Source: Marchantia polymorpha subsp. ruderalis
Lineage: Eukaryota; Streptophyta; Marchantiopsida; Marchantiales; Marchantiaceae
Assembly: GCA_037833965.1 (NCBI GenBank)
Contig: AP031352.1
Span: 13,372,501 to 13,436,500, forward strand
Reading direction: 5' to 3'
Length of the DNA: 64,000 nucleotides
The notes below the pieces were generated by a model. The model made no database searches and was not told where the DNA came from. It worked only from the letters and a program-made list of their open reading frames with translations. Below, one piece after another: positions 1-64,000 of the stretch; the first letter of the stretch is position 1; every line of letters begins with the position of its first letter. The translations under genes and the position numbers were made by a program.

Positions 1-345
1 TTAGCTTAACCTTAGTTAGGAACTAGCTTAGGTTATGGTTGCCTGCTATATAGGTGAGCTTGTGTGAGCTCACTATGAGAGAGATAGAACACTCGTTGTG
101 TATGAGTGCTTCAGGGAGAACGTGAGAGCTTGGAGAGCAGAGACTAAGTACTGTAAGACCGGGTGTTGCACATATGTACTAAGTCATAGAAGTGGTCAAG
201 TGATTAAGGACGATTAGCCAAGGCATAGCTAAGTCTAGATAGTTATGACTAAACTAGTTAGTTATAATTGAATTTATCTAGTCATGACTAAGTTTGGCTA
301 CAATGTCTATAGTTGGCGGATTAATTAGCGGAGTTCTAGAAGAGT

Positions 346-401
346 GGAGTGAGCACTTCTATTTTGTCTTTTACAAGGAGTGAGCACTTCTATTTTGTCT
401 T
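346..401. repeat. 25-bp direct repeat pair
   Basis: A 25-bp sequence beginning GGAGTGAGCACTTC occurs at 346-370 and again at 377-401 with six bases between. It lies upstream of the 447-bp tandem duplication, in the same LTR-like region. No function can be assigned. Confidence 0.7.
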
Positions 402-550
402 ATGCAAAAGTTCTAGATTCCAAGGGATTAGATATTTGACTAGAAGCTTGGATTTGATTGGTTTGACTCAATATATGAAAGATGATTGGCTAGGCTAAGT
501 CTAATGTTGACTTAGTGGCTAAGAAGCTTGTAGAATTTTTAAAGCTTCCA

Positions 551-1444
551 ATGGCATGTCGTCACCTCAACCTCGGATTCCGGAGAATTCTAGAAGGTTT
601 AGGTAGGCCAATGACATGTTGTCATGTATAGTGAGTTAGTCAAATTTATCTAGGTAAAAGTAAGTTGGGAAAATTATCACGTGTTACTATGGTAACTTCT
701 CAAGTAATATAAATAGAGAGTTAGAGTAGCACCTCTCAAGCAAGTTTGGAGAGTCATGTGTGAGGAATGAATCTATTTCAGGAATGAAGGAGTGAAGTTT
801 TTGAGTATCTTGTAGTATCGATGTGTGTTTGCTTTTATGTGAAGAGAGTGATGTGAGGAGAGTTTATGTGAAGAGAGTGATGTGAGGAGAGTTTATGTGA
901 AGAGAGTGATGTGAGGAGAGTTTGTGTGTGAGTTGGAGTGATACATGGAGAGTTTGTGAGAGAAGGTATTTGGGACATGAGTGTGAGAATGAATCCTATG
1001 GCATGTCGTCACCTCAACCTCGGATTCCGGAGAATTCTAGAAGGTTTAGGTAGGCCAATGACATGTTGTCATGTATAGTGAGTTAGTCAAATTTATCTAG
1101 GTAAAAGTAAGTTGGGAAAATTATCACGTGTTACTATGGTAACTTCTCAAGTAATATAAATAGAGAGTTAGAGTAGCACCTCTCAAGCAAGTTTGGAGAG
1201 TCATGTGTGAGGAATGAATCTATTTCAGGAATGAAGGAGTGAAGTTTTTGAGTATCTTGTAGTATCGATGTGTGTTTGCTTTTATGTGAAGAGAGTGATG
1301 TGAGGAGAGTTTATGTGAAGAGAGTGATGTGAGGAGAGTTTATGTGAAGAGAGTGATGTGAGGAGAGTTTGTGTGTGAGTTGGAGTGATACATGGAGAGT
1401 TTGTGAGAGAAGGTATTTGGGACATGAGTGTGAGAATGAATCCT
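551..1444. repeat. Exact 447-bp tandem duplication
   Basis: Positions 551-997 and 998-1444 are two head-to-tail copies. I compared them by eye and found no difference. Each copy contains the TATA-like element and three perfect 29-bp minisatellite units. Perfect identity means either a very recent duplication or an assembly artefact. Confidence 0.9.
834..920. repeat. 29-bp minisatellite, three units
   Basis: Three perfect 29-bp units start at 834, 863 and 892 and read TTTATGTGAAGAGAGTGATG and so on. The same three units recur at 1281-1367 inside the second copy of the 447-bp duplication. Confidence 0.9.
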
Positions 1445-1662
1445 AGTCTCATAGATCCATGATGCGCTACCTCAAAGCCATCAGAGGTAAACCTCAGTGA
1501 GAGTCAGCCCGGAGGTTGCAGTACGGCTATGGCTTAGAGTCTTAGTAAAGTTCTCATTGTTCCCGTGGACGTAGCCTCAATGTAGGTGAACCACGTTATC
1601 TCTTGGTGTCGACTTCTCTCGTGCGTGTATGTCTCACTGTGTATGCCTTCTATGTTTGACAG

Positions 1663-4619
1663 ACCCGGCATACGGATAGAGTTGGCTAGTGATACGCCAA
1701 TCTTCCGTTGTCCCAATCGATATAGTGATATGGAAAGGGACTTGATTTGGAGTCGGACGTTGGAATTATTGGAGGCTGGGTTAGTGGAGTTATCGCATGA
1801 TGAGTATGCTTCAGCCAGTGTTATGCCGGCAAAGAAGGAAGTACATGACAACTACACGGATAGACGCATGTGTGAAGACTACCGTCCTATCAATAAGACA
1901 AAGGCCGATAAGTATGCCATGCCTACACCTAAGGAGATCTTTGATGTGATGGGACATGCAAGGATTTTTTAGTACTTTGGATCTTCGGGCAGGATACCAT
2001 CAGTTGCCGATTCGGGAGGAGGACAAGGGCAAGATAGCGTTTTGGGTGTCAACTCCCACGGCAAGGAATGTTTGTATCAGTGGCGATTCTTATCCTTTGG
2101 GTTGAAGAATGCACCTGCCGAGTTCCAGAGAGTGATGGACATGATTCTAGCGGGGCTAGATTTTGTCAGATGTTATATTGATGATATCTTGGTGTTTAGC
2201 GACACGGTGGAGCAACACCAGATACATTTCCAGATTGTGCTTGAGCGGTTGAGGGCTCATGGTTTGCGGTTACATCCTGGAAAGTGTAGGTTCTTCCAGG
2301 AGAAGGTGGAGTACTTAGATAATGTGATCTACCCAAGTGGTTTGCGAGTTTCGCAAGCAAAGGTTGAGGCTATTGTGCGCATTTCTCGTCGAGCGGATGT
2401 GAGTAGAGTTTGTGCATTCATGGGTTTGGCAAACTATTACCGGAGGTATGTGAAGGAATTCAGTGCTATAACAAAACCTTTAAACCATTTGCTGAAGTCG
2501 AATGAGGAGTGGCAATGGGGAGATGAGCAGGAGAGAGCTTTTGTTGAGCTCAAGGCCAGGTTGGTGGCCGCTCCCATCTTGAGGAGATCTATAAGATGTC
2601 ATCCATATCAGTTGCACACTGATTGGAGTATGTTGGGACTTGAAGCGGTGTTGACGTAGTGTGATGATGAGGGCAAGGAGTTTGTGGTTGCGTACGCTAG
2701 TCGTTCGAACAATGCAGCAGAGTCGCGGTATAGTTTGTACGAGGGAGAGTGTTTGGCAGCGGTGTGGGCTGTGGCACACTTCAGGTGTTACTTGTTTGGT
2801 ACGCAGTTTACCCTTGTTACCAATCATCAACCGCTCAAGTGGTTGATGAAGTCCGACAAGCTCAAAGGGAAGCTTGCACAGTAGGTTTTCGTCTTACAGG
2901 AGTACGACTTTCAGGTGCTGCATAGGCCTGGAGTTGCGAACTTGGATGCTGACGGTTTGAGCGGGAACCCATGCACTAGCCAAGAGGATGACACTTGAGC
3001 TAGATGGCATGGTGAGGTAGATGAGGAGATGCTGCCCGATTGGCATGCATCTGCCTTCATGTGTTGGTTACATGGGGCCTCTAGTAGGGAAGACCACTTG
3101 ACATCTTACTCTAGTTAGAGAGTAGATAGTCAATCTTTGGAAATTGAGGTGGAGGATGGTGGTGTGGATCAGCGTGATTTTCACGATGATGCCTTGGTGT
3201 TGGAGTTCCTACGGATCAATATGGTGCCAGGTAGATTGAGTGCCAAGGAGCAAGATCGTGTTCTCCAACGGGCGAAGAGATACTGATTGGAGGGATCACA
3301 TGTTCTCCGAGTGTGGGAAGACGGTAGGGTACGAGTAGTACCCCATCCATCTCAGAGAACACGCATTGTGAGACATGCTCATGAGGAGTTGGGACATTTT
3401 GGAGTGAAGCGTACGTACAGCTTACTCCTTTGTCAGTATTGGTGGCGTGGTATGCATACACAGGTACAACAGTTGGTATCACGTTGCATGGTTTTTGATC
3501 TAGTGAGGGCATCGTTCAATGCCCCGACACCAGAGTCACATCCCTTACGTATCATGGGATTGGATTACTGTTGGAGTTTAGACTTTGCTGGACCACTACC
3601 TTTGATTGCACAACATCATAGGTATGTGTTGGTGATGATGAAGCATTTCTCCAAGTGGATTGAGTTGGTGGCATTACCTGACAAGGCGAGTGAGGGAGTA
3701 GCATATGTTTTTCTTGACAGGATGCTTAGTCACTTTGGTGCACCAGTTGAGGTGTTGACCAATTAGGGGACAGAGTTCCAGGGTGAGTTTTAGATCTTGT
3801 GTGACAAGACGTTGATTGATCACCGGACTACTTCCCTAGATCATCCAGAGGCGGATGGTTTGGCTTAGCGGGTTGTACAGACGGTGAAGAGAGCGTTGCG
3901 CAAGTATGGCCTACAGAAGGGGCATCTTGGGGACTGGGATATTCAGTTACCATGGCTGGCCATAAGATATCAATTCAGTCGTCAAGCATCCTTGGCTTTG
4001 TTTTCACCATATTTTCTATTGTACGGCCGAGATCCAGATTTGCCATGAGCAATTCATCGTGAGTCTAGCGAGGTGGTGAACCTTGATGATCCAGATATGT
4101 GAGTGAGAGTGTGTTCTCAACGTGGAGCGCTCTTTCAGAGAGTTATGCTTGCAGCATTTGAGAACCTTGTGATTGCTCAGCACAGGGATACATTGCGGTA
4201 TGCAACCATCAGGGGAGGAGGTTATCGACCATCGATTCGTAGGTTTCGTGTGGAAGACTACATCTATTTACAGCAGACTGCACCGACTACGTTGGATGTG
4301 ACGGCAGGATGCACTATCTTGCGAGTGCGAGAGGTGTTACCTTCTGGAGTTCTCATGTTAGAGGGTCGTGAGGTGTTGTTTGGAAGGATCATGTGCGCAA
4401 CTATGCGCCATGCCACCTCTCAAACCTTGATGGTACTATGGTTCCAAGCTTGGCGATTGTGCGTGCCGGCTTGATGTGCATGTTATGTGGGTCAACTAAT
4501 CAGGCGGCCTATATGTTGGTGTGTGATAGATGTTCTAGGGGATGACACATGTCGTGCTTGACTCCACCTATCGATGTTGTTCCTACTGGACGGTGGGTTT
4601 GTCCTCGATGTACTTCATA
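1663..4619 (+). pseudogene. Dead Ty3/gypsy pol (RT-RNaseH-IN-PHD)
   Basis: This is a decayed copy of the pol module that is intact at 43516-46644, homologous from position 43684 onward. Recognisable pieces are the RT core with YIDDILVF (about 2177-2200), RNase H (YEGECLAAVWA), the integrase zinc region and catalytic core, and a C-terminal PHD finger ending CPRCTS. It is broken by many nonsense changes, for example a TAG at 2657-2659 and a tryptophan-to-TGA change in the PHD finger near 4542, and by frameshifts such as the one near 1970. It lacks gag, protease and methyltransferase, because its 5' part is replaced by the copia-like LTR region at 1663. Confidence 0.92.
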
Positions 4620-4790
4620 GGGTAGATGACTTGATCTTCACATGTTATGAATTGCAGATAGGCGACTAACAATGGGGCGACATAGCACCTGGCCTACTGG
4701 TTCGCGCACCCATGAAGGTGCATAGCATGTAGTTGTAGATAGAGCTACCTGGGAGTTAGAGGAACCTGACCGCCAGCTAGGGGGGCGAGT

Positions 4791-5172
4791 TGTGATACCT
4801 TTGTGTGTGGACACTCTTGTTCCTTGTGTATGTATGTATGAGTTGTGAGTAGAGCATGTCAGCGATGTGTGATGTATGATGATATCGAGTCGCACGACAG
4901 CTGTCATGTGTATGCACGTTAGTGCAGTTGCAGATTGACGCTAGATTTGAGTTTGAGTCGGAAACACGTTGGGCCGTGGCAGACGGTCCAGGAACGTTGG
5001 GTTGGGTTGATGTTTCACGAAGCATATATTCGAGTTGAACTCGAAGAATTGTCAATTCTTCGAGTTGAGCCTTAGGCGTCGGATTCTTCCCATTAGCTTC
5101 GACTCTTATTCTACCTCAGGGTAGTGAGTTTGGCTCGACTCTGTCCCTTTTGTGTTTTGTTATGATCTTAGT
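4791..5172 (+). repeat. LTR of the dead gypsy copy
   Basis: It starts TGTGATACC directly after a polypurine tract (CTAGGGGGGCGAG, 4777-4789), the normal 3' LTR position. It runs about 382 bp to where a second LTR start appears. It is homologous to 46816-47169 but diverged. It contains a 10-bp palindrome GACAGCTGTC at 4896-4905 and a hairpin at 5040-5064 with arms CTCGAAGAAT and ATTCTTCGAG. Confidence 0.75.
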
Positions 5173-5281
5173 TGTGATACCTTTGTGTGTGGACACTCTC
5201 GTTCCTTGTGTATTTATGTGTGAGTTGTGAGTAGAGCATGTCAGCGATGTATGATGTATGACGATACCGAGTCGCACGACA
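5173..5281 (+). repeat. Second, truncated LTR start
   Basis: The first about 109 bp of the LTR are repeated immediately after the first LTR (TGTGATACC at 4791 and again at 5173). The copy stops after CACGACA, exactly inside the GACAGCTGTC palindrome site. What follows at 5282 is unrelated AT-rich DNA. Confidence 0.8.
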
Positions 5282-6460
5282 TTATGGACAAGATATTGAC
5301 AAAAGAAAAATCCATGATTAGATATGTGTTTACATTTGGTGATAGATGCATTAGTTAGAATTATATTTTGCAATACTTCATAGTTTGATAAACCATAACA
5401 GTTGACAATGTTCTCAATTTAATTGAATACATTTATCACTAAAATGAAATTAAAGCAAAATAATGTCAATCTTTATTTTGATAGTTGGAGTAAATTACAT
5501 CTTGAAACAAATCTAATGATGTATAATTGAATAAAACACATCGATATCAAATACCATTTTATTAGAATATAATTTGTGATAAAATATCTTGAACTTATCA
5601 AAACTGGAAATAAATTCAATCGAAACTGATGTATTGACCAAGACTTGGTGGAGAATCTAGTAAATATTGCTTTATTTTGTAGGTTTTGCATGAGGAGAAA
5701 ATTAAAGTGTATTAACATATTGACATAAATATATATTAATTTAATCAAATATAAAAAAAATTCCATTACTATGCCAACAATCATAAGTATATGTGAATAG
5801 ATCTGACTATATATTGAAAAGATTTATCAAAAATTTCAAAATATACACTCAGTAAATAAGTTAGTATTTTGTAAATCTTCTAGCTTTAAACAATTTTTTA
5901 ATTATTTGTATGACAAAAAGTCAGTCATTTATTTTTTAACCTAAAATGATGTTTACATTCAAGTTGTTTTATAACCTTATTGAATATTTATATATTAAGT
6001 TTTTCTATTTATAGTGATATCTTAATTGGATAATTTATGTAAAATACATATTTTTTAGCTCATCAAATAATAAATTAATATTTCACAAGACGTCAAAATA
6101 TATTATATCAAAGAATAAATTAATTTTTTTGAGCCAGTTGTGAAATAACTTTGTGTTCAGAAAATCATGAAAATTTGATTACTAATATAATTCCCCAATT
6201 TTGAGATTTTACTAATTGGGGAAATATATGTATCTATGTACATATATGTACATATATAGGATATATATGTAACATATATGATGTTATATATAGTAATATA
6301 ACATATACTATAGATATATAACATATATTGACTTCAAGTCAATGTTAATATGTATATACATATGTACATGTAACATACTATATGTACATATATGTACATA
6401 TAGTATATCATATAGTGTATCATATAGTATATATATGTAACATGTATGGAAGTATGTTAA
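5282..6460. other. AT-rich intergenic DNA, no gene seen
   Basis: Very AT-rich sequence with no credible coding region. From about 6225 to 6440 it is a low-complexity tract of palindromic TATATGTACATATA-type repeats, able to fold on itself. Confidence 0.8.
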
Positions 6461-7748
6461 CATGAAGAAAGTAAAGTTGGAGTACACAGTGGCACATGCA
6501 TATTCCCGCCTTCCTTTGACAACCAAGCGTCGTGAGGAGATTGCGGCCGAAGCGGGGCAAGGACCCACCAAACCCATGGGACGAAGTTTCTGGACATTTC
6601 CCACACTTTTCACAAGTGATTGTCGTCAAATCCGATTGATTTACAGGCTCTGCATTTTCTGTGGGGGATAATAATTCCTTTGGACCATCGGGGCGTGCGA
6701 GGAACGAAGCGGATGCGAGCTTAACCTTTTCTTCGCCTTCTTCCGTCATAATCCAAGGTAGCGATCCGAATGCCGTGATTGCTTTTGCCTTATGATTGTT
6801 TTCTTTTCGATCAGTTGTCGTAGGGAGAAATTGCCGCTTGTTGTCAGGAGTTAGGAATTGGCGAGAGGATCTTTGTTTCTGTTTCTGTCTTACCAATGTG
6901 GTGTCTGTTTCGATAAAATGTTCTGGGAAATCCAAGTGTTGGACTGTTTGAAGGATAGTACTTGTTGAAGTGTTACAATGTGTTGGGACCCCAAGCCGTC
7001 CGTGCAGAGGATGCTACTTGCTCGTCGAATGGTGTATTTCCAGATGTTCAATTTTACCTCTTCCTGACTTCTCTCTAATTCGTGAAGAAGGTGTGTAGTT
7101 TACGTGGCTTTTGTGCGTGTAAGGAGGTATGTATGGAGAATTCATTGGAACTGTATTCGATATAAGATCATGGAAACCACAACATGTTCATTCCGCTTCT
7201 GTTCCTTCGTATAGCTTTCATGCTATGTCCTACAAGTCGTATGAGTAGTCATCTAGCAAGAGGAGGAGACCTACTGGCACCTGCGTTCGAATGGTGCTTA
7301 GGATGATTGCTACAGAAAAGGAAGAAAGTTGTTTGTTATTTCACATCATGCCCACCGATTCTGCCTTGGTACTCTAGAGTTTTATTTGATACGCCGTACT
7401 CTATGTACCTTGTTTGTTTTTTTGGTGATTTTTCTCGTTCAAGGGGTTTGTGTGTTAAACCTGCCGTCTCAGTGTGTGTAGTTTTCCACTGAGCAGCCCT
7501 GTTTGTATAAGAAAACCACCTTGTTGGCACAGACTTGTATTTGTTGTTTGCAATTTTAATTAACATTTGCCCTTTGGAGAAGCCAGTGCCACAGTTGGTC
7601 ATTTAACTTCTTATGTTTCCACTAGTAAGAACTAGTGGAAACACGGAATACTCGTGAATAATTCTTGCACAGACATCAGACCTGATCGGTCGATGCTGCC
7701 ATATCTTCTCTTGACAAGTGCAAGTGCAGGTTGATCCGAGGAGTTGCG
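6461..7748. other. Upstream region of the F-box gene
   Basis: No recognised gene. A minus-strand open frame at 6420-6935 has no family resemblance and runs into the low-complexity tract. The DNA just before 7749 may hold the promoter and 5' UTR of the F-box gene; I see no clear TATA box. An inverted pair ACTAGTAAGAACTAGT lies at about 7621-7636. Confidence 0.5.
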
Positions 7749-9125
7749 ATGGCCGAAAATTCATGGGACGAGCCAGACCGGCATCTATGGAGCCAGCTTC
7801 CCGAGGGGGTACTTCTAAGGATCCTGGCTTTTCTACCACTGGAAAGCTTGATGCAATGTAGAAGAGTATGTAGGAAATGGCTGGCAATGTTTAAGTGGCC
7901 TGCCTTTTTAAAAATCCGGCAACCGGAGAAGTCATGGTTTGTTTTCAGTTATTTAGGGAGCTTGTTCTTGCCCAACATGGCTCACATGCAGGCATTTTGC
8001 TACAACCCAAGTCTCAATAGATGGAATTCAATGTCATTCAGTTTTCTACCCGGAAACACAGGTATTGTGGCCGCAGCAGCCGGAGGGTTATTGCTTTGTG
8101 TAGGTATAGATAAAGAGAGCGAGATCATTAGCATGCAGCCTCACTCTACAAGCCGTGTCTCCATTTCCAAGGTTCCCTGGAACTGGAAGGATCTGTTTGT
8201 TTACAATCCTATGAAAGCAGGTTCCTGGGAGAAGCTACCCGAGAGACGTATTTCTCCAGGAGGTTCATCCCCTTCACCGATCACGATAATGGGCTTGATT
8301 GACGTTGACACGAGCGTAGGACTTTACAAGGTTGTGGTAGCAACTCACCACGGAACCGAAATATACGATTCACGTGAATGCACTTGGAGATTTGTTGACT
8401 GTCGTCCTCCTGATGAGCCCAAGATATCTCACGTCAACACTTGGACTATATCCTACAAGGGCTGCCTTGTTACCGCTGAAATCCAGCGGGGTGAACCTTA
8501 CAGGATGGCTGATGGGCATCTCAGGGTGGTCGGGCATGCGGGTTATTTATGGTTGTTCAACCCAGCAGCAGAACTGTGGAGCTCGGTGCGATTGCCTGAT
8601 GACTTCGTCGATGAATACATTCATCACCTTCAGATCGAAGAGTGCGAGGGTCGTCTACTGTTGGTAGGGATTCTGGGACCTTGGAAAGATGTCCTTCAGA
8701 ACGGCAGGGTTCATGTTTGGGAGCATATTGGAGATGGAGACGTTTTTTCCAGAAATGGATTCTGGAAAGAACTCTGTTCCCGTTCAGTCCAGGAACTCAG
8801 GGACACTTGCATCAGAACTGGGAGTCAGGAGTGTGCCAGGTTCATCGCTGCTGCCACTTCCAGTGATCTTCTGTGCTTTGCCATGAATCGGAAGTCTTTG
8901 CGAGTGCCGACTCTGGGCATAATTGACTCAGAATCCGTCGTACTGCTGATTATGTTCATGTATAGTGTCTCCCAAAACACTTGGTGTTTGGTGGAAGAGA
9001 GGCTTGGCAAATTCGTTTCCTTTTTGGATGACCGCTCTAAAGATCGCTACATCGGGAGTCCAGCAGCAAAGAGTTTACGATTTCAACCTAGACTGGACGC
9101 AGCTGTAACCTACACATCTATATAA
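7749..9125 (+). CDS. F-box protein, kelch-like C-terminus
   Basis: This is an intronless 458-residue protein. Known for the family: F-box proteins are substrate receptors of SCF ubiquitin ligases, with the F-box binding SKP1 and the C-terminal region choosing the target. Seen here: the F-box at about residues 14-58 (LPEGVLLRILAFLP, then RRVCRKWLAMF), followed by about 400 residues with spaced tryptophans and glycines (FCYNPSLNRWNSM, GGLLLCVG, YLWLFNPAAELW) that fit a kelch or F-box-associated beta-propeller, without clear regular repeats. The start is the ATG at 7749; an earlier in-frame TTG at 7731 is not needed. Plant proteins of this class are usually 380-480 residues, so the length is normal. 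The frame is intact. The target is unknown. Confidence 0.88.
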   Translation: MAENSWDEPDRHLWSQLPEGVLLRILAFLPLESLMQCRRVCRKWLAMFKWPAFLKIRQPEKSWFVFSYLGSLFLPNMAHMQAFCYNPSLNRWNSMSFSFLPGNTGIVAAAAGGLLLCVGIDKESEIISMQPHSTSRVSISKVPWNWKDLFVYNPMKAGSWEKLPERRISPGGSSPSPITIMGLIDVDTSVGLYKVVVATHHGTEIYDSRECTWRFVDCRPPDEPKISHVNTWTISYKGCLVTAEIQRGEPYRMADGHLRVVGHAGYLWLFNPAAELWSSVRLPDDFVDEYIHHLQIEECEGRLLLVGILGPWKDVLQNGRVHVWEHIGDGDVFSRNGFWKELCSRSVQELRDTCIRTGSQECARFIAAATSSDLLCFAMNRKSLRVPTLGIIDSESVVLLIMFMYSVSQNTWCLVEERLGKFVSFLDDRSKDRYIGSPAAKSLRFQPRLDAAVTYTSI

Positions 9126-10748
9126 GAGTAACGAAGGCGGGAACCTCGTCTCAATCTCGTGTCATGACGTCTCCAGTACAAAGTACGTGTTCATCATCTC
9201 CGTAGGTGTGGCCACGCTGAGGTAGATAACTTGTTTTTTATGATCAATACCTGTTCGGTATTTGTACTCGGTTCCGTTCCAATCCATTTGGGCCATGGAT
9301 ATCGTCGTGCTGTTGCTCACTGCGTTGACTTAGGTTTCTTAAGTAAGTTGGAGTATTCTTCAAAGAAACTCAGTTTTACTGTCTTCAAAGAGCTCTTTCT
9401 TGGTTGGTTTGTCGCAAACATCCTGTCTATAGGTATAATCTTTGCGACAATGTCCTCGTAAAGATATGCCTGTTTTTTGGGGCTGAAGCTGAACATAGTG
9501 GGACATGGTTGGAGTCGAAATGCAAACTTCGTTAAGTCCCTTATTCCTGATGGTCAGTGTTGTGCAGAATAAGTCTCATAAGGACAGTAAACTGCGCGAC
9601 TTCGAGGTGTTCCAGGCGCACACATCTAGTATTATGATACATATCCATAACATCATGCGAAAAGGTTATGGATGTATGACGATCCGCACGTTCCCTCAGC
9701 AGCATACGAAAGGAATAGCAGGTAAGTGTTAAGAGCAGGGCATGTGCCGTGTGCTCCTTGAAACGAAAATGTGCCGCATAACTGAATATTTATGTAATAC
9801 TTAGTTCACATACAGCCATATAGACCATGGACTATCTACTTACACAATTACATAGAAAGGTAGAAATACTCCCGTGGTGGGAAATGTGTTGGCGTTCCTA
9901 TCACAGTTGTAGTCTGTGAAGGCCTTACGCCCTTCTCAGTACATGTGCTCTCTTGTATGAGCTGAGTCGATTGATGTTGTAGAAAGCCGTTCACGGTGGT
10001 TTTCTTCGACACAGATCTCGTTTGATCCTGAACATTACTTAGATCAAGAACAAAGTTTCACGAAGGAAAGGCAGATAGTAGGCCTAGAGTAACCTGGGAT
10101 GTTCACCAGTAACGTGCAACAGGTAGCATATTTATGCTCATTTCTAAAACTTTCATGCCATAGAATAGGTGGTCATTCTCTACGCACCTTCAAATGGCTC
10201 CAATGCCAGAAACAGATGGAACCGCTTGCGCTAACCCTTGTTTCCGTTCGGTCCGATTTTTGTGCAGGCTAATCGCCAAAGCTGAATGTGGTACGGGGAA
10301 AAGTGGATATAGTAAACCCTGACAAATGACATAAATTAGTTTCGTTTGAGCATGTCTTGCCTACGAGGTCAGGTACACTAGGTTCACCAGTTAGAAACCG
10401 TCGCTTTTGTAATGGGATGCGCGAAACTATATGCTGATTCAGCGGCAGCAAGTTAACGTATGTACAAAACACTTGTCTAAGTTCTACGCAGGTTCACAGG
10501 TGAGCTTCACAGGCGCGCATTCTCGTAAAGAAGATGACATGAGCTCTGATGATTAAGATTTTACAAAGATCGGTCGGAGCAATATGACGACGTACAGACT
10601 CTCTCCATCGTTCAGCTTGTGCTCACATACAAGAGACTCTGTACTTTGATCTCGTTGTTCGTGAAGAGGAAAAAAGAATATTACTTGTTACAATAAATCT
10701 TCTAAGTCAACTCGCTTCACCAGTGTCTGGAACTTCTTCCAGAATCAA
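9126..10748. other. Intergenic, nothing recognised
   Basis: Downstream flank of the F-box gene; the first few hundred bases are probably its 3' UTR. The short open frames here do not resemble any family I know. Confidence 0.6.
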
Positions 10749-12195
10749 TCAAGTTTCGGTTGTGACACTTGAGTAGAAGTAAGATATTGAACGTCGCCGA
10801 CTTTTAAACATGCCGGATTTCTTGGTGGATTGCTTTGAACCGACACGATATGTATTCAAGCTGCGAGAAGGATGGAAGTAAATTTCGAACTGTGCCAAGC
10901 CTTGGCAGGCGGTGACTGCACGTACTTGCATGTACAGTCACAAGTGGTATCGGTCTTTTCTTTTGAGCTGGATATGACCTGTGGTAAGATTACCCTTCCG
11001 TGGTAAGATTCTGTCTCTTCTGTCGGAAGCTTGGGAAGGATGGTTATGAGACTACGGTCCAGCATGGGAGGGAACTGAATCGTTATCCAACTCAGTAGTT
11101 TTGCAAGATACTCTGTTCTTCTGGATCTGGATTGAGCGTCTGGATCCTGCGTTACATGGCACTCAGGAGTCGTGAATCTGGGCAAATACTTGACAGCCTT
11201 CTATCTCAAACACATACGCGACAGTCTCCCCGTCGGTTGACCACATGGCCGTCGTGACGATTTGAAGTGATGGATTCCTTCGAAGGAATCCAATCACTTC
11301 AAATCTCTTCGTTGAACACTAACAAGGAAATCGCATCAGATGACGCACTCTGTCTCGTAGTGTACGATATGAAGAAGAGCAATAGATCTTTCACCAAACT
11401 GGACTTAATCTTAAGCTTTGAGAATTGTGCATCGATCAAAATAGCCACCAGTTGGTGTCCCGTTCTTCGGCGGACTTTCGCTGAATGTTATTTCTCATTT
11501 GTGTTGGTAAAACCCAAGCCCGCAACACTTCGCCGTGGCAGATCGCAACGCAGCAACCAACATGTCTCCAAGCCATGTACTTGTCATGGGTCTGGTCTAA
11601 GTCCACTTGAAAGGGCTAACAGGCATCGTTCAATCTAGCTTCGAAGGATAGTCTGCAATTCCACCCGGAGTTTGGAGTCCGAGCTTTACGGAAGTACAGA
11701 CAGACAATTATCTGAGTCACCTAGAAATGCGTAGTATGAACAATGGTTCTAACGCTTTGCTGCTTGTCCTTGTTTGGTTTTTTCTCACGTAACTGTGGCT
11801 GTTCTGCCGTGTCGATGGCTGAACGATGCTCGTGTCACGATCGCTACGACTGATAAAATCCTCGTTAGCGGCCTTGGTACCTTGGATTGTCCCTTGAAGT
11901 TGCTCTGCGTCGAGATACTGGCAAGTATGGGCTCACCACACAGGCCCAGGCACCGCTTTGTCGCCGGTAAAGCTGGGCACCACTTGAACGTGTATAGATG
12001 CGCTACGACATCGGGCGCCATCGTCGATACCTTACCAGGGCTGCAAGTCTTCTGCACAGCCCGATAAGCGCGACGAGTCTCCCGAATGAGCAGAACCTGA
12101 TCATCAGATGTAAGATTGAAGAGCCCCATCGCAGTTTCTCGTCTGGGGAAGAGCACAATCCATCCAGGATAAAGTGCACATTCACAAGGAGAATT
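10749..12195 (-). CDS. Probable multi-exon gene, unrecognised (exon models uncertain)
   Basis: Several minus-strand stretches look coding although no long ORF spans them. The segment 12195 to 12036 (following a TAG acceptor, before a GTAAGG donor) reads CECALYPGWIVLFPRRETAM and onward to QVLLIRETRRAYRAVQKTC. The next, 12002 to about 11937, reads HLYTFKWCPALPATKRC. Around 11615-11510 it reads KYMAWRHVGCCVAICHGEV. Around 11308-11170 it reads IVTTAMWSTDGETVAYVFEI, running through the 47-bp palindrome. Around 11150-10985 it reads RRTEYLAKLLSWITIQFPPM. An open tail follows at 10931-10749. Junctions between some segments need introns shorter than 50 nt or break frame, so either my models are wrong or the gene is decaying. 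I do not recognise the protein. Confidence 0.35.
11259..11305. repeat. 47-bp near-perfect palindrome
   Basis: The sequence from GATTTGAAGTGATGG to CCAATCACTTCAAATC folds on itself around TTCGAA with only one unpaired base. It can form a cruciform in DNA or a hairpin in RNA. It lies inside the presumed minus-strand coding region, where it reads in frame. Confidence 0.85.
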
Positions 12196-12837
12196 CTACA
12201 CCAGGACGACAAGGAAGCCACGTGGCTCTTGCATTGGCAAGCTCCTTCGGCATCCCGAACCTCATCGCTGCTGAAAGAACATTCCAGCTACGAGTAGCAT
12301 ACGGAACGCTACTCTAATAGGATATAGAACCGATACGGACTAGCAAGGCCTCGATCCTGCGGATGCTCGCTCGAAGATCCGATCGACTCAGAGAACCCTC
12401 TCGTCCATGTGGACTAGAAAGAGCTGCTCCAGAAAAGCGAGGAAACCTCCAACAATGTCGAAGAAGTCTGTAGTCCTCATCGAGGGTGCGCTGATCAAGC
12501 TCGTTGCCCGTCATTGTAGACAGGTTTGCACTCGCACTCACCCCCAAACGGTAAAATTACTCCATCGAAAAATATACCCATACCCTCGGAGACCGGACTG
12601 TGGGAACCGATCCCGGTGTGTCGGTCATGATCGTGTGCACTAAGTGTTGATGCGGTTCGCATGTGAGGAGTGAGCATTGCGCAGTTACAGTTCGGAGTCT
12701 TTGGGAAATTGTGATCTGGGAAGGGAATCATCGCCGTCTTTGTCCCGACCGAGACGTCCCGGCGATGACCGTTGGCCAGATCAGGCTCCCCGAGACGGAA
12801 AACAAATCCTCCATCAATTCGAAATAGTTGCGCGCCC

Positions 12838-12861
12838 GCTCCAGCTCCAGCTCCAGCTCCC
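12838..12861. repeat. AGCTCC microsatellite
   Basis: Four tandem copies of a 6-bp unit (GCTCCA) in an otherwise GC-rich stretch. No gene is assigned here. Confidence 0.7.
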
Positions 12862-13192
12862 GCGGCAGGTCCGGAGGGTGCGAGAGGAAGCACCGTCGTT
12901 GCGGGTTTGTCTCTAGTCCATGGCTTGGGTTGATTCGCCGTCCCCGTCTGCGAGCTGGATCGTGAAGGAATCAGCCCAATCTCACCAGCGGCCGGTGATG
13001 AGAAGATCTCCTGTGTCGCGAAATGGAAGAAATTGAGAAGGAGATGGAATCCGCTGATGCACGCGACGGTGATCCTGATTTGCACTGGTGCAGATGAATG
13101 ACATGGGGTTTGACAACAATACACGACACGAGCGTGAGATCCAGGACTCATATAGATTACTGGTCCGTCATAGAGGTGCACGAGAGTCATGA

Positions 13193-14169
13193 TCAGATGA
13201 TTTCCTGAACTGCATGTTCCACTGTTCTGTTCTGGATCTGGCGAATCAGGTCTTCAGATTTTCCAATTCCCAACTGTGATTGCTCAAGCTTCATCTTGAC
13301 ATAGTCCCACTCATTTCCTGCCGACAGACTGGGGTCAGAACTGGGCGTAGAAGTAGATTTAGTCGTTTCCTCTGTTAGCTCTAAGCATTCTTTGTCGCGC
13401 CACAGGCTCGAGTCAAAGTCTACACCAGGAAATGATCGACAGTTTCAGAATATGAAGCGCTCCGGAGAAAGAAGCATCAGTTTTGCCTGCACCCTTCAAG
13501 TTCGGGTCATTAAAATTTGCCCGGCAGTCTAGGTCGTTCCTCTGGACGTGAAAGGACTGAAAGCGAGTTCCAGCCATCCAGACAGCACGAGTGGATTTCT
13601 GGTGTTCCTGTACGCGGTCAGTCGGTGCCGTGAAGAATATATCTCACCTGGAAAAGTGAATATTTGGTTACCCTTCGTCGAATGCTGCGCTGACAAAAAG
13701 TGAAGCTGAAGTGGCGAGTTTGTCGATGGCTGTACGGTTAAAAACTCTCGGAAGAACGGTCTTTCCAGCTATCGCATGCCGCCATTCCTCTCCGATTCTA
13801 GCAAAAGCAAGTGCGTACGATGCTCAAATGGGGGATGACTCACACATTCACAGAATCTATCTCAACCTGATACGAGGCAGGTGATGATCATCAGTCTGGA
13901 GACTTTCTCTCCGATGTTCTGCTTTTGGTGGACGTCAAAACTCTGTCATGATTATTAATGACCAACCGTCGATCATCTCATCACAGCGCAGTATGGATGA
14001 AAAGTGTCAGCATGAATGAAAGCATATTTCAGTGCGTTCCACTGTCAAACCATGTAAACGTGGTGGTTGCCACGAACCTTCCGAAAGAAAATTTTTAGAG
14101 AAGCCTTGGATAAGCGTTTCATCCTGGCATGCCTTATCATCAGTGTCCTATCATCCTGACGCACATCCT
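13193..14169 (-). CDS. Unrecognised multi-exon gene, 3' part
   Basis: Six small exons on the minus strand read as continuous protein. They are 14169-14078 (ends IFFRK), 14041-13985 (WNALKYAFIHADTFHPYC), 13942-13867 (FDVHQKQNIGEKVSRLMI), 13822-13672 (YALAFARIGEEWRHAIAGK), about 13642-13493 (FFTAPTDRVQEHQKSTRAVW) and 13419-13193 (ends HAVQEII, then TGA). Five of the acceptors and all donors follow GT-AG, and most phases match: 14078/14041, 13985/13942, 13867/13822 and 13493/13419. The junction 13672/13642 does not keep frame: the natural acceptor adds an in-frame TGA. This suggests either an unusual splice or a damaged gene. The 5' exons upstream of 14169 were not found. I do not recognise the family; there are no obvious domain motifs. 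Confidence 0.5.
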
Positions 14170-16630
14170 CTGTAGCATTCAGGTGTGGGGCAGGTGAGAG
14201 TAGAGCACATTGTGACGATCTCATGCAACGTGATCATAGCAAAGCTTAAAGGACTGGATTCAATGTCCGGCGAAAGGGATTTTCATTTGTATAATTTGTA
14301 TTCATTCAATTTTTGAGCAGCAAGCTGCTGAAAAAGAGAGCTATGACGCGACGAAGTTGTGTATCGATCCGTGTTCTCCGCCTTGTGCGATAGACCTTGT
14401 AAATATATTATCTTTAATCTCTATTATATATTTGAATATATGTGTATACATCTCGTGATATGCAGGTTGCGTTCAATATTCAGCTGAATTAGCCATGTGA
14501 TGAGAATGAACATAGAACCCTCAATAGCATTAGGGTGAGACAAAAAATTTCACATTGGAACTGCCTAAAAAACCACGTGCAGAAAAAAATGCTGGGAACT
14601 TCAATGCTTTAAGATGATATTAAATTAATAAGCTTCTGAGTCAACGAGTTTCCTTATGGACAAGGTCGTGTACACGCCAATATGGAGTCCCAAATGTACT
14701 GGTAGGTACTGTAGGATATGCAGTTCCTTTTAACACCTGTACACTGCTTCGGTGCTTGACAACCCTCCCAAATTATCGCGACGGATTTGAAGAGTTGCCC
14801 AACCCGGCTTTCAAAATTTACCGATCACTCGTTATCACCTGCAGTAAGGAAAGTACGATGACGGTCAAAATTTCCAATCGCCTGATAAATGCCGTGAAGG
14901 AAATCTACACAAGAAGTTAGTAAGTATTATGTTGCGCAGTCTGCTGTGCCGACGGCCAAGTTATTTGGGGTCTAGCTTTCATGTCGAGGCTACCATTCAT
15001 TGGTGGTGTGACCCTCTCGCAGTTGATGGTCTGCAGAACTGGTGATGTACATAAAATCGGCTGGCCCTCTGGTGACTTTTACTTCCGATTTCGACAGACT
15101 GGACTAATTCGGGCTTGTTCACGGACGCAATGTCGACGACTGTGCAGGGCTTCGAAAACACAGACAGCTGGATCTAGTAGGCTCCAGATTTGCCTCCGGG
15201 GAGAATCAGTGAAAAGACGTCGTGCAGGCTCCAGGATGATGCATGCGGTTCCTACAGCAGCTTTGCTGCAGACGAGATATTTGAACCAAGTGGTATGTAT
15301 GCCAAACAAGGCATTCACTTAGAGGAAGCTTCAGGTGCTCCCGGCCAAGTACCACTGCTAGAATCTTGTCGATTTCGCGGGCTCTATGATTCTTCCATCC
15401 TTGTTAGGGAACCATGAATCGAACTCCACGTATCCGCCAGCGAGTAAGACGAGAAGAGAAGCCTCGCGCATTTTGCACGATAATTCTGCTCAGTCTTCAC
15501 TGCATGCTCCACAAGTTCTCTCGTTCCATGATGTGCCTGTCCATGGTCATATTCCTTTTCCACCAGCATCCTCTCGAATCGAGGGCCGGCGACCTTAGCT
15601 CGCCGGTAAGTTAGGTTCAGACAAACCGGCCTCGCATCCTCGTCTCCTGGAAGCATCGGCTATAGCATTTGTCCGACATGTGCCCATGTCCTGCCGGCTA
15701 ACTTTCCCGGGCCGGTGGAGTTCCCCAGTCTCGGCCCGGCTTGGAGGCGTCGGGAAGTTGTTATGTGGGTTGAAGAAGTTGTTTTATCGGGCCATAGCTG
15801 CTGACCGAGAAGGACGGAATGCTTGATGGCAGGATGGCAACATGTTCGGCCACGTGGGTTCTTCAGAACAGCCTTCCCAACAAGCAATCGGTCGAAGTTC
15901 TGCAGCATGGGATCCTAACTAGACCTTCTAAAAACTATAGAAATTAAGAATATAAATGAAAAAGCTCTGCACACACTGTGGTGCGCTGATTATGGCTTGT
16001 GATGCCACCTCGGCAGACACATGGAGCTGCGCCACGTGGTGCATCGACAGGTTCGTTCAACTCGACGGAGTCCCAGTTGTCCGCTGAATGCCGGCATCGC
16101 TTCATCGCCCGGCTGGCGGACCTGTTCCCGACTCTCGTTCCGGTCTCGGAGGTCGATGCCCGGTCAGACGGGTGATCTCAGGCCGTAGATGAAGCACTCC
16201 GACGGTCGAAAGACACCGGAACGCGGGGCCCTGGTCGTGGGAGAAGTCGCGACGACGGACGGGAAGCGGGAACACGGCGGACGCCGAGGGACAGGTCAGC
16301 GACGGAGAGTCGGGCGACAGCGGTGTTCAAAGAGAGGGGGGCGAGGCCGAGAAAGCAGTGGAGACATGAGCCGGGCGATGGCAATTGCGCCGTGATCGTG
16401 ATCGTTTCGCTACAATTCAAAGCGTGAGGAGTACGAAGCGCTCGAGCGCTGCGCGACAGGCTGCCGTCGCGAGTCGAGTGACGACGAACCGTCCCCGCGC
16501 ACTGACTGTTTGGTGCCCCTTTGTGTGTGTGCGTGCCTGTGTCTATTTTTGCTCTTGCACTGCAGCGCCCAGAGCCGAGGAGGAGCATCTCGTCGCGTCC
16601 TGCGGGAGTCGGATTGCTTTCGGAGCTTTC
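14170..16630. other. Intergenic or missing 5' exons, nothing recognised
   Basis: The 5' exons of the minus-strand gene ending at 13193 should lie here but I could not identify them. From about 15600 the DNA becomes GC- and CpG-richer toward the transporter promoter. Open frames in this stretch show no family resemblance. Confidence 0.5.
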
Positions 16631-16636
16631 CGTGGG

Positions 16637-16644
16637 TTATAAAG
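16637..16644 (+). promoter_or_regulatory. TATA box of the transporter gene
   Basis: TTATAAAG lies about 310 bp before the start codon in a GC-rich setting. Transcription would then start near 16665-16675, giving a 5' UTR of roughly 280 nt. This is inferred from sequence only. Confidence 0.45.
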
Positions 16645-16951
16645 CCCCCGACGCTCTCCTCCGATCCATCCGCGGAAGTATCTCGGATCCGCGCTCTTCA
16701 GCAGCATCTCCGGCCTTATCTTCCGAACCATCACAAGCCGAGAGTGTAACGCTTGTGTGCATGAATTGTGAGCTGGAATGCTGTCTGCCGGTTTGTTAGT
16801 GGCATTAGCTGACGCTGTGTGAGACGGTTTGTTCTTGAGCCCGAGAAATCGCATGATCTTACGAGAAAGAACGAGCTCGTTCATAACGAAATCCCGTAGA
16901 CTCGCAAGGAGTTGAAGTGAGCACTCGAAGGGGTGAACTGGGAGAGGAGAG

Positions 16952-19900
16952 ATGGAGGCCATTACTGGTCTAGCTCAAAGTAAGAGAAATGGGAAAAACG
17001 AATCGCCCTGGGTCTCTGTTTTCAATCTCTGTAATGCTGCCATCGGAGCTGGAGTGCTTTCCTTCCCATACGGTTTCAGGTGGGTGATCTTCCAGCCGCG
17101 CCATTCAGCGGATTCCATCCGCATTCCTTCCTTCACTTGTATTGGATCAGTTGATGACCGTATTCTCCTGGAACGACTTTTTGGTGCTCTTGTTTGAATA
17201 TGAGGCAAGGGACTCGGTGTGAGCTGCCGTCATCGAAATCAGCTGAATGCTTTCATATCCTCATTTTTAATTTTCAGCATAGTATGACACAAAATACTGT
17301 GAGAATCTGAAGGAATCTCTTGAAGAGTGCTGCCCAAGAGCCCCAAGATTTCAGTCGGTTGTCTCAGATGAAAGAGCATCCTTTTCCCTTGGAGACAAAG
17401 GATAGAACTAATCTGGTCCGGTTCCATAGTCCAATCAATCGCATGCTATTTTGACAGTGCCTTTGTAGCTTGGAGAGTTCAAATTCCTAACTTCACACGG
17501 TTTACTCTTCACTGCTTATAGGAAACAGGAACCTCTATTGTGAAAGTATCGTTGTGGAATCATGCCCTTTGAGTTGATCTCCGTTAAACCCGACGGGTCT
17601 AGCTGATACTTAAAACTTTTTCCCGTGCCCCTCAAGGAACACAACAATATTTGGACCCCACCAGCAAGGCCAAGCTGACACCATAGCCAATCTTATGTGA
17701 ATTTGTCCTACGTCGGGTCAATTATTAATGTAGCGTAGTCTCCTGCTCCGGGGGTGAATTTTAAGTAGGGAGGCTTTTGGCAGAATGTAAGGAAAGTCGC
17801 ATCGAGGATGAATGTCTGTAATTTGAATGGAAGAGTTTTGGTGTCGTAGCACATACGTCGATTTCAGAATTTTAACAAGTTTTCCGATGGTGTGCGCAGG
17901 CAAACCGGTGTTGTGGGAGGTTTATTTTTCACGGGTATTATTTGGGTTATCGAGGTTTTTGCTTTGTGCCTCCTAGTTAGAGTTGCAGAAAAATATAACT
18001 CGCAATCTTATCAGGTAAAGTTTTTGTGCGAAAAGTGTCATTTCAAATTTCCTTACTTTTTGTCCAGTATGGTCTCGTTAACTTTGAAACTCCTTCTTTC
18101 GATTTATGCCAAATTTCTTGTAACAACAGAAGACAATGATTGGCATGTTTGCAAAAGCTTGTACCATGCATTCTCCCATGATTATCGTTTGTCAGGTTTT
18201 TGATCAGATTACGGTTGATTCACAAGTTCAATTTAAGGCTCGTCATGATGCGCTTATTTGTTGCCAACGGCTTGTTGTCCATGGTTGTACTGTACTGTTA
18301 ATAGCTCGCAGTTTTATCGTATACTGATATAATTTTCTTGCAAGAGGGGCTTATGAATTAAGTTTGTTATCTCAACAAACGATTCTGCTCCAAAACCGTT
18401 CTCGATACTAACGATATTTCTTAGAGCCGTCCTAGCTCTTGGCCAGAATTTGTTATCTCAACAAATGAGGCTGTAACGATGTATGAATAATTTATGCTTG
18501 TTGGATGCTTAGACTGCAGGGTTGTAGTTCTGACGGCTCGTAGAGCAACTGGCCCCAAGAAAATCTGGCACTAATAACTGCGTGCCTTTTACAGCAATTG
18601 GTACTCTCAGTACTCGGGTCCAAAATGGCTATTATCACTTCTGTGACCATGATCACATTCTTGATCGGGTCAATGATCTCCTACCTGATCATTACAGGTA
18701 CTCTCCTCAAAGCAGACATCAGTTCAGATATGACTGGATATTGGAGATCAAAGAAACCAAACCCTACAAGACATGAACTATTCTGGCACCAACACACAAG
18801 AGTTCACCGATCTGTGCCTTTTCCATCTATAAGACCCCACGTTGAAACCTGATTCTCACAACGACCGGATGAATCTTAACTGATCCAGCTGGTCGTAATG
18901 ATCCAACTGGCCGTAGTATGCATTTGACAATGGGTTTGGTTTTGTCTGGAACTTCTTGTTCTTCCTCCGAAGTCTCTGCCCAATCATTCTGTGGTTAGAA
19001 GGATAAGTTGTCGAGTGCATGAATCTACATAATCGTAGGCCCACTGGTCAAATTACTTGTACACGACCTTCAAGCAATTACTGCTGGCTGTGTCTCCTTC
19101 GTATACATAGTGAAAGGATTCGTGCGTTGAGATGGTCGCCTGAAACTTCCTCTTTCAGTCGCCTCACCTCTGCCTGCTGATTGGAAAAGCTGAAATTCTG
19201 ATAGATGTTTTGAGTCTGAGAAATGGGATGAGTCCTTACGTTTCTCCCACTAAAACTTGCATAATCGTTTCCAGCAAATGGTGCTTTCCGCCTTGGGGCC
19301 CAATATGGCTGTTCTTACTTCTTTGGTCATGCTCATTTTACTGTATGGTGGCGGTATCTCATATCTGCTCATCACAGGTAAACGTTAGTATTGTCGTCCT
19401 GCGTGTACTGGAAAATGCGTGCGCTAGCTGCTATTCCAGTACACGCACGATGTGCAGTAAGTAGACCCATATCCTCTCTTTGGAATTCCTTCTGTCAGCT
19501 AGCTCATCCAGCAAGATAGTCTTTTCAGCTGCTTCTTCCACGGACAGAGTTCACGTTATTGCTTGGCTGTATTTTCAGGAGATGTCTTCGAACCTGTTTT
19601 TGCTGATCTCTTTGGGGAGAGCTCATATTTGGCGAATCGCAGGCAATCAAACTCTCGACCTTGAAAATGGGAACTGGGGCCATTGAAAAGTATTCTACTA
19701 GAGTCACGCGATAGGGTCATTGGTTTTCTTTGAGGAATGTAGTCGCTTAGACGAACTTACGCAGTGAACATTTCAAAGACTTGTTCGTTACGTTTGATCA
19801 GTTTATCAATGGGGCTCGGATGAATGTGTGTCTGAAGCCTGATGAATTTTCATGCTTGTACTACAGAGTCGTGATACTCTTCTTTGCCTTCGTGGTGATC

Positions 19901-22126
19901 TTGCCACTGGCTATGAAGACCACCTTGAAAGCACTCAAATACAGCAGCGTTATATCAGTAAGTGTGCTTTCTCCATACGTGTTTCGGCCTTTCTTGGTTC
20001 ATGACGCTCTTATAGGCATATATTTTCTGGTCTTCTAACCTCCTATGTCCAGAACAATTGAATGTCTAAGATGGTCAAACAGAAGAAAAGACAGGAAACT
20101 TTGTGAGGACAGTGAAATCAAGAGGAGTTTCCAGAAGTGCTCTTACACGCTTATTCAGCACTATGTGCTCCCTTCTGAAGCAGCTAGTAAATTCTAGATA
20201 GCTGTTCGTACCTGCTCAATGGTAGATACAATTGTCAAAAGTTTACCATAAACCTTGCAACAAATCTCTCGGTCATTCACTTCATACCTCATGTTTCGAT
20301 GTTTAATGGAGTGCGCAGATCGTAATGCTCACGTACCTGACTATTGCGCTGGTGATTATTGGGATCAGCAGTCTGATCTCCAAGGGCTTTCCGTCTGATG
20401 TAAGATTGTTAAAATTCTTTTGTTGATTGTCAAATAAGTGTAACATAGTTTTTCATGACCATATAGTAAGATTGTAATCTTTTAGTATACGATATTGAAT
20501 TTCTTCTACCCTCCTCTCTGGTTCCTTAGCTGGCTACAGACCATACATCAAGTGAGTGCATGTGCTAAGAACTAATTGTTGCATCTCAGATATTGGTATG
20601 GCGAGCTGGACAGCATGCGTTCATAATCATAGACATCGTCGTCTTTGCCTTCCAGTGCCATATCCAGGTGAGTTTGAATGGTGAGGTCTGGCAGGCTCTT
20701 CTTTACAGTCAACTGTATGCTTGGTGCGGTTCAGAACTGACTGCAAGGTTTACAGTATCATTTCATTCTACGCTAACGTAGCTAGTTCGTGCCACAGGTT
20801 GTTCCGATTTTCGCCGAGCTTGCCGAAATGCCGAAACCCTTTTTCGGCAATGGAAAAGGGCCACTTGAGGAGCGCCTCCTGGATGATGAAGTTTTATCGC
20901 AAGTAACTTCTAGACAAAGATCAGAACGAGTGAAGAGGATGGATGCGGTTATTTTTGTGTCCATGTCAATCTGCCTCATCGGTTACTGCATGGTACCCTC
21001 TTACCACGATCTCTTTCAAAACTGGTGAAACTACTCATTGACTGTTCTCGCTCAACACGACCTGATTTCATCGCTCAATTGAGAATAGAGTGCTCTTGTC
21101 CTGAAAGTTCTCTTTTCACTGCGGACAGGTTGGAGAATTTGGATACCTGATTTTTCCAGATGTTGATAGCGACGTCTTGAAGAATTTCGGCAACGCCAAC
21201 GTGTTCATGAATTTTGCTCGCATCGGCATGGCTGTAGTAAGAAACTTACCTTACCGCTGGGTCTCTGGGTTCACTGCAAATATGTATTCTGGATGCCCTC
21301 CACTTCATGTCTGAAGTTGTCATCTTCTTTTTTCCAGTGAAGGCATCCCTCACACAAGGGGGGAAGTCAAGGGTATTTTTGAGGGGCTAGTTAGACATAT
21401 GGCAGTAGGAACCAATCAGAATACTCGTTTGTCTTGGCCCACGAATTTTTGTGATCGCTTTCTCACGCAGTTTATTTTCTGTATGTTTAACACAGGTAGC
21501 AATGGTCTGCTATCCACTGCAATCGCATCCTGCTCGATCAATTGTTGATGACGCTTACAAAGCAATATCCAAAGCACCTGTACATGCCTTCTCCTGGACA
21601 CGGCACATTGTAATTACTCTAATATTCTTCGTGTCCACTCTGGCCGTAGCACTCATCATAAGCGATCTCGGAACGGTATGGTCCCCATCCACGCGCATAC
21701 CATGTTTGTTATCTGTCAACAGAAAGGTCTGCCCCTATATGTCTGTGCTTACTGTAGTGAAATCTTCAAATCAAGCACTTGATGCTGTCAATCAAATATG
21801 CCTCAAATAACAGCTTTATCCATGTTACTTACACTTGTATGCATGAGCGGGTACAATTGCAGGTGTTCTCAATAGTGGGCTCCACAGGAGGTGTCATGGT
21901 TGTATTTATCATTCCTGGAGTACTTCTGATCAGAGGCATATACAGTCCACCCGTTGGATATGTTCAACAAACTATAGATGAAGAGGAGGCTGTGAAGCTG
22001 AGCACGAGCACGAGAACCGGATCCCAAAAGTGTGTACAAATTGTTGGAGGCACTCTAATCATAGCTTTTGGGTTGCTTATCTTTTCCGCCACATCCTATG
22101 TAACTGCCACAGGAATGATTAGCTAG
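16952..22126 (+). CDS. AAAP-family amino acid transporter (AVT6/SLC38-like)
   Basis: A 468-residue membrane transporter of the amino acid/auxin permease family; plant AVT6 and animal SLC38 relatives move neutral or acidic amino acids out of vacuoles or across membranes. Coding exons: 16952-17079, 17900-18014, one of 18595-18697 or 19275-19377, 19579-19642, 19867-19957, 20319-20399, 20590-20667, 20798-20992, 21129-21236, 21496-21675 and 21863-22126 (stop TAG). All phases join without a frame break. The N-terminus has the family hallmark NAAIGAGVLSFPYGFR, and at least ten hydrophobic segments follow, ending near TATGMIS. A hydrophilic loop around PKPFFGNGKGPLEERLLDD is encoded by the 20798 exon. 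The intron after 19642 has a GC donor (CAG|GCAATC). Exon 3 is duplicated and the two copies are mutually exclusive for frame. Substrate and membrane cannot be read from sequence. Confidence 0.9.
18595..18697 (+). other. Alternative exon 3a
   Basis: This 103-nt exon starts in phase 0 after TTTTACAG and ends in phase 1 before GTACTC. It encodes a membrane segment (QLVLSVLGSKMAIITS and on to SYLIIT). It shares 19 of 34 residues with exon 3b at 19275-19377. Confidence 0.85.
19275..19377 (+). other. Alternative exon 3b
   Basis: This 103-nt exon has the same length and phases as exon 3a and follows a CCAG acceptor, with a GTAAAC donor. It encodes the same membrane segment in another version (QMVLSALGPNMAVLTS and on to SYLLIT). 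Including both copies would add 206 nt and shift the frame, so only one can be used per mRNA. Confidence 0.85.
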
Positions 22127-24444
22127 ATTACATCTCTTCCATTCATCACCATCGCAATCAGTAATCCCTTTGTTATGATTCTATATTCAAGCGGTAATGC
22201 GCTTCAAGGTCTTTCACACTTGGAGCACTTGCCACCATCTTTCACCACTCGCATCCATCTCCAGGGCCTATGATTGAAATTATGTGCTTGCAAACAATCA
22301 TGAAACTCGGTTGTATAGAATGCCACAAAGAAAGTGCCCACTGGCTGCCATGAAGAAGAAAGAATGAACATTCAGAAAATATTTAACCCGACAACCAACT
22401 CATCAAACAAACAAAATGGAAGTAGAACTGATTTGTGAAGGCGCGACCACTTATACAGTCGGGAATGGCAAAGAACCCTACGTCTCGAGATTGCGCGCAC
22501 GAATTGAAGTCCGGTTGTAAGGATCCGACTGTCGTAGAAACACGTGGTCAAAAAATTGGAATTGATGCCCGCTAGATCAGAGCACCAGAAATCTCCTGTC
22601 TTGCTATCCTTCAGATGTGCGCTCTTTCATGAAGTTCTGTGGTGGCAAATCAGCAGAATACTATGACTCCAAATTGGTCCCGTTTCAAATGCCTTCAGTT
22701 TCACCAAGAGTCAACAGAAGACGCCTCTCCAACTCATGCGCTGAGCGATCTTGATTCCAAGCAGTGCAGCGAATTAAGCTCCGACGAATCTGACCACTAC
22801 AAATCATTTCTCAAACTCCCTCCTCTTACAAGAATTATTGAGTATTCTTGATTTCCTATTCACGCGACATTCAGATTCATAACAGCAACAATACGTGCGC
22901 CGCAGAAAAAGAAAAGAAACGATTTATTAAAATTTAACACTACCGAGAGATCATGGACTAGTTGTGACAGTAGAGAAATTTCTTATATGTTAGATATCTG
23001 AGACAAATAAAACGAATTTGTGAAGAATGCGGCCTAAGCTCCCGGCGGTAAGAGGCCCGCAACTGTCAACTTTCCGGGCTGACAGACGGCGCTCTTGCCG
23101 GAAATTGCAGAACTGCGGCAACTGTCAATTCAGCCGCTGGAACGAATCGCAATTGAGGGATGAAACGGATGCTTTGCAGCTGTTCGCGTTGGTTTTGTGA
23201 AACACCTTCCGGCCTTCTTTGTTAACCATCTTTTCTATCGTCCATGTTATTACGGCTGAAATGATCGGTCTTCTGAATTATGGCTGACATGAATATAACC
23301 TTATAATCTAAAATACAACGATTTTGTAAGCAGCAAGATTGTGGTGCAAGTTAGCGCAGATTATATGACAAGCTCAAAGAGACAATTGAATCATTGGACT
23401 TAGATGTCTAGACGGTAAATACTTTCTCAAAAAAATTAAGTTTCTTGATCACCTTTGGACGAAGTTACAAATTAATATCTTTAAAGATATGAAAATATTA
23501 ATGAATGTAAAATCTGGAGTTATATTTCTAGACTCCACTTGCCATAATTAATCTGGCCAATATTCAGAGACACGGAAGACGGGAGGAGGAAGTTAGGGTA
23601 GCAATGCTTGATCCCTAGACAGACTGTGAGTGCATTTGCTCGTGACCTGCTGATCTCGAACCCTACTTGTGCTTCTGGGTGCCTAGTTTTTTGGTCGTTC
23701 GAAGTTAGCAGGAGAGCAAGTTGTGCGCAAAATAGTTATCCAAATTTGTGGCAGTTCGAAGTCCTCAAGAGAGCAAGTTTCCAAGTTAACAGGAGAGCAA
23801 GTTGCGCGCTAAAGGTTATCCAAAATTTTGGTAGTTTGAAGACAGTAGGAGAGCAAGTTGCACAGGAAAGAGAAGAAGTAAGAAAAATACAGCTCATTTA
23901 CATTTTTATTTTTTTTACTTTACTCCTTTCATATCATTTTTTTGTAACATAATTGTTTTTTATCATTGTGAGTTTTTTTCCGGTCTCAGAACTTTCCATC
24001 AGATTAAAACCCTTCCAGTAATAAAATATATTTCATGTCACTTTGTCTATAGTTCAGCTGAAGTTGTAAATTCTAATGAATTCGTGCAAAAAAAGAATTC
24101 AACCACCCCTTCATTACGTCGTGAGTTCAATTTTGGCACCATTGTTGAGATCGAGAAAAACAACCAATAACTAATCTGATGAGTCCTGTCAAGCAGTTAT
24201 TGTTGAACTTGGCACAATTCAGACTTGAAATGGAATTTTTTTTTTTTTTAAAGTAGCTCAGGTTGCATGTTGTACATCATTGACAAGCAGGCCGTTTCAT
24301 ACAAGATGATTTTGTTTCTAACTATCAGAGTTAACTAATAAAGCTTTTGAGTTTCTTGTGTGTGTCACCTGTAACTATCATCGTCTTTAATCAAATGATA
24401 TGCATATGTTGATTTTCATTCTACTTATTGTATACATTTTCTAA
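22127..24444. other. Intergenic; degenerate direct repeats near 23.7 kb
   Basis: The first few hundred bases are probably the transporter 3' UTR. From about 23698 to 23857 a motif (AGGAGAGCAAGTTG) recurs three to four times with GTTATCCAAA and a TTCGAAG-type element between, as decayed tandem repeats of roughly 60-80 bp. Nothing else is recognised. Confidence 0.5.
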
Positions 24445-24810
24445 TGGGAGTGGCTAGTTATACCTCACTTTGGGCTACTTAGCCCTCACCCTAGTACAAT
24501 ATATGGTCGTCTAGGATTGATCCAAAGTTATAAGTGTCAGTGTGTTAAGTTTATGGCTCTTCTAACATGGCTGGACTCCTCGCACGCCACTATACCCACT
24601 GTTGTGTACTGCCCACACCTCTGCTGGTCCTCCTGTTGGTCTGCTCTGATCTGACGTAATGCTTGCGACTGCCGCTGGCTTGAATGTTGATTGCAATGAT
24701 ATCAAAATGAAAAGCTCAAGTCCAAATTCTTACATGAAATTCTGTTCATAAGATTCGAGATGATAATCTGGATAAATTACGACCATGACGCTATGCTTGC
24801 CACACTTACC
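24445..24810 (+). mobile_element. Inverted-repeat element, left end only
   Basis: It begins GAGTGGCTAGTTATACC and matches 48211-48540 over most of its length with scattered differences, both sharing TTAGCCCTCACCCTAGTAC and ATGCTTGCGACT. The 48-kb copy carries this sequence as a terminal inverted repeat. Here no matching right end was found, so the copy is truncated. Confidence 0.7.
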
Positions 24811-27497
24811 AACTTCTGGCTAGATCAACCCCGACCGTATCCCATCCGTGCGGACGGCAAGGGTACACCGTTTGCGGTTCACCGTCATCGTCACCCATGG
24901 TTTAGCATTTCGCACAAATTTAGCATTTCGTGCGCTCAGTCTCTTACTCAGACAGAATGTTCGTGCGAGTTTTTCACGAAACATATCAGTGGACAAGCCT
25001 GTATCAGAAGAAGAAGTGCGAGTTTTGTCTCGTAGACAGTCAACAGATGCGATTGCAGATCCATCCTCTGCAATCTAACCTTGCGTGGCATGAGAGATCG
25101 GAGAATTCATGATGTTATCAGACCGAGAGAAGCAGAACAAGAGATGTAGCTCGATGTCATAGGGATGAAGTCGAAGCAGGTTATGATCATCGACCCCGTG
25201 CAGGTTTCACTGAAGACACTCATGATGGTAAATTGAGCCAACATATGGTCGGGGACTCAGGGTTGGCAAGTTGGTGATACCTAAGTTTCCAAGTTTTTGT
25301 TTTCTAGGTTTTATTGCTTGTGGAAAGTTTAGAAAGAGCCGATGTTGAAGTTTTGATACCTAACTCGTTCGCGCATTTCTCAATTTGTAGTGTACATCTC
25401 CTGATACCTTCAAGTCACAATTTTTCAGATGAGAATGCATCTCACATGAATGGCCTGATTGAGTGTCAAACTATCAATACCTATTTCAGTCAAACTATCG
25501 ATGAACTTCAAAGTACTTCAATCTATTTTTTATTATGTTGATCGCAGCTCAATTGATTGGGTTATGACTGAAGCTAGTACTTAGCTTCTGAATTTTATCT
25601 TTTCTTCAATCTCAGAGATACTTCTTAAAATCTCATTATGAGAGAGATACTGCTCACCGTCAAATTGGCCTTTCTTCTTACTTCTTCTTTCATACCGCGT
25701 ACCCCTTCCTTCTAATGCTATCTTGTCATCTAGCACTATCACCCCTCAGCCAAGGCTCCAGGTGCATGTTATACTAGGCTGTGATTGTCAATATTTTTGA
25801 CAAAGTCTGAAGTTTTTTTTTTCCTACTAACCTACTGTATGTGCTTAGAACTATGGTTCTTCGTTTTCACTGTTGTTTTTCACTTCAACTACATCATCGG
25901 GTGCAACATAACGATAATCGCACTTATCTCCCAGGTTGCGTTTCGGATTGGTGATTTCAAGAAGCAAGTAATTTTTTTAGGGGTCTCAAAGATGTCCTCC
26001 TTGCTACAGAGTAAGTACACTATCAGACTCTGTACTATGAATTTTTTTACACATTCTTTGTACATTTGCGGAGTGAATGTCAGCAGTGAGATTCCTGCCT
26101 TCCTTTTTTCTGCCTGAATTTGAACTTTGGAATTCCGAATTCGAAGGACAGTACGGTCTATCATAACTCGCTGGTTACTATTCTGCATGGACTTGAGTGA
26201 GCGGTCAACTTGGATTGCTGATAAAATGCTTATTGTCCATTGTACGGACAATTAATGTTTACATCAACATTGGTGGTGCGACCATAGAGCACAGTTATAA
26301 TTAGAGCTTTGTTTTTGAAAAGATCGAGATATAGGGTAATGTGATCATAATTTGATCATGTTATTCGTTTTTTTCAGCTATGTCAAACCCTTAGCAGATG
26401 CCCTTCTAGATGAGTAGTGCTATCTCGTACAGCCGTAACTGTCATCATCATACACTGGATACGGTCAATCAAGTCTCATGCAGGTTCAACTCTCCACTCT
26501 CGCGCCTCACGTTCAAACTTAACAGAGGGTGACCAGTTTCTATATGCAACTTGATTTATAACATCAAGAGCAGGAACTGGCATATTCTTCCTTTTCATTT
26601 CAGCTGTTGTTCAGATTTAGGCTCATTTTAACCACATCTTCAGTGTTCAGTTGTTGTTATCTGATTCCATGCTTATACTATTGGCTGTTTAGTCAAAGTT
26701 TGAAGGCTATTAAGAGAAATTTAGACCTAACTTGTATTTAAATACTTTGGACTTTCCAGGATACAGCGAAAATAGAGAAACTAATTTATTTCCTTATAAA
26801 TGAAGAAGCGTCCCAAGGAGTAATGATGATGGGCCATAGCACTGGATGTCAGGTTTTCCATCTCAACCACTAATGTATCATGTGTCTTAACAGGTGTGGC
26901 TCCCATCTACTCAGCGCACAAGGCATTTTAACTAATTCAGATATGAATTAGTTTTATGTCTTGCTTCACGAAATTTGTCCTTAAATTGTGTACTTTAACT
27001 ATGTCTGCTACAGAATATCGTTCACTATCTAAGAAGAGGAAGTAGTTGCTCAAAGGCTGTACGAGGAGGTATATTACACATATAATGAGAAACAGAAATC
27101 ATTGCTCAATCGTCACATATCTGGCTGTGTGAACTGTTGCTTGCTCTTTCATTCCTTGCTGTTGAGGTTCTTACTAGTTGCTTCTGAATGTGAAAATGAC
27201 TAGACTTGGAAACTGTCTGCAGGCACCTATTATTGATAGAGAATATAGAGCTAGGATACCTGAAACACTTGGTCTCTTTGATTCATCATTTGTTTGATGC
27301 TTGGTTGGCTGGCTGCCTACCTACCTTAGGGCTGCTATCATGGTGGACTTATGACACTATCCAGATAGCAGGGAGCATTTTTGGGGTGCTCGCGAGGTGT
27401 CTATCGTCTGCAAAGACGATTTTCTTGGCCACATTTACCCAATCAAAATTAGATCCTGATTGTTTTTCTTCAATAAAAAAGTAACACTTGTGTCACA
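24811..27497. other. Intergenic, no gene supported
   Basis: AT-rich DNA with short open frames that show no family resemblance. Several positions read like decayed repeat DNA but no ends could be defined. Confidence 0.5.
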
Positions 27498-30400
27498 ATG
27501 GATAGTAGAATTCATGTTCAATCACCTCCTACAGGAACATTCCATGCAGATGATTTGCAATGGGCTTGGGAAATGCATCATTCTCTTTTGGAGTTAGCTC
27601 GTATTCCAAGTGAAAGTGTAGATTTTTTTGTGGATGATGAAGTTAGAAGAAATATAGAATTTGAAACAAGCTTTTGGAAAAGACAAACTAATGACAGACC
27701 AGGTCTGAAAACTGCTTGGATAAAAACAGTAACTTATTGGTGTGCTTTTGGACCATTCAACCATCCAACCATCCTTCTCGGATTCCAGACACGATACCTA
27801 GAAAAGTCATCTGTCCACCTCTCGGTATAGGTGAAAATAGTAGACCACGATCAAGAAAGATTAACTTCAATGATCAATTGAAGAGAGGATGTCTTTGTAA
27901 CTTTGTTGTTACATATTACAAATCAGAACCTGAGATTACAGTCATATATTACAGACAAAGGTAAGAGTAATTCGTTTGAATGTTTTTACAGTCTGAACTT
28001 CTTGATGTATACGATATCATGGTGATGATGTTATTTCATAAATATGAATTAATATTAACTTGATGTTTTCATTTGTCTTGCAGGACTCATTGTAATGATA
28101 AAGGGGAAAGGTGTCACGGAAGAATTGCAGAAAATGAAGTTGTTCCTTGGAGTCCAAAGTGTGCATATGCTCCATGAATTACAAACGAGCTCAGACGAAA
28201 CATAGAGCAACTTTTCAAATGGGGTTGAACAATTCCACAAGTTTTTGACATGCATTTGAAACAACAAATTCAAGTAGGAGGTCCAAACTGTACTTTTAAT
28301 GATCTTGCACCTCTTCCATGGTCCATAAGAGGAGCTAAAGATGACACTATACATTTGAAAGATTTGAACAACATAAAAGCAAAGGTGGCAAGAGAAACTT
28401 ATATGTTTCATGAAAACGACCAGCAGTCTGTGCAGATTTGGATTAATGCGCATCCGCATTTTGTGTTTCTACATCAACCGTATATTTCTGCAAATCCGTT
28501 CCAAGATTTCATGTTGGTTCTTCAATCCAAATGGCAGTTTAAAACATAGAAAAGAAAAACAGAAGTAGTTTTTTTTTCTATCAAAACCACCTGACGTAGG
28601 TCTGATGAGTTATCGATGAATATGACAGCAAGTAAAAATGCAAGTTATTTATGCAAAAGTATTGGTGAAAGCAAGTCTGAAAAATATCAGTGCTGAAAAG
28701 TACACACGGAACGGATATCGGGATAGTATTGCCTAGAGTTGAACCTACGTATCTGGTTACTATTCGATGTTCTTTGTAGGTCTTCTGGTTCCTCTTGGAC
28801 TTGAAGACTTGGACCTCATAGGTTTCTTCAAAATGATATAAGATCTTGTGGCAATGCTATACGTCATGTTCGCTGTTTATTCCCTAACTTACTGTAATAC
28901 AGGCTATTAGGAGTTCGCCTTAGTGGCAAAGTCTTCAGGCATGGACAATGGCGAGTATAGCATTGTATCTCCAGAAGAACATGCTTGACTGCAAGAATCC
29001 AAGTACTCTATTCGGGTCTCAAGTACTCACTATACAAATACAGAGAACGATGGCACATCCTCTTTATGTGCATATCGCAAAAGATACCTGCACGTAGTAC
29101 ATGCACTGTATGCATGATTTTGCATCTACTACGTGTAGGATGAAACCGCTTGTTTGTAGGAGAATACAAAAAATTGCACGGAATTGTAATCAGTTGTTTG
29201 AAGTAATCTCTATGTATCAGTAGGACGGCCTACAAGCGTGGAACACATGCTCTCGACTTCACAATAAAAAGTTGATCAAACAAATGGTAACATGACAACT
29301 TGTAGTTAGATGTATAGTTTGACTAGCCTCTATCACTTTTCTCCTTCGACTAATTCTGCACAGTCAAGCTGCATTTGGTTTCACTTTTTCTCCAGGATAC
29401 TAATTAGTTTAGAATTGCAGTTAAAGTACACTAGAAATCAAGGCTAATAAGGGAAATGCTTGAAGAAAAAATAACATGCTTGAATTAAGGACAATGTTCA
29501 ACTCTAATATGTTAGAAGGTAATGTTGACATTGATTTTCAAATTGGACCCCAAACGGATATATTTTAGCAGCTTTATTTCTTGTGCACAGTCGAGTTGCA
29601 TTCTGTTTCAAGATAGGAATTACCAGTTCATATTTCCCATCTCGTATTCTTCACTTCATAGACGGTTGTCTCGAGACCCTCTCTTTCATGTCTTCCTGAG
29701 ACATGTTACTTGTTTGTACATTTTTGGGCAGAGTTTTGAATGTAGGTCTGCACACGATTTAGTCTTCTGCATTGTATTGTATAGTAGTTGTTGGAATAAA
29801 TTGTACAAGTGAGTCACAAGTGCTCACTCACGTTCAAGTATTCTCTAGAAGCCAAGCAAGAAGACAAAGAAGGTCAAGTGTTTTGAAAGAGTCTAACTGA
29901 TCGCTCGTTCCATCAACTTTTGTGATACAGGAGTTTGCTTGTTATGGACTAAGTAATGCATGTGTACCTGCTGCACATAACTAATTATATGTTATGTGTT
30001 GTTATCATGTAGTTTCCTTTTTTTACATTGATTGCATTTGATAGCCATCAAATGGGATTACTTGTTGCTTGAAGTATTCAACAAAAAGAAACAACACAGA
30101 TGACAGTGGACTTTTTGCAAAAAATCAAAGATGCAGCATTAAAATTGAAGCTTGACTGGAAACCAAGTTGCTTTATAATTGATTGTGCTCCTGAAGAGGT
30201 GTCTGCTTTGAAAGCTATATTTTCAGGAGTTCCTATGATTTTCTGTGCATTTCATATTCGAAGGTACTTTTGAAATTTTGTCCATTTATAGTAGTGATTT
30301 ATGCACTGATTATGCATAAAAAATTCCAATATAATCTGTGTATATTGATGATTGTTACACTTAGAGTATTCTATAGATATTTTCAATCCGTATTAAAATC

Positions 30401-32447
30401 TTTGACCACGTTGGAACTGTTTGCAGAGCATGGAAGGAAAATTTTATCCAAAAAGTTAAAAACCGAACGCTTATATTGAAAATGTCTGATGCTTTGGGAG
30501 AAATGATGTATGCTAACAGTGAACTTTTGATGTGAGGACGTTGGATGCAATTCCAAACTATATTTTCTTCAGAAACTGAGTTTCTGAATTACTTCAAACA
30601 AGAATGGATCGGAAGAATAGGTATTGTAACTCTATGGTAATTCTTTTGTATTGTTCTCACAATTAATCTAGCCTGTAATGTAAGTAAACAGCCGTTCATT
30701 ACAGTTGGAAGGTTCATACAAAGACTTAGTTTAGCCCATTGCATTTAGTACAAGTATTAAACTTATATTACTGGAGGAAGTGTTGAACTGTATTAGATGG
30801 GTCACGTGAAGTAAAAGTTTACTCATATTTCTAGATGATGGTTCTAAACATGTACTTCACAGACATGGACAATTTTCATCGCAATGGTGATATCTTACAT
30901 TCCTTGTGTGTTGTCTTCACAGATAAATGGTTGGTGATTTGTCAAAATTTTGATCACGCGAACCAACTGACAAATGGTGCAACAGAAGCTTGGCATTTGA
31001 CCATGAAAAAGATGATTCAAAGAATGATAGGTGGTTTAAAAGCTCGTCGATTGGACACATTGTTAGACATGCTTTTTGGAAGCATGTTGCCATTCTTCTT
31101 TATAATATTCGCAGGAAGGCTATGGGATTGGTAGTGAATTGGAGAAAGGAAGAAGTTGCTATCTCCAGTGTATGGGCAGCAGAAAACGAAATGAAATATG
31201 CTCAGATGAGAATATTTATGATTTTGCATTTGTGTTTACTCATTTTTGCTTGCAATACTCGAGCTATGACTATGCATAACTTGCATTTTGATCATAAATA
31301 ATGAAAAGTTATATATGTTGTATTCAGGTGGCGTTTCCAGACCCCTTAAAGCCAAACTTTGCTGAGGTGATATGTCCAAAATCTAAAACTAAGTACATTG
31401 TTCGAGATTGTTATTCCATGCTGCCTTCATGTGACTATTCGTGGGCTTTGAAAGGAAATATTTGCAAACATCAATGCAAGGCTTTGATGTGCAAAGGGCA
31501 TCAAGGAGGGTCCATCATTCAGCAACATGGAACTTGGGCAGGATCGCAATATGAAGGATTGATTTCTAATACCGATGTACAGTTGTTAAGTGAAAATACT
31601 CATTTGTCAGTGGAGTATGATGCAAAATTGCAAGGAGAAGAAAATCCTATGTTGGAATCAACGTTCAATCAGAGAAACGTTTGTGTTGAGAAGTCAAGAG
31701 AAGCTTGGATGCAAATAGAAAAAATGGCTTCACAGAGTGATAGCATAGCACACAACACATTAGATGTAATGAATAGATCTTTGCATGACTTGAGAAGTTC
31801 AGGAACAATGTCAACTAGAATCAAGAAATGACAGAATCACAAATGCTAACATGTTCATCAGACCAAGTGGCTTGACATTGAGAAGAAGGCTCGGGATCGT
31901 TGACAAGTATCATGGTGCAAAGAGAAGTCATTCAATTCTGAAGGACTATCTGAAGAAAAAATGATGTCTAATTGATACAAGAAATTATTTGGTAAGTGAC
32001 TTTCAAATGCATTGAATTTCTTATAGTATAATGAGATGTATGTATTAGTTTTGTCTTTGTTTTCATTTTTATTTTTACTGCGGCTGATATGTAACCACTT
32101 GTGACAACTTACAGGATTTAAACTTGCCTCTTGAAGATGTTCACGGTGATAGCGGTAGCTATCTGGATATTACCAATGATAGTCCAGCTCTGCACAACGT
32201 TATATCAGAGTTTAGTGATGTCATTTGTGATAACATACTTCTTCTTGATGTTATCCCAGAGGTTCAAGGAAGAAAAAAAGAGACAATTAGAGAAGAGTTG
32301 TTGAGGCGTAGCACTCAACTGTGTGGAAAACGCAAAAGTTGGAAACCACAAACTGATAAGAATAGGATCTCTTTGCCTACAAGTAGATTTTCCCTGCCAA
32401 AACGTTTAGGTAGGAGCTTTCAGCTGACACAAATACAATCAATCTAA
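27498..32447 (+). pseudogene. Decayed Mutator-like (MULE) transposase
   Basis: Fragments of one transposase lie in order. At 27498-27960 is an N-terminal region with a frameshift near 27750. From 28084 to 28548 a zinc-binding-like stretch (NDKGERCHGRI) and downstream residues carry in-frame stops at about 28178 and 28227. At 30100-30260 is the DDE core region (CFIIDCAPEEVSALKAIFSG, then FCAFHIRR). At 30425-30520 the frame resumes (RAWKENFIQKVKNRT). At 30930-31134 is NQLTNGATEAWHLTMKKM. At 31330-31500 is a SWIM-type zinc finger region (CDYSWALKGNICKHQCKAL). A tail follows to 32447. Introns appear to separate some pieces. The stops and frameshifts show that it is dead. Terminal inverted repeats were not identified. 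Confidence 0.72.
29087..29139. repeat. Inverted repeat, 19-bp arms
   Basis: Arms at 29087-29105 (CCTGCACGTAGTACATGCA) and 29121-29139 pair at 17 of 19 positions around a 15-nt loop. It lies between decayed transposase exons. Confidence 0.7.
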
Positions 32448-32996
32448 ATGATGATCCGGTATAGTGAATATATTCATAGTCAAGAGGTAAGTTCCATTTT
32501 TTTGGTTATTTTTTTTCTCCTTGTCCGACGGATTCTTGTCGAAGACAACTTGGTAGGTACTTGACAAGCGAAAAAGCTAGTTTTTCAGTTGGAAAGTTCA
32601 AAAGTTTACTTCGCGTGATCTCTATGTCTAGAATTTTGAGATTTTGAATTTTATACATATATCTCCATATTGGCACATGAATTTTTATGACTACATGCCA
32701 ATTTGTATTAAATATATTGTGAACACATTGCTTCCTGATGTCTGAATGCTTTTTATAGCAAAATACTGCTCTTTCGGTTTTCATTCATGGATGAATTCCC
32801 TTCCGTTTATTTCTGTACTAGTGTTTCTAGTGGAACGGTATATCTTTCAGTCCTCTAGCGGAATGTTTCTCGTACTGTCCATCTTTTGGGCTTGGAGTTC
32901 TACTCAGACACGGCACTATACAGTGCAGAAACCTTTGCACGTCGATAGACTCTAGTGGAGTAGCCAAGTCTTCGTGACGGAATTGAAATGCTCTTC

Positions 32997-33195
32997 GTTC
33001 ATTGTTGATGTGCACTAGAGGATTGGTTACTCCGTACTGCACACTTAGTTCTCCCACCACTGCTGAAGCGACATTTGAAATTACCAATTTATACTATACC
33101 TCTACTGCTCCTGAGCTTATCCTACTACTGCATTTGTTCATTGTTGATGTGCACTGGAGGACCGATTTTTTCCGACTGCACACTTAGTTTTCCCA
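32997..33195. repeat. Imperfect direct repeat, 139 bp apart
   Basis: A roughly 60-bp sequence starting GTTCATTGTTGATGTGCACT at 32997 recurs at 33136 with scattered changes, both ending in ACTGCACACTTAGTT. The second copy runs directly into the ADP/ATP carrier relic, so part of that locus was duplicated locally. Confidence 0.65.
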
Positions 33196-33967
33196 TGGGT
33201 TTCAACGCTTCTATCGTTGGCATTGTTGTGTATAGAGGACTCTACTTCGGCATGTACGACTCTGCGAAGCCAGTACTTTTGGTGGTATCCATGGAGGTAA
33301 CATCTCTTGTTGGTGGTGCCATATGCGAATAGGAAGTCTGAAGGGTAGTAACACATCATTTATATCTCCAATTTGAAGACGTTACCAGAGTGCGAAGCTT
33401 GTAAATTCAATAGTGATGACCAATAAGTTCATTGGACAGCTAGATTGCAAGGCCCAGTTTTTAGTCTTCAATTGAACTGAAAAACAACGATCTCTATACA
33501 TGTGCCGTTGGGTCTCTTGGTTCAAGGTTAAGTCAAATGAAAATCTGTACGGTCTGGAAGTACATGCTTGCTCCCCTAGAGCAAAATTACCTCATATTAG
33601 GGACAAAATGCATTCGGCGTCTGGTTTTCAGGTAGGCGTTTGATACTTCAATGGTCTGAAACGTGAGGTCCTGGTTCTTGCATGATAGCTTCTCCTTGGT
33701 TGGGCTGTTACTACTACGGCTGGCATTGTTGCTTATCCTTTTGACACGGTCCGGCAAAGGATGATGATGACCTCGGGTGAAGCTGTGAAGTACAAGGGCA
33801 CTGTCGATGCCTTCACGCAGATTGTGGTTAAAGAAGTAGTAACAGCTTTTTTTAGAGGTACAGTTGCGAACATCTTGCTTGGTATTGCTGGAGTAGACGT
33901 CTTTTCAGGTTATGACCAGCTTCAGCTCTTTTTTTTTGGAAAAGCCTACGGCTCAGCATCTGATAGA
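33187..33967 (+). pseudogene. Mitochondrial ADP/ATP carrier pseudogene
   Basis: Two blocks match the C-terminal half of plant ADP/ATP carriers of the inner mitochondrial membrane. The first, about 33187-33275, reads [20 protein letters not shown]. The second, about 33693-33967, has [20 protein letters not shown] followed by [13 protein letters not shown] and ends GKAYGS. In functional carriers the signature is RRRMMM; here it is RQRMMM. The intervening helix sequence is missing, and the N-terminal half with the first two repeats was not found. The first block runs into a stop at 33330. A truncated carrier of this kind cannot form the six-helix channel. Confidence 0.8.
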
Positions 33968-35620
33968 TGAAACACATGCAAGAAACACCTCTAGTTTGGG
34001 AGCGGAACAGAAGAGCGAAGGAGGAGGAGAAAGTTGAAGTTTCCTGTCACGATTTCTCAACTTCTTCCATTTATCCAGTTTTTGACAGACTACCCTTTGG
34101 AAACGGAAGTGGCTTGAATCTCTCAATTTCAAGCTATTGGAGTTTTATCAAAGGGTTCTTCAAGCATAGATTGTTCGTCGATATTCCCCAAACACTAGAG
34201 GTGACATCCATGTCCAGACAACTTGTACAGACGATCGTTGGCAGCAAAAGATGCTTTGTATTCACGATTTGAGTTGAGAATGGTGAAAGAATTCATTTTT
34301 CGAGTCTTGCATAACGCAAAGGCTTTAAGGTTCCAATGAAGGCTGTGATGTTGTACCATCAAACTTTGCCTTCTTTCTTGTATCATAGGTTAGGATAGTG
34401 TCATCTCTATAGCGAAGAAGAACGGAAGTAACGAAAGAGGACAGAATTGATTTGTTACTTATGAGACAGGACGCATTATTCTTCATATTACGATTCCACT
34501 GTGATGATATTCTTCTTAAAGTTTAAAGCAAGTTTGAACCTACATGTCCTTCTGATTAATGCTTGAAAAACCTACGAAATCAGCTTGGACTTTACCGTGG
34601 AATATCAGGATTGCTAATAGATCTGGAGAGTAGGGAAAAAAACATTCATGATAACGTACCCTTCTGTATATGTGGACCGGATCATGTTGCGACGCTTTCC
34701 TGAAGACTACTCAGGATGCGTCGCGTATCAGATTTTGTGGGAAGAAAGAGAGCAGGTTCAGGAAGAAGAAGAGTTATGTGCAGCAATTGCATCTCATGAT
34801 AAAGGCATATGGTTCAGATGCCGAATTATGTAGAGGAGCCGTGTTCGATAGTACTTTCGTAAGAAAAAGAAATTGAAAAAGTTTAAAGAGTGGCTTGTGA
34901 AGAATGTAAGCATGAACATCTCGTTCAGAACGAAATAGAGTATCAACTAGAATCGTCATTCTTTGCAGTCTTTCGTAGCTGGATTTGGACTATCATCCTG
35001 ATCACCATCCTGAACAAGACCCCTATTAACTAGTCAGATTACAGTGTCACCATCATACAAGTATCATCTACTGAGAGGAAGAATGAACAATTAATCATCT
35101 TGATCAAAAAGCTAGAAAGAAGACCTCGGGCCAAGTCAGATTAAGTGGTGTGGCAGGTGAATAAATAACTATTGCAGGTTGATAGCACAACAGATGCTAT
35201 CATTTCATATTAAAGCATATTTCAAAGTAAATATTATCTTTCAAATATCTTCAATCGGCAATTGAAGCTATTTTCAGCCTACAAAACTCACTTTTTTGAT
35301 GATAGATGATAACCCTTGGAGTGGTTATACTATAGCAAACATATCAATATGATTTCTCTTATAAATATGTGTGGTTTCTAAAATTGTAGCAAAATTTGAT
35401 TATCTAAAAGACTCAAAAGAGCAGATTCACATTAATGTATGTATTAATGTATCAAATTTAGTTGTCTTTCTCCTAACTTTAAAAAATAAGAAAAATCCCG
35501 GTGGCCTAGGTATCAAAGGTTATATGTTTCAGATTGATTTTTGAGAAAGAAATTGTTGGTGAACAATCATGATGCACCCATTGTTGGACTAAAGCAATAA
35601 TATCTACCTAAACAAGTTAA
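33968..35620. other. Intergenic, nothing recognised
   Basis: No gene is supported. A short acidic open frame near 34650-34830 (REQVQEEEELCAAIASHDKG) has no recognised relative and is probably a chance frame. Confidence 0.5.
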
Positions 35621-35859
35621 AGCTGTCATGTAGTTACGAGTCGGCTCACGAAGTTCAGACACTTACTATATTTAGCCGTAAAGTTAGGGTTCCGGTCACG
35701 AGGGGTATAGAGTCGGGGACGGCTCGAAGAACGTCAGTTCTTCGAGTCGAGCCTGGAAGCGTTGGGAGCGTAGAGTGACTTTCCCCTTTGCGTCGACCTG
35801 GATTCTCCGAGTGTGGAGTGGGTTGGGCTTGACTCATGTTTGTGACGGTGACGGTTTGT
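35621..35859 (+). repeat. 5' LTR, truncated
   Basis: Identical to 46931-47169. It starts inside the GACAGCTGTC palindrome of the LTR, so the first 115 bp present in the 3' LTR are missing. It keeps a TATA-like ACTATATTTAG at 35666-35676 and the hairpin at 35723-35746. Confidence 0.85.
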
Positions 35860-36255
35860 TGCCAGTAGGGTAATTGACCGACGGGAATTCCAGTGGAGAA
35901 TTCCCGTACATTTCACTCGAAGAACTGCGGTGAGGGTCCTGCAGTGCGGGATCACGAGAAAGTTTGTTAATTTGTTACGTTTCTGTGTGTTCCGTCGCGT
36001 GTGTGAGTTGGTGAGTTCGGGTATGTTCGGGCCTGAGTTACTTCCTGGATCTGACGGGAGGTAAATTGTGCGACATAGAGGGGGTGAATGTATCGAGGAA
36101 TTTCGGTCTTCTGCGTCGAGCACTGAAGATCAGTGTGCTACCTGTTTCTCACTGATCAAGTCCTCGATCACTAGGTCATTGAGGATGTGGATGTCGAGAG
36201 TGTGATATCGACGATTGCACTCTTAACTTGGTTGCCAGGGTTTATATCATACAAA

Positions 36256-37705
36256 TTAGAAAGCTGAGGAGGTGTTGGCAGCGAACGTCCACGACGGGGG
36301 AGGAGTGGAAAGGACTGGGAGTGGGAGGAGCATTAGCATCGACGACGAAACAGGAAGCGGAGGCAGGAGGCGATGTTGCTGTGATGGTGCTGGTGCCGCC
36401 AAATAAGAACCACTACTGTCGTAGCGCATCGGTGTTGCTGCAGCTCGTGCAGTCGGAGAATCCCATAGCGTAAGAAATAAGTAGCTGGAACGAAGGAACA
36501 AACGAAGAGGAGAGGAATTTCTCCTCGTCATGATGGTGATTGCGGTGGCGCTCGAGGTGCTTTTGCTACCGTAGTGGATGCGTATGGTATGTATCAGTGC
36601 TCTGTTCCGGACGAATACGTCGGCCAAAGGAGGAGGCGGAGACTCGGGACTGTTGTTGTTGGACTGTGGATGGTGTGACAGAAGACGTTCTTTTCGTAGA
36701 GGAGGACGAGGACGAGCGAGGTTTGGCCTTCTTAGGGTTTGCGGTGGAGGAGGAGGAGGAGCAGAACTGCCGAAAGGATCCTCATCTTGCCGGGCAGAAC
36801 CTGGACCTGTAGCGCTGAAGGCCCCTCGCGGATCAAAGTCATCGAACTCCTCTTCATCTTGCTTGGTTGCAAAGTAAGAACCTCCAGAAGAACCTCCGGC
36901 TTGTAACTTGCGCTCACCATTTTGACTAGCAGTGGCTGACGCTTGAGGCTGACTCACCTGTGTCTGACTAGTTTGAGCTTTAGCTACTGATGCGGCGAGG
37001 CCACTAGCGTCCCGCTCTTCGCCCGGGTATTCTGGTGGATCACCCCGATCGGCTCTGTTGCCTCCTCCAACCCTGGCAGGATAGCGATCTTCTTCTTCGT
37101 AGTTCCTCTCGCGATCTTTATCATAACCTGAGGCCGAACCTTCATCCCCATACCTGTCGTTATAACCTCGATCTCCACCTTTGCCTCCGTAACTTCTGTC
37201 ATCCTCAATTCGATCTCGATCACCACCATACTTGTCGTCTCTGTAACGGTCCCCATTAGTATCTTTTCCGGACCGATCGTCATCCCTGTATCGATCATCT
37301 CTGTCCCTTTCCCTATCCCTGTTTCCTGCATACCTACCATCTTCATCTCTTCCACCAGATCGACTGCTCGCGCCATAACGATCCTCATCTTCTCGATCAC
37401 CGTAGCCTCCATCCGTACTGGAATACTTGCTAGACTTGGATCTGAACACTGTACCCGAACCTCGATACTTGTCCCTGTTGGAGGCTGCTTTGTTTCGCAC
37501 TTCGCATATTTTTTCCTTGTCGTTTAATAGGCCCACGAGAGTTTGGGCTTTCTTCCTGACATTAATACCCTGATCCTTTTCCCCAGCCTCCAGATATTGA
37601 AAGTCCACCAAGGTCTGAACTTGATAGGCATGTTCTTGGAGTTCATCTATGATTCGCTCAGCTCCATTGGCAACCAGAAATTCCAACACAGTCAAAGCCT
37701 TGTAA
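36256..37705 (-). pseudogene. Epsin (ENTH-domain) gene fragment, antisense to the retroelement
   Basis: The frame reads the second half of a plant ENTH domain: [20 protein letters not shown], then [20 protein letters not shown] and [18 protein letters not shown] proteins bind phosphoinositides and clathrin in vesicle budding. After it comes a long arginine/aspartate/glycine-rich linker ([15 protein letters not shown]) and the plant epsin motif [12 protein letters not shown]. Beyond about 36780 the frame drifts into proline- and serine-rich sequence that no longer looks conserved, probably after a frameshift. The first half of ENTH is absent: upstream of 37705 the homology ends in degenerate sequence with no clean splice acceptor. 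The ENTH part is uninterrupted by introns. It lies between the 5' LTR and gag, in the opposite direction. Confidence 0.75.
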
Positions 37706-38364
37706 ACATTACCTCAGTTTTGTAGACGGATTCTTTATCTTCTTCGGGAAGTGAATACCCTGTGTGAACTGTCCTCCGGATCTTGTCTACCCACACCTGA
37801 TCTCTTTATCCAATCTGTTTTTTTTAGAAAAACTAAGTCAAAGTTTGATGTCCTGTGAGGACTACATACACTAAGCCCCTTTCCATCAGTCGCCGGAATA
37901 AGCTATTTGTGCAACTCTTTAGCGGATAAAGTATTTATCACAGCAAGTGATTATTTGAGAAGAAATTGCCCTAGTCGGCTTGTGTCATACAGCAGGACCC
38001 ACAGGTCCGTCGAAATTTGGCAGTTTCATTTGAAGCACTCAAAGGCTTAGTGGTGAGCAGTGAACGCTTTAAAAATTATTCGGTACATGTTGGAGGAAGC
38101 ATGCCACCAAATTCCAGTACTGTTCTAGTAGTGAGGTTGGATCGGTGTCGTTTAAGGCTTTAGTTTCAGTTTCAGTATGGGGTCCTTTGAAGGTTGTATC
38201 AGAATGTGATGTCAATTTAGCAGTAGAAGGGAGTGGAAGGTACGAGACAAAAGGGATTTATCAAGCTATCTTAGTATCCGGCACCTGGTACTAGAACTTT
38301 CCACTGTTCGTCTGCCGCATGCACAAGATTCCAGCGACGTGAAGTGTTGACGCGTGAAGAAGAA

Positions 38365-38724
38365 ATGCCGCTTGAAGGAAAAGCAGACGACAGTAATATA
38401 CAAGAAATCCAGACAGTGGAGTTCGTCAGCACCGAGGAACGTGATCAGGAGCAGGAGGGGACAGTGCAGCCTCAAGTAGAAGGGAATCTGAAAAACACTG
38501 TTGTGGTAGAAGAAAAAGATTCCGGGTTAGATTGGGACGAGGCACTAGTCGTGGAAAAACTTCTAGAGGAATCCGGCCTAGAGTACAGGGTATGTGAGGA
38601 TGAGTTACTAGACCTTCCGCAGGATATTGCTGACCATTTGAGAGATGTTCAGTATGTTCAAGACTGTCTTTCAAAAGAAATTCTTGTACTAGAGAAATTT
38701 CTCGATAATCTTCCAAAGGATTGA
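38365..38724 (+). CDS. Small acidic protein, unrecognised
   Basis: A 119-residue open frame with ATG at 38365, rich in Glu and Asp (QEIQTVEFVSTEERDQEQEG, later LDWDEALVVEKLLEESGLEY). The C-terminal half could form a helix. It lies between the epsin fragment and gag, inside the retroelement boundaries. It may be a host exon carried with the epsin fragment, an accessory frame of the element, or a chance ORF. I do not recognise it. AATATATATATGACG and an AT-rich tail follow at about 38825. Confidence 0.4.
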   Translation: MPLEGKADDSNIQEIQTVEFVSTEERDQEQEGTVQPQVEGNLKNTVVVEEKDSGLDWDEALVVEKLLEESGLEYRVCEDELLDLPQDIADHLRDVQYVQDCLSKEILVLEKFLDNLPKD

Positions 38725-39624
38725 TAGCAACTACCTGTAGCGTTTAGACAAAAGGTACTGAAGGGATCGGGAGTTTGCACCCGGTCTCACTACCTGTAAA
38801 CATAATGTTTTGAAAGCATTGTAAATATATATATGACGTAGTCAATATATTGAGCTTTCATGGTGTAGTGTGTTTGTTGAGGGGCAGTGTGACCCCTGTG
38901 TGAAGGAGAAGAAAAAGAAAGAAGAAAAAAAAAGAAAAAAAAAAGAAGAAGTTTTCGAACAATTTTTGTTTGGATTTGGAGGAAGAGGGCATCATAGGCA
39001 CTGGAGGCCCACGTAAATGGAGGGCGATGGAGATCGAATCGGGATCGCGAAGCGATGCGATGTCCCGTGTGTGTTGTCTTGTTTTGTGCTGTGTTTCCTT
39101 TAGACTGGAGAGTCGTTGCTAGCTGGTTGCTTGTGTTTGGATCCTCTCCAGTCTTGCTTCCTGGTGCGCGCCCGTGTAGGGGTGACGCTGATTTCCGGAG
39201 TTGTTTTACTCCTGTGTGCTGGCGATAGGGGGCTGGACTTGATCACCGGCCGGTCTATCTATGTTTCTCTCACGGTGAGACTGGAGTGATGACCAGTAGA
39301 CCGTGAGAGTCTTCTTGCTGTGATGACAGGTTAGGTTGCCCATACACCTTAGCTAGTAGGGCTAGAGTAGCTAAGTGCAGCACGGCATCAGAGGCGGATT
39401 GGGTTATTGGGTGGAGATCTGGCAGTGGTGCCAGTTGAAGTCTCGCCATCACGGAGCAGTCTAGTGGTCCTGTTGAGGACCGCGGGGGATTTACGCGGAG
39501 TGGGTTGAGGTATCGGCTACCTTCACCTATTTCGCCAGTTGTTGCGGAGCAGGACCAGAGTGTTGCAGACAGAGAGTCTTTGGTGGTGATATCGTCTAGT
39601 GTCCCCACCCCATTGATTTGGGAC
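38725..39624 (+). other. Retroelement leader before gag
   Basis: It holds a purine tract of about 50 nt at 38904-38953 (GAAGGAGAAGAAAAAGAAAG and on). The rest is GC-richer sequence typical of the element. The gag frame is open from 39439 but has no ATG until 39625. Confidence 0.5.
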
Positions 39625-42081
39625 ATGGACGGGATGTACGGGGCCGCAAAAGGACCTCGACGTTACTCTGGTGCAGTGGGCACCATCAAGCTTGATGATT
39701 TTATTCAGGAGTTCGACACGTGGTGTGATATGCAGTTTCTGCGTAACCCCACGTTGTTTACACCCTTCTTTGCATGGAAGGGATTATTCCAGCATTTGGA
39801 GGGGCCTCCCATGGACGATTATCATGAGTTTGGGAGAGAGTATGCTGTAGAGATTGATGCATGGAGACGGCATTGGTCTCCGAACTACTCATCCATTACC
39901 CAGGGTGGTGTGGGTACCAGTGGAGCTGCGAGTATCGGCATCAGTGGAGGTGCGAGTAGTAGCATCAGCGAGGGTACCAGTGGAGCAGTTGGCGCAACTG
40001 GTACTAGTACCAGCAGCGGTACTGTTAGCATTGCCGGTGGCAGCACAAGGGGAGATGCTGGTGGCGTACCTTCGTTTAGCCCCATTCCTGAGTTCTTCCA
40101 GAGATTGAGGAAGAATTATCAAGGGGTGAAAACGGAGAAGTTGAGGAGCCTCCAGGATTTTGAGCGGAAGACTGGTGAGAGTCTTCGTGAGGCATACACT
40201 CGTATGCGACGGCTCATCTCAGTTACTCACGGTGTGACTGAGGCACAGGCTGTCCAGTACTGGTATCGGATCCTTGACAGAGAGTTGCGGAGGAGAGTGC
40301 GTGATGCTACTCTCATGAGCGACTCATCACCCACATTAGCCCATGTGTTTGCTCTTTCTGAGAAGATTGAGCTTAACATGGTGGAGGAGAGGGTGGTGAC
40401 GTCTACATTTGCGAGGGACACGACCACTACCTCGCGTATCCCACATAGCCCAGCACAGTCTCGCCCCATAAGTGGGAGTCGTGGAGGTCATACACGACAT
40501 CCTTCAGGTCACAGAGAGCCTAGTGCGCGGCCACCACTGCCTTCATTTTCGGGTCAGCCACAGGGACCGTCATGTTGGACATGCGGAGGTAGCCATATGA
40601 GGAAGGATTGTCCCCAGGAGCGAGAGGGACAAACTCCACAAGCTAGGCCACAGCCGGCACAGGTGACCTGTGATCATTGTCATCGACCGGGTCACCCTCG
40701 AGAGCGTTGCTTTGACCTTCATCCGGAGTTGAGATCTGGAGGTAGAGGTCGTGGAGGTGATGCTCCGCGAGGCCGAGGTGGTCGAGGTGGCAGAGGTGGT
40801 AGAGGTGGTAGAGGTACCGGGGCCATTGAGCGTACCGCAGCGAGTGCTACTTCTGCCACAGAGAGCGCTATGGCTGCTCGGATTGAGCAGTTGGAGCAGA
40901 GGCTTGCTGCTATGGCCGGTCTGGGGGCGAGCACTTCCACATCTTACGAGGGAGAGGATTTCTCCTATTTGGCCAGTGCAGCACAGGTTGAGGCATCAGT
41001 TGCAGTGACCAGAGGTGGTGCTCGCACTTCAGAGCCACGTGGTGCGACTGTGGAGTTGGATCCTCAGAGGGGTGAGGGTGGACGTCAGTCTAGACTTCCC
41101 CAGTCCTTTTTGTTGTCAGAGGTGGGTAGCAGTTCATCTATGAGACCTGCACCGCCTAGTGACACTAGAGTGAGAACTGAGGTTCTTACATCATCTGTGG
41201 TGGACGCAGACGTGCCATCTAGTGCAGTGATGCGGATGGCCACTTCAGTCTTGCGATCTCCATTGTTCTCAGCCACGGAGTTGATAGACTCTGGTATTGA
41301 TTTGGCTCGAGTATTTCGGGTAGCAGCCACGTCGTGTGAGCGTGGGAGAGTCGCTGCTACTAGTGCCGAGATAAGTGATTATACAGTTGAGGACCCATCC
41401 TCAACGTCTACATTGTTCGAGGAGACGACTTGGCAGGCCGCAGCGGCGAGGATGGAGTCCTTACCAGCTCGCCCAGCCATTGATCGCGAGAGTATTGTCC
41501 CTGGTGTATGTATGGTGGACAACCGAAGTGGTCTATTTCGGTTAGTGAGTTCTACTGGACAGGTGTATGTCCCAGCCAGAGTTTTGTTGGATTCTGGTGC
41601 ACAGCCCTTGATGTTGGGCAAGGCTGCATGCATTAGTTTGGGCATTCGGAGGTCCGAGTTGGAACCTTGCCCATTCCAGATCCAGACATCCCTTGGTGGT
41701 GCCAGCAATAGGTCTTACTTTATGACCAGGGAGAGCATAGCGGTGCAGTTGAGGCATGATCACCCTCATGATAGCTCGCAGTTTGGAGTTCGTGCTGTGG
41801 TTACATCAGCAGAGTCATATGATGTGCTTGTTGGTGGAGTGGTGTTATACCCGATGGGCTTCCGGATGGACTATTGGACGGAGACTGCCGCATATCGTCC
41901 TGGTTGGCAGTCCGGAGATGGACGTTTGAGCGAGCTGCCAGTGAGATTTATTTCTCGGGATCGACCTCTTGGATCTTCGTCAGCGGTCTTGGCATCTGTA
42001 GCAGGTTTTAGCGGAGTGCTTACCTGGCCCGATGACTTGTTGGAGGGGAACATGTCTGCCGACGATACCTCAGTCTACTAG
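39625..42081 (+). CDS. gag-PR: Retroelement Gag with aspartic protease
   Basis: This is an 818-residue polyprotein. The N-terminal third is a retrotransposon Gag (FIQEFDTWCDMQFL, then FERKTGESLREAYTRMRRL), which assembles the particle. Two zinc knuckles follow at about residues 317-329 (CWTCGGSHMRKDC, CX2CX3HX4C) and 349-362 (CDHCHRPGHPRERC, CX2CX4HX4C), then an arginine-glycine box (RGRGGRGGRGGRGGRG) that should bind RNA. A retropepsin-like protease has its catalytic motif LLDSGAQ with Asp near residue 656. A glycine/serine/threonine-rich low-complexity insert lies at about residues 90-145. The start is the first ATG; the frame is open upstream to 39439 but without ATG. It ends at TAG 42079-42081, and the same frame continues into the methyltransferase. 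Confidence 0.9.
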   Translation: MDGMYGAAKGPRRYSGAVGTIKLDDFIQEFDTWCDMQFLRNPTLFTPFFAWKGLFQHLEGPPMDDYHEFGREYAVEIDAWRRHWSPNYSSITQGGVGTSGAASIGISGGASSSISEGTSGAVGATGTSTSSGTVSIAGGSTRGDAGGVPSFSPIPEFFQRLRKNYQGVKTEKLRSLQDFERKTGESLREAYTRMRRLISVTHGVTEAQAVQYWYRILDRELRRRVRDATLMSDSSPTLAHVFALSEKIELNMVEERVVTSTFARDTTTTSRIPHSPAQSRPISGSRGGHTRHPSGHREPSARPPLPSFSGQPQGPSCWTCGGSHMRKDCPQEREGQTPQARPQPAQVTCDHCHRPGHPRERCFDLHPELRSGGRGRGGDAPRGRGGRGGRGGRGGRGTGAIERTAASATSATESAMAARIEQLEQRLAAMAGLGASTSTSYEGEDFSYLASAAQVEASVAVTRGGARTSEPRGATVELDPQRGEGGRQSRLPQSFLLSEVGSSSSMRPAPPSDTRVRTEVLTSSVVDADVPSSAVMRMATSVLRSPLFSATELIDSGIDLARVFRVAATSCERGRVAATSAEISDYTVEDPSSTSTLFEETTWQAAAARMESLPARPAIDRESIVPGVCMVDNRSGLFRLVSSTGQVYVPARVLLDSGAQPLMLGKAACISLGIRRSELEPCPFQIQTSLGGASNRSYFMTRESIAVQLRHDHPHDSSQFGVRAVVTSAESYDVLVGGVVLYPMGFRMDYWTETAAYRPGWQSGDGRLSELPVRFISRDRPLGSSSAVLASVAGFSGVLTWPDDLLEGNMSADDTSVY

Positions 42082-42084
42082 GAT
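42079..42084 (+). promoter_or_regulatory. In-frame amber 1, candidate readthrough site
   Basis: TAG GAT separates Gag-protease from the methyltransferase in the same frame. The context (TAC TAG GAT GTG) is not the tobamovirus type. Readthrough is inferred because the next segment has no AUG ahead of its first catalytic motif. Confidence 0.6.
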
Positions 42085-43515
42085 GTGGAGGAGGTTGTGA
42101 GTTTCACAGCGGCGGTGACTTCACCCTTAGATGTTCCACTGTGGAGTTCGTGCCAGGCACTACAGTTGGAAGCTGATAGGTTGGTAAAAAAGGCTTGGAG
42201 TGAAGCCTCTTTACCAGCAGAGCTAGAGAGGGCTTCAGCTGATCGGCTAGTTGGTGGTTTTAGCGCATTGTCTCCATTGGTTACTACACCTATTGCATGG
42301 GAGTATTCCTCAGAGGGCGTTTGTTTGCTGGATCTTTTTGGTGGGATCAGCACCGGTTTGGCTGCGGTGTTGCAGTCAGGTATTCCCGTACGAAGATACT
42401 TGTATGTGGAGAAGGACGAGACTGCACGTCGAGTCTCTTCACGACATGTTGCACAGTTGATGCGGCGTTTTCCTTCGTTGTTGCCGCGATCAGCTGTCCG
42501 AGGATTCCAGAAGGCGTTGCCTTCAGACATTTCGTTGCTGGGGGCGCCAGACCTTGACCGCGTTGGCCATATTGATATGGTGATTGCGGGTTGGCCATGT
42601 CAGGGACACACACGCGCTGGACATGGGACAGGGTTGCATGATCCCAGATCTCGGATGTTTTGGGAGATGATGCGAGTGTTACGTCATCTCCAAGTGCAGC
42701 AGACATGTTCTCCAGCATACATTCTGGAGAACGTACCATTGTTGGGTGACACTCGGGCCCAGTTGATGGCGAGTGTCCATCAAGTCCGAGCATGGATTGG
42801 ATCAGCAGTACTGTTGGATGCTGCGAGGGTTGGATCACGAGCGCATCGTGCACGTTTGTGGTGGACCAACCTTTTGCCACGTGAGATATTGCGTCATGCC
42901 TATGATTCGGTGAAGCGTGATACTACACTCACCGTTGACAGTATCTTGGATGTTTCCCGGCACTCTCAAGTAGTGAGAGTTGCTGACAGGTCACCTATGG
43001 CATTGGTGAACCGCGTAGGTCAGCCTCGGATGGCTTTACCTACATTTGTCAGTTATCCGGCATCACATGCATATCGTGATGGGGGACCTGGACTACTGTG
43101 GGACAGTACCCTACATCAGTTGGTGAAGCCCAACGCTGATGAGAGAGAGCGTGCGATGGGGTTTCTTACTGGTGTGACCGCGGCTTCTTCAGTTTCAGAG
43201 GCGTCGCGTCGTCAGGTTTTGGGTCAGGCTATGGACCTGAACTGCTTGACGTGGATTGTGAGCTTGGGTTTGGCCGAGCAACGCCGTTTGCGCGCAGATT
43301 TGGTGGTTGTTACACCACTTATTAGCTCATTGCCTACCGGGACAGTAGTGGCAATGGCTGGGGGCGACAGGAGAGATATTCGGCATCCTTGGAGTTTATG
43401 GGACGTGACGAAAGGACTTGCCAGAGTTGCAGCCCATGCAGTTGGAGAGGATTCTCACGTGGAGGTGGCTACGAAGCAGGGTACGGAGAACCCTTCTTTG
43501 CAGTGTGTAGCGTAG
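42082..43515 (+). CDS. C5 cytosine-DNA methyltransferase module of the retroelement
   Basis: About 477 residues with the full set of cytosine-5 methyltransferase motifs in canonical order (residues counted from 42085). Motif I is LLDLFGGISTG (81-91, S-adenosylmethionine binding) and motif II is YVEKDE. Motif IV is GWPCQGHTRAGHG with the catalytic Cys 172. Motif VI is LENVP (Glu 215). Motif VIII is SRAHRARLWWTN. A target-recognition stretch lies at about 265-345, and motifs IX/X are ERERAMGF, then VLGQAMDLNC. HRAR in motif VIII recalls DNMT3-type enzymes, and the order is not permuted as in plant DRM. The segment has no ATG before motif I, so it must be made by amber readthrough, a non-AUG start or splicing. 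All key residues are present, so activity is plausible. The product would be a Gag-protease-methyltransferase fusion that the protease may cut. Confidence 0.93.
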   Translation, partial: DVEEVVSFTAAVTSPLDVPLWSSCQALQLEADRLVKKAWSEASLPAELERASADRLVGGFSALSPLVTTPIAWEYSSEGVCLLDLFGGISTGLAAVLQSGIPVRRYLYVEKDETARRVSSRHVAQLMRRFPSLLPRSAVRGFQKALPSDISLLGAPDLDRVGHIDMVIAGWPCQGHTRAGHGTGLHDPRSRMFWEMMRVLRHLQVQQTCSPAYILENVPLLGDTRAQLMASVHQVRAWIGSAVLLDAARVGSRAHRARLWWTNLLPREILRHAYDSVKRDTTLTVDSILDVSRHSQVVRVADRSPMALVNRVGQPRMALPTFVSYPASHAYRDGGPGLLWDSTLHQLVKPNADERERAMGFLTGVTAASSVSEASRRQVLGQAMDLNCLTWIVSLGLAEQRRLRADLVVVTPLISSLPTGTVVAMAGGDRRDIRHPWSLWDVTKGLARVAAHAVGEDSHVEVATKQGTENPSLQCVA

Positions 43516-43521
43516 CAACCA
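43513..43521 (+). promoter_or_regulatory. In-frame amber 2 in UAG-CAA-CCA context
   Basis: TAG CAA CCA matches the UAG-CAR-YYA consensus known to promote stop-codon readthrough in plants. It sits exactly between methyltransferase and pol, which share one frame. Confidence 0.75.
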
Positions 43522-46500
43522 TTGACAGTGTCGCCTCCCTCTAGTGTGCCTATGGAGGAGGAATGGGAGCCATTGATTGGTTCCCAGATCACAGGAGGAG
43601 AGAGGCGACGATTGACACAATTCCTACGAGACTATAGGAGTTGTTTTGCTTTCAGTATGAAGGAGTTGGGTGCGTTGATTGGACCCGGTATACGGATAGA
43701 ATTGGCTAGTGATACGCCAATCTTCCGTCGTCCTTATCGATACAGTGAGATGGAGAGAGATTTGATTCGGAGTAGGACGTTGGACCTACTGGAGGCTGGA
43801 CTAGTGGAGTTATCGCATGGTGAGTATGCGTCAGCCACTGTCATGCCGGTGAAGAAGGATGTACATGGCAACTACACGGATAGGCGCATGTGTGGAGACT
43901 ACCGTCCTATCAATCGGCAGACGAAGTCCGATAAGTATGCCATGCCTACACCTGAGGAGATCTTCGATGTGGTGGGACATGCGAGGATTTTTAGTACTTT
44001 GGATCTTCGGGCAGAATACCATCAGTTGCCAATTCGGGAGGAGGACAAAACCAAGACAGCGTTTTGGGGCGTCAACTCCCACGGCAAGGATTGTTTGTAT
44101 CAGTGGCGATTCTTACCCTTTGGGTTGAAGAATGCACCTGCCGAGTTTCAGAGGGTTATGGGCAGAATCCTGGCGGGGCTGGATTTTGTCAGATGTTACA
44201 TTGATGATATCTTGGTGTTTAGTGACACTGTGGAGCAACACCAGATACACTTGCAGATTGTGTTTGAGCGATTGAGGGCTCATGGTTTGAAGTTACATCC
44301 TGGGAAGTGTAAGTTCTTCCAGGAGAAGGTTGAGTACTTGGGTCATGTGATATACCCAGGTGGTTTAGGAGTTCAGCAAGCAAAGGTGGAGGCTATTGCA
44401 CGCATCCCTCGTCCCACGGATGTGAGTAGAGTTCGTGCATTTATGGGTTTAGCGAACTACTACCGGAGGTATGTGAAGGGGTTCAGTGCTATAGCCAAGC
44501 CTTTGAACCAGTTGCTGAAGTCAGATCAGGAGTGGCAATGGGGAGATGAGCAGGAGAGAGCTTTTGTTGAGCTCAAGGCCAGGTTGGTGGCCGCTCCCAT
44601 CTTGAGAAGACCTATTAGAGGTCGTCCATACCAATTGCACACTGATTGGAGTATGTTGGGACTTGGAGCGGTGTTGACGCAGCGTGATGATGAGGGCAAG
44701 GAGTTTGTGGTTGCGTACGCTAGCCGTTCGAACAATGCAGCGGAGTCGCGGTATAGTTCGTACGAGGGAGAGTGCTTGGCAGCGGTGTGGGCTGTGGCGC
44801 ACTTCAGGTGTTACTTGTTTGGTACGCAGTTCACCCTTGTTACTGATCATCAACCGCTCAAGTGGTTGATGGAGTCCGACAAGCTTACAGGGAAGCTTGC
44901 ACGTTGGGCTCTCATCTTACAGGAGTACGACTTTCAGGTGGTGCATAGATCTGGAGTTGCGAACCTAGATGCCGATGGTTTGAGTCGAAACCCATGCACT
45001 AGCCAGGAGGATGACACTGGAGCTAGATGGCATGGTGAGGTTGACGAGGAGATGGTGCCTGGTTGGCATGCATCTGCCTTCATGTGTTGGTTACGTGGGA
45101 ACTCCAGCAGAGAGGATCATCTGACATCTTACTCTAGTCAGAGAGTAGATGGTCGATCTCTAGATCCTGAGGTTGAGGATGGTGGTGTGGATCAGCGTGA
45201 TGTACACGATGATGCATTGGTGTTGGAGTTCCTACGGACCAGCATGGTGCCAGGCACAGTGGGTGCCAAGGAGCGAGATCGTGTTCTCCAACGGGCCAAG
45301 AGGTACCGATTGGAGGGATCACATGTTCTCCGAGTATGGGAGGACGGTAGGGTACGAGTAGTACCACATCCAGCCCAGAGAGCACGCATTGTGAGGCATG
45401 CTCATGAGGAGTTGGGACATTTTGGAGTGAAGCGTACATACAGCTTACTCCTTGGTCAGTATTGGTGGCGTGGTATGCATACTCAGGTACAGCAGTTGGT
45501 ATCACGTTGCATGGTTTGTGATCGAGTGAGGGCATCATTCAATGCCCCGACACCAGTGTTACATCCATTACCCATCATGGGGTTGGGTTACCGTTGGAGT
45601 TTGGACTTTGCTGGACCACTACCTTTGACTGTACGACATCATCGGTATGTGTTGGTGATGGTGGAGCATTTCTCCAAGTGGATTGAGTTGGTGGCATTAC
45701 CTGACAAGGCAAGTGAGGGAGTAGCGTATGCTTTTCTTGACAGAGTGCTTAGTCACTATGGTGCACCAGCTGAGGTGTTGACCGATCAGGGAACGGAGTT
45801 TCAGGGTGAGTTTCAGGTCTTGTGCGACAAGGCACTGATTGATCATCGGACCACGTCGCGAGATCATCCAGAGGCGGATGGTTTAGCTGAACGTGTTGTA
45901 CAGACGGTGAAGAGGGCGTTGCGCAAGTATGGCCTGCAGAAAGGTCATCTTGGGGACTGGGATATCCAGTTACCGTGGTTGGCCATGGGATATCGGTTCA
46001 GTCGGCAGGCATCCTTGGCTTCCTTCTCACCATATTTTCTATTGTACGGCCGAGATCCAGACTTGCCAACATCGATTCGTCGTGAGTCTAGCGAGGTGGT
46101 GAACCTTGATGACCCGAATATGTGGGTGAGAGTATGTTCTCAACGTGCAGAGCTCTTTCGAAGAGTTATGCCTGCAGCGTTTGAGAATCTTGCGATTGCT
46201 CAACATAGAGATACGTTGCGGTATGCAACCATTCGGGGAGGAGGTTATCGACCATCAATTCGTAGATTCCATGTGGGAGACTACGTCTATCTACAGCAGA
46301 CTGCACCGACAACATTGGATGTGACGGCGGGACGCACAATCTTGCGGGTGCGGGAGGTGTTACCTTCTGGAGTTCTCCTGTTGGAGGGTCGTGACGGCGT
46401 TGTTTGGAAGGATCATGTGCGCAATTGTGCGCCATGCCACCTCCCAAACGTAGATGGCACTATGGACCCAAGCTTAGCGATAGTACGTGCTAGCTTGAGG

Positions 46501-46644
46501 TGCATGCTGTGTGGGTCGGCTGGTCAGGCGGCCCGTATGTTGGTGTGTGATAGGTGCTCTAGGGGATGGCACATGTCGTGCCTAACTCCGCCTATCGATG
46601 TTATTCCGGCTGGACGATGGGTTTGTCCTCGATGTACTTCATAG
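43516..46644 (+). CDS. pol: Retroelement Pol: RT, RNase H, integrase and PHD finger
   Basis: About 1042 residues after the second amber; an internal ATG exists at 43552. Reverse transcriptase has the catalytic YIDD at 44197-44208 and WRFLPFGLKNAPAEF before it. RNase H shows its acidic residues in LHTDWSMLG, YEGECLAAVWA, VTDHQPLKW and NLDADGLSR. Integrase has an HHCC zinc region (HEELGHFGVKRTYS, then SRCMVCDRVR) and the DDE core (LDFAGPL, VLTDQGTEFQ, DHPEADGLAERVV). A beta-rich C-terminal region (GDYVYLQQTAPTTLDV) follows. The end, about 46499-46641, is a PHD finger with Cys4-His-Cys3 spacing (CMLCGSAGQAARMLVCDRC, then WHMSC and CPRC). No chromodomain is seen. The frame is intact and every catalytic residue I can check is present. 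Confidence 0.95.
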   Translation, partial: QPLTVSPPSSVPMEEEWEPLIGSQITGGERRRLTQFLRDYRSCFAFSMKELGALIGPGIRIELASDTPIFRRPYRYSEMERDLIRSRTLDLLEAGLVELSHGEYASATVMPVKKDVHGNYTDRRMCGDYRPINRQTKSDKYAMPTPEEIFDVVGHARIFSTLDLRAEYHQLPIREEDKTKTAFWGVNSHGKDCLYQWRFLPFGLKNAPAEFQRVMGRILAGLDFVRCYIDDILVFSDTVEQHQIHLQIVFERLRAHGLKLHPGKCKFFQEKVEYLGHVIYPGGLGVQQAKVEAIARIPRPTDVSRVRAFMGLANYYRRYVKGFSAIAKPLNQLLKSDQEWQWGDEQERAFVELKARLVAAPILRRPIRGRPYQLHTDWSMLGLGAVLTQRDDEGKEFVVAYASRSNNAAESRYSSYEGECLAAVWAVAHFRCYLFGTQFTLVTDHQPLKWLMESDKLTGKLARWALILQEYDFQVVHRSGVANLDADGLSRNPCTSQEDDTGARWHGEVDEEMVPGWHASAFMCWLRGNSSREDHLTSYSSQRVDGRSLDPEVEDGGVDQRDVHDDALVLEFLRTSMVPGTVGAKERDRVLQRAKRYRLEGSHVLRVWEDGRVRVVPHPAQRARIVRHAHEELGHFGVKRTYSLLLGQYWWRGMHTQVQQLVSRCMVCDRVRASFNAPTPVLHPLPIMGLGYRWSLDFAGPLPLTVRHHRYVLVMVEHFSKWIELVALPDKASEGVAYAFLDRVLSHYGAPAEVLTDQGTEFQGEFQVLCDKALIDHRTTSRDHPEADGLAERVVQTVKRALRKYGLQKGHLGDWDIQLPWLAMGYRFSRQASLASFSPYFLLYGRDPDLPTSIRRESSEVVNLDDPNMWVRVCSQRAELFRRVMPAAFENLAIAQHRDTLRYATIRGGGYRPSIRRFHVGDYVYLQQTAPTTLDVTAGRTILRVREVLPSGVLLLEGRDGVVWKDHVRNCAPCHLPNVDGTMDPSLAIVRASLRCMLCGSAGQAARMLVCDRCSRGWHMSCLTPPIDVIPAGRWVCPRCTS

Positions 46645-46800
46645 GGGTAGATGACTTGATCTTCACATGTTATGAATTGCAGATAGGCGACTAACGATGG
46701 GGCGACATAGCACCCGGCCTACTGGTTCGCGCACCCACGAAGGTGTATAGCATGTAGTTGTAGATGGGGCTACCTGGGAGTCAGAGGGACCTGACCGCCA

Positions 46801-46814
46801 GCTAGGGGGGCGAG
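46801..46814 (+). other. Polypurine tract
   Basis: GCTAGGGGGGCGAG lies two bases before the TGTGAC start of the 3' LTR and would prime plus-strand DNA synthesis. The same tract precedes the LTR of the dead copy at 4777-4789. Confidence 0.8.
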
Positions 46815-46815
46815 T

Positions 46816-47169
46816 TGTGACATTTGAGTGTGTACTCTCTCGCGCCTTATATGTGTGTATGTGTGTGCGTATGTGTATGTGAGTAGCATGTCAGCGATGT
46901 AGAGTGTATGACGATATGTATTCGCACGACAGCTGTCATGTAGTTACGAGTCGGCTCACGAAGTTCAGACACTTACTATATTTAGCCGTAAAGTTAGGGT
47001 TCCGGTCACGAGGGGTATAGAGTCGGGGACGGCTCGAAGAACGTCAGTTCTTCGAGTCGAGCCTGGAAGCGTTGGGAGCGTAGAGTGACTTTCCCCTTTG
47101 CGTCGACCTGGATTCTCCGAGTGTGGAGTGGGTTGGGCTTGACTCATGTTTGTGACGGTGACGGTTTGT
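46816..47169 (+). repeat. 3' LTR
   Basis: About 354 bp starting TGTGACATTTGAG. It contains the palindrome GACAGCTGTC at 46928-46937, a TATA-like ACTATATTTAG at 46976-46986 and a hairpin at 47033-47056 (arms CTCGAAGAAC and GTTCTTCGAG). The last 239 bp equal the 5' repeat exactly. It does not end in CA, so the exact right end carries a few bases of doubt. Confidence 0.82.
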
Positions 47170-48189
47170 AAGCTCAGTTGCATTGTATAAAAATGAAAAG
47201 CTCAAAAGATGATAATAGAGATAGTTGTTTAGCTTGGAGCTAGATTCCAACACTCTACTTTCATGAGTTTGGAGTCATGGTATTTGATGATACTTGAAAT
47301 ATTTGAACATGAATGTTTTGGCTAGTTGTCCACAATTGAGATCTACAGTGTTATTTATGTAGTAAACTATAAGTTGTCAAAATACGTCTTTTGAATTTGT
47401 TTGATTAGTCCAATCATATTTTTTGTGCATTTTGTCCATACGTATCTCTCTCGGGAGATGGATTGCGAGACTAATAGACAAAGACTGACAAACAGCAGAA
47501 GCATTCAACGGTGGGAAACACACAAGAGCTGCTCGAAGTACTTCTGTCTGGTGGCATAATTCGTCTTGCCGGCGACCACAGTTTTGCTGTGTTGTAGCAA
47601 CATGGATACATTTGTAGGTGCACGCAGAAGCCCGAGGGTGTTGTGAAAGTGCGTGCCTTTCCAACAGACCAAATGTTTTGATCCTTGCCTTGCTTAATTG
47701 ACCAACCTGGCACCCCAAATGCCAACAAACAAACCAATACAATGGTGGCAAATCTCGACCAAGAGAAGCAATACAGGTAGCCATAAAAGTGAGTTTCACA
47801 CACGAGCACTGCATGCGTGCCCCGCTCACTCTCTGAAAGAATCCGTTCGGCTATATCCGAATCTGAATGTGATAATCACCGTTCGGCTCATGCAAGCTGC
47901 TTGGCTTTTACTTTTCTGCGTGTACTAGTTTCCTAAAATCTGCAAGTGCACTCAGACAGCACGAGCTCGAGTCACAAACAAACGAGTCTCGAGTGGCCTG
48001 CTGTGGGCAGAATTTCTGATGCAAACGGACGATGAAGCCAGAGCAAGAGTAGGATAAATGTGGTTATCTCATAGTCGACACATGTTCACATAACCAAGGT
48101 GCATTGACTACAGGTTAAGCGCTGTACTGCTGAACGGTAACACCGTTACGACGGTCATCGTATGCCGTCGACCCCCGAACATACGATCG
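47170..48189. other. Intergenic, nothing recognised
   Basis: Right flank of the retroelement. A 150-codon minus-strand frame at 47377-47829 shows no family resemblance and overlaps others; I treat it as chance. Confidence 0.5.
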
Positions 48190-49202
48190 GGGTTGTTCTA
48201 GCCTGCAGTCTAATTAGCCCTCACCCTAGTACAATATACGGTCGTCCAGGATTGATCCAAAGTTATAAGTGTCAGTGTGTTAAGTTTATGGCTCTTCTAA
48301 CATGGTTGGCCTCCTCGCAAGCCACTATACACACTTCGTGTATTGCCTGCACCTCGGCTGGTCCTCCTATTGATCTGATCCAATCTGACCTAATGCTTGC
48401 GACTTCCGCTGGCTTGAATGTTGATTGCAATGATATCAAAATGGAAAGCTCAAGTCCAAATTCTTACATGAATTTCTATTCATAAGACTCGAGATGATAA
48501 TCTGGATAAATTACGAGCATGACGCTATGCTTGCCACAAATTACCAACTGATACACAATTCATATTAGATCGCATAGATAATCAGATTCATCATAATGTT
48601 ATAAGCGGGAGAACTTTCACATTAGACCGGCTGATGCAAGCCCAAACCCGATGGCGAGGACCCGATGATGGCCATGCATGATTTGCATTTGATGATAATC
48701 TCGACATAATGGAACAGACTCAAGGGTTGACTAATGTGGAGGTGCGTGAACATGATGAGCGAGAATTGAATCGGATCAAGATTCCAACAATTAGCAAGAA
48801 TCCAGCTTTGGATCAGGTGGTATTATGCTTCTGGCGTGAATGGATTAGCGGCCTCCACAGCAGCATTACGATGAAACATTGGGTGCACCAAATCGTCATC
48901 TACAACGAGAGCCGTAATCATGCATGTGAGTGCGCTATGTCTTTCCTCTTCTAGTTTTCGACTTCAACCGAGGTCATGGAAAGAAACAACCTCTGCAAGC
49001 ATTGGGTCAGATGAGACTAGCAAAGGTGTGGGCTGGTTGCGGGCAATCCACAACAGCGGTTACAATGGCTTGCAAGAAGGCCAGCCATGTTAGATAAGAC
49101 ATAAACTTAACCCATTGACACCTATAACTTTAGACCAATCCTGGTCCAAAGTATACTAAGGTGAAGGCTAATTAGCCCAAAGTATGGAATAACTAGCCAC
49201 TC
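48190..49202. mobile_element. Non-autonomous DNA element with ~150-bp inverted repeats
   Basis: The left arm, about 48211-48361, and the right arm, about 49029-49175 in reverse, match over about 150 bp with scattered changes (both contain AAGTTATA and TTAAGTTTATG). The right end reads GAGTGGCTAGTTAT in reverse, as at 24445. The interior has a short unrecognised open frame at 48709-48954 and no transposase domain that I can name. The outer left end is degenerate, and target duplications were not defined. Confidence 0.65.
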
Positions 49203-50394
49203 TCTTTCTAGTTTGACATTGTATTCTGGAATACAATGAAACTCAAAGCTAAATCATTGGAAATAAGTAGATGTAAATAAACTCTCCTTGCAAGTGTTCT
49301 TGATCTACAACTTCCATCGTGACACATATATATCTATTTGCATTTTAACATTAACATCAGCTCCTTTTGTTCATGAACTCTTGTTTCTATTTTTCTATTA
49401 GAAGATTTTTATGAAATTCATAATTTCAATAAACTAATTCAAAAATCTCCATCAATTTTTGTTCTTGAAATCAATTAAAAAATTTTACGGATTACAAAAT
49501 CTTGTTCAAAATTAAATTGATTTGAAGGATTTGGAAAATTTTATTATTAATTATTTCATAATTTAAATAAAATTATATTATGAAATTAAATTTGATACAT
49601 ATGTAAAATTTATTCGACATTTTGTAATTTTTACGAAAAAAAAATTTCAAGATTTTTGATAAGATAGCATGGATCTTTTATTTACAAATTATTAAAAACA
49701 CTCATAGTTGTTTTCAACTGAAAAATATCTTCAACAATCCAAATTTTTTGTAAAAATAGTTTGTCAATACTAACCAATAGTGTTATTTCACATAAAACAA
49801 GATGTAGTACAAAATTTATTGGAATAACTTAGATCAAAATATTGAGAAAAATTCATTTCTTTATTTTATTATTTATTATATTTAATATTTATAAGCTTCA
49901 AATATTTTTCTTTCTTGTTCTTTAAATAAAACAATGATATTAAAAAATCAGTTATAGCATCATTGATGATTAGTCAAAGTTTTTTAGTTTAACTTTGTAA
50001 ACGAATTGAAACTTGGAGTTTTTTAAAGTCATTTTGATATCACCATATTTATAAGGTGATATAATAATAATAGTAATAATGTAAAATTTTCAATAATGAT
50101 AATACATAATTTTGTTTTTTCTGATTTTTTTGTGATAATATATGTAATTATTCGTATAGAGGTTTGATAGATTTGTAACCTATTACATTATATTAGAAAA
50201 TATAATTTAAATCAAAATTAGAATATTATTGTTCAAATGAAAATTTCTATAACATAGTTAGTGATAGGAAATACTACATAAAAAATTGTCAAATCATAAT
50301 ATTTATCATAATATTTGTTGACTATTTAAAATTCATCTTATGAGTATTATGGGTTTATTCAAAAATTAAGATCATAAAAAGTTGTTTATTTACA
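49203..50394. other. AT-rich DNA, no gene
   Basis: Very AT-rich with long A and T runs from about 49300 to 50390. No coding, RNA or repeat structure was recognised. Confidence 0.75.
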
Positions 50395-50403
50395 TAAAAT
50401 TTA

Positions 50404-51037
50404 GAGAGATTTGCTTGATGGGACCCCTGCGGGAAGTAATTTGCTTGATGGTAACCTTCAGTTTTCATTTTACCCGATGGGACTCCATGAACGATGCACT
50501 GTCACCCATGTTCTAATAACAACTAGAGAGAATGCAACGAGTCAACCGCACCCGCGTACAGAGTGGACTTCGCCCTCCATCACACTCACTTGTTTTTATG
50601 TTGTCATTCTGAATCCAGCCATTCCCCCAGGTGACGAGCAAAGAAATGTTCATCCGGAGTTTATTTGTTCACCACAAATGGGTGATTGCGAGACTTCAGG
50701 TCAGATCACTTTCCGGTACGAGCTCCTCGACACCTAGAGAGGGTTACGGAAGGAGGGTGCAGGTGGGAGGTAGCAGAGAAATCCGCGAATCGGTGGGATC
50801 GGAAGAATTGAAGCACAACAAATTGCACTTCTGGAAAAATTGATCTTTGTCCCCGTGATAATCCACCAGAAATTATAATCAGGGATTGATCTCTGATTGT
50901 AATTCCCGCATTGTAATCGTAATTACAAGAACTATGTTCAACGGCACACCGTCGTTGGGATCCCATCGGGTAAAACTTTACCTGAGGGGTCCATCAAGCA
51001 AATTACTTTCCGCAGGGTCACATCAAGCAAATCTCTC
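50404..51037. mobile_element. MITE of Mutator (MULE) type with 9-bp target duplication
   Basis: A 634-bp element whose ends are inverted repeats starting GAGAGATTTGCTTGATG. The similarity continues inward for at least 100 bp on each side (TTTTACCCGATGGGA in both arms). It is flanked by TAAAATTTA at 50395-50403 and 51038-51046, a perfect 9-bp duplication of the kind made by Mutator-type transposases. No transposase is encoded. Confidence 0.88.
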
Positions 51038-51472
51038 TAAAATTTAAGATGATAATAAGAAGTAATAGTATTTTAATCAATTGATTTTGATGGTCAAAAT
51101 GGTCAAACATGTCTACAAGACAACTATCACTTTGTTCTCATTGTTAAAATGCGTAGATTTCTTTCAAAAGTATTGATAATAATTTTTTTCTCAATTAAGC
51201 ACTACAAGGAGGAAAAACCTCAAGTTCATTGCGTGAAACACTCTAATTTAGGATACGTACCAATGCAAGCGAAGGGTGTACTTTGTAGTACAGAAAGTAA
51301 AAAAAGTCGCCTGGTATATTTCGGTGGCTGCGCAGTTCGAAGACGACTGTGTCTGGAGGCAGAGTTGGAACCGGGTAAATGAGAGAAGACGGGTAGAGAC
51401 TTCCCACGCAGCATCGGTACCTTCAGATCACGGCCTTCGTGGGGAGCCATCGACGGCGTGTGAAGACCCTGA

Positions 51473-51602
51473 GTTTAGGGTTCTCAAACCATCCCCGTCT
51501 GGTCCATTCTTTGCCAAGCTTCTCACTCGCCATCTCTCTTTCTCCTCTCTGTCTCGTACCCCGGCTCACGCAGGGCTCCGTCTGAGCTACATTCCTTAGG
51601 GT
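51473..51602 (+). promoter_or_regulatory. Telo-box motifs and pyrimidine-rich start region of eL37
   Basis: TTTAGGGTT at about 51473-51481 and TTAGGGTTT at about 51597-51605 are telo-boxes (AAACCCTAA reversed), common in plant ribosomal protein promoters and 5' UTRs. Between them lies a CTCTCTTTCTCCTCTCTGTC tract near 51533-51552, a likely transcription start region. Confidence 0.6.
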
Positions 51603-51630
51603 TTCGAATTGTTTCCGATTTCGGAGCAAG

Positions 51631-52403
<773 letters not shown>

Positions 52404-54219
52404 CTTTACAAACCTAGAGATTTGTTTAGAGAAATCTGTATACCGATGAAGCAGAATCAAATTTTATGACCTGGAATTTTCGAGAGTTTGGTACATAAGA
52501 GAAACTGGAGCTCCCGAGGTTGTCTTCTTAAAATCTCCGCGTTTTTGCTTCAGATTCCCTTCGGCAGAGTCTTTGAAATGCAATTGGTATGCACAATCCT
52601 CAACGATGTTTACACCAGTTGAGAAAGGTCATTGTCGTGAACAGTCCTTGTTCTACTGAATTGGTATTTTGAGTCACCGTACCTTGTTATTGCAGCATGG
52701 TAGTGTTCATTAGCCATAATGTACTTCTCAATTGTGTGAATACGTTTTCACATGTGAACTTTGACTGCAAGGGCCTATTTTAGGTCAAACTTGAACACTC
52801 GCAAGTTCCCTTGTATTGGCCATTCAGAATTCACAAGAGGTATATTTTTACTTTCTGCTAGATCAAACGTCACGAGAGATTACTCGATCGGATTGTGAAT
52901 CTAAATTTTAAATATAACTTATATTTTCTCTTCAATTTTGTATTTCATCACTTCAGATCATGTGTTCTCCGAATTTGGGTAACTGAATGCTTGGCGGATG
53001 GGAGTATCTTGGTATTGGTGAAAGAGGATCTTGTGAACGAACTTGACATATGTTCGGAGCTTCTGGCATGGGAAATATTGTATCATGGCTATCAGATTTA
53101 CTGAAGGCTGGTGGGTTAGGCCTATCAGTGGGGGCCGATAAACACAGATGCCTATTTTCTGTCAAAAGCGTCCATCATGATATCTCGGAGAGGTTTATAT
53201 ATCTCTTTGGGGTACACTCCCTCCGATCCTGCTATCAGGTCATGCTGTCAAGGGTCGAAGCGTAAGGCCGTTCCTTTTTCTATCGTTCTGATTACAACAC
53301 AGCTATCAACCAAAAAACTTTGGAAGTAAAGTTGTATAACAAACTGGGAAATGTGACCGTGAATTTCTACGGCACCACCAAACGTGGATTTAACAATCGA
53401 AGCGCGAAAGAGAAAGAGGGTAGACAGTTAAAACTTTAATGGAAACAAAAAACTGAAAATGACTATTCACTTTGAATCCTGTTATATACTGTTAATGCAC
53501 CAGATAAATCACGTGCACATTAGTACCGTTAATCATCTTCCTTGCGAGATGTTGTTGTTCAATCAATCATACGTCTTGAAATCATTATGCAACCAAGAAA
53601 GAAATGTAGTGTACGTAATGTACATACCCGCAAACACATGCATGCGAAGTGGACACCTTCTCTACTTTACTTGTATACCACTAATCAACGAATCGTCTGA
53701 GAACGAAAACTATCATCGAAGCTGGATTATGTAACAGCATCCTTGTTTGGCGTGGAACGTATGGTGCGAAAGATCGACTCGTAACCCCAGCTTACGAATA
53801 AATTCACTCGTTGCGCTAACACATTTCGTGTTGTGACATTCGTATTAGACAGCGTTCTCAACCACATTGCAACCTGTGCATTGATGACAGATTTTTGACA
53901 GATTTAAAACATTGTGCTGTCCACGGGTATGTGCCCAAATTACAGCTCTGAAACAGAAATGAGAAAACTAGTTCACCAAAGTCAGAAATCAATATTTATT
54001 CTTGTCATTTCATAATCTCCGGGCAGAGAGCCCAACGAATTGTAAAGTAGGTGCGAGTGTCCCATATTATTGTCATTTCTGCTCTAGGAAGGGCCGTTGG
54101 CAAATTCGCTAGTTCAGTGCAGCTGGAGAACACGAGCGGATTATTGTAGAATGTAGTCACGATACAAGACTACTGACATTGCCCCCTCCATTCGACGCAC
54201 GAGGACTTCGCAGAGGAAC
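52404..54219. other. eL37 3' flank and intergenic DNA
   Basis: No gene is recognised. The first few hundred bases should be the eL37 3' UTR. Confidence 0.5.
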
Positions 54220-54651
54220 CTAATCGTCGTACGATGAATGTGGAGCGGCCTCACAGCCTGGATCGAATCGGTCTTTGCTCCCGCAGCAATGCCAGTACTC
54301 AACAATCTCTCCCCCTCCCACTGTATCCATAGTTCCTCCAGTGTAGACACTCTCGAACTTTCTCTTCGTCTCCCCGCCAAAATGCGCTGTGTGAAATCGG
54401 CAAGCGCGCGGATCATTTGTCTCCGGATCGAAAGGCTGCTTGCACTGGCGGCAGGTCCTCATCATGCTGCTGGATTGTCCGGCGACTGCTGGAGGTCCTG
54501 CTCTCCAGGCCGAGTGACTTCTCGTGATCGACCACAGAGGCTCCCAACGAGATTCTTGCCGTGTAGGGCACAGAGAAACTACACGAGGTCGGTATACAAC
54601 AGCTGAATTCATAGGCGAAAAGCAAGCAGGATTGCCCTGAATTGTCCACAT
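54220..54651 (-). CDS. Conserved plant cysteine-rich protein, possibly plastid-targeted
   Basis: A 143-residue intronless frame. The C-terminal 75 residues look strongly conserved and match, from memory, a plant protein of unknown function: CRQCKQPFDPETNDPRACRF, then HTAHFGGETKRKFESVY and VEYWHCCGSKDRFDPGC, ending SSYDD. The paired cysteines and histidines (CRQC, CRFHTAHF, HCCG, GC) suggest zinc binding. The first about 65 residues are rich in Ser, Arg and Pro with few acidic residues, as in a chloroplast transit peptide (inference). The start may be the ATG at 54651 or the second Met 14 codons on. The function is unknown to me. Confidence 0.72.
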   Translation of the reverse strand: MWTIQGNPACFSPMNSAVVYRPRVVSLCPTRQESRWEPLWSITRSHSAWRAGPPAVAGQSSSMMRTCRQCKQPFDPETNDPRACRFHTAHFGGETKRKFESVYTGGTMDTVGGGEIVEYWHCCGSKDRFDPGCEAAPHSSYDD

Positions 54652-56567
54652 GCTTCTACTATCGCATCTAGTGTCTGTCTTCTGCCTCGCTCGATAGCCG
54701 CATAGAATTGCCCCCGAGATTTGGACGCTGGAAGCTCCGATTCGTCAAAAGCTGATGCTGGTAGGCACGTCAGCCTTCTCGTCGTCTCGATCAAGAGACA
54801 AGACCTTTGCAATTCTCATGAGTCACAACTTCGACTGCATTTCGACAACCTCCCCAGATTCAACTGCCCGATTCATGGTGTTTCAGTATCTCCGGTCGGA
54901 GACTACAGAGTCGCGTCGAACAGAAATGTTCAGAGAAATGTCGCTCAGCGGTGTCAGAAGGAGGGTGTGCAGCGCCAAGGAGATTCTGAAGCCAACGTCT
55001 AGTCTGCCCAGTTCAATCGTCCCTTATCCCGTTAGTTGGCGGAGGGTGGGCCCGGTCCACAAAGTTCCACCTCGTCACTTCTCAAATGGTCTTCACTACA
55101 AAATTCGCTCGATTTAATGCGCGGTAAGCAGCAATTTCTATAATTTTTTCAATTATATGAATATGATATGCTTGAAGGCATAAACTCAGAAACTCTCTTC
55201 GTAGTAAATGATGAATATTAGTCTGAACAGATTTTACGTAATGCATTTCATTCATTTTACTGTTTTGGCCATTGACTTTTCAGTCTCGATTTTGTTGTTC
55301 TCTCTCAGTATTTCGTTACATTTCTGATATTGATCTTGTTAGAAAAGTGTATGTTCTTTTTGAATACTCTATGCACTTTGGATTATTTAGGTTAGATATA
55401 CATTGATACACTTGAAGGTTGGTAATTTTCAGTTTTGATTCATGAAATAAGGTTACTATTAAAGAGTCTCTGAATGTGATCCTCAATCGCCCTTTGATAT
55501 TGTAAAATCCTCGATTCTATCTGGAGATGCTCATGATTTGATTCTCACAGAAAATCGTGTTCTCGCTAAAGCTGGTGGGTTTTGCAGAGATCAAGATTTT
55601 AAAGGAACAGTCATATCTGTTTAACACCTTGAACCATGAGTATAAATAAAGGAAATAAGCATCTTACAAATCTTACATGCTCCTACAAAGCAGCATGGGA
55701 CGAGAATCGGGAAACACGTCGAATCTCACTTGAGTCCGGTGCAACTGTGATAATCTGAGACCGATTCAATTATACAGCTGTGAGCCAAAAGTCATAAATG
55801 AGGACAAGTTAATTTCTTAAGGTTTTTGATAGTCGATATGGATATGAAGTCTAGCATCCAAGGCCAATAAATCGTAACTTCATGGTGGACACTGCACGTC
55901 CATGCGTTCAGTAAACTCTCATACTGCTATACATAAGATGGTCTGGTTCGGTATAATGAGGAGGAGTGGACACTTCATATCCCTCCAACATATATACTAA
56001 CATCCTAACATCAGACACCCATGGATATCTAGAAGTTGTTTATTCATGTGCTGGATACTGGACTTGACCTTTGACAAGGTCTTTGACATCTCAAGTTCGT
56101 CCGATGAGCGTCCAGACAACATTTGTTTATGATTGAGATCTATAGTAGAGACCAGATGACATGCCAAGTCACAGTTATAGAAAGGCTTACCATGAAGCGT
56201 TCTGGGATGAATTAAATATGCTCGCCAAGTCTTTTTATCAGAAACAAAGGCTTCAAAAAATGCTCATGTGGTCCCGATCTTGCCTTGTACATGTACATAT
56301 TTCAATAGTTTAAGCTCATCTCTTGAGCAAGTTGAGAACTTGTGGTTGTATAAAAGCATCAGGAGTGATTGCTCAAAGCATATCTGCGATCTCATCGCTC
56401 GGACTGAGTACGGAGTTTACTTCCTCCGATCTCTGATAGCCACCCTTATAGGAGGACAATATCGAAGGCTAAGGAACGGGGTACATTTCGGATCGAGTCG
56501 ACTCTGCTCTCGATTTCTCCTATGTAAGAAATTTCGGCCTCGAGGTGTCTGGATCCTCGGTTTCGCT
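54652..56567. other. Intergenic, nothing recognised
   Basis: No gene is supported. The open frames near 54610-55117 overlap the likely promoter of the minus-strand cysteine-rich gene. From 55130 the DNA is AT-rich. Confidence 0.5.
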
Positions 56568-57381
56568 ATGGGTTTCCACATGAGGCCACGATTTTTGCTG
56601 GTTCAGATTGCTGTAATATGTCTTGCAGCGTCTAGCGTCATCAGTCTCGCCAAGGGCCAATCCTTAGCAGACCAGCACCCTAAACCGCACAATGATGCCG
56701 GAGCCTGACCTGGAACACGATGGAATTGTATGCTACTGATTGCGCCAACACATAGAGCAGCTGCCGCTGACGACTGCGCTCTCAGACTCTCGACTGGAGA
56801 CGCTTACGAGGAGAACTTCTACAGGTCAACTGGACCGAGCAACCGAGCGGATGCAGTACAGCTCTGGTTCAGCGAGATGGCAGAGTACGAAGACGCAACC
56901 AACTCGTGCTCAGTCGAGTCATGAGGTTACTACAGGCAGGTCCCATGCAATATTTTCTCGTGCCTTTCTCGCCTCGTGTGCGCGAGTTGTGTTTACATGG
57001 CTTCCCACCGTAGTTTGATTTTCAGAGTTTTCTAGACCACGCGAACTACACACGAGGACTGGTCCGAGTGCCAAGGCAGGGAAGTGTATCAGCATAAAGT
57101 TGTGCCCATAGTTGTAAAAGATAAGAGGCTTCAAGCTTAATCTGGGATTTAATGAATCGGACTAAAAACTGGAAGTCATTTCTAGTCTCGCGGTTTATTT
57201 TAATTGCCGAACATGCCTTCGATCTGATGAGCTTTTGACATGGGGTGGACTCTTTGCCACAGGTTGTGTAGACACAGCGACGTTGGGTTGCGCGTTGCCC
57301 ACTTGCTCCTCTGGTGCCTTGTTCGTCATTTGCAGGTCCGACCCCGCTGGAAACATGGAAGGACAGCTTCCTTTACTAGAC
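56568..57381 (+). pseudogene. PR-1/CAP-domain secreted protein pseudogene
   Basis: It starts with ATG at 56568 and a signal peptide (FLLVQIAVICLAASSVISLA). Pieces of a plant PR-1 protein follow in shifting frames: HPKPHNDA, then DDCALRLSTGDAYEENFYRS, RADAVQLWFSEMAEYEDATN and, after an intron ending near 57262, LGCALPTCSSGALFVICRSD with PAGNMEGQLP. PR-1 proteins are secreted defence-related CAP proteins. Defects seen: a stop at 56706, a frameshift in the 56710-56780 region, an in-frame TGA before GYYRQ near 56922, a TAG where Trp is expected in QVVW near 57269, and a frameshift just after it. Confidence 0.72.
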
Positions 57382-59228
57382 TTCCTGTCCTGCGGCTCCA
57401 AATTTCAACGCCGACTCGAGATTCAAAATCATCGAGTGACTCCAAATTTCATCTTTGCCGAGCCGGCGGATAAAGAATCAATCTCACTACATTCAGCCCA
57501 AACACATCAGATGACGAAGATCGAAGATAAATAAGTGAGGGACAGGGATGAGAATTTGACAGAGGGCTCCCTGCTGGGAGGATGACAGACAGCGCATTGG
57601 GAATCGTGATTCAAAATACAATGGCACACTAATAACTGAATCGATCTATAGTAAATCAGATTTAGAAGATGGATAAATTAGAAGGTACCACTTCATGCAG
57701 AACTAGATTCCCGAAACGACCGTCGTCATTGTGATTAGTTATCAATTGTTGTGAGTAGCTTGATGCTGGGAAAGAGCTTGACGCCTCTATTCCTAGCTGA
57801 CTACATTTTGGAATGTTCCATTGTAATACAGAAATAGGAGAAAGAGATGCGATTTGTGTGAATCTTTCGGAAAACTGCAACATTCTGAGATATTTTAGAA
57901 CTGCACGGCGACCCTACAATATCTGCCAGTAAAATCAGTTTACAATTCAAACAAAGACTTGCAGTGGAAAACGGTTTCAGACAGGAAACCAGTCATCTGA
58001 CAAACACAACGTAGATACTCTCAGACTTCATAAATCTGTAGACATCATTAACGTATACATGCACGCCTACAATCAGAAGAAAATATCTGCAGACATCCAC
58101 AGATTTTGTCTACGTTCAGATAGGATTGCAGATGACAGCAGTTCCCCGTAATTCCATGATACAAGGAAATTAGTGGAAACCCCAGCGGACTTCCAAGGTG
58201 CAAGTAGAGATCATTGAAGACACCGCATCTGTTCCACAAAAAGCTGTTACTCGATTGTCTACAACCTGACGGTGAAGGTCACCTTCATTACTGCTTTGCA
58301 ATGCGTTCCATATGCACAAGTGATAGAGAGGTTTCTGTAATTGTGTCCTACCTGTAAATATGCTTGGACCATGAAGAGGTTGACTTTCAAAGCTTGAAGT
58401 GGATTCTGATACCATACTTGAAAACTGCAATCCTAGAACATGAGTCATTCATTAACTGGCTCCATTGTGACGTTTAGTGAGACACGGTTATTAAACATCA
58501 TCTCACTAGCCCATGCTTAATTAGAACTAAGCAGAATTGATTTTAGGCAGACTATAAGGAGGATTGCAGGGTAGGAGAACACACTGAATGAACTGAAGCT
58601 CCTCGATCGAAATTTTAGATGATACACAGTCATGAGTCAAAGGCTTATTACGGTGCAAGCAACCTACATAAGGAGTATTATCTATTGAGATGCAATGAAC
58701 AACATGGAGAATCACAAGGATGCGCTGTGGTATTTGCAGCCGAAGTCTGTTAGTTGACTTCAGCGACTATTGGCTCCAACTGTCTGCATTGCAGCTCTTT
58801 AAGTAGACTGCAGGTAGCTCTCTTAAAGAGCTGGTCTTTACTGCCGAGAATTTGGAGTTCCGCACTTGCTAACCTTATAGACCACGCCCGTGTGGGACAT
58901 GGTCATGACAAAAATTCGATATTCCTAGGCTACTAATGATTCAAGGAGCTGGCATGCACCAAATGGCCACAGTTTCCACTTCTCTTATAGACATGCTCGG
59001 ATTCAATCATAGAGCTATCTCTGAACTTCACTTCGGGTTTTATTTCAGTCTTGAGCCATCCGTGCCAAGAATTCTGAAGGTGTTCTAATTGATCTATTTT
59101 AATTTGGAGAGAGTTGAATTCTTTGAACCTCAAACCAACCTCAAATGGTCAAGTATGAAAGTTGAGATGCTAATTTTCATGGATTGGTAGGAGAGAGGTA
59201 ATGTTGGTCAAGAAAACAATTATGATTC

Positions 59229-59262
59229 TGACAAGACTGATACTTATGTATTAGTCTTGTCA
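59229..59262. repeat. 34-bp inverted repeat
   Basis: Arms TGACAAGACTGATAC and GTATTAGTCTTGTCA pair at 14 of 15 positions around a 4-nt loop. Confidence 0.75.
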
Positions 59263-60481
59263 TACTATGTACATGCGTGCTGTTTCTCGCAAGAATTTCA
59301 AAGAATTTCAAGAACTTCAGAGCCCCTTCATTTGACCGCTTTCCTATTAGATAACTGACCAACAAAAATTCGGCCATTTCAGCACTGTTTGTGTGATGAA
59401 TGTAAGGTCGAGTTTCTAGATGAGGGAGCCATCATCCGAATAGTCAGCTTTGAACTTAGTGCTGCTAAGAACGTACGTAAATCCCAGTGCCCCTATTTCT
59501 TGCATGACGGTATATGTAACCTGCTTGAGCTCTACTCAGCATGATAAATGATGTCTTCCTTTAAAAAAAACATTTTTACTCATCAGCCGGCAGTGGCTTG
59601 TATCGCATCCATACTCTTTCAGGACAAGAGGCTTGTAATTAGCACATTCCGCTCGGATTTCGAAGCAAGAGTGACTCAAGCAGAACGAACGAATCAGACC
59701 ACCAGCCAGATCTAAGGATGCAAAGTACAGATGTGAAACAATGGAGTCGGACTAAATCATTGAGTTCACTTTAGCTCCAGGAGTTGGAGAAATAGCCCAT
59801 TCCATTCATGAAATGGCCAAAACCTTCTCATAAGCATTCTACATCAAGCTTTGATAAAGCTATCTTCAGGTGTTTGATCTGATCTTTAAAAATCAGCCTC
59901 TTGCTTTCTGAGACTTAAACTCTGCAAGCTGTTGTTTTGCAAAACAAAAGAAGAATCATCTGATATCGACTGGCATTTAATGTTCAAGAGAAAATTGATC
60001 TCTCCATTCCTTCACTGCTAGATGAGCCACAGAGTTCTCCGTTCTCTATGAGTATAGCCACCAGACGAATAGTTAAAAGTTCTGGTCATGGTGTAGCACA
60101 GAAGTACTTTAATTTCTTAGAGAACTTAATTCACTTTATTGGCAGGGTATCTTCAGTGTACACCCATTAGGCAGAAAAGAATGATATGCTGCGCGACTAG
60201 TGTTTCAAAGTAACAAATACGAGCCACACTGATACACGGGATGAATTTTAATACTGACAACATTAAGTCTAAAGATCATACACTCCAGGAACGAATTTAG
60301 ATAAGGGGCACCTTTGATGACTACTAAACTTGCAACTGATATGCAGACATCTATATCTGTCTAGGACTGCTTGAAGAAATTCAAGCTCACAATTCAAGGG
60401 GTGGGACCGTATTGCAAGCCCCTGAAGATATTCCAGCTTTTGTAGAAGCATGTGTAGACATTTGGTAAGATTTCTAGAACT

Positions 60482-60572
60482 TGACGGTCACAGCCACCTT
60501 CAGTTCTGCTTTAAATTCAGTTCTGCTTTACTGCACTTACTGTAAAACAGAAGGTGGTGGATGTGACCGTCA
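60482..60572. repeat. 91-bp imperfect hairpin
   Basis: Arms TGACGGTCACAGCCACCTTC (60482-60501) and GAAGGTGG to TGTGACCGTCA (60550-60572) pair fully except for a 3-nt bulge. The 48-nt loop contains further CTGCTTTA repeats. The next 30 bp repeat the CACCTTCA motif, which also occurs near 58277. Confidence 0.75.
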
Positions 60573-63500
60573 CCTTCATTTATGCTTTACAGTGAGTGCC
60601 GACTCCACAGATAAGGACGTAGGTTCCTGACCTCGTGAACTTGATTAGGTCTGTTTTAGAGATGATGCTTGGACTCGGACTCTTCAGCCTATTAGAATCT
60701 TAGAGACCATATCATTAATACATTACATGAGATAATTAATAGTCAGAGGTGGACGAGAATATTATCAGGTAGGCTGTTCTCAAGTGATGCACATGTACAC
60801 GCATTGCGCCATGATCCTCACATCGACGTCCTCTGTATCTAATCAGTCAAATCTTCTTCCCACCACCTTCGGGGCTGTGTCTGATGAGAATATACCTAGT
60901 GATTTTCAGCTTATTTACATGAGATCCGCCACTATTGTTTCACAGGAGTGCACAACATGATTCAAGCTTGTCAGAACATGGTCAGGGAATCATGTTCGTG
61001 AGACACGATCATACTGCTGAGACTAGTCCTTTCCCCAAGTGTTATATGGATTGGGTTTTGACACGCTCCAGTCACCAAATAAAATTCCATTTTCCAAGTT
61101 ATGCGCCGTGGTATACGTATGATATTTGGATTAGACGATGAGAGGGTCAACTAGAGACTCATCAGGAATACGCCATTTTATAGGCATAAAGAATGACTAT
61201 TGATTCTCCCTGCTCCAAAGTTTATAAGGTCTTGACCATTCAAATCCAGTGCTACTTCATGTCTGGAATTGGAGGGGCTACACTTCTCTGCCACGACAGG
61301 AGTTACATTCCATAACATAATGCTGAAGTGACATTGGCTTAGAATATTCACCCAGTTCTGAATATAGCTGAAATTGGATGCCAAGTTCCACAGCTTTTGA
61401 GATACAGAATGAAATCTTCAGCAAAGATCGGTGACGATCTTTACTTTGTAAGCGCCAAATTATACACATTGCGATAGTACGTCTTACCAATATTCATGCT
61501 CTGCATGTTCTAGTGAGGACGGTATATTCCTGGCTTAATTAGGCTGACACGATAAAATAAATCCAGTACTACCGTAGCCGCACACACCAGGAAGTAATGC
61601 GTCTTCCGTATTTCTACTGTAGTGCTAATGGCGAACGCATATGCATGATCTACGCCATCACATGCAGGTAACAGAAGATAGCCTTCCATGTTCATGCTCC
61701 GATCACGTGTCAGGACACACACCTCCTTCGGTGCACTTTTGTTCGTGCCTGCTTTTTGTGTACTTGTTTCCGTGCAATGATCAGATTCGCAAGTTCCAGA
61801 ATGTGTTGGGATTACAGCTTCAATCCCCATCAAAGCTTGGAATCCGCTTTATAATCATTAATGGTTTCATTGTGTTTTGTTTCCGGTATCACTGGAAATT
61901 ACAGTTTCAGCTACTCAATACTTGCTTTTACCAGAAACTACATAGTGGGATAGTTCATCAGCTTCCTCTTCTGGGAAGGAGCATTTGTCCTTGAAACTTT
62001 CTACCTGCGACTTTCGCAGATCTATCACACTGTGTTCTTTTGATACCAACTTCAATATTCAACCATGACGTTCAATCAGGAAAGCCACTGTGGATGCTTT
62101 CTAGTAACAGGGCACTTCTAAGGGCTCCGGATGAATGAAACATGTCAGATGTCACATTCTGGGTTATAAGAGAGTGTAGAAAGAGGTGGAACGAAGACTG
62201 GCTCCGGAAATATGGTCGTGATCAAAACACCTGCGTTGGCACGGTCACTGCAAGAGCCACCGCATCCTTATCAATAAGTTCACAGCATTCATTTCGTGTT
62301 CAGTAATGAGTCAGCTGAAGCTTTTGGTGGTCCAAACGACTTATAATCTATGCCAACCTCAAAGCGTCATAAACTCGCGGTGGAGGCGTTGGGGAATGCA
62401 CGTCCATGTACGTGAATGTACGTATGCGCGCAGATTCTTGCGCTGACTAAGAAACTTTTTGTTCGATAACTTTGATTGACTGCAGAAAATTAAGCACGAG
62501 CGAAGCCGCCCCGTAAAGAGGGGTGTAAGTTGGCGTAAAATCTGCTCTGAGACTACCTTTGCTATCACTATTAACGGAGGTTAGTTCGGTGCTTTTCGTT
62601 CCAGCAATCCTGGGTCTCATCTATTTTCCATTAATTTTAAACGTGCTGCCAGTCTCGATGTCTTCGTGGTCTGGGCATCTTGGGAGGGAATCGCTCAGGA
62701 ATCTGCTCACAGTTCTTGCTGTTCAAGGTTGAGCGAGAAAATATTCGTTCGCCTCCAGCCAAAGTAATGTTGCCAGACCCGGATGATCATACTACCCTCC
62801 GTCACACCTGTCAGCTGTAAAATGAGACAACAGTTAACAGCGATCCAGTCTTGAGGTCAGTTTGCTAACGTGATTGAATAATGAAGTCGGCAGGTTTGGC
62901 AGGGCAACTACCAACCAAGGAATGAGGTATCTGAAATGAAGGAACCTATCCTGATTAATGTTTCTCAAACCATACATGTTGTGATGAGATTTGTATCAGA
63001 ACTAACTGGACTTGTGCATTGGCAGCTCAATTCGTTAAAACACTTAGATAAAAGAGTTAGTGCGATACTAAAGGAGCAATTCTGGTGAGTAACAACATTG
63101 ATGGAGATAGAAATTAGAGTTGTAACTTATGACGATTGGTGTGATTCAAAGCTAAAGTAAACATTAGCTATTGTTGAAACCCGGTTCAATAAACATATCT
63201 TGTTTATATCATAATCACTATGATACTATATTTTGTGATAACATAAACAAACTTGTTGGTAGGCTTGCGTAGAAATTTAGTAATATTGATATGAGAATAG
63301 TCTGATTATGATACTATATACTTTTTTAAAAAGTAATGTTTTCTGTATAGTGTTGTATATATGAACCCTTTACTAGATTAACCAGGGTCCCAGCAACTGA
63401 CGCAAGTAAATTACTAGGATTGGAACGCAAAATTCCACTAGATGGTGATGATGGGACGAAAACGTATTGAACTTTGTCGAGTCTGATCTCGATACTATAT

Positions 63501-63632
63501 AGCGGAATAGTAGAAAATATAACCACATGTGTACTCAGTCACGTGGTTGCTAGCTGCCCGGGATTTTAGCGAATCAAAATCTAGGGGTTAAAGGAAATAA
63601 ACCTACGCCTCTCAAGGCGGTTAGCTGGCCTT

Positions 63633-63881
63633 ATGGCCCAAGACAGGCAGAGAAAACTCGTAATTTCGAGGCACATTGTAGTGGATGTAGGAGTCCGCCA
63701 TTCTACCAGCCGAAGTGAACTTCTTCCCATCGTGCCTATTCTAGATCAAAACCCACTCGTTCCTAGCTTCAAGAAATTTGCCAACAATCCACAACTTTGC
63801 TATTATCACAGAGGTCAGCGAACTACATTCGGGTTGTCAAGCTATACTAGCGATCAGATGCCTTTTCTAGGCCATCGTTGA
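63633..63881 (+). pseudogene. Possible Ty1/copia pol scrap
   Basis: The short frame contains RKLVISRHIVVD, similar to the KLVISRDVVFDE motif at the start of the copia reverse transcriptase region. The rest does not match clearly. Weak evidence from one motif. Confidence 0.25.
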
Positions 63882-64000
63882 GGACCATTATACGCACCAC
63901 TGTTACTTTTACTTAGAGCAAGGTTCGCAAGACTCAGACAAGAGGGCCACAGGAGTACTCGTGTGCCTTGCAACTTGCCGTATGTGGAGCAGCAGCTCGT

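What the first reader, a model, noticed from the sequence alone, without database searches (positions are those of the whole stretch)
42082..43515. Retrotransposon that carries its own C5 cytosine-DNA methyltransferase
Motifs I, II, IV (PCQ), VI (ENV), VIII and IX/X are all present in canonical order inside an otherwise intact Ty3/gypsy-type element with identical LTR segments. Known: DNMT-bearing retroelements were reported in dinoflagellates and a charophyte alga. Inferred: this element extends the idea to the lineage of this genome, probably a land plant, and may methylate its own DNA copy or chromatin near insertions, perhaps to hide from or exploit host silencing. HRAR in motif VIII points to a DNMT3-type rather than DRM-type ancestor.
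Basis: partly seen in the sequence, partly recalled or inferred. Interest (0 to 1): 0.95.

Follow-up and report, generated by a model that had tools for sequence, protein, structure and literature searches.

The report
Liverwort jumping gene with DNA methyltransferase
A virus-like jumping gene in a liverwort carries its own DNA-marking enzyme, apparently made as part of the same protein as its shell, and relatives turn up in other liverworts, peat mosses and green algae.

Summary
A Ty3/gypsy-type element (35624-47169, identical LTRs) encodes a complete, unpermuted DNMT3-type C5 methyltransferase (MTase) between protease and reverse transcriptase; DNMT3A/B are the closest solved relatives by sequence and predicted fold. 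The host is Marchantia or near it.

(2) The second TAG (43513-43515) looks programmed: it lies in UAG-CAA-CCA, the tobamovirus-type readthrough motif. A complete relative (L012; MTase 48% identical) has UAG-CAA-UCA there, Pol in frame, and both loci have strong downstream RNA folds. So MTase is probably made at Gag dose, Pol by readthrough; other sublineages lack this stop. (3) Pol ends in a PHD finger. (4) Named hosts include liverworts, Sphagnum and Closterium (MTase after protease); a separate clade, with Chromochloris, has the MTase between RNase H and integrase.

DNMT-bearing gypsy elements are published for Klebsormidium. I found no report of land-plant or chlorophyte members, the leaky stop, the PHD or the second slot in a limited library. 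Function is untested; I favour methylation of the element's own cDNA.

The parts
35624..35859 (+). 5' LTR (236 nt, TGTCA...GGTTTGT)
   Evidence: within a 239-nt repeat 100% identical to the 3' copy; boundaries set by flanking AAGC
46934..47169 (+). 3' LTR
35620..35623 (.). target-site duplication AAGC, 5' copy (5 nt if the T at 35624 is counted)
   Evidence: read directly
47170..47173 (.). target-site duplication AAGC, 3' copy
   Evidence: read directly
39439..42081 (+). Gag (CCHC knuckles) - aspartic protease ORF; Marchantia P0123 starts at the Met codon 39625
   Evidence: Retrotrans_gag weak, E 0.031, below cut-off; LLDSGAQPLMLG protease motif read directly; P0123 aligns from 39625; Asp_protease_2 in L012 and P0180 at E 7.8e-4 and 1.2e-4, both below Pfam's cut-off
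42079..42081 (+). TAG not seen in relatives (Glu in five Marchantia proteins, Ala in Calypogeia P0002)
   Evidence: against P0123, P0124, P0125, P0130, P0137 and P0002
42082..43515 (+). DNMT3-type C5 cytosine methyltransferase ORF segment; core domain residues 76-408 (42307-43305), catalytic Cys173 at 42598-42600
43513..43521 (+). stop in type I readthrough context TAG-CAA-CCA (UAG-CAR-YYA)
   Evidence: L012 3489-3497 reads TAG-CAA-TCA
43521..43621 (+). predicted stable RNA structure just 3' of the stop
   Evidence: z -3.54, 0 of 200 shuffles as stable; 2 of 119 windows along the ORFs as extreme
43516..46644 (+). Pol ORF: RT (res. 121-279), RNase H (342-471), integrase H2C2 (619-673) and core (692-785)
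46501..46635 (+). PHD finger at the C-terminus of Pol
   Evidence: PF00628 E 9.4e-11; best-scoring solved PHDs include CHD4, KMT2D, PHF12, DPF2/3, PHF21A, KDM5B
36259..37713 (-). antisense ENTH (epsin-like) gene fragment inside the 5' leader
   Evidence: PF01417 E 1.7e-20
1662..4909 (+). second, decayed copy of the Pol-to-LTR-start part of a related element, no MTase part
   Evidence: 88.8% identical over 3265 columns to 43682-46941; no MTase match outside 35-48 kb

Best explanation
A Ty3/gypsy LTR retrotransposon of a Marchantia-like liverwort, belonging to a group of gypsy elements, with green-plant hosts where named, that carry a DNMT3-type C5 cytosine methyltransferase. In this branch the undamaged first ORF is Gag-protease-MTase and ends in a leaky UAG-CAR-YYA stop, so the MTase is made with every Gag while RT-RNase H-integrase-PHD is made only when ribosomes read through. 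Shown: anatomy, DNMT3 affinity, stop position and context in two elements, spread. Inferred: readthrough itself; packaging of the MTase with Gag into the particle; de novo methylation of the element's own double-stranded cDNA before integration; a PHD finger that binds the histone H3 tail at the integration site, standing in for the chromodomain of chromoviruses. This particular copy, although recently inserted by its identical LTRs, should not make Gag-MTase or Gag-Pol normally because of a private nonsense codon.
Confidence: 0.55

Rival explanations
1. The MTase works mainly after integration: it methylates the inserted copy and neighbouring chromatin, restraining the element and lowering its cost to the host, rather than treating cDNA.
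For: The PHD finger at the end of Pol could hold the complex on chromatin; PMC5890265 discusses slower retrotransposition that benefits the host.
Against: In this branch MTase is encoded on the Gag side of a stop, apart from integrase, which points to a particle role; no data on location.
Confidence: 0.25
2. A passenger: a captured host DNMT3 fused to the polyprotein, with a structural or no role, kept by chance.
For: This copy has a nonsense codon; several Marchantia gene models lack parts of the domain.
Against: Core better conserved than its flanks, catalytic residues near-invariant in the 100-row alignment, domain kept in two slots with hosts from chlorophytes to bryophytes.
Confidence: 0.08
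3. The second stop is not read through: Pol comes from a spliced or internally initiated RNA, or two-ORF copies are simply dead.
For: Some bryophyte gene models join MTase and RT in one protein (P0026, P0053, P0058, P0068, P0120).
Against: Same stop codon, CAR-YYA context and frame in two elements whose MTases are 48% identical; eight ORFs with one and the same end; strong downstream fold in both.
Confidence: 0.2
4. The enzyme methylates RNA (genomic RNA or primer tRNA), in the manner of DNMT2.
For: PMC5890265 raises RNA methylation for the Symbiodinium LINE enzyme.
Against: DNMT2 chains score far below DNMT3 (best 35.4 against 91.6 bits).
Confidence: 0.05

Closest known systems
KnitGypsy-Dnmt3 of Klebsormidium nitens (de Mendoza et al. 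2018, PMC5890265)
   Same: Gypsy polyprotein with an unpermuted DNMT3-type MTase; streptophyte host (section 9 read)
   Different: Described as within the Pol ORF and with a DIRS-like repeat layout; here MTase belongs to the Gag-PR ORF before a stop in readthrough context, with direct LTRs and a C-terminal PHD. Its sequence was not among my named hits, so kinship is untested.
SymbioDIRS-Dnmt3 and SymbioLINE-Dnmt (same paper)
   Same: Retroelements with DNMTs; the DIRS type methylates CG de novo in yeast
   Different: DIRS and LINE elements, which the paper calls unrelated to gypsy; dinoflagellate hosts
Chromoviruses (gypsy elements with a chromodomain after integrase)
   Same: Gypsy Pol with a chromatin-reader-type domain at its end
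   Different: PHD finger, no chromodomain found, and an MTase
Type I readthrough of tobamoviruses; in-frame stop of soybean SIRE1
   Same: UAG-CAR-YYA (PMC3542737 passages; PMC2194720 passages); SIRE1 is listed among elements with gag/pol or pol/env parted by an in-frame stop
   Different: Here it parts Gag-PR-MTase from Pol

Membership tests
Ty3/gypsy LTR retrotransposon | Identical or similar direct LTRs and target-site duplication | tested here: met
   239 of 239 nt identical; AAGC on both flanks
Ty3/gypsy LTR retrotransposon | Order RT-RNase H-integrase | tested here: met
   Pfam order in Pol
Ty3/gypsy LTR retrotransposon | tRNA primer site after 5' LTR and polypurine tract before 3' LTR | tested here: inconclusive
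   Read by eye; nothing classical recognised; GACAGC^TGTC at the 3' LTR start is shared with L012
DNMT3-type C5 MTase | Motifs I-X in unpermuted order with PC(Q/N) and ENV | tested here: met
DNMT3-type C5 MTase | Closer to DNMT3A/B than to other C5 MTases with solved structures | tested here: met
DNMT3-type C5 MTase | De novo cytosine methylation of DNA | not testable with these tools
   needs expression
DRM | Circularly permuted motif order | tested here: not met
   motif I precedes IV, IX and X
DNMT1 / CMT | Sequence kinship | tested here: inconclusive
KnitGypsy-Dnmt3 | Common ancestry of the MTase and Pol | not tested
   no Klebsormidium name among the listed hits
Type I stop readthrough | UAG-CAR-YYA | tested here: met
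   window 43513-43521; L012 3489-3497
Type I stop readthrough | Measured leakiness | not testable with these tools
   needs reporter assay
Chromovirus | Chromodomain after integrase | tested here: not met
   no chromodomain listed at E<=0.1; PHD instead

The most novel reading that the evidence does not exclude
An old green-plant lineage of writer-reader retroelements: a de novo DNA methyltransferase built at Gag dose into every particle, so that cDNA arrives already CG-methylated, plus a PHD histone reader on the integrase. It has been kept, in two alternative polyprotein slots, in both chlorophytes and streptophytes, land plants included.
Probability: 0.35. Interest if true: 0.88.

Novelty: new variant of a known kind. 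Interest (0 to 1): 0.74.

Why it matters
[quoted passage not shown] for bryophytes this does not hold. Related copies sit in Marchantia polymorpha, a genetically tractable model plant (recalled), though whether any is fully intact was not seen. The open question why a transposon would carry the kind of enzyme used to silence it thereby becomes testable, and the Gag-side position before a leaky stop gives a sharp prediction: MTase in particles at capsid dose.

Tried and rejected
Rejected: DRM ancestry (unpermuted motifs). A recent bacterial or phage origin is not favoured: the viral-contig scan with the single protein found no relative; with the alignment it gave 11 loci, each matching at most 163 query residues at 31-43% identity; DNMT3 scores well above bacterial MTases; the four bacterial or viral rows put in the tree stand apart. 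But those four were my choice, and the DNMT3A fragment's own place is unresolved, so the tree does not prove a DNMT3 origin. Rejected: that the MTase is a separate ORF by design (the first stop is a sense codon in relatives). Rejected: assembly artefact (many homologues with PR-MTase in one protein, and circularly assembled L012).

Led nowhere: the genome search on the window's own assembly did not complete, so no dN/dS of the MTase among host copies. Genome-contig scan: 5 loci, of which 1 (L012) is a relative and 4 are Streptomyces records. Klebsormidium and dinoflagellate names did not appear. In the tree long branches (DNMT3A fragment, bacteria, P0117, P0146) make rooting and the place of Closterium unsure; slot A is not one side of a branch (2 changes). 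Rows dropped before the tree: of 188 proteins (185 hits, the two L012 ORFs, the window MTase) and 6 ORFs from L001, L003, L008, L014, L015, L016, 100 passed the 85%-of-profile filter; none of the 6 passed, and 4 of them plus the DNMT3A fragment were added by hand. In one search the unfused ORFs' tails after the domain range from 0 to 190 aa; many of these are probably contig ends or gene-model ends, and I read only the shared C-termini as a shared stop.

Full report
CHECK OF THE OBSERVATION. The window holds three consecutive ORFs in one frame: 39439-42081, 42082-43515 and 43516-46644. The middle one matches Pfam DNA_methylase (E 3.8e-10); the last holds RT, RNase H, integrase and a C-terminal PHD finger (E 9.4e-11); the first is a Gag with CCHC knuckles and a protease motif (knuckles and motif read directly; Retrotrans_gag only E 0.031). 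Two 239-nt direct repeats, 100% identical, lie at 35621-35859 and 46931-47169. Taking the LTR start as TGTCA, both outer flanks read AAGC. That start is independently supported: the relic at 1662-4909 stops matching 7 nt into the LTR, and L012 has the same ACGACAGC-TGTCA junction.

TWO STOPS OF DIFFERENT KINDS. The first TAG (42079-42081, followed by GAT) interrupts a stretch that reads LYEDVEEVV in Marchantia MARPO_0008s0049 (P0125) and VYEEVEEMV or similar in P0123, P0124, P0130 and P0137; Calypogeia P0002 has Ala at that place. It is a nonsense codon not seen in the relatives. The second TAG (43513-43515) is followed by CAA-CCA, which fits UAG-CAR-YYA, the type I readthrough motif (PMC3542737, passages read; PMC2194720, passages read). 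L012 (CADCWO010000201.1, 9285 bp, filed under a cyanobacterial MAG; its 127-nt end overlap points to circular assembly) is a complete relative. Its Gag-PR-MTase ORF ends in TAG-CAA-TCA and Pol-PHD follows in frame. CARYYA is 8 of 4096 hexamers (my arithmetic). The nonamer by itself is not rare in the window (6 found, 3.63 expected; L012: 2 found, 0.33 expected), so the weight lies in finding it twice at the same junction. All eight tree rows of the L012 clade end in AL(S/A)ATK (L012, P0041, P0043, P0049, P0180, P0181, P0182, P0184). Named bryophyte proteins P0002 and P0029 (Calypogeia), P0064 (Sphagnum), P0078 and P0107 (Marchantia), and unnamed P0005, P0008, P0027, P0009 and P0122, end 72-78 aa after the domain; P0004 of the window's clade ends at 56. 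For these only the protein end is known, not the codon. The 120 nt that start with the stop fold unusually well in both loci (z -3.54 and -3.96, 0 of 200 shuffles each); along the ORFs 2 of 119 and 1 of 109 windows are as extreme. The length of 120 nt was my choice.

SPREAD AND TWO SLOTS. Of the 120 listed hits (121 in all), 32 carry bryophyte names by my count: Marchantia 23, Calypogeia 4, Sphagnum 4, Riccia 1; some cover only a small part of the query. (50 hits) added five Marchantia proteins, three from Closterium (Zygnematophyceae) and one labelled Chrzof1, which I read as Chromochloris zofingiensis (Chlorophyceae); lineages. Mapping domains on 187 proteins (185 hits plus the two L012 ORFs) gives two arrangements. 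In slot A the MTase lies between protease and RT (31 rows PR-MT, 11 GAG-PR-MT, 9 MT-RT, 4 MT-RT-RH, 1 PR-MT-RT-RH, among others). In slot B it lies between RNase H and integrase (16 rows with the full RT-RH-MT-INT-PHD order in one protein). 85 of the 187 show the MTase alone. In the tree (105 rows) the 30 slot-B rows form one side of a branch (99/97; 100% of 200 bootstrap trees); slot A needs two changes. The Chrzof1 protein falls in the slot-B group, its own slot being judged by eye from the piece that follows the MTase. Hosts of most rows are unknown (metagenomes). 14 of 187 proteins run MTase into RT without a stop, five of them bryophyte gene models, so the leaky stop is a feature of some sublineages, or was lost in others.

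SELECTION. Identity between window and L012 is 48% in the MTase core but 24% and 22% in its flanks, 29% in Gag, 43% in PR, 69% in RT, 81% in the integrase core, 55% in PHD. The catalytic Cys is kept in 96 of 97 rows with a residue there. This suggests purifying selection; no dN/dS could be computed.

MECHANISM. Shown: anatomy, kinship, stop context in two elements. Inferred: Gag-level synthesis of the MTase, its packaging, methylation of double-stranded cDNA before integration, and guidance of integration by the PHD. The closest published function is de novo CG methylation by the DIRS enzyme in yeast; the Klebsormidium gypsy enzyme gave no activity there, called inconclusive by the authors (PMC5890265 section 10).

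LITERATURE. De Mendoza et al. 2018 (PMC5890265: outline, abstract, sections 9-11 and passages read) reports gypsy DNMT3 in Klebsormidium; its held main text has no hit for Marchantia, PHD, readthrough or Gag. PMC6338049 (section 1 part 2 and passages read) says that such transposons are absent from land plants, such as tracheophytes. PMC6317226 (passages only) has no hit for methyltransferase, PHD or Marchantia. Searches for bryophyte, Closterium or Chromochloris cases listed no other title or abstract that describes them; apart from PMC8616336 (passages) the other papers listed there were seen as listings only. The library lacks most subscription journals and bioRxiv, so print elsewhere is possible.

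VERDICT. A real element of a known but little-studied kind, with an expression layout, reader domain and host range that I did not find described: a new variant of a known kind.

Noticed in passing
window 36259-37713 (-): Antisense ENTH (epsin-like) gene fragment between 5' LTR and gag; no ENTH counterpart noticed by eye in the L012 leader; a captured host gene or an older insertion.
   Followed up: partly
window 1662-4909: Decayed 88.8% relative of the Pol-to-LTR-start part, truncated before RT, without an MTase part.
   Followed up: partly
window 547-998 and 994-1445: Tandem pair of a 452-nt stretch, 99.8% identical.
   Followed up: no
window 24475-24814 and 48210-48549: Dispersed 340-nt repeat, 92% identical, the second copy about 1 kb after the 3' LTR; inverted partners at 49038-49202.
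   Followed up: no
window 7686-9125 (+): 479-aa ORF that looks like an F-box-type plant gene (by eye and recall; not scanned).
   Followed up: no
P0131, P0136, P0140, P0141, P0144, P0145: Motif IV reads WECQ instead of WPCQ in Closterium, Chrzof1 and some metagenome copies: catalytic Cys kept, the usual Pro replaced.
   Followed up: partly
L012: A plant- or alga-type retroelement filed in GTDB as part of a Synechococcales MAG (and P0038 as Obscuribacterales): probably binning contamination.
   Followed up: partly
window 46928-46937 and L012 7051-7060: Shared palindrome GACAGCTGTC spanning the 3' LTR start where a polypurine tract would be expected.
   Followed up: no
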